A DNA stretch of 27,167 nt from a virus, in IMG/VR virus record IMGVR_UViG_3300036770_003696, positions 1-27,167 of that record; one strand, given 5' to 3'. Below are positions 1-27,167 of the stretch, piece by piece. The translations under genes and the position numbers were made by a program. A model generated the notes under the pieces. The model was given only the letters and a program-made list of their open reading frames with translations, made no database searches and had not been told where the DNA came from. The first letter of the stretch is position 1; each line of letters begins with the position of its first letter.

Positions 1-2
1 AG

Positions 3-140
3 TACGCAGGTAGAGATGATTTATCTGATTCAGATCAATCGCTGCTTAAACATTTATTAGATCTCATCGCAGCAAGGTGGCAAGAATGGAGTAACAAAGA
101 AGGAGAAGAATCATGGATAGAGAAGACATCATCCGCATAG
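3..140 (+). CDS. C-terminal end of an upstream gene, 5' cut by window edge (hypothetical)
   Basis: An open frame runs in from the left edge and stops at TAG 138-140, giving 45 residues with no start visible. The residues (YAGRDDLSDSDQSLLKHLL, then a W-rich amphipathic stretch) look like a helical protein tail. The other two + frames stop early (stops at 58-60 and 11-13). It would overlap the next gene by 28 bases, in keeping with the overlaps elsewhere in this arm. The upstream sequence is missing, so neither the gene nor its function can be confirmed. Confidence 0.4.
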   Translation, partial: YAGRDDLSDSDQSLLKHLLDLIAARWQEWSNKEGEESWIEKTSSA

Positions 141-391
141 CGCGGGAGGCTGGGCTGCGCGTGGGAACAAACCTTAGCGGCGTTGTTCTTGTCGGGTCGC
201 CTGCGGAAATAGGACTGGCACATCTGACTATTGAGGAACTTGAACGCTTCGCTGCCCTTGTCGCCGCGCATGAACGTGAGGCGTGTGCGAAGGTGTGTGA
301 CGCTGTGCAGAAAAAGAACGAAGACGACGGAGCATGGATGTGGGAAGCGAGAAACTGCGCCGAAGCCATCCGAGCAAGGGGTGAGAAATGA
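113..391 (+). CDS. Conserved phage hypothetical protein (92 aa)
   Basis: The ATG follows an AGGAG ribosome binding site at 101-105 with 7 bases between. The protein starts MDREDIIRIAREAGL and has a central helical part with LERFAALVAAHEREACAKVC. It ends in CAEAIRARG just before the stop. From memory, this layout (IIRMAREAG... LERFA..VAA.EREAC... CA.AIRARG) is a recurring small early protein in phages of proteobacteria, with no known activity. The two cysteines in EACAKVC are typical of the group, but no metal site is evident. The stop overlaps the next start as ATGA at 388-391, so the two are probably translated together. The gene call is secure; the function is unknown. Confidence 0.8.
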   Translation: MDREDIIRIAREAGLRVGTNLSGVVLVGSPAEIGLAHLTIEELERFAALVAAHEREACAKVCDAVQKKNEDDGAWMWEARNCAEAIRARGEK

Positions 392-657
392 GTGGCGATC
401 ACAACCTATACCAGAAGAAGAAGGGTAACAAGAAAGGACTGTTCGATGACGTACTAATTAGTGACCCAGAACGAGACAAAGCTTGGGCGGCATTTATCAA
501 ACGCAAAGATGTTAAAGCGATGATGAAAGGCAAAGAAGATTTCAAGTTCCCATTTGATGGGTCATATGACCTGTGGTGTATCGCTTGGGAGAAAGCTTGG
601 CGTGAAGGTTTTTATGAAGGTTGGAGAGAAGCAGGAGGAAAAACTCGTGAGCCCTGA
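388..657 (+). CDS. Hypothetical protein (89 aa), W- and K-rich
   Basis: The start ATG overlaps the previous stop (ATGA), and a GGGGTGAG stretch just upstream can act as its ribosome binding site. The N terminus is lysine-rich. The C-terminal half has a run of aromatic residues around WCIAWEKAWREGFYEGWREA (roughly residues 55-83), suggesting an amphipathic helix. No catalytic motif is visible and I do not recognise the family. It lies among small early genes, where phages often keep host-takeover or accessory proteins, but that is context only. Its 3' end contains the ribosome binding site and start of the next gene. Confidence 0.7.
   Translation: MSGDHNLYQKKKGNKKGLFDDVLISDPERDKAWAAFIKRKDVKAMMKGKEDFKFPFDGSYDLWCIAWEKAWREGFYEGWREAGGKTREP
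633..638 (+). promoter_or_regulatory. Strong ribosome binding site AGGAGG fixing a GTG start
   Basis: AGGAGG lies 8 bases before GTG 647-649 inside the end of the preceding gene. It sets the start of the 66-residue gene. The frame is open further upstream to an ATG at 554, but that start has no comparable site. Confidence 0.75.
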
Positions 658-844
658 TACAAAAGTTATTATTAAAGATACGGGAGAAGTAGGGTACGTC
701 ATTAAAGATGACGGGGATTTTTACTACCTGCGTGTGCCCCAAACAAACTGGCCGTTCCCCATCTATACGTACGTCAATAAGAAACGAGTCAAACGAGCTA
801 AAATAAGTAAAGAGCCCACGGACATTGAAGAAGCACCTTTTTAG
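647..844 (+). CDS. Small hypothetical protein (66 aa), GTG start
   Basis: The GTG at 647 is chosen over ATG 554 because a perfect AGGAGG lies 8 bases upstream and the extra residues would lie wholly over the previous gene. The product begins SPDTKVIIKDTGEVGYVIKDDG and reads like a small beta-rich, KOW/SH3-like fold: alternating V/I strands with G and D turns, then a YTYVNKKRVKRAK basic strand and an acidic tail. That fold is inference. It overlaps the previous gene by 11 bases and is followed 9 bases later by the HNH-like gene, which has its own AGGAG. The function is unknown. Confidence 0.7.
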   Translation: MSPDTKVIIKDTGEVGYVIKDDGDFYYLRVPQTNWPFPIYTYVNKKRVKRAKISKEPTDIEEAPF

Positions 845-853
845 GAGTTAGCC

Positions 854-1159
854 ATGCCATACGTCAATAAGCCCCGCCCCTACAAGAAAGAATACGAACA
901 GTACGATGGTACCGAGAAGGTCAAGAAAAAACGCGCCGAGCGCAACCGTGCGCGAGCCATCATGATGAAAAAGGGTTTGGCACACAAAGGCGATGGCAAA
1001 GATGTCCACCACAAGAAAGCGTTATCAAACGGTGGGTCAGCTAAGGATGGGTTGGCTGTGGTTAGTGCAGCTACCAACCGTTCGTTTGACCGCGATGCCA
1101 AGCATAAACTGATCTCTGAGGTCAGTCCACGGGAACGGAAAGATCGTGCAAATCGTTAA
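854..1159 (+). CDS. HNH-like endonuclease family protein (101 aa)
   Basis: The ATG follows TTAGGAGTTAGCC, with an AGGAG site overlapping the previous stop. The N-terminal half is very basic (KKKRAERNRARAIMMKKG). It is followed by KDVHHKKALSNGGS and then VSAATNRS. This matches the short phage HNH layout in which a D-V-H/D-H pair is followed by an asparagine-rich turn and a final N-R-S (here H52, H53 and N75). The usual central asparagine of the turn is replaced by a GG pair, so nuclease activity is not assured. Such proteins act as free-standing nicking enzymes or help packaging in some phages. Its end overlaps the helicase start by 14 bases. Confidence 0.65.
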   Translation: MPYVNKPRPYKKEYEQYDGTEKVKKKRAERNRARAIMMKKGLAHKGDGKDVHHKKALSNGGSAKDGLAVVSAATNRSFDRDAKHKLISEVSPRERKDRANR

Positions 1160-2696
1160 CGACGAATTACTACTAGTAAGAACGCAATTCCCTAGCAGAA
1201 TAAAAGAGACGATCAAGGGCAGTCAGGTTGTAGCCAAACAAGGCGATATTTACGAGGTAGCGGTTAACTGGGACTTATCCGAGGCTCAGGCGCTGCGCCG
1301 ACTGAATATCAAGAACGTGCCCTCTCCCATCGTCAGAGACTACGACTGGCCTGGGATATATAAGCCGATGGATCACCAGCGGACCACGGCATCATTCTTG
1401 ACGCTGCATAAGCGAGCCTTCTGCTTTAACGAGCAGGGTACAGGCAAGACAGCCTCAGCGATCTGGGCATCAGACTATCTGATGAACATAGGCGCTATCA
1501 AGCGCGTGCTTGTGGTATGCCCCCTGTCAATTATGCAGTCGGCGTGGCAAGCGGATTTGTTTAAGTTCGCTATACACCGTACAGTCAATGTAGCGCATGG
1601 CACCGCAGATAAACGCAGAGAGATCATCAATAGCAACGCCGAGTACGTCATCATAAACTTCGATGGGGTGAATGTAGTTCGTGAGGAGATCAAGGGTAAG
1701 TTTGACCTCATCATCATTGACGAGGCTAACGCCTATAAGAACAGCCGCACCCAACGATTTAAAACCATGCGTAGCTTGATGAACGAGCGAACATATATGT
1801 GGATGATGACTGGCACACCTGCTGCTCAATCACCTGTCGATGCTTTCGGCCTAGCCAAACTGTGCGTACCGGACCGAGCCCCGCTGCTCTTTACTGAATA
1901 CCGTGATAGCGTGATGTACCAAGTGACTCGGTTTAAGTGGGCTCCCAAGCCTTCTGCTGTAGACACAGTGCACAGACTGTTACAGCCAGCGATACGGTTC
2001 TCCAAGGCCGAGTGCCTTGATTTGCCCGAAGTTACAAACGTTTCGCGGTACGCTCCGATGACTGCCCAGCAGTCTAAATATTATAAACAGCTAAAGAAAG
2101 ATTTTGTTATGCAAGCAGTGGGAGAAGATGTAACGGCAGTAAATGCCGCTGCGAATCTCACTAAGCTGCTACAGATCGCATGCGGTGCTGTGTACACCGA
2201 CAGTGGTAATACTATAGAGTTTGATGTGTCTGACCGGATGGATGCGGTCAAGGAAGTTATCGACGAAGCTACTAACAAGGTGCTCATCTTCGCACCGTTC
2301 ACTCACGCGCTACGGCTAATCAAGGATGAGCTGAACAAGCATGGGGTTACATCCGAGATCATCGATGGTAGCGTGTCGGTCAACAAGCGCACCGAGATAT
2401 TCCGACGCTTCCAAGAAACGCAAGATCCCAAGGTGCTCATCATTCAGCCGCAAGCTGCGGCACACGGCGTGACGCTTACTGCTGCTAACGTAGTCATATG
2501 GTACGCGCCCGTCACATCCATCGAGTCGTATCTTCAAGCTAATGCCCGTGTACACCGACAGGGGCAGAAAAACCCAGTGACGGTTGTGCACATCGAGGGC
2601 AGTCCGGTAGAGACTAAGCTCTATCAGATGCTGATGAATAAGCTCGACTTCCACACAAAAATAATAGATTTGTACAAACAAGAAATAGATACTTGA
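1146..2696 (+). CDS. SNF2-type superfamily 2 DNA helicase/translocase (516 aa)
   Basis: All core superfamily 2 motifs are visible: DHQRTTASF (Q/motif I region), Walker A NEQGTGKT with K101, motif Ia VVCPLSIM, motif II IIIDEAN (D192, E193), motif III MMTGTPAA, the second-domain LIFAPFTHAL, and motif VI ANARVHRQGQ with R471. The RVHRQGQ form of motif VI is typical of SNF2/RapA-like ATPases. These translocate on duplex DNA and remodel protein-DNA complexes or open forks. The length is normal for phage versions. The start is GTG 1146, inside the end of the HNH-like gene, which suggests coupled translation. A role in replication or recombination fits its place upstream of the DNA-binding and primase genes. 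Confidence 0.92.
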   Translation: MQIVNDELLLVRTQFPSRIKETIKGSQVVAKQGDIYEVAVNWDLSEAQALRRLNIKNVPSPIVRDYDWPGIYKPMDHQRTTASFLTLHKRAFCFNEQGTGKTASAIWASDYLMNIGAIKRVLVVCPLSIMQSAWQADLFKFAIHRTVNVAHGTADKRREIINSNAEYVIINFDGVNVVREEIKGKFDLIIIDEANAYKNSRTQRFKTMRSLMNERTYMWMMTGTPAAQSPVDAFGLAKLCVPDRAPLLFTEYRDSVMYQVTRFKWAPKPSAVDTVHRLLQPAIRFSKAECLDLPEVTNVSRYAPMTAQQSKYYKQLKKDFVMQAVGEDVTAVNAAANLTKLLQIACGAVYTDSGNTIEFDVSDRMDAVKEVIDEATNKVLIFAPFTHALRLIKDELNKHGVTSEIIDGSVSVNKRTEIFRRFQETQDPKVLIIQPQAAAHGVTLTAANVVIWYAPVTSIESYLQANARVHRQGQKNPVTVVHIEGSPVETKLYQMLMNKLDFHTKIIDLYKQEIDT

Positions 2697-2721
2697 CACA
2701 CTTTAGTTTGTTAAGTATAGT
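2693..2721 (+). promoter_or_regulatory. Sigma70-like promoter overlapping the helicase stop codon
   Basis: TTGACA (2693-2698) is separated by exactly 17 bases from TATAGT (2716-2721). This is a near-consensus sigma70 promoter with one mismatch in the -10 box. The helicase TGA (2694-2696) lies within the -35 box. It would transcribe the coiled-coil protein, the single-strand-DNA-binding protein, the helix-turn-helix protein and probably the primase-helicase, using host RNA polymerase. It is the only convincing promoter I found in this arm. Confidence 0.75.
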
Positions 2722-2725
2722 TAAG
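2710..2725 (+). repeat. GTTAAG direct repeat with 10-base period over the -10 box (operator candidate)
   Basis: GTTAAG occurs at 2710-2715 and again at 2720-2725, one helical turn apart, flanking and overlapping the TATAGT box. Two same-face half-sites here could be an operator, but six-base repeats in an AT-rich promoter can arise by chance. Confidence 0.3.
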
Positions 2726-2742
2726 ATTCGGAGGTGATGAAC

Positions 2743-3132
2743 ATGGACATATCAGTAGATAAAGTTATTAATACGTTCTTAAAAATACGCACAGCTAAAG
2801 CTGAGCTGACTAGAGAGTACGAATCAAAAGTTGCAGAGTTGGATGAGCAGATGGGCATCCTTAAGGGCAAGCTCCTTGAGGTCTGCAAGGACACGGGAGT
2901 TACCACTCTCGGTACCGGAGATGCCGTGGCGTACCGTACAGTTAAGACCCGCTACTGGACGAACGACTGGTCGCACTTTTATGACTTCTTAAAAGATCGC
3001 GGAAAGCTAGAACTATTAGAGAAGCGGATCCATCAAACTAACATGAAGGAGTTTTTAGACGAGCACCCAGATACGCGCCCCCCAGGATTGAACATCGACA
3101 CAGAGTATGAAATAACTATCCGTAAAAAATAG
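2743..3132 (+). CDS. Phage coiled-coil protein, Gam/Gp157-like layout (129 aa)
   Basis: Three starts in a row are possible (GTG 2734, ATG 2737, ATG 2743). GGAGG at 2730-2734 is 8 bases from ATG 2743, which I prefer. Residues about 12-50 form a charged coiled coil (KAELTREYESKVAELDEQMG). Then comes a compact domain with VTTLGTGDAVAYRTVKTRYW and YDFLKDRGKLELLEKRI, ending in a beta strand YEITIRKK. A coiled coil followed by a small alpha/beta domain resembles phage Gam- and Gp157-type proteins, which protect DNA ends or act near recombination genes. That match is by layout only. It is the first gene after the promoter and sits directly before the probable single-strand-DNA-binding protein. Confidence 0.75.
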   Translation: MDISVDKVINTFLKIRTAKAELTREYESKVAELDEQMGILKGKLLEVCKDTGVTTLGTGDAVAYRTVKTRYWTNDWSHFYDFLKDRGKLELLEKRIHQTNMKEFLDEHPDTRPPGLNIDTEYEITIRKK

Positions 3133-3140
3133 GAACAATT

Positions 3141-4004
3141 ATGTCAAACATTACTTTATTTGAACAGGCAGTACCGGACTATCTTAAAGAAGTTGAGATG
3201 GATGAAATGACTCGTCGCTACGCTGGAGGCAGTGGCGGCAAACGGATCTCGATCCGTGGTCGTGTATTCCGGTTGGTTGTTGGAGGTAAGGAAGTTTCTA
3301 AAAACGAGAGCAACGCTATGAATGTTGTTATCGTTGCTGGCGGTAAAGACATCGCACGTTATTACCACGCCAAGCAGTACACGCCTGGAGATACAGCACC
3401 GCCGGATTGCTTTTCTAACGATGGCGTAGCACCCGATGCGTCTGCATCGTCTCCGCAAAGTGATAAGTGCGAGACTTGCCCGATGAACATAAAAGGTTCG
3501 GGTCAAGGTAATTCACGCGCTTGCAGATTCCAGCAGCGGTTAGCAGTCGTGCTTGCAGAGTACATCGATGGTGATGTGTATGAGTTGGCGCTACCGTCTA
3601 AATCCATCTTCGGTCGTGCAGAGCTCGACAAGATGCCGTTCCAGCAATACGCTAAATACGTTGGTTCGCAGGGGCGTAATCTCAATACGCTTGTGACGGA
3701 GATGCGGTTTGACACAGACAGTGACACGCCAAAACTTACGTTTAGGCCAGTGCGCTATCTGACTCGTGAGGAGTGGGTTGAAGCTAAGAAACAAGCTGAA
3801 ACGCCAGAAGCTCGCAATGCCTTGAAGATTATTGTGTCACCGCAAGCCAAGAAGGTTAATGAACTTGCGGCACCCGCTGTTGAGGTTGCACAAGAACCTG
3901 AGCCGGTCAAGCGTACCGCTAAGAAAAACGTTGAGCCAGCTCCGGCACCAGCGAAAAAAGGTTTCACTGATATAGTCAGTGAGTGGTCTACGGACGATGA
4001 ATGA
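3141..4004 (+). CDS. Probable single-stranded-DNA-binding protein (287 aa)
   Basis: The ATG follows AGGA eight bases after the previous stop. Residues 34-75 form a beta-rich core (RISIRGRVFRLVVGG, NVVIVAGGKDIARYY) of OB-fold type. A four-cysteine set follows, C90, C110, C113 and C128 (KCETCPMN, ACRFQQ), likely a zinc site. The end is a flexible A/P/E/K linker and an acidic tip, DIVSEWSTDDE. An acidic C-terminal tip after a flexible linker is the hallmark of SSB-type proteins and is used to recruit partners. From memory, this family is common in phage replication modules. It lies between the coiled-coil protein and the primase-helicase. The SSB assignment is inference. Confidence 0.7.
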   Translation: MSNITLFEQAVPDYLKEVEMDEMTRRYAGGSGGKRISIRGRVFRLVVGGKEVSKNESNAMNVVIVAGGKDIARYYHAKQYTPGDTAPPDCFSNDGVAPDASASSPQSDKCETCPMNIKGSGQGNSRACRFQQRLAVVLAEYIDGDVYELALPSKSIFGRAELDKMPFQQYAKYVGSQGRNLNTLVTEMRFDTDSDTPKLTFRPVRYLTREEWVEAKKQAETPEARNALKIIVSPQAKKVNELAAPAVEVAQEPEPVKRTAKKNVEPAPAPAKKGFTDIVSEWSTDDE

Positions 4005-4240
4005 TGGACGCTCGTGGGCATTCGCTAAAATTGGTTGAAGCTATCCGAGGGGGCGACCCTTCGGACCCTGTTATTAAGTTAGGGAAGTACTGCATAGACC
4101 ACCATGTACCCGTCAGTGATGTTGCGAAGTATTTTGGCGTGTCCAAGCTCACCATCTATAACTGGTTTTTCGGTAAGATGAAGCCCAGACGTAAAAACGT
4201 TGAGTTACTTCACGATACTCTGAGGCGATTAGAACTATAA
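4001..4240 (+). CDS. Small helix-turn-helix DNA-binding protein (79 aa)
   Basis: The ATG overlaps the previous stop as ATGA at 4001-4004. Residues about 36-58 (VPVSDVAKYFGVSKLTIYNW) form a textbook helix-turn-helix: a first helix with VAKYFG, a turn, and a recognition helix SKLTIYNWF. A basic patch KMKPRRKN follows. The protein is little more than this domain. It could be a repressor or activator of the early arm or a replication accessory protein. Its co-transcription from the promoter at 2693-2721, which carries a possible operator, would allow autoregulation, but nothing shows that directly. The recognisable motif makes it confidently DNA-binding. Confidence 0.8.
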   Translation: MMDARGHSLKLVEAIRGGDPSDPVIKLGKYCIDHHVPVSDVAKYFGVSKLTIYNWFFGKMKPRRKNVELLHDTLRRLEL

Positions 4241-4247
4241 AAGCTAC

Positions 4248-4302
4248 GGGGCGTCTAGCTCGACGGAGTGAAAGAGGGCATGCCGCAGCTCTTTGACGCC
4301 CC
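4248..4302 (+). other. Structured intergenic element, potential three-way junction RNA
   Basis: An 8-bp perfect outer stem GGGGCGTC (4248-4255) / GACGCCCC (4295-4302) encloses two further pairings. One is AAAGAG (4271-4276) with CTCTTT (4289-4294), stacked directly on the outer stem. The other is a small CTC/GAG hairpin (4259-4268). The loop of the larger hairpin contains the palindrome GGCATGCC (4277-4284). It lies in the only sizeable gap of this arm, 4241-4334, 22 bases ahead of the AGGAG (4324-4328) of the primase-helicase gene. No T-run follows, so it is not an intrinsic terminator. It may control that gene's translation, or act as DNA (protein-binding site or origin). Confidence 0.4.
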
Positions 4303-4334
4303 CATTTACATCGCGGCAGGTCTAGGAGCGGCTG

Positions 4335-7163
4335 ATGACCATCAAGACATTGCTTACTGCGTTGTTGCCCACAGACGGGTATTACTGCGTAGTAGGAGTA
4401 AAACCAGATGCCTATACAATACAAAAGTTTGTACAGGATATTGATGCGGTAGAAGCAGAAGCTGCCGCTTTAGTAAGCTCAGGGTTTAACGCTTACTTCG
4501 GTTGCGCTAAGTACGCTACCGACAAGAACCGCAAAGCACCGAACGTCAAGTCAGTCCAGAGTTTCTGGCTAGATATTGACTGTTACGACGACAAGCCCTA
4601 CGCCGACCAGCAAGAAGGCATGGTGGCGCTAAAGAAGTTTTGCGTAGCGTTGAAGCTGCCAAGGCCGACTATCGTGGACTCAGGGCGTGGCCTCCATGTT
4701 TACTGGCGACTGCAAGACCCGATAACCCCAGAGCAGTGGAAGCGCACCGCAGTAAAACTTAAGAGGCTGTGCAACGAGCACGGGCTACAAGCAGATCCGT
4801 CCCGCACGGCGGATATAGCGTCTATCTTACGCTTGCCTGATACCAAGAACTTCAAGACAACTCCGGCGCTAGACGTAAAACTTGAGGTCGTAGGCAAGCC
4901 GATTGACTACGAAACGTTTAACAACCTGCTCGGCGCAGATATTCAGTCACCGACACCTCCACCAACATATGACACAGGTGGATTGAATGAGTTGACTAAA
5001 TCGTTGATGGGTAACAAGCAGAACAAGTTCTCGCTTATCTTAGAGAAATCAAACAAAGGAACCGGATGTGAACAGATTAAACAGGCAGTTGCTAATCAGG
5101 GTACGACAGCGGAACCGCTTTGGAGGGCCGTCCTGTCCGTTGCGTCGCGCTGCGTGGATAGTGAGACAGCTATCCACGAAGTCTCTAAGCACCATCCCGA
5201 ATACAATGCTCAGGAGACTGAAGAAAAAGCAGCACTCACTAAAGGCCCATTCTTATGCACAACATTTGAAGAAATCGAGCCAAGCCACTGCGCCAACTGC
5301 CCACACAAAGGCAAAATTAGCAGCCCGATTGTTCTTGGGCAGGTTGTTGCGGAAGCCGAACAATCCTCCACCACGGTCGGTTTTATCGAATCCGATCCGA
5401 CTGCCGTATCAACGTACACCCTCCCCTCGCTTCCTTTCCCGTACTTTGCTGGAAAAACTACAGGGATTTACCGAAAGAGCTCAGATGACGACGAAGATGC
5501 AACCTTAGTCTACGAGCATTACCTCTATATCGTAAAGCGGTTAAAAGACCCACAGAAGGGCGAAGTAGTATGGATTAGGGTGCATACCCCCAAAGACGGC
5601 ATTCGTGAGTTTGCATTGACTGCTATGGAGCTGATGACACCAGACAGACTCCGAGAACGATTAGCTTGGTACGGTGTTGTCGGCTTAAAGAAGCAGATGG
5701 ACAGCATCATGCAGTACCTCGTTTATTTCCTAAAAGAACTTCAAACTACAACAGGAGCAGAACTTATGAGAAACCAGTTTGGCTGGACTGAAAACAATGA
5801 ATCATTCGTAGTCGGAGAAGTTGAGATACGCGCAGACGGTGATAAGTACACACCCCCATCAAGCTATACCCATCAGTATTGCCAAGCGTTTGAATCTATC
5901 GGGACGTTTGAAGAATGGAAGAAAGTTGTTAACGTTTATGACCGACCAGGATTTGAACCGCATGCTTTTGGATTCTTCACTGCATTCGGCGCACCGCTGA
6001 TGAAGTTTATGAATCAGCCAGGAGCGATCATCAACATGGTCAACAATGCTTCAGGCACAGGCAAGACCACAGCGATTAAGTGTATGCACAGCGTGTACGG
6101 GCATCCAGAAGAGATGATGCTGATTGAACGGGACACAGCGAACACACGGCTACATAGGCTTGGCGTGATGAACAACCTACCGCTAGGTTGTGACGAGATT
6201 ACCAAGATGCCGTCAGACGATTTCTCAGATTTTGCTTACAGCGTATCGCAAGGACGTGGGCGTGGGCGGATGAAGATGAATGAAAATGCCGAACGGCTTA
6301 ACTTTGCTCGATGGGCAACCATGCTGCTATGCAGCTCAAACGCTTCAGTGGTAGATAAACTAAAGAGTTTAACTACTTCGGATGGGGAGCTGATGCGAGT
6401 CATCGAGTTTAACGTCCCTGCATCTAAGCTGCTACTTAAGGAAGAAGCCGACGAGATATACGGCAAGCTGTACACAAACTACGGACACGCTGGAAAGATA
6501 TATCTGCGAGACCTTGTTCCTAATCTAGAAGAGCGGATCGGTGAAGTCAAAGAACTTCAGCGGCATATCGATAAGAAAGCAGGATTCACTAACCGTGAGC
6601 GATTCTGGTCAGCAGTTGCTGCATGCAATATTGCAGGAGCTCAGTTTGCTAAGCGATTAGGTATTCACGATATTGACGTAGGCCGAGTCTATCGATGGGC
6701 GGTCCAAGAGTTATCGCAGATGCGGAACGACATCAAGCCCCCTGCAACTAACCACGCTTCGATCATTGCAGACTTCTGGAATAAACACTCCCGTAACACC
6801 TTGGTTATTAACGGCGAGCTTGACCGACGCACTAACGTCGAGTCGTTGCCGATACGCGAGCCATTTGGGGAACTTATCGTTCGCATGGAGCCTGATACAC
6901 AAAAGCTATACATCGACTCCAAAGCATTCCGTAAGTTTTGCCAAGACATCCGAGTAACCGTTAAGGATGTAATCGGCGCACTGACCGCCGAGGGCGTATG
7001 CGAGGGACTTGTCCAGAAGCGCATGTACAAAGGCACAAAACTTAGCAGTGTCCCGGCAATCATGGCTTATGCGTTTGATTGCAGCAAAGGTAACTTCATC
7101 GACACCGAACAGTACTGCGATCCTGGCGTAGCTTTAGAGGAAGAAAAGCAGGATGCTAGTTGA
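4335..7163 (+). CDS. Primase-helicase fusion: AEP-type primase plus superfamily 3-like helicase (942 aa)
   Basis: The ATG is 6 bases after AGGAG (4324-4328). The N-terminal part (about 1-200) carries FWLDID with D80 and D82, then GRGLHVYW with H121, and DPSRTADIASILRLPDTKN; this is the archaeo-eukaryotic primase pattern seen in phage and plasmid RepB-type primases. A probable zinc site follows at C308, C319 and C322 (SHCANCPHKGK). The C-terminal half is a hexameric helicase ATPase: Walker A NNASGTGKTTA (K577), Walker B GCDEI (D620, E621) and a polar motif LLCSSNAS (N669), as in DUF927/D5-type helicases. It should open the fork and make primers. It ends overlapping the next gene by 11 bases. 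Confidence 0.9.
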   Translation: MTIKTLLTALLPTDGYYCVVGVKPDAYTIQKFVQDIDAVEAEAAALVSSGFNAYFGCAKYATDKNRKAPNVKSVQSFWLDIDCYDDKPYADQQEGMVALKKFCVALKLPRPTIVDSGRGLHVYWRLQDPITPEQWKRTAVKLKRLCNEHGLQADPSRTADIASILRLPDTKNFKTTPALDVKLEVVGKPIDYETFNNLLGADIQSPTPPPTYDTGGLNELTKSLMGNKQNKFSLILEKSNKGTGCEQIKQAVANQGTTAEPLWRAVLSVASRCVDSETAIHEVSKHHPEYNAQETEEKAALTKGPFLCTTFEEIEPSHCANCPHKGKISSPIVLGQVVAEAEQSSTTVGFIESDPTAVSTYTLPSLPFPYFAGKTTGIYRKSSDDDEDATLVYEHYLYIVKRLKDPQKGEVVWIRVHTPKDGIREFALTAMELMTPDRLRERLAWYGVVGLKKQMDSIMQYLVYFLKELQTTTGAELMRNQFGWTENNESFVVGEVEIRADGDKYTPPSSYTHQYCQAFESIGTFEEWKKVVNVYDRPGFEPHAFGFFTAFGAPLMKFMNQPGAIINMVNNASGTGKTTAIKCMHSVYGHPEEMMLIERDTANTRLHRLGVMNNLPLGCDEITKMPSDDFSDFAYSVSQGRGRGRMKMNENAERLNFARWATMLLCSSNASVVDKLKSLTTSDGELMRVIEFNVPASKLLLKEEADEIYGKLYTNYGHAGKIYLRDLVPNLEERIGEVKELQRHIDKKAGFTNRERFWSAVAACNIAGAQFAKRLGIHDIDVGRVYRWAVQELSQMRNDIKPPATNHASIIADFWNKHSRNTLVINGELDRRTNVESLPIREPFGELIVRMEPDTQKLYIDSKAFRKFCQDIRVTVKDVIGALTAEGVCEGLVQKRMYKGTKLSSVPAIMAYAFDCSKGNFIDTEQYCDPGVALEEEKQDAS

Positions 7164-7350
7164 TGGGGTTGACTACAACGTAGACTTCACAAAATTTAAA
7201 GTAGGCAGCTCGTTCTTTGTGCCGTGCATACACCCGAAGATCGCTAAGAAAGATATAAAAACACGGGCTAAACGCCTAGGGTTTAAGGTTGGGATGAAGT
7301 TTCTTATTGAAGATGGGTACAGAGGCTTGCGTGTTTGGAGACTTAAGTAG
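7153..7350 (+). CDS. Small conserved hypothetical protein (65 aa)
   Basis: The ATG overlaps the end of the primase-helicase by 11 bases, with a GAGGAAG stretch upstream. The product has the pattern SSFFVPCIHPK, then AKRLGFKVGMKFLIEDGYRGLRVWRLK. This short alpha/beta unit ending in G-x-R-V-W-R recurs, from memory, in small phage proteins next to replication genes. There are no catalytic residues. It is the last gene of the rightward arm, followed by the terminator at 7406-7429. The function is unknown. Confidence 0.7.
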   Translation: MLVDGVDYNVDFTKFKVGSSFFVPCIHPKIAKKDIKTRAKRLGFKVGMKFLIEDGYRGLRVWRLK

Positions 7351-7405
7351 TAATATCAAGTCTGTTTCATAGTGTGTCTCTGTTCCCTCCTGTTGATGAC
7401 TCTTT

Positions 7406-7429
7406 CCCCCGCGCCCTGCGGGGGTTTTT
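7406..7429 (+). terminator. Intrinsic terminator of the + strand arm
   Basis: A perfect 7-bp stem CCCCCGC (7406-7412) / GCGGGGG (7418-7424) with a 5-base loop is followed directly by TTTTT (7425-7429). It ends the rightward operon between the converging arms. The - strand reading has no T-run after the stem, so it should work in one direction only. The T-run overlaps the stop codon of the leftward giant gene. Confidence 0.88.
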
Positions 7430-7526
7430 ATTTCAAGATACCTTTCTTTTTGAGCGCCGCAGTGAGCTCGTCGTCAGGTATATCGTCATACTCAGGGTAT
7501 CGCTTCCGCACTTCTTCGAGCGTCAT
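7428..7526 (-). repeat. C-terminal copy of the terminal motif in the giant protein
   Basis: The last 32 residues (LEEVRKRYPEYDDIPDDEL core, then a lysine-rich end) repeat the N-terminal motif. The copy begins with an in-frame ATG (7524-7526) but has no ribosome binding site, so it is part of the giant protein, not a separate gene. Confidence 0.7.
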
Positions 7527-10500
7527 CTGTTTAGATGGAGCAGGTTCTTTCTTTCCAGTCTCAAGCATTTGCCCTATACGCCCGATTAAACGCTTATCGA
7601 TCCGAGCGCCGACTGCCTCGGCTTGGGCTATATCTTCAGCTCGCTTCTCGAAAGAGTTTTGAATCTTCTCTGCGAGGCTTCCGCTCTTTGGCAATAACTC
7701 TGGGTTTTTACCGTAGAAGTCAATAGCTTTATCTAAAGCAGCTTCGTAGCCTTCATCGTTATCCCGCTCAAGCCATAGTCGGTTGAGGATTGCAGTTTCT
7801 TTGGCTTTAATGGTGAGGTCAGCTTCTTTAGCTTGTATGGCGCGTTTTTGCTTTAGTGCTAATTCTTCAGGCTGTAACCCAATCGCTTGCATCGCAAGCA
7901 TCCAACCAGAGAAATCTTCGGGGGCAATTTGGGTTTCACCAGATTTAGTCACCGCACCTTCAGTGCCATACCGATATGCTTGCATAGGCTTTGCGAAAAA
8001 TGCGGGAAGTATCTTTTCCCAAGCACGTTGGTATTGCCCTTCGTTGAACAGTTTGACGGCTTCGGCCCAGTTTAAACCTAGACCAACTACCGGACCGGCG
8101 TTAGCTATAACGTCTTGGATTAGCCCTTCAACAATATCAGGCGAATACCGACCGTCTCGGTAGAAAAGATTCTTGGGGTCAAGGCTTACACGTTCAGAAA
8201 TACTGCCTTCCACGACTTGAGATACCGGCCCTCTTGCAAATGACATGCCGCCCATCCACTCGCTAGCCCAACGGCGGAACCAGTTCAGGTAATCAAATAG
8301 CTCATCATCTTTCTCATCGTCCGAAGCTAGCATCGCTGCCATGATAGGCATGACGATCCAGAAGAACGGCATAGCTTCTAACCCACCGAACAAAAAGGTA
8401 ACACCAAGAATACCTGCGAGCTCTTTCCGTGCTTGACTACCGATGTCGCTTCGGAAGTCCTCTATCTCGTCCATCCTACGATCAATCTCAGCTTGCGACA
8501 TGTTCTGTTTGGCATAAAACTCTCGGATTTCGCCAAGCTCTTTTTTGCTATACGGACGTAATCCTAACTGCAATGCACGCACCCAGTTGTACGTTGCCAT
8601 AACAGCGTATTGTTTAAACTTTAGAATGACGCTCAGTGGGACATTAGCAAACAGCCTGGACTTCATCTGTCGGCTAAAGTCGCCAAGGGTCAGCCCTGCA
8701 ATGTGTTTTGCTTCTTCGATAGCCGCTTCAAAAGCTTCATCAGGAGTGTAAGTTACTGGGTTTCCGTTAGCGTCTCGCTCAATAGCTCCTCGTGTATCAC
8801 GCTTGGGCTCATTAAGCAGTCGGTCGTATTCAAGCTCAAAGGCCGACATCAACGCAACTTCGCGGTTAGCACGCTCTGATTGGTGGAACAGCCCACCGAG
8901 TATTTTCTTTATGACGTTATAGCGAGTGGTGTACAGCTCGGACGGGCGGTCGCTAAGATCAAAAATATCGTTGGTTAGGCTGATATTGACCTGCTCTTCG
9001 GAAATGAACCGATCAGCAGCACGTTTCAACAGCGGGGATAGGTTACCGCTCTCGACGATAGAGGGGAACTGCATCTCAAAGAGCAGCCCTTTTGCGGCAG
9101 GTTTTAGGGTGCGCCCAGGTGCAGTCTGCCAGTACCGGCCCATATTCTTGAGCATGACCTCACTGGCTTTGGTGTAGCCGTACTTACCACCAAGCTTAGA
9201 GCCAGCAAATACTGCAAAACCTACCGTGTTGAGTAAGGCTGTAAACGGTGCCGACAGCATCGTAAAGAACACTATCGAGCCAGCGGTGCCCGCAGCTTTT
9301 GCTAATAACGATTTATCTTCCGCACTCAAGATAGTCTTAGTGCGTGCTTCTAGCTCGTTAATATAATCTCTATAGACTTCCCGCGTGTCAGGCTTAAAGA
9401 ATTCCTTGACGTACTCTCGCGCTTTATTGATGTTGTTGATGAAATCTTCGCTGTACTTGAACCGCGCCATTTGGTAAGCGTTGTGCACCGCAACATCAGT
9501 GAACACCCGCAACATATCACTGCTAGCACCTTGGATAGCCTTACGATTAATAAACATCTTCCGCATGCTTTGTTGCGGCAGCATGATGTAAATCAACTGG
9601 TTCAAGCTATCCTTCAGTTCATCCCGTACATCTTCAGCCGTCTTGGTAGCCGCAGCACCTGTGGGCGGCACGATGGAGTCGATAAGCTCCTGCACCTCTT
9701 TCAGTATTTGCGTAGACGCTAAGTTTTTCGAGAACAATTCAGAGATACCGCTACCTGCTTCGACCGTCTCGGCAAGTGCTTTCTGTTTTGCGTTACCAGC
9801 TTGCAGTTCACGTATCCGCGCACGACGCGACAGCTCACGAGAAATCTCGCTCTCAAACTCATAAAACTCTTTGTTAGCACCTTTACCTACCTGGAACCAG
9901 TACTCACCAAAGCGACGTAGCGGGAAGTATGGGAATACCAACTTGCTAGGTGCAAATTGTTCATTGATCTTGCGTATAGCTTCCTGACGTTCAGCTTTGG
10001 GCAGCTTCAAGACCCGCTTCTTCATCTCGCGGATCATCTCTTGCAAGTTGTTATAGAAGTAATCTCTAACCTTGCGGTATATGGCTTTGAACTCAGGATC
10101 TAGGCTGGCCCAGGCAGCATCAAGCTCCGGCGTAGTCGGCCCTTTGTCTGGATCTTTACCGTTAATGGTAGCGTCCAGCATGACTCTACCAACCAAGGTA
10201 GACTGCGCTGGCTTTTTATTTTGAGCATTAAGCCAGTCAAGGGCAATCGTCTGTGCTTCTTTCAACTTCGACAAGCGATACGAAGTCATCTTGTCTACGA
10301 TATTGATCGCAGTGGTAAGCTGAGGAAACTTAGTACGTGTGATGTCTGCAAGTTGCCGCAAGGTCGCAGCAAACAAAAAGGCTCGGCGTAGTTTTCCGTT
10401 TGCCGGATTCCATAGTGCTGGCCCTAGTTCGCCCATCGCTTTAGCAAACGGCACGCGCCGCTTTAACGCATCACCTATGATGCTACCAAGCGATTTGGAC

Positions 10501-13500
10501 ACATCCTCAACCGTGCGCCATTTGGATTTACCACTGATAGGTCCACGAGCAGGGGCAACACGCTTTTTCTTACCAGGAGGTGTAGGTGGTTGTTGACCAG
10601 GAGGTGTAGGCAGTGGCTGGTTAAACGGTATACCCGTAGTTGGTGATACTCCTGGTGGGGATGGTTTGGGGAACTGCGGTTTCTGCCCAGGAGGTGTAGG
10701 CGGCGGAGATGATGAAGTACTAAAGGCTATCCACCCTTGATCTTCTACATCACCATCTTCTCCAGCTCTTCCACTGACTTCGCCTTCACTAGGGGTTTCA
10801 GGTCTTTGTACACCTGCGCCCCTTCCGGGTCGTTCTCCTGCTGATACAGCCTTAGCCTCGTCTCCAGCGCCGCTTCCAACTCTTCCTTCCGGTAATCTGG
10901 AGGCGCTTTGCTTGTAATCCTCAAGAGACTTTCCAGTGTTAATAGTTGTAGATTTTCCATATTCTTCCTTCATGGCACTAAAAGTCGATTCGTGCCGCAC
11001 TAATATGTCTAATATAGCGTCCCTAAAGTAGTCAAGCATACCTTCATCTGCAAGGTATTGCTCAACTTTGATCATGTTGGTGTTATGCCCAACTCCATGA
11101 GACATATCCCCGGTATGGGCTATTTCATGAATCATGGTGTTGAGTATGACTTGGCGAACGCCAAACAAAGACTTTGATCCCCAATCATAGAAAGGATTCA
11201 CATACACCGCTTTATACGGAACTCTTATATGCACCCCACCGTATTTTTTATCGATGCTTATCCCAGCAAAAAATAAATTATCCGGTTTCAAAACGTCGTA
11301 ACCGTAGATTCCACTGTCTGCTAGTAGCTCTTTCATTTCGACTAGCAACGTACCAAGCTCAGCAAAGAACCCTACAGGGTCGCCATAAGGTTCCCCAACA
11401 GCTATAAGATCTGCACTAACGTTGGAGTGAAAAGCAGGAGACTTAGGATCTTGCACCATTGAAAGCATGAACTTCGCTTTGGTGGGGGCTGCTTCATCCG
11501 CTTTAAAAGTTTCCTCTAGCAAACGTTCCGACTTAGGTTCGTTAGATGTAATAACGTTACCATTTGGGTTTACAACGACTACCTGCCCTCCTTGCGGTAA
11601 GATCTTGACGGTGGTGTCAATAGCTGGTTTAACAGGCGTAGATTTTTCTGCGGCAATTCTGCGTTCGTTGAATAGCTTTACTAATTTATCAGACGATTCT
11701 TTAAGATCTTGCCCCCCTTCTAAGCGAGGAAGCATGACAATTTTCTTAAAGTTATCCTGCAATTCTTGCATTTCTTCGCCACGGGCGATCATGGCGAGGT
11801 AGCTATTAAGCGCCTTTATGTCCTTTTCATGCGTCGGTTTAAAACGCTCACGTTCATAAGTAAAGGGATACTCAGGAAGTTTAGCTGCTACTTTAGGCTT
11901 AATGTTAACAATGATGTCAAACGGAATTTGCTCACTCATAGATTTCATAAACCTATGATTAAACTGATACACACCGCTTGATAAAATATAGTGGGACGGA
12001 TATTGCGAAGGATTTATACCGAAATATACGTCTGCTTCGCCCCACTCAAAGTCAACTTTAAGTTTCCTGTATTTATCATGGGGGAAATTAGCCCCTACTT
12101 TGGGCGTCTCTTTCTTACCGTCTATTGAAAAATCTATTTCTACGTTATCGTGGATAAGAGGATAGTTAAAAAAAGTTGTATCTTCTAATCTCCACGGAAA
12201 CCATATATAAACGGTTTTACCAAAACTATCAACGAACGATTCAGGCACAGTCACTGTTGTCGTTGTACCGTGTTCTGTTTTAGGCGCACGCGTGCGTTTG
12301 GCGGTAAAATCACTTCTTATAATATTGATTGAGTCTGTGTCTACAACGATTCGTTTCCCGTCACGTACAGTGTTTACATAGTAATGATCTACAGCGGTCA
12401 TAAAAGCGTATTTGGCTTTCCCAAAACCTCCGCTGGTTTCCCCAGGAGGCATATCACCTTTATCAGATCCTTCTCCAGTAAATAACGCATTGTCTACAGT
12501 TTCTTCGCTCATACCAGAGCCGTTATCAGTCACTGTTATTGTGCGTTTTGCAGAATCTAAAGCTATTGATATTTTTCCTTTTTTAATGGTGCCTTCGTAC
12601 ATAGCCCGTTTAACGCCATCAAAAGCATTTTGCGTTAGTTCTTTAACAGCAACTTGGGCTAAAGACCCACCATACATCTGAGCGCCATGTGCCCTAATGA
12701 CTGCTTCGCTATCAACCTTAAACTGCATTTTCTTCTCGCCATAACCTTCTTTGGTAGAGAAAGAAATGTTAGCGTTGGTGTTAGGACGCGATACTAGCTC
12801 CAGTTTTGCAGCAGGCACCTTTACGTACGACTTTGGGTTTTTCATCGTATCTGGGCGGTAACGCACCATATTGCCTTCCACACCGACTACTACGCCGGGG
12901 GTATTACCGTACCTGACAACATCCCCCATCAAAAAGCCTGACGCTATCGTGTCTATGTTCTTTTGGATGGTGTCGTTTAAAGCATCAACCTCTTTATTAT
13001 TTGGAGGCTGTAAGTTAAAGTCTGTAGGCGGCTGCTCGTTTACACGGACGGTGTCATCAACAGGAGGCGTAACGCCTTGAGAAGCCTCTTCAAGTTTGTC
13101 GAGAAGCTCCCTAATCTTTGCTAGATCTTTCCCCTGCTCGGCGTATAGCTTATTAAGCTTATCGGGCGAAAAGGTCTTGTACTTTCTATCTTGTGCAAGT
13201 CTCTGGCTTAATATGCTGTAACCACCTGCACTGATAATAGTACCCAGCCGATACAGCTCTTTAATTTCTTTAGGAGCATTTGTGCTTATCGCAGCGCCAT
13301 CGTAAGGCATAAAGCCTGCTTGACGTATGGCTTCATTAATATCTGTAATAGCTATATCAGTGTTAGCGAGCACCTTACCGGCAGGAGCTAGCCCTTCGGC
13401 TTGACGCTTAGTGCTCGTTTCTTTAGTGTATTGGTCTAGTATTAATCGCTCTCTTGGGGTATTGCTCCGTAGCGTATCCCGCAAGGTATTTGTCGTTGAA

Positions 13501-15635
13501 ACTGGCTCCGCCTTAGCGGGGGTTTCAAACTTCTTTAGCTTCTCCGTAGCAAAATCAACGGTTTCTTGAGTGCTAGGCTTTTTAGTCCGCATCGGACCTT
13601 GTAACCGCGTGAGGATACCCTCCCCAAAGCTTTTACCGCCAGGAGTTTGCAGCAGCCTTTGAGCTATGTCGTATTCTTGCTGTTCAAAAGTGTTGAACGG
13701 GGCAGCGGGCTCAGCGGGAGCGGCAGGTGCTCTTGCAGCCTTTTTTCTTTTAGCAGGCGCTGGTTCTCGCGGCGCTTCTGCTTCGACGGTTTCGGTGGGC
13801 GTAGGGGCACTAATAATCTCCTTTTCTTCGTTCTTTGCTTCTTCCAATGCCAAAGATACTTCTTTACGAATATTTACATCTTCTTCGCTTAATTTATTTT
13901 TTCTATACGGTTCCACCATTTTGTTAATTGCATCAACATCCTCTTCCGTATAGACCGTATTACGCTTAAGTCCTATCTCTAATAATTCATTTAACTCTGC
14001 CCCATATGCGGGGTCGTACGTCATAAGCTCGTCAGTTAGCTCACGTAACTGTTGAGGAACGCTTTTTGGTTCTGGTTCTGTTAATGCAGGAGGCGGTCCT
14101 CCTTCTCCCGGTACAGGTGCAGGAGGAGTAGGCGTAGGAACTCCCACTGATGGCTGCTGAGTTTCTGCAACTCCTTCGGGGGCGAGAGTTCGTTCGGGTC
14201 TGCCAGAAACTGGAATGCTCTCTCCACCAAGGGTACGGGAAGGTCGCTGACCAGGGGGAATGATGACATCACGCTCTCCTTCACCTAACTTGTCTATTGC
14301 CCTACGTGCACCGCTTTTAGCTAGTGCAGCGGCACCTGCAACGCCACCAATCGTGCCGGTTTGCAGTACGGTTTGTAGGACGGTATCGGATAACTGCTTA
14401 ATAAGATCGGCAGCGGTGCCTTCTTGCCTAAGACCAATGGGTAACTTCTCTATACCAAACTGAGCGGCGGTAGTTGCCATCTCTGCGGGTACTTCTTTGG
14501 CGATTGCTTTACCAAAATAGTTGCCAAGAAAGTCAGCTAACTCATCAGTGCGTACGCCTTTAGCAGCAGCACGCATACCAGCTATCTGTTCAGATAGCCC
14601 AAACCGCGAGAAATATATCTCTGCACCGGTTAGTAACGATGCGCGTAACGCAGACTCGGAAGCAGACTGGCCTTCCCGCTTACCTTCAGAGTACGCCTGC
14701 CCAAACGAAGTAACTCCAATATTTGCTAGTACCGGTAATGTTGTACCTGTGAATAAACTTGCTAAAAGCCCTGGACCCTGCTGGGCGAGCGAATTAAGCA
14801 TGTTCTCAAACTGGTCAACCAGAGGAGACCGACTCTTAGGCTCACCAAGTTGCTGCAAGAATGCTTCAGATTTTTTGCCAACCTGCCCGTAATACCTAGC
14901 GGCTTCTTCGTTACCTGTTAGATCAGCAATAGCTTCCGCAGTACCAGCAGCGCCTTGTTTAAGCCCTTCGCTTGCACGAGCTAGCGCCCTACCTGCTACA
15001 CCTTCTTTGCGGGTCTCAAGGGCTTCAACAGCTTCGGGGGATGGTTCTTCGGCTACGGTAAGTGCGCGTGGCCCCATACCTCGCTCAATCTCTTGTTGAG
15101 CTATGAGGTCGGCAACCTCATAGTTAGCGCCTTGACTGACAAGCTGCTCTACTCTTGCTTCGCGCCTAGGGTCTAACCGTTTAAGCGAAGGTGCAGTAGG
15201 CTTGAAGCGCCCGTATTCAGCATCGAGAGCACGCACCACATTACCAACGTAGTCGGTACGTTTAGCTAAAACCTCACGCTGTTGAGGCGTAGCCATGTCG
15301 TACATTGACCGTATCCTGTCGTACTCTTTCTGGCTAACCGGAGCACCCCGTGTCTCTATCGGTGCAGTCGGCTCAGGCTTAAAGCCTTCCATGACAGACG
15401 CACGTCGAGAAGGAGTAGGGGCAGGTGTTATGGGAGCGGTAGCAAACGCCGACTCAGTACCTGTGATGGGTTCTGGCTGGGCAAGCGGTTCAGCGGGGGT
15501 ATACCCAACTTTAGCGTAATACTCTTCCCTAGAAAAATCAGAAGTGTAAAACTTATCGTACAACTTATCCGCTAGTTCTTTGTCAGAAATGTCGTTGTAC
15601 TGCGGGTATGACTTACGAAACTCGTCAAGTCTCAT
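7428..15635 (-). CDS. Giant polyvalent virion protein with Hsp90-like ATPase and HExxH metallopeptidase (2735 aa)
   Basis: The ATG overlaps the preceding stop by one base (TAATG), so translation is probably coupled. An alpha-helical N-terminal region (hydrophobic around 290-312) is followed by P/E-rich linkers and a small KOW-like part (GDVVRYGNTPGVVVGVEG). Next is a GHKL/Hsp90-like ATPase: N box KELTQNAFDG (E999, N1003), G1 DNGSGM (1037-1042) and G2 GETSGGFGKAKYAF (from 1065). A zincin-like site HEIAH (1503-1507) has H1512 in metzincin spacing. A PPG-rich linker (about 1641-1692) leads to a ~1000-residue C-terminal region with hydrophobic segments near 2113-2142 and 2405-2435. The layout matches large polyvalent proteins, thought to be packaged and ejected with DNA. 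Roles of the enzyme parts are inference. Confidence 0.85.
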   Translation of the reverse strand: MRLDEFRKSYPQYNDISDKELADKLYDKFYTSDFSREEYYAKVGYTPAEPLAQPEPITGTESAFATAPITPAPTPSRRASVMEGFKPEPTAPIETRGAPVSQKEYDRIRSMYDMATPQQREVLAKRTDYVGNVVRALDAEYGRFKPTAPSLKRLDPRREARVEQLVSQGANYEVADLIAQQEIERGMGPRALTVAEEPSPEAVEALETRKEGVAGRALARASEGLKQGAAGTAEAIADLTGNEEAARYYGQVGKKSEAFLQQLGEPKSRSPLVDQFENMLNSLAQQGPGLLASLFTGTTLPVLANIGVTSFGQAYSEGKREGQSASESALRASLLTGAEIYFSRFGLSEQIAGMRAAAKGVRTDELADFLGNYFGKAIAKEVPAEMATTAAQFGIEKLPIGLRQEGTAADLIKQLSDTVLQTVLQTGTIGGVAGAAALAKSGARRAIDKLGEGERDVIIPPGQRPSRTLGGESIPVSGRPERTLAPEGVAETQQPSVGVPTPTPPAPVPGEGGPPPALTEPEPKSVPQQLRELTDELMTYDPAYGAELNELLEIGLKRNTVYTEEDVDAINKMVEPYRKNKLSEEDVNIRKEVSLALEEAKNEEKEIISAPTPTETVEAEAPREPAPAKRKKAARAPAAPAEPAAPFNTFEQQEYDIAQRLLQTPGGKSFGEGILTRLQGPMRTKKPSTQETVDFATEKLKKFETPAKAEPVSTTNTLRDTLRSNTPRERLILDQYTKETSTKRQAEGLAPAGKVLANTDIAITDINEAIRQAGFMPYDGAAISTNAPKEIKELYRLGTIISAGGYSILSQRLAQDRKYKTFSPDKLNKLYAEQGKDLAKIRELLDKLEEASQGVTPPVDDTVRVNEQPPTDFNLQPPNNKEVDALNDTIQKNIDTIASGFLMGDVVRYGNTPGVVVGVEGNMVRYRPDTMKNPKSYVKVPAAKLELVSRPNTNANISFSTKEGYGEKKMQFKVDSEAVIRAHGAQMYGGSLAQVAVKELTQNAFDGVKRAMYEGTIKKGKISIALDSAKRTITVTDNGSGMSEETVDNALFTGEGSDKGDMPPGETSGGFGKAKYAFMTAVDHYYVNTVRDGKRIVVDTDSINIIRSDFTAKRTRAPKTEHGTTTTVTVPESFVDSFGKTVYIWFPWRLEDTTFFNYPLIHDNVEIDFSIDGKKETPKVGANFPHDKYRKLKVDFEWGEADVYFGINPSQYPSHYILSSGVYQFNHRFMKSMSEQIPFDIIVNIKPKVAAKLPEYPFTYERERFKPTHEKDIKALNSYLAMIARGEEMQELQDNFKKIVMLPRLEGGQDLKESSDKLVKLFNERRIAAEKSTPVKPAIDTTVKILPQGGQVVVVNPNGNVITSNEPKSERLLEETFKADEAAPTKAKFMLSMVQDPKSPAFHSNVSADLIAVGEPYGDPVGFFAELGTLLVEMKELLADSGIYGYDVLKPDNLFFAGISIDKKYGGVHIRVPYKAVYVNPFYDWGSKSLFGVRQVILNTMIHEIAHTGDMSHGVGHNTNMIKVEQYLADEGMLDYFRDAILDILVRHESTFSAMKEEYGKSTTINTGKSLEDYKQSASRLPEGRVGSGAGDEAKAVSAGERPGRGAGVQRPETPSEGEVSGRAGEDGDVEDQGWIAFSTSSSPPPTPPGQKPQFPKPSPPGVSPTTGIPFNQPLPTPPGQQPPTPPGKKKRVAPARGPISGKSKWRTVEDVSKSLGSIIGDALKRRVPFAKAMGELGPALWNPANGKLRRAFLFAATLRQLADITRTKFPQLTTAINIVDKMTSYRLSKLKEAQTIALDWLNAQNKKPAQSTLVGRVMLDATINGKDPDKGPTTPELDAAWASLDPEFKAIYRKVRDYFYNNLQEMIREMKKRVLKLPKAERQEAIRKINEQFAPSKLVFPYFPLRRFGEYWFQVGKGANKEFYEFESEISRELSRRARIRELQAGNAKQKALAETVEAGSGISELFSKNLASTQILKEVQELIDSIVPPTGAAATKTAEDVRDELKDSLNQLIYIMLPQQSMRKMFINRKAIQGASSDMLRVFTDVAVHNAYQMARFKYSEDFINNINKAREYVKEFFKPDTREVYRDYINELEARTKTILSAEDKSLLAKAAGTAGSIVFFTMLSAPFTALLNTVGFAVFAGSKLGGKYGYTKASEVMLKNMGRYWQTAPGRTLKPAAKGLLFEMQFPSIVESGNLSPLLKRAADRFISEEQVNISLTNDIFDLSDRPSELYTTRYNVIKKILGGLFHQSERANREVALMSAFELEYDRLLNEPKRDTRGAIERDANGNPVTYTPDEAFEAAIEEAKHIAGLTLGDFSRQMKSRLFANVPLSVILKFKQYAVMATYNWVRALQLGLRPYSKKELGEIREFYAKQNMSQAEIDRRMDEIEDFRSDIGSQARKELAGILGVTFLFGGLEAMPFFWIVMPIMAAMLASDDEKDDELFDYLNWFRRWASEWMGGMSFARGPVSQVVEGSISERVSLDPKNLFYRDGRYSPDIVEGLIQDVIANAGPVVGLGLNWAEAVKLFNEGQYQRAWEKILPAFFAKPMQAYRYGTEGAVTKSGETQIAPEDFSGWMLAMQAIGLQPEELALKQKRAIQAKEADLTIKAKETAILNRLWLERDNDEGYEAALDKAIDFYGKNPELLPKSGSLAEKIQNSFEKRAEDIAQAEAVGARIDKRLIGRIGQMLETGKKEPAPSKQMTLEEVRKRYPEYDDIPDDELTAALKKKGILK
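10573..10700 (-). repeat. Three exact 14-base repeats encoding a PTPPG linker
   Basis: CCAGGAGGTGTAGG (+ strand) occurs at 10573-10586, 10597-10610 and 10687-10700, each encoding P-T-P-P-G in the giant protein. The exact DNA identity points to recent duplication or slippage rather than protein-level constraint alone. The result is a flexible linker between the metallopeptidase part and the C-terminal region. Confidence 0.75.
10745..10960 (-). CDS. Candidate overprinted small gene inside the giant gene (71 aa, +1 frame)
   Basis: A +1-frame reading frame starts at ATG 10958-10960, with AAGGA and 5-6 bases between. It ends at TAG 10745-10747. The product reads like a real helical protein: APPDYRKEELEAALETRLRL, YQQENDPEGAQVYKDLKPLV, AKSVEELEKMVM. 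Its codons end mostly in G or C (GAG, CTG, GCG, AAG, GTG). The giant protein's own frame over the same bases is a low-complexity G/E/R/S/A linker (GRVGSGAGDEAKAVSAGERP), the kind of sequence produced by reading a gene out of frame. I cannot show it is translated; it may instead be a relic of an older frame. Confidence 0.35.
   Translation of the reverse strand: MENLQLLTLESLLRITSKAPPDYRKEELEAALETRLRLYQQENDPEGAQVYKDLKPLVKAKSVEELEKMVM
15549..15635 (-). repeat. N-terminal copy of a terminal motif in the giant protein
   Basis: Residues 1-29 (LDEFRKSYPQYNDISDKEL core) match the C-terminal copy at 7428-7526, with about 15 of 28 positions identical by eye. The Y-P-x-Y-x-D-I-x-D-x-E-L pattern is the shared signature. 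I take it as a docking or packaging tag. Confidence 0.7.
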
Positions 15636-17212
15636 TATCTAAGTCCGAGTGGGTCGTCACGTTTACCACCAGCTTGCGGATAAGGAAGCACACCCCTTGT
15701 ACTTGAAGTGGGGAAACGCTTTCTCATTTCTGTTTCAGCATATTCCTCAGCAGCAGCTTCGCCTTGTTCTCGCTTTAATTTTCTATAAGCAGGTGTAAGC
15801 CTTACTCGTGCCATCGCTTCATCTTCTGCTTGAGATCGTCTGGTTTCAGCAGTAGTTTTACTAGTATCAGCTCTTGTCGTAGCTGCTGCGGCGGATACAC
15901 CGCTTGGTAGCATCTTAGCGGCTTCTTGGTATGCCGCTACCTTAAGCTGTTCATCGGTTACCTGCTCACCTTTTGGCTTTTTAGCGTTCTCTTCTTTAAG
16001 CTTCCCAAACCATGCAGCAGATAGTTGCTGAAGATCAGTTTTACCACCTGATTCTCTCTGCATTCCAGCAATCTTTTCTGCGACCTCAGCACGCATAACA
16101 GCAATAGCTTCTGCGGATGCGATCCTCTCGGCAACGCTACGTTCAGATGCGGCGATGCGCTCCATCATAGCTTTGATTTGCTCGTCTTTATAGCCAGCGT
16201 CAAGCAACATCTTACGAGCATCAGAAACTTGTTTGAGCGCAGTTTCGCGCTGCTTAATGCCTGCATCAATATCGCCTTCAGCCATCTTAAGCTTGGAATC
16301 TTCGATGCGGTCTTTAGCTTCTGACATAGCCAACTGAAACTGCCGATCAAGTGCTTTGTTTTGTTGTACTTGAGCTTGGAGTGACTGCGCCGCAGCACCA
16401 ATCTTTCCTTTACGTGGTGCTGAAGCAAACGCAGCAAGCGAAGAAGCAAGCGCCCCAAGACCCCGCCCTTCTTTTTCTTTTTCGTACTCTTTCTCTCTAG
16501 CTGCTAGTCGATCTTCACGCGCTTTATAAACATTTCCTAACCCCATTTCTTCACGAAGCCTACGTCTTTCTGCAACAGCTTGCTGTTCGGTTGGAACGTC
16601 CATAAGTGCTTGACGGTAAATAGCTTCTTTTAGATCACTTTCATCAGCCCTAGATACCCCCTTGGGTACACTGTACATCGATGGGCCACCTCGTGCTTCG
16701 TACTCATCTATCTCTGCATTCGACATGTCATTAAGCCCACCGTTGCTAAACGACACAATACCTCCAGGTGCAAAGCCTTGCGCCATGTTCTGTGCGGGAA
16801 GCGCAGCAAGTCCTGCTTCTTGAGGAGGCTGTGGTTGTGGTTGCGGTGGGGGTGCAGCGGGCGGCTGCATCGGGGGAGGCGCAGCAGGAGGCATGGGCTG
16901 ACCCATAGCCATTGGGAGTCCTGAGACTTGTCGTTGCAGTGCACCATTTCTCATCGCACCGTCAAGCATCGCCTTAAGCTGAGCGATCTCCATCTCTTTC
17001 TGCGCCATGATAGTCGGCGTTTGTGATGGGTTTGCTTGAAGTGCTTGAGTACCCATCGACGCATTCGTCATACGGGCTCGGCGTAATTCTTCGTATTTCG
17101 CATCTTCAGGTAATACTTGAGGCTGCATACCTTGCTGATAGCGGTCAAGCATAGCGTTAGGAACCGCTTGTGGGTTCTCCAAAGCACTCTGAATTTGCAT
17201 ACGGTTATACAT
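15635..17212 (-). CDS. Alanine/glutamine-rich internal virion protein, putative (525 aa)
   Basis: The ATG lies 2 bases after the preceding stop, with a modest GGTGG site. Residues 1-95 are helical and Q/M-rich. About 100-140 is a P/Q/A-rich linker with PQPQPQPP. Then comes FAPGGIVSFSNGG (about 147-159), a glycine-flanked hydrophobic motif that I recall from many phage internal or ejection proteins. Residues 190-470 are long charged and alanine-rich helices predicted to be coiled coil. The end is basic. There is no catalytic motif and no signal peptide. It lies between the 242-residue protein and the giant, so it most likely belongs to the set of ejected or internal core proteins. That role is inferred from position and composition. 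Confidence 0.7.
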   Translation of the reverse strand: MYNRMQIQSALENPQAVPNAMLDRYQQGMQPQVLPEDAKYEELRRARMTNASMGTQALQANPSQTPTIMAQKEMEIAQLKAMLDGAMRNGALQRQVSGLPMAMGQPMPPAAPPPMQPPAAPPPQPQPQPPQEAGLAALPAQNMAQGFAPGGIVSFSNGGLNDMSNAEIDEYEARGGPSMYSVPKGVSRADESDLKEAIYRQALMDVPTEQQAVAERRRLREEMGLGNVYKAREDRLAAREKEYEKEKEGRGLGALASSLAAFASAPRKGKIGAAAQSLQAQVQQNKALDRQFQLAMSEAKDRIEDSKLKMAEGDIDAGIKQRETALKQVSDARKMLLDAGYKDEQIKAMMERIAASERSVAERIASAEAIAVMRAEVAEKIAGMQRESGGKTDLQQLSAAWFGKLKEENAKKPKGEQVTDEQLKVAAYQEAAKMLPSGVSAAAATTRADTSKTTAETRRSQAEDEAMARVRLTPAYRKLKREQGEAAAEEYAETEMRKRFPTSSTRGVLPYPQAGGKRDDPLGLR

Positions 17213-17214
17213 AA

Positions 17215-17943
17215 TTAACCACCAGGGAATAATTTGCTGATGTCAAAGCCAGCCTGTTTTAAGTTAGCAGCAATAGATGCTATCCCAGCTAAGTTTTGAA
17301 TATTACTTGGCCCTTGTTGATAATAGTTTGTCGTCGCAATCGGTAAGCCTTGAAGCAGACCTTGACGAAACTTAAGCATCTCCAACGGGTACTGATACTG
17401 TTCACGCTCATACTGAGCACGGTCGCGGTCGATAGCTGCTTGTTGTAAAGCTTGCTGCGATGCGCCCATGCCATAGGTAGACTGCAACCGATTAATGTCA
17501 GCACCTAACGCTTGGAGGCCGAACTGTGTACCAGCATAATCACCTTTTTGCTGGATGTCAGCTAATTGCTGCTGCAAGTTACGGTCACGTTCTGCTTGCA
17601 TAAGCCCGTACCGAGACCCACCAAATGCGCCAGCACCTACAGCTTTAGCAGCGTCTTGTTGCCCAGCAATCTGCGACGTACGTGTAGCTTCACGTTTGGC
17701 AATATCCGTGACGTTTTGCTGATAAGGGTTAAGGTATTGCTGATAAAACGCAGCAGTACCTGGAGAAGCAAGATTACCTATGCCAGTAAGAGCGTTGTAT
17801 TGCTGTGGCTGGAACCCAGCCGACAGCGGTCGGTCATAAGGTTTATACGGTAGATTAGCGAATGCTTCTCCTTGCTGAAGAAGGCGCTCTACATAAGGAC
17901 CGGCCCAAGCCGATAGCGTTGATGAAGAAGTTGCATCAGCCAT
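17215..17943 (-). CDS. Putative DNA-ejection/internal virion protein (242 aa)
   Basis: The ATG has a GAGG site about 6 bases upstream and follows the 997-residue gene by 2 bases. The protein opens with YVERLLQQGEAFANLPYKPY and RPLSAGFQPQQ. It then has NPYQQNVTDIAKREATR and a glycine motif GAGAFGGSRYG. The rest is glutamine-rich helix (NLQQQLADIQQKG). From memory, this family (a P-Y-x-P-Y start, the N-P-Y-x-x-N-V-x-D-I motif, then GAFGGSR) is widespread in podovirus-like phages next to other ejection proteins. A structural or ejection role is likely; the exact role is not known. Confidence 0.75.
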   Translation of the reverse strand: MADATSSSTLSAWAGPYVERLLQQGEAFANLPYKPYDRPLSAGFQPQQYNALTGIGNLASPGTAAFYQQYLNPYQQNVTDIAKREATRTSQIAGQQDAAKAVGAGAFGGSRYGLMQAERDRNLQQQLADIQQKGDYAGTQFGLQALGADINRLQSTYGMGASQQALQQAAIDRDRAQYEREQYQYPLEMLKFRQGLLQGLPIATTNYYQQGPSNIQNLAGIASIAANLKQAGFDISKLFPGG

Positions 17944-17945
17944 GA

Positions 17946-20939
17946 TTACCTCGGCATAAAGCGTTCGGCGTCAATTTCACGCCCTTGTTTTTTAGTTCCG
18001 GTTCTTGCTTTGCGAACACGGTCCATCATCTCGTAAAGCATCTTTGCGCCAGCACTAGAATTACCGTTACCAAGATGACTAACGACATCAGCAGGAATAA
18101 CAAACTCCCCATCAGAAAGCGCAGCAGGGCGCTTACCATCGATATGAGCCGGTACTCTATCTGCCATCCCATCGGTTATTCCGCCTAAATATCTAGGTGG
18201 AAGTGTACGCCCACCACGCGCTAGAGACAACAAGCCACCGTAAGCTAAGCCTCCACCGGATGTGTCAACACCCGCACCATCAACCGTATCAGTATCGGTG
18301 CCACCTGCTGGAGAAGGCAGTACCCCAGCACCTAGATAACCTGTCGGAGGCGTATACGTAATCGGCCCAAAACGTTGGAAGTAAGGATCTTCGTAGCCCA
18401 CAGTATCAGCTCCAGCATAGTCATAGGTCTCAGGGGGTGCTTTGTAAGTACGCGCTGCCGTGAAAGGTTGCGTTAGGTTAGGTGTGTAGGAAGCGGGACC
18501 GTCACCGCCCAGAGTAAGGTTTGTAAACAGACTTGGTAGGCCCACAAGATTAAATTCGCATTCCCCAGTTTTAGCGTTATGTGTATACCCTGTGGGGCAT
18601 TTATCACCGGTGATAGTGTCATTACCGCCACCACCTGTAATTGTAGTTTCAGGAGTGCTGCAAATTTGACCCCCAGAAACAGTATCGTTTACAGCAACTT
18701 GTCCTGGAGGACATACGCAATTACCAGCAGCGTCTCGTGTTTGACCTAGAGCTGGGCAAGCCTCTACTTTTACAGAAGGTTTGCATTCACCATTTTGTTC
18801 TGTAGTTCCTGGAGGGCATACACAATCACCAGCAGTGTTACGTTCTTGACCTATAACTGGACACATAGTGTCTATGATGACCGTCGTTGTGTCTTGGCAT
18901 AACCCAAGCGCATTAGGCGCTTGGTCAGGATCTAAGCAGTAGCAGTTACCGTCTGCCCCTTTGTATTGATCTTCATTGCATTTTTTAGCAGTAACTTCTA
19001 AGGACGGTTTGCATTGGCCGTCTGCTTGTTTTGTAGTTCCTGGAGGGCAAGTGTCATTGCCTGCCCCACCCGTTAAATTAAGCGTGGTGTACTCTAAATC
19101 AAAGCACGAATTAGTTTGGGGGTTATACCCCATACCTTTAGCGTAACAGTCCGCCGCAGTTACTGTGACTTTTGCGGATTCTTTGCAATCCTCCCCTTGT
19201 TCTATATATCCTGGAGGGCATACGCATCCGCCGTTTACATTGTCGCGGATCTTAGGATATTTGCAAAAAGTATCTACAACCTTTGTCGAAGTTGCTGGCG
19301 GTGGAGTAGGTGTCTTTGGTTTAAATGTTGATAATCCAGAAATATCGACCCGTTCAACACATTTGTTTTCTATGGGGTCGTAGTCCATACCAATCTTGTT
19401 GCAATCAGCCGCAGTTACGGTAACTTTACCAGCGTCGATTGTGTCGTTACCCGAACCGCCTAATACGACGTAATCAATAGGATCATAACAGCCACCAGTT
19501 ATGGGGTCGCGAATTTGATTGGGGTTTTCGCAAGGATCAGAAGCGCCTGTAACTTCTACAGTACCGGCTTTGATTGAATCATTACCTGAACCACTTTCGA
19601 TGTAGTCAGATATGGTGTCATTGATTGAATCGTTACCTTTACCACCAGCTACAGTAACTGCACCCGCTTTAAGAGTATCAGCGCCAGAACCGCCTGTAAC
19701 GTTTGCCTTTTTACCATCGCCAAAGCCAGAACCAGTAAAGAAACCGGTAGGGTCGAACTGATCAAGGGGGTCAACGTCTGCTTTAACGACAACTTTACCG
19801 GCAGCATCGTTTATCAAATTGGTGGCGTCAGTGCCTTCTGCAAAAGAATCCTGAATAAGCTCAAGCGCATCATCACCGGTTAACTTAGTGCCAGGGATTT
19901 TCGTATCCCCAAAAGTACCCATGATCGCGCCAAGACCTGTATTACGGTAAATATCGTTGCTGTTACCACCAGCAATCAACGTTGTTAGCCCAGCCGTAGT
20001 CCCTTTAGCAATGCCGTTAGAAAGCTTTTCCGACACCTTATCCGAAAGGTCGCTAATACCCGTAACGTCAAGCCCTTTAGTCGCAAGATTACCGACAAGC
20101 GAAGTAAAAGGTACGTCTTTGTTAGTGCCTAACAAATCTCCAGAACCCGGAATGGGTACGTTATTAAGTATCGTTCCAGCAAGCGTTCCAGTCGCGCCTT
20201 CTTTGAAATCACCCCCAAGAAGTTCGGAAGCAGTTCCGTTTACTAACATCCCCACGCCGGTCTTGATTGCGGCTTTTTCCGCAGCAGTTAGCGCAACTTG
20301 TTCAGCAACCCCCGGTAGCATCTCAACCCCGGCAAGCGCATTGCTGTTTATAGCGCTAACGACATAGTCGGTAAGCGTGTTGGTGATGGGCTTAGTAACA
20401 ATCTGCGTGGGGTTTGTGATTGCACTTGCAGCTTCGCCAACTGTGAGGTTAGACGCAAGGCTTCCCGAACCTGCTCCTGCCGAGCCACCTAAAGAACTTA
20501 ATACATCCCCCGCACCCATCGCCATACCGACAGTACCGAGGGCTTGAAGCCAGCCTTGTAATTCAGAAGGGTTGGGTTTAGTTAAGCGTCTGCTGGTAGG
20601 GTTACCGTACGCGTCGTACTGCTGGACAATTAATTTATCGCCCTGTACACCAACAACTTGCTCAGTGACAATATCGTCACCTTTCTCTACCTGACGAATC
20701 CCTGTATCTGTTCCAAACGTGCGCTGCACATCTCCGGTAAGTAACGTGCCAAGTGGAATACCTGCATCACGAAACAGTTGTTGAATATCACCTGTTGATA
20801 CACCTTTGAACGAGGCGAGATCGTCTGCGCTCAAACCAAATGATGTAGCGATTTTCTGGAGCTTGGAGGCATCATTACCCGCAGCCGCAATCTGATCACG
20901 AATGATGTCGTCTATATACCCAAGGCTGGAAGTCGCCAT
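17946..20939 (-). CDS. Modular virion protein with RTX-like and cysteine repeats (997 aa)
   Basis: The start follows the fibre gene by 3 bases with GGGGTAAGGT upstream. Residues 1-140 are soluble and helical; 140-400 are alanine/glycine-rich with hydrophobic stretches. Residues 416-795 carry repeats of two kinds: GGSGNDTI-type units like calcium-binding RTX nonapeptides, and cysteine modules such as CVCPPGTTEQNGECKPS. The C-terminal part has YGGLLSLARGG and LSDGEFVIPADVVSHLGNG, then a basic helix; from memory, this ending is typical of phage ejection proteins. Its place next to the other internal-protein genes supports that. The repeats could instead sit outside and bind the cell surface. The gene is certain, the role inferred. 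Confidence 0.75.
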   Translation of the reverse strand: MATSSLGYIDDIIRDQIAAAGNDASKLQKIATSFGLSADDLASFKGVSTGDIQQLFRDAGIPLGTLLTGDVQRTFGTDTGIRQVEKGDDIVTEQVVGVQGDKLIVQQYDAYGNPTSRRLTKPNPSELQGWLQALGTVGMAMGAGDVLSSLGGSAGAGSGSLASNLTVGEAASAITNPTQIVTKPITNTLTDYVVSAINSNALAGVEMLPGVAEQVALTAAEKAAIKTGVGMLVNGTASELLGGDFKEGATGTLAGTILNNVPIPGSGDLLGTNKDVPFTSLVGNLATKGLDVTGISDLSDKVSEKLSNGIAKGTTAGLTTLIAGGNSNDIYRNTGLGAIMGTFGDTKIPGTKLTGDDALELIQDSFAEGTDATNLINDAAGKVVVKADVDPLDQFDPTGFFTGSGFGDGKKANVTGGSGADTLKAGAVTVAGGKGNDSINDTISDYIESGSGNDSIKAGTVEVTGASDPCENPNQIRDPITGGCYDPIDYVVLGGSGNDTIDAGKVTVTAADCNKIGMDYDPIENKCVERVDISGLSTFKPKTPTPPPATSTKVVDTFCKYPKIRDNVNGGCVCPPGYIEQGEDCKESAKVTVTAADCYAKGMGYNPQTNSCFDLEYTTLNLTGGAGNDTCPPGTTKQADGQCKPSLEVTAKKCNEDQYKGADGNCYCLDPDQAPNALGLCQDTTTVIIDTMCPVIGQERNTAGDCVCPPGTTEQNGECKPSVKVEACPALGQTRDAAGNCVCPPGQVAVNDTVSGGQICSTPETTITGGGGNDTITGDKCPTGYTHNAKTGECEFNLVGLPSLFTNLTLGGDGPASYTPNLTQPFTAARTYKAPPETYDYAGADTVGYEDPYFQRFGPITYTPPTGYLGAGVLPSPAGGTDTDTVDGAGVDTSGGGLAYGGLLSLARGGRTLPPRYLGGITDGMADRVPAHIDGKRPAALSDGEFVIPADVVSHLGNGNSSAGAKMLYEMMDRVRKARTGTKKQGREIDAERFMPR
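18557..19694 (-). repeat. Repeat region: RTX-like units alternating with cysteine modules
   Basis: This covers residues 416-795 of the 997-residue protein. RTX-like units are TGGSGADTLKAG, AGGKGNDSINDT, ESGSGNDSIKAG, LGGSGNDTIDAG, TGGAGNDT and TGGGGNDTITGD. Cysteine modules share CPPG followed by EQ and a closing C-K-P/E-S. VTVTAADC also appears twice. The units are diverged, so the array is old or under selection for variety. Confidence 0.75.
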
Positions 20940-20942
20940 ACC

Positions 20943-21581
20943 TTACCCCGCTATCGAAGAAACAAACACCATCGTTGCAATCACAGACGGCGTTGCAGGA
21001 CGAGTTGGTGTTGATGCCGCTGGAATCTGTTCAACTAATACCCCTGTATTGTCTGTATGCCAGTACAACTGAACATAGTCTCCGGCTTGGAGCGTTAAAA
21101 ACAAATTCAACGCTGCGATCAAATGCCCGTTAACACCACCATGTTTATTCGGTACAGAAAAGCGAGAGTTACTGTTAGCTAAGTTCGTTCCGTTAATTGC
21201 AGCCCAAACGTCAACGTCGTGAATCTGTGTGTCCGTATTCGCAAACTGAATACTGAATTGTAAGTTGTATATGCCTGAATAAGTAACCGTAAGCTGAGAA
21301 TTATTGGCTAAATAAACGCTGTCAGAAATATCCGTTGTACTAAACGTAATAGCATAATCTGCTGTTGTACTTGCCGCCGTCTGATCTACGTCACTGGAGA
21401 ACGCACCAAATGGATTACTTAAAAATCGCCCACCATCAGGACCAAGTACGTTTTGCAACGTGCCGCTAAGCCTGTTGAAATATAGGCGCAGTACATTATT
21501 CAGCCCCTCCTGATACCGGCTATCAAACTCAAGCGGCGATAAGGGAAGGTTTGGCGGTGATGGAAAATTTATAAGGCTCAT
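20943..21581 (-). CDS. Jelly-roll/C1q-like fibre or baseplate protein (212 aa)
   Basis: The ATG overlaps the upstream stop as ATGA. The N terminus is proline-rich with a helix FDSRYQEGLNNVLRLYFNRL. The remaining ~140 residues are beta-rich: YAITFSTTDISDSVYL, LTVTYSGIYNLQFSIQF, VDVWAAINGTNL, then AGDYVQLYWHTDNTGV and a final hydrophobic strand. The G-x-Y-x-x-x-F-S-x-Q and A-G-D-Y-V-x-L strands are what one sees in C1q/TNF-like jelly rolls of aquatic phages. It is probably an exposed virion protein, perhaps host- or glycan-binding. It sits between the tail-hub-type protein and the ejection proteins. The fold is inferred by eye. Confidence 0.7.
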   Translation of the reverse strand: MSLINFPSPPNLPLSPLEFDSRYQEGLNNVLRLYFNRLSGTLQNVLGPDGGRFLSNPFGAFSSDVDQTAASTTADYAITFSTTDISDSVYLANNSQLTVTYSGIYNLQFSIQFANTDTQIHDVDVWAAINGTNLANSNSRFSVPNKHGGVNGHLIAALNLFLTLQAGDYVQLYWHTDNTGVLVEQIPAASTPTRPATPSVIATMVFVSSIAG

Positions 21582-23458
21582 GCACCGTTACCCGTTGCCC
21601 GTCCGTCAGGCCGGATGTCCATCCTCGGAGAACCGAGCTGCCACGTTGTACCAACTTTGTTAGAACGTACCTTGAGGTATGCCTGACGCCCACGGAACCG
21701 TGTATAGATCTGCGAGGTGTATTCATCGACGGGATAGTCAGCAGCAATCACTGTGCCTGATACGGGCGTGTTAGCAGGTGAGCCTGAGCTTTTCTTGGGG
21801 TAGATGGTGAATACAACTTCTGGGTCCGAGTTATCCGTGGAACCAGTAAACGTGATATCTGGGATGGTTCGGTAGACGTACATAAACTTGTCACCGTCTT
21901 CAATATCAAACTCGGCAGACTCGATGTAAGCATCTATCGCGGCAACAGAATCACCTGCTGCGTCATCCACACCATACTCTTGGTTCAAAATGCGTCGGTT
22001 GTAATCGGCAGATTGAGGGTATGGGCGCAAGCCAGAGTCTGACCAAGCTGTACGCTCCATGGTGCCGTAGTACCAGATTCTTTCCAGGTAGTTGAACACC
22101 ACATAACGATCTACCGTCGTGCTATCTGCTGAGCAGTAGAACCACCAGACTTCATTGAAGCCTTCGTTGGTACCAGCAAATACTTGGTAAGCTTGGTCTA
22201 CGTTAATGTCACTAAATACATATCGCCGCAAGTCGCTGGGCAGCGTCTGCACTCGACCGTCATAAACATAAAACTTATCAACACCCATCCAGTACACAGC
22301 ACCGGATGCAAATATACCTGCGTTAGGCCCGATGATGGATATGTTGTCACCAAGTAGCTGAGCGCCCCAGACCAGCGGTGCCCCAAGAAATTGAATGGAA
22401 TACGCAGCCGAGTCGGTGAGCGTAAAAATTTCCTGACGGGTTTGGATGGCTAATACGATTTCTGAGCCGTGCGATAAGCGCAAGTCACCTGCTTGATTGG
22501 TTGCAGCAGGAGCCCAGTCAGTCAGGCTTTCCTGGTCGGCCCAGCGAATAAGCATGGGGTCATAGCTACCACTAACAGTATCTGCTGGGTTGTTGGCACC
22601 AAAAGCAAACAAGAAACGGGATATGTCCGAAACAAAGATAAACGTTACTTCAGTAGGACATGCGCTTGACCCAGCCAAATCCTGTAGTGCTACCGCTCTT
22701 GTTGTTAACCCCGATGTTTCATCCCAGTAGTATATGGACCCAAAGCGTGGTGCAAAGACAAGATCTTCACCCCAGTTATACGCACTCCACAAACGTGCGT
22801 AAGTTGTTGATCCTCCACCAAAACCCCATGTGCCGCTATTCCATGGGCCGTTCCCCCAGCCAAAACCTGTCGTCGTAATTTCTGCGCCAATGGGCAGTTC
22901 ATAGGAAGCAAGTACCGTATCACCAAAAGGAGAGTTAGAAGCATCAACTGAATTTGCTGCTACGCCAAGCTCAATACTGTAAGAGTCAGCGTTGATGTAA
23001 GTGATCTCAAACTCATCGTTCAGATCGTTGGCAACAATACTCCCACCACCAAAACTAATGGTCGCTCCACTGAAAATAACGTAATCACCACTTTCAGCAC
23101 CGTGAGCAGAGTCCGCAACAACAAGTGTGTTTGATCCTGTGGTTGCATAGAACGGATCAATAAGCGATACCGTATCTGCTATGGGCGTGATGTCGTTAAA
23201 CTGCCCCGAATATTCAACGTAGTATTTTTTGTTGGTACCAACGCCTAAATAATTATTACCATCTAACGCCACCCAGTTCCACAAACTGCGGCAGATACCC
23301 AAGAACTGCGCTGCTGAGTATTGAATCCAACCGCCAATTTTTTCTGGCGTACCTTGGCGGAAGCGTACCTTGTCAGATACGTACCAACCTTCTTCGTTGG
23401 TGTATCTCGTGTTTTCCCGATTGACACCGGGGCGGAATCTTAGTTTTCTGACAGGCAT
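21578..23458 (-). CDS. Large tail/DNA-stabilisation protein, P22 gp10-like layout (626 aa)
   Basis: ATG 23458 is chosen over the TTG three bases upstream because it forms TGATG with the lysozyme stop and follows GGGGTG. The protein opens LRFRPGVNRENTRYTNEEGW and RFRQGTPEKIGGW, then long beta-rich repeats: LWNWVALDGNNYLGVGTNKK, GNGPWNSGTWGFGG, VMYWMGVDKFYVYDG-type strands. This start (R-P-G-V-N-R-E-N-T... K-I-G-G-W) is, from memory, a very common phage structural protein. It reads as a beta-propeller or tail-nozzle protein that closes the portal after packaging, as P22 gp10 does. Its exact place in the virion is inference; it is surely structural. Confidence 0.75.
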   Translation of the reverse strand: MPVRKLRFRPGVNRENTRYTNEEGWYVSDKVRFRQGTPEKIGGWIQYSAAQFLGICRSLWNWVALDGNNYLGVGTNKKYYVEYSGQFNDITPIADTVSLIDPFYATTGSNTLVVADSAHGAESGDYVIFSGATISFGGGSIVANDLNDEFEITYINADSYSIELGVAANSVDASNSPFGDTVLASYELPIGAEITTTGFGWGNGPWNSGTWGFGGGSTTYARLWSAYNWGEDLVFAPRFGSIYYWDETSGLTTRAVALQDLAGSSACPTEVTFIFVSDISRFLFAFGANNPADTVSGSYDPMLIRWADQESLTDWAPAATNQAGDLRLSHGSEIVLAIQTRQEIFTLTDSAAYSIQFLGAPLVWGAQLLGDNISIIGPNAGIFASGAVYWMGVDKFYVYDGRVQTLPSDLRRYVFSDINVDQAYQVFAGTNEGFNEVWWFYCSADSTTVDRYVVFNYLERIWYYGTMERTAWSDSGLRPYPQSADYNRRILNQEYGVDDAAGDSVAAIDAYIESAEFDIEDGDKFMYVYRTIPDITFTGSTDNSDPEVVFTIYPKKSSGSPANTPVSGTVIAADYPVDEYTSQIYTRFRGRQAYLKVRSNKVGTTWQLGSPRMDIRPDGRATGNGA

Positions 23459-23967
23459 CAATCACCCCGTAGGTACAAGGCGCGTTCGGCTTTGCGGCGG
23501 CGCACCAATCCGGGCAATACCTTGCCACCGCCCATAGTCCACATCATAAACGCTTCTGCTGCGCCTTCATAGTCGGCGCGGTTGTTCTTGATTCTTATCG
23601 TAGAACTCTGATAACGCCCAGGTCCAGCGTTGAACGCAAAACTGACCACAGCGTCGAAGCTTGACTGACGGCCAGCAAGATTAGGAGACATTCTAAGAAC
23701 ACTGCGTTCAAAACGGACGAGATCATCCTCAAAAAGGCGATCAATCTCCTCCTGCGTCCAAGTACGATTATCTTGGGCTGCGAGTGGGTAGTCCTTGCGA
23801 AGAATGCCGGTATATCCATCTTTCCTCAACGCTGGTAATTTGATCTGATCTTGGTACAGAACATGGCCGTAACCAATGGTCCAAATGTGGGCTGGGCATA
23901 AATAAGGCTTGAGACTCTTGCCCTCAAATCTGTGCATCAACTCAATGCCAGCCTGACCCGTTTTCAC
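23458..23967 (-). CDS. Endolysin, GH24 T4-type lysozyme (169 aa)
   Basis: The enzyme cuts the muramic acid-glucosamine bond of the cell wall. The catalytic set E-8-C-5-T is exact: FEG with E15, YLCPAHIW with C24, and T30 in WTIGYGH. The cysteine form in place of aspartate is known in this family. SSFDAVVSFAFNAGPG and a final ARG-rich helix fit GH24. The start is taken as GTG 23967, which overlaps the holin stop as GTGA; the result, VKTGQAGIELMHRFEG, matches the usual family start. The frame runs on to a TTG at 23997, but those ten residues lie over the holin gene. There is no signal peptide or N-terminal anchor, so release needs the holin. Confidence 0.92.
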   Translation of the reverse strand: MKTGQAGIELMHRFEGKSLKPYLCPAHIWTIGYGHVLYQDQIKLPALRKDGYTGILRKDYPLAAQDNRTWTQEEIDRLFEDDLVRFERSVLRMSPNLAGRQSSFDAVVSFAFNAGPGRYQSSTIRIKNNRADYEGAAEAFMMWTMGGGKVLPGLVRRRKAERALYLRGD

Positions 23968-24467
23968 TTTTTCTGCCAGCTTCTGGAACCAAACCAAAAT
24001 CCAATGATGCCGCCGAGCATCGCCATCTCATCGTCAGAAAAGATGATTGCACTCACCCGAATCAAATCGTCGATGTTCTGCACAAGATGAGGATGCTGCC
24101 AGACGTAATAGGCAAGTACGGCGTTGATGGCAATCAGTTCTAGGATGAGCAGGTACGTAACGTTGGGACGTACGGTGCCGATGTAATTCACTACCCACTT
24201 GCTGGATTTCTCAATGATCTGCTTGTCATGATCCAGAGCGGCGACTGTCATTTGAGCGTCAGTCTGCATGGCTATCTGATCGGTGCGGATCTCTTCCACA
24301 CGCTGTTGGGCGAGGTAACCTTCTTTGGCTAGCGCAAGCTCACGCTCTGACTGCATTCTCGCAAGCTCAAGCTCATGGGCTTGGTCGGCTTTGTTTTGGA
24401 AGTAATCAAGCAGTTTGGGTAGGCCGGAGATCAGTAGACCACCAAGTGTTGAGAGAAGTGAGAGCAT
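23964..24467 (-). CDS. Holin-like membrane protein, GTA_holin_3TM-type (167 aa)
   Basis: An ATG follows AAGGGGT with 4 bases between. A hydrophobic N-terminal segment (about 2-20, LLSTLGGLLISGLPKLL) is followed by a charged helix 25-90 that is predicted to be coiled coil. A membrane segment lies at about 104-122 (TYLLILELIAINAVLAYYVW), then a short final one near 148-160 (AMLGGIIGFWFGSRSW). This layout, with an R-P-x-x-x-Y before the middle segment and a G-x-x-G end, fits the 3-TM holin family first described in gene-transfer agents. The next gene downstream is the endolysin, overlapping by four bases. It should make the membrane lesion that lets the lysozyme out. Confidence 0.75.
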   Translation of the reverse strand: MLSLLSTLGGLLISGLPKLLDYFQNKADQAHELELARMQSERELALAKEGYLAQQRVEEIRTDQIAMQTDAQMTVAALDHDKQIIEKSSKWVVNYIGTVRPNVTYLLILELIAINAVLAYYVWQHPHLVQNIDDLIRVSAIIFSDDEMAMLGGIIGFWFGSRSWQKK

Positions 24468-24469
24468 GA

Positions 24470-24886
24470 TTACCCCTTAGCCGTTACGATGTCTTGACCC
24501 TTTTTGACCGTTACCTTGCTACCTTCAACATCAACCTGCATGGGTTGTTCGGCACGGTCCAGCTTGTCAAGACGATGGATAAGGTCTTTAATCACTTCAA
24601 ACTCAGGCTTCTCTTGCTTAGGCGCAGTCCCAGCAATACCGTTAAGCATCTGAATAAGCGCAGTAAGTGAAGCGCCAAGCAAACCCATCACAGCGGCGAT
24701 CTTTTCGCCTTCGAGGAACAACGATGCACCGACACCCACAATCACGATCAGGAAGATATACAGTAAGCCATCTTCACCAATGGCTTTACCTGCTACTTCT
24801 TTGGCCGAGTCTTGTGCTTTAAGCTCTTCAAGCCTGATCTTGGCTTGCGCCTTAAGAACCGCTAGTTCGTGGGTTTTGTCGTCCAT
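24470..24886 (-). CDS. Two-TM membrane protein of the lysis cassette (138 aa)
   Basis: The ATG follows AGGGA with a normal spacing. A charged N-terminal helix (1-36) leads into two membrane segments, about 41-58 (LLYIFLIVIVGVGASLFL) and 63-86 (IAAVMGLLGASLTALIQMLN). The ~50-residue end is soluble, with a helix and a strand (VEGSKVTVKKGQDIV). It lies 2 bases before the holin-like gene. It could be a second holin, an antiholin or a lysis regulator. I do not recognise a specific family. The membrane topology is clear; the role rests on its neighbours. Confidence 0.7.
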   Translation of the reverse strand: MDDKTHELAVLKAQAKIRLEELKAQDSAKEVAGKAIGEDGLLYIFLIVIVGVGASLFLEGEKIAAVMGLLGASLTALIQMLNGIAGTAPKQEKPEFEVIKDLIHRLDKLDRAEQPMQVDVEGSKVTVKKGQDIVTAKG

Positions 24887-24895
24887 TACTTTCCC

Positions 24896-26545
24896 TTACA
24901 ATGAAGGTATCTTAATAAATACAACACCAGAACCCCCCGCAGCGTTTCCTCCTCCACCACCGCCGGTGTTGGCTACGCCCCCTGTAGACGCAGTTGAAGG
25001 TGCAACGGCTTTAGAACCATTACCACCGGAAACCCCCGGAGTGCCTGGGCCACCAATACCTGCCAAATCTTTCCCGGCACCGCCTCCTCCACCCGCATAC
25101 GTGACAGGGCTTCCTGAAATTGAAGACGATAATCCGGCTCCGCCGTTTCCACCATAACCTAATGTAGGACTTGGAGGAAATACGTATTGGGCATTTGCAC
25201 CACCGCCTCCGGCCCCACCACCACCTCCACCCGATTCTACGAGCACCCCTCCAGGCGCTGGGCCACCTCCACCATTTCCTTGTCCTGGCGTTCCTAACCC
25301 TCCTGGTCCAGGAGCACTTTGTCCAGCACCCCCTCCAGATCCACCATTACCTCCGCTCCTCTGGGCTGCGGGTTGAAAAGTATCGGCTCCCCCACCGCCA
25401 CCACCTACAGCGGATACTAAAGTTACTGAAGGCGTAGCAATTGAAGAATTTCCTCCTTGGCTACCCCTAGCAAATAAATTTGTACCACCTCCACCACCAA
25501 CTGTGATGGTATAAGTTAACCCTGGTTCAACAGCTAAGGCTGTCCCTTGTACAAATCCACCCGCGCCGCCACCGCCAGACCCCGCCCCTCCATATCCACC
25601 GCCGCCACCTCCAGCAACAACAAGGTATTCAACGCTGTAAACATCAGGTGGGCATGTCCAGGTGCCAGAGGCTCGAAAAGGAAAAACCGAATTACGCGTT
25701 ATCGTGTACTTCAAAACAATTACACCGCTACCGCCTGATGGAGTACCGTAGCCACCACCAGCGCCTCCACCTGTTTGAGCAACACCGGCTGTAGCGTTAA
25801 TAAATACCGGACCGCCTCCCGGTCTATAACCACCATTACCGCCCGAAACTCCCGGAGTGCCTGGGCCACCTATTCCACCTCCAGTTGGGGCGCCACCATC
25901 CCCGCCTCCACCGCCGCCTGAGTATGTAATTGATGACCCGCTCAGTGAATTTACCGTACCATTTCCACCATTACCACCAAAGCCGCCTCCATAACTACCA
26001 CCCCCGCTTGCTGAACCCCCACCACCACCGCCTCCATCATAGGAGCTTGGTGAACTTCCAGCCCCGCCGCTATTACCTTGTCCTGGAGTGCCTGGACCAC
26101 CAGCAGCTCCTGTAAAACCAGCAGTTCCCCCACCCCCTGATCCGCCAGAAGCCCCATTACTGGGTACACCAAACCCACCGGGGTTAATACCCCCTCGACC
26201 GCCGCCCACAGCGGTTGTAAAACTTGATACTGGCGACGGCGCAGTTAAGGATGATGAATTTCCATTTGACCCGCCGCCGCCCCCGCCGCCCACAGTAACG
26301 GTATATGTAACACCCCCGGTTACAGGAAATCCTGTACCAGCAACGTATCCTCCGCCACCACCGCCACCGACGCTACCTGAAATACTTGAGCTTCCCGAAC
26401 CACCTCCGCCAGCAACTATTAAATAATCAACAGTAAGTCCATCTACAGGCGCAGTCCATGTTGTTGATCCGGTAAAAGTAATAACCTCTGTAATGAGCGT
26501 ATTACTTAAACCCTTATTAAACAGCGTCGCTAAGATGCCTGTCAT
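24896..26545 (-). CDS. Glycine-rich tail adhesin with two repeated domains (549 aa)
   Basis: The start overlaps the tail-fibre stop as ATGA. Two homologous halves each open with a strand set (STTWTAPVDGLTVDYLIVAGG; GTWTCPPDVYSVEYLVVAGG). Each then has long polyglycine loops, the motif GGPGTPGVSGGNG, and a last strand GGSGVIVLKY or GGSGVVFIKI. This is the glycine-rich domain found at phage tail-fibre tips. A related case, Salmonella phage S16 gp38, uses stacked polyglycine helices as the receptor-binding tip. It lies directly after the fibre-stalk gene, as such adhesins do. Very likely it decides the host receptor. The composition makes the opposite strand open in long proline-rich frames, which are not genes. 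Confidence 0.8.
   Translation of the reverse strand: MTGILATLFNKGLSNTLITEVITFTGSTTWTAPVDGLTVDYLIVAGGGGSGSSSISGSVGGGGGGGYVAGTGFPVTGGVTYTVTVGGGGGGGSNGNSSSLTAPSPVSSFTTAVGGGRGGINPGGFGVPSNGASGGSGGGGTAGFTGAAGGPGTPGQGNSGGAGSSPSSYDGGGGGGGSASGGGSYGGGFGGNGGNGTVNSLSGSSITYSGGGGGGDGGAPTGGGIGGPGTPGVSGGNGGYRPGGGPVFINATAGVAQTGGGAGGGYGTPSGGSGVIVLKYTITRNSVFPFRASGTWTCPPDVYSVEYLVVAGGGGGGYGGAGSGGGGAGGFVQGTALAVEPGLTYTITVGGGGGTNLFARGSQGGNSSIATPSVTLVSAVGGGGGGADTFQPAAQRSGGNGGSGGGAGQSAPGPGGLGTPGQGNGGGGPAPGGVLVESGGGGGGAGGGGANAQYVFPPSPTLGYGGNGGAGLSSSISGSPVTYAGGGGGAGKDLAGIGGPGTPGVSGGNGSKAVAPSTASTGGVANTGGGGGGNAAGGSGVVFIKIPSL
24899..25684 (-). repeat. Glycine-rich domain, copy 2
   Basis: Approximate residues 288-549 of the adhesin. 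It begins at FPFRASGTW and ends at GGSGVVFIKIPSL. It is closely similar in layout to copy 1, and the polyglycine stretches differ in length. Confidence 0.65.
25693..26488 (-). repeat. Glycine-rich domain, copy 1
   Basis: Approximate residues 20-284 of the adhesin. It begins at TFTGSTTW and ends at SGGSGVIVLKY. It shares the opening strands, GGPGTPGVSGGNG and the closing strand with copy 2. Confidence 0.65.
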
Positions 26546-27167
26546 GACAAATTACCCGAAAGTAAGCAAGTATCTGCCGCTGTAAACATGACGGACGCTA
26601 TGCCATAAGCCGCTAATGAAACAGAGCTTTTATCGGTCGTTGTTCCAGCTATAAAGGCATTGGTGATATTCGTTGTAATCGTTTTGGCTGTATTGGTGTT
26701 ATTCACAATCACAACTACATCGCCTGCCGCAAACACCGAGTCATTAATAGTCACCGCACCACTTGCGCCTAATTGGATGGACTTGCCGACATCGCCAGCC
26801 ACAAGTGTGTAGTTTGACGTTTTCTCAGCACCACCTGTAAGCGGTGTGCCTTTATAACCCGCAGTGAATGTTTCTGCTGGTAGTGTGACGTTTGTCGTGC
26901 CTGTTGTTGTCATCGTTAGGCTGTTGCCGCCCGATGTTATGAGAGAAGAGCCGTTTGCAAGCGTTAGCGTTGCAGACGTTGCTGGCGCAGTAACGGTAAC
27001 TTTGTTAAGGCTCGTAGCAGTCGCTACGCCAAGTATTGGCGTGACAAGCGTTGGGCTTGTGGCAAAAACAAGTGAGCCCGATCCTGTTTCATCAGTGACC
27101 GCAGCGGCAAGATTTGCCGATGAAGGCGTTTGCATCCATGTGACTACGCCACTACCAAGTGATGTAA
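26542..27167 (-). CDS. Tail-fibre stalk protein, 5' end beyond the window
   Basis: The reading frame is open to the right edge: codons upstream of the internal ATG (27133-27135) read TSLGSGVVTW and continue the protein. The ATG is therefore not the true start. The sequence has the pattern ANLAAAVTDETGSGSLVFATSPTLVTP, typical of phage fibre stalks that repeat short beta-helical units. It then has T/S/V/A-rich strands (KVTVTAPATSATLTLANGSS) and a closing domain with TSNYTLVAGDVGKSIQLG. It overlaps the glycine-rich adhesin gene by four bases, so the two should form one fibre: stalk and tip. Only the last ~207 residues are in view. Confidence 0.8.
   Translation of the reverse strand, partial: TSLGSGVVTWMQTPSSANLAAAVTDETGSGSLVFATSPTLVTPILGVATATSLNKVTVTAPATSATLTLANGSSLITSGGNSLTMTTTGTTNVTLPAETFTAGYKGTPLTGGAEKTSNYTLVAGDVGKSIQLGASGAVTINDSVFAAGDVVVIVNNTNTAKTITTNITNAFIAGTTTDKSSVSLAAYGIASVMFTAADTCLLSGNLS

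What the first reader, a model, noticed from the sequence alone, without database searches (positions are those of the whole stretch)
7428..15635. 2735-residue protein joining an Hsp90-like ATPase and a zincin-type peptidase
One late gene covers 30% of the window. It holds an intact GHKL set (E999/N1003, DNGSGM, GETSGGFGKAKYAF) and HEIAH with a third histidine at metzincin spacing, where aspartate replaces the usual glycine (HExxHxxDxxH). Large polyvalent proteins are known from phages and conjugative elements. A chaperone-type ATPase beside a peptidase in one ejected protein would be a good candidate for remodelling or cutting host proteins at entry, or for self-processing. That role is inference.
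Basis: partly seen in the sequence, partly recalled or inferred. Interest (0 to 1): 0.7.

Follow-up and report, generated by a model that had tools for sequence, protein, structure and literature searches.

The report
Phage Hsp90-like ATPase fused to metallopeptidase
A very large late protein of an uncultivated tailed phage carries a conserved, shuffling cassette in which an Hsp90/MutL-type ATP clamp is joined to a WLM/SprT-type zinc peptidase; this looks like an undescribed payload of the known class of phage 'polyvalent' proteins, and its function is inferred, not tested.

Summary
A 2735-codon ORF on the minus strand (15635→7428) has an intact GHKL ATPase (residues ~970-1139), a second domain that structure comparison aligns with the transducer/middle domains of MutL, Hsp90 and GyrB (~1139-1310), and an HExxH peptidase (~1375-1580). 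It is not an assembly chimera: a ~90% identical 2720-aa ortholog exists. The peptidase is not metzincin-like. In 67 relatives position 8 is never Gly; the conserved pattern is HExxHx5[H/E]x3[H/F]; fold and profile comparisons point weakly but consistently to WLM/Wss1, YgjP and SprT. The two enzymes form one cassette: all 23 loci found with the peptidase alone carry the ATPase upstream in the same ORF, and 66 of 67 distinct ATPase sequences carry the peptidase. The cassette is exchanged as a block: synonymous divergence falls from ~1 to 0.04-0.47 across it, and relatives share 76-89% identical cassettes between unrelated flanks. The flanks (LPD39, PLxRFG; elsewhere LPD38, ART-PolyVal, ddrB-ParB, SLT) place it among polyvalent proteins, usually next to ejection-type genes. 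Best reading: an ejected, ATP-gated peptidase acting after entry (inferred). Self-processing is the main rival. New variant of a known kind.

The parts
7428..15635 (-). 2735-aa polyvalent protein gene (includes stop)
   Evidence: 2720-aa ortholog in L002
15537..15635 (-). N-terminal helical motif DEFRKSYPQYNDISDKELADKLYDKFY (residues 1-33); related copy at the C-terminus
   Evidence: sequence; similar N-termini in L021, L037, L090
12771..12944 (-). SH3-like segment, residues 898-955, conserved just upstream of the ATPase
   Evidence: mostly beta in model
12219..12728 (-). GHKL (Bergerat) ATPase domain, residues 970-1139
12618..12644 (-). N-box KELTQNAFD 998-1006 (E999, N1003)
12510..12527 (-). 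G1 box DNGSGM 1037-1042
12402..12443 (-). G2/lid GETSGGFGKAKYAF 1065-1078
11706..12221 (-). transducer / Hsp90-middle-like domain, residues 1139-1310
   Evidence: Foldseek alignments of 350-480 columns to MutL, Hsp90, GyrB
11841..11870 (-). YPFTYERERF 1256-1265 with invariant Arg, candidate catalytic Arg loop (compare HtpG LPLNVSREILQ)
   Evidence: register only, not statistically significant
10896..11513 (-). WLM/SprT-like zinc peptidase domain, residues 1375-1580
11097..11129 (-). HEIAHTGDMSH, presumed zinc ligands H1503, H1507, H1513 and catalytic E1504
10446..10895 (-). Gly/Arg/Pro-rich linker; right edge of the low-dS block near residue 1640
9993..10394 (-). LPD39, residues 1748-1881
   Evidence: Pfam E 8.1e-13
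8832..9932 (-). PLxRFG / tail-700 domain, residues 1902-2268
   Evidence: NCBIfam NF032893 E 2.1e-70
7431..7538 (-). C-terminal copy of the helical motif, TLEEVRKRYPEYDDIPDDELTAALKKKG (residues 2700-2735)
   Evidence: sequence
15635..17943 (-). two upstream late genes (525 aa; 242 aa with weak 'DNA ejection protein' match), overlapping or abutting the giant gene

Best explanation
The gene makes a virion-packaged polyvalent ('pilot') protein that travels into the next host cell. Its middle carries a mobile cassette: an Hsp90/MutL-type ATP-gated clamp (GHKL plus transducer-like domain) hard-wired to a WLM/SprT-like zinc peptidase. Likely working: inside the virion the cassette is idle for want of ATP; after ejection, host ATP closes the clamp of a dimer on a bound protein (probably a DNA-associated or defence protein that would hinder the incoming genome) and presents a flexible stretch of it to the peptidase, which nicks it. 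Shown: the domains, the intact motifs, the near-obligate fusion, purifying selection, exchange as a block, polyvalent flanks. Inferred: packaging, ejection, dimer closure, cleavage, target.
For: GHKL fold and motifs; clamp architecture by fold (MutL NTD E 3.6e-12, Hsp90/TRAP1/HtpG ~1e-10, GyrB, MORC). Peptidase: confident model, pLDDT 88.9; HExxH invariant in 67/67; WLM/YgjP/SprT kinship. Co-inheritance: 23/23 zincin-found loci carry the ATPase, 66/67 the other way. Cassette exchanged as a unit independently of flanks, as expected of a payload with its own job. dN/dS 0.065-0.10 in the cassette. Gene order: in 57 of 98 (partly redundant) loci a homolog of the 242-aa ejection-type gene lies upstream, in 52 the primase converges downstream. 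Polyvalent partners LPD38/39, ART-PolyVal, ddrB-ParB, SLT, GNAT. The giant DarB-like protein of podovirus JC1, in a similar late position, is in purified virions with 51 unique peptides (PMC9144972).
Against: No virion proteomics for any cassette carrier; JC1 DarB shows no sequence homology to this protein. No target known. WLM kinship is sub-threshold (best Pfam E 1e-4, Foldseek prob 0.80 but E 0.22). Dimerisation and ATP gating are assumed from family knowledge. The GHKL could serve folding or ejection of the giant protein itself. The low-dS block extends ~60 residues past the peptidase into a linker that could be its own cleavage site.
Confidence: 0.45

Rival explanations
1. Self-processing: the peptidase cuts the giant protein's own linkers (in the virion or after entry, triggered by ATP binding to the GHKL switch) to release the separate polyvalent domains.
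For: Iyer et al. propose autoproteolysis for zincin-like peptidases of polyvalent proteins, citing processing of P1 DdrB (PMC5512222). Wss1 and SPRTN autocleave, SPRTN in disordered Arg/Lys/Ser-rich stretches (PMC9240642); the linker after the zincin is Gly/Arg-rich and is partly inside the exchanged block.
Against: Flanks swap freely around the cassette; no shared cleavage motif found (FS[RK]-type enrichment only ~1.4-fold); autoprocessing needs no 340-residue ATP clamp; N4 vRNAP, which also has an HExxH domain, is packaged unprocessed (PMC5512222).
Confidence: 0.3
2. Morphogenesis: the cassette acts in the producing cell as chaperone plus maturation protease for head, tail or ejection proteins.
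For: Last gene of the late operon, translationally coupled to virion-type genes; Hsp90-like part.
Against: The cassette is swapped between proteins with unrelated flanks and occurs in lineages lacking the window's neighbouring genes (L074-L077, L079, L080, L082, L085); partners are conflict-type enzymes.
Confidence: 0.12
3. Non-catalytic use: the domains are relics serving as structure or packaging mass.
For: No activity has been measured.
Against: HExxH kept in 67/67, GHKL motifs kept, third ligand changes only H to E, itself a usual zinc ligand; dN/dS about 0.1 or less.
Confidence: 0.04

Closest known systems
Phage/conjugative polyvalent proteins (Iyer et al. 2017, PMC5512222), LPD38/LPD39/PLxRFG type
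   Same: Giant multi-domain phage protein with LPD39 and PLxRFG; zincins are the commonest polyvalent domain
   Different: That paper's main text does not mention Hsp90, gyrase, histidine kinase, HATPase, GHKL, WLM or SprT domains; the catalytic pair here is not described there
DarB-like antirestriction proteins (phage P1, JC1; PHROG 10089)
   Same: C-terminal part matches PHROG 10089 and C-termini of podovirus giant proteins
   Different: No methylase/SNF2 dyad in this polypeptide; GHKL + zincin instead; no detectable homology to JC1 DarB
HtpG (bacterial Hsp90), MutL, GyrB
   Same: GHKL plus transducer-like domain; profile match to HtpG N-domain 98.8%
   Different: Second domain not significantly alignable to HtpG by sequence; no Hsp90 C-terminal domain seen; fused to a peptidase
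Phage rIIA-like GHKL proteins
   Same: Phage-encoded GHKL; one divergent member hits an 824-aa GHKL protein of Enterobacter phage SABI that I read as rIIA-like (E 7e-4)
   Different: Stand-alone, no zincin match found
Wss1/WLM, YgjP and SprT metalloproteases
   Same: HExxHx5H signature, best solved-structure and Pfam neighbours
   Different: Below every curated threshold; His instead of Phe at position 15 in the window's clade; inserted in a polyvalent protein
N4 virion RNA polymerase C1 domain
   Same: Giant ejected protein with an HExxH domain (PMC12633501)
   Different: Polymerase payload, no GHKL

Membership tests
Polyvalent proteins | Several unrelated catalytic domains in one phage or plasmid polypeptide | tested here: met
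   GHKL and zincin in one ORF; LPD39 E 8e-13; relatives with ART-PolyVal, ddrB-ParB, SLT
Polyvalent proteins | Delivered with the genome | not testable with these tools
   Only positional inference and the JC1 analogy
GHKL ATPases | N, G1, G2, G3 boxes and Bergerat fold | tested here: met
Hsp90 (HtpG) | N, middle and C-terminal domains with NxSRExxQ catalytic Arg loop | tested here: not met
   N-domain profile match only; middle domain not significant by profile (prob 0.5%), Arg in register YPFxxxRxxF; peptidase follows in place of a C-domain
Metzincins | HExxHxxGxxH plus Met-turn | tested here: not met
   Position 8 never Gly in 67 sequences; best Foldseek hits are Wss1, not metzincins. Weak snake-venom metzincin profile hits exist, best E 0.089. 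Met-turn not examined
WLM/YgjP/SprT peptidases | HExxHx5Hx3F and curated family score | tested here: inconclusive
   Signature met in divergent members, H for F in the window's clade; WLM E down to 1e-4 but under cut-off
DarB antirestriction protein | Adenine methylase + SNF2 helicase dyad | tested here: not met
   No such match in Pfam, NCBIfam or PHROGs for P0001
Known anti-phage defence proteins | PADLOC model match | tested here: not met
   0 matches at E<=1

The most novel reading that the evidence does not exclude
A self-contained ATP-gated proteolytic machine: a GHKL clamp that loads on incoming phage DNA or on a host factor and feeds DNA-bound host proteins to a Wss1/SPRTN-like peptidase, clearing the genome of defence or nucleoid proteins at entry. 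It spreads between phage lineages as one cassette.
Probability: 0.2. Interest if true: 0.85.

Novelty: new variant of a known kind. Interest (0 to 1): 0.6.

Why it matters
Hsp90-type clamps and WLM/SprT proteases are well studied apart. A near-obligate, mobile fusion of the two, found in dozens of uncultivated phages, gives a small (~620-residue) testable enzyme: does ATP closure of a GHKL clamp gate proteolysis, and what do phages cut on entry? It also adds a catalytic pair to the polyvalent-protein repertoire. No match to the window's cassette, and only ATPase-region matches to divergent members, were found in 50,697 phage records, so it has been out of view.

Tried and rejected
Metzincin reading: rejected. 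Recurrent FS[RK] inter-domain motif as a processing site (ISFST and IAFST copies flank the cassette here): enrichment only ~1.4-fold over shuffles and not located at cassette borders, rejected. Direct homology to JC1 DarB, hoped for as proof of virion location: none. Significant profile alignment of the second domain to the HtpG middle domain: not obtained. Defence-system membership: none. Assembly chimera: rejected by ortholog L002 and the wider family.

Full report
What was checked. The ORF at 7428-15635 is real, on the minus strand, 2735 codons, starting with ATG that overlaps the stop of the preceding late gene (TAATG); a terminator-like hairpin just beyond its end is oriented for the convergent plus-strand genes. 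The window is the complete 27,167-base IMG/VR record. A second record (L002) carries a 2720-aa ortholog, 90.5% identical over the protein, in the same gene order, so the fusion is not a chimera.

Anatomy. Pfam, NCBIfam and PHROGs give LPD39 at 1748-1881, PLxRFG/tail-700 at 1902-2268 and DarB-like C-terminal matches, plus a GHKL ATPase. The ATPase has all boxes (E999, N1003, D1037NGSGM, SGGFGKAK, HGT). The predicted structure of residues 880-1605 (mean pLDDT 67; about 70-93 through most of the ATPase and second domain) matches MutL, Hsp90, TRAP1, HtpG, GyrB and MORC over 350-480 alignment columns, i.e. ATPase plus second domain. The second domain has an invariant Arg in Y-P-F-x-x-x-R-x-x-F; local profile alignment places this Arg on the catalytic Arg loop of HtpG (LPLNVSREILQ), but without statistical weight.

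The peptidase. An alignment of 67 distinct sequences gave a confident model (pLDDT 88.9). HExxH is invariant. The third ligand, at position 11, is His in 63 and Glu in 4; position 8 is never Gly; position 15 is His in 41 and Phe in 26. Solved-structure neighbours are Wss1 (five of the six best Foldseek hits; best prob 0.80, E 0.22) and, by profile, proabylysin and Wss1 (E 0.03-0.07). Viral fold neighbours are one close 1404-aa entry (E 1.6e-8), then DUF7168, WLM and SprT proteins. Divergent members reach Pfam WLM (E down to 1e-4) and YgjP-like (2e-4), all under the curated cut-offs. It is a divergent WLM/YgjP/SprT-like branch.

One cassette. A scan with the peptidase alone found 23 loci; all 23 encode the ATPase and second domain upstream in the same ORF. 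A scan with the cassette alignment gave 77 loci; of 67 distinct ATPase sequences 66 have the peptidase, always in the same order, in proteins mostly of 1,700-5,200 aa (some cut by contig ends). This second figure favours full matches by design; the first does not. L005 is the single exception.

The cassette moves as a block. Between the window and L002 synonymous divergence is about 1 in most flanking parts and in three of four neighbouring genes, but 0.04-0.47 from residue ~900 to ~1640, with a sharp right edge; a Pro/Ala-rich stretch (~440-680) and one tail gene also have lower dS. Recombinational exchange of the cassette explains this best; extra constraint on the DNA is not excluded. Across the family, pairs share similar cassettes between unrelated flanks: L011/L013 89% with no N-flank match and 29% C-flank, L012/L027 88%/none/29%, L006/L021 76%/none/24%. 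Flanking domains include LPD39, LPD38, ART-PolyVal, ddrB-ParB, SLT, LPD22, GNAT.

Setting. In most loci the giant gene follows homologs of the window's tail/ejection-type genes and converges with a primase and SNF2 helicase gene; several divergent carriers lack these neighbours. A giant late protein in a similar position is a virion component in podovirus JC1 (51 unique peptides; PMC9144972), but JC1's protein is not detectably homologous to this one, so packaging here is inference.

Mechanism. The best reading is an ejected, ATP-gated peptidase: host ATP closes the clamp, the adjacent peptidase nicks the held protein. SPRTN and Wss1 cut DNA-bound proteins and themselves, SPRTN in disordered basic stretches (PMC9240642), which suggests DNA-associated host proteins as targets, or the protein's own Gly/Arg-rich linker. 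Free swapping of flanks favours an autonomous payload over self-processing, but does not exclude the latter, which Iyer et al. proposed for polyvalent zincins in general (PMC5512222).

Novelty. Polyvalent proteins and zincins within them are known. I found no description of a GHKL ATPase in one, nor of this fused pair, in the papers searched; the library is open-access only. I file it as a new variant of a known kind.

Noticed in passing
window 4248-4316 (+): Rfam int-alpA RNA (RF02996, 39 bits, cut-off 35.8) directly upstream of the 942-aa primase/helicase-like gene at 4335, with no integrase or alpA gene recognised beside it in this record.
   Followed up: no
window 17946-20939 (-): 997-aa late gene with RTX-like GGxGxDxxx repeats (GGSGNDTID, GGKGNDSIN); its L002 counterpart is 1033 aa and only ~65% identical, while most neighbours are 82-96%.
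   Followed up: no
window 15537-15635 and 7431-7538 (-): The giant protein begins and ends with related ~30-residue motifs (DEFRKSYPQYNDISDKELADKLYDKFY / LEEVRKRYPEYDDIPDDELTAALKKKG); similar N-termini occur in L021, L037, L090. Other relatives start with tandem short repeats (e.g. FSFEEA...FSFEEA). Possible docking or packaging tags.
   Followed up: partly
window ~10710-12940 (-), residues ~900-1640: Sharp local drop of synonymous divergence against L002, coinciding with the cassette; recombination is the simplest cause, hidden constraint on the DNA not excluded.
   Followed up: partly
L005:8765-14284: 1840-aa protein with the ATPase and second domain but no recognisable peptidase; the only exception to the fusion.
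   Followed up: partly
L076, L077, L079, L080 (and L074, L075): Third zinc ligand is Glu in four carriers (e.g. HEINHTTxSGEGAxF); in L074/L075 the His is shifted by one residue. L076, L077 and L080 also have a second zincin-like HEFSH motif downstream.
   Followed up: partly
window 24896-26545 (-): 549-aa extremely Gly-rich late protein made of two related halves.
   Followed up: no
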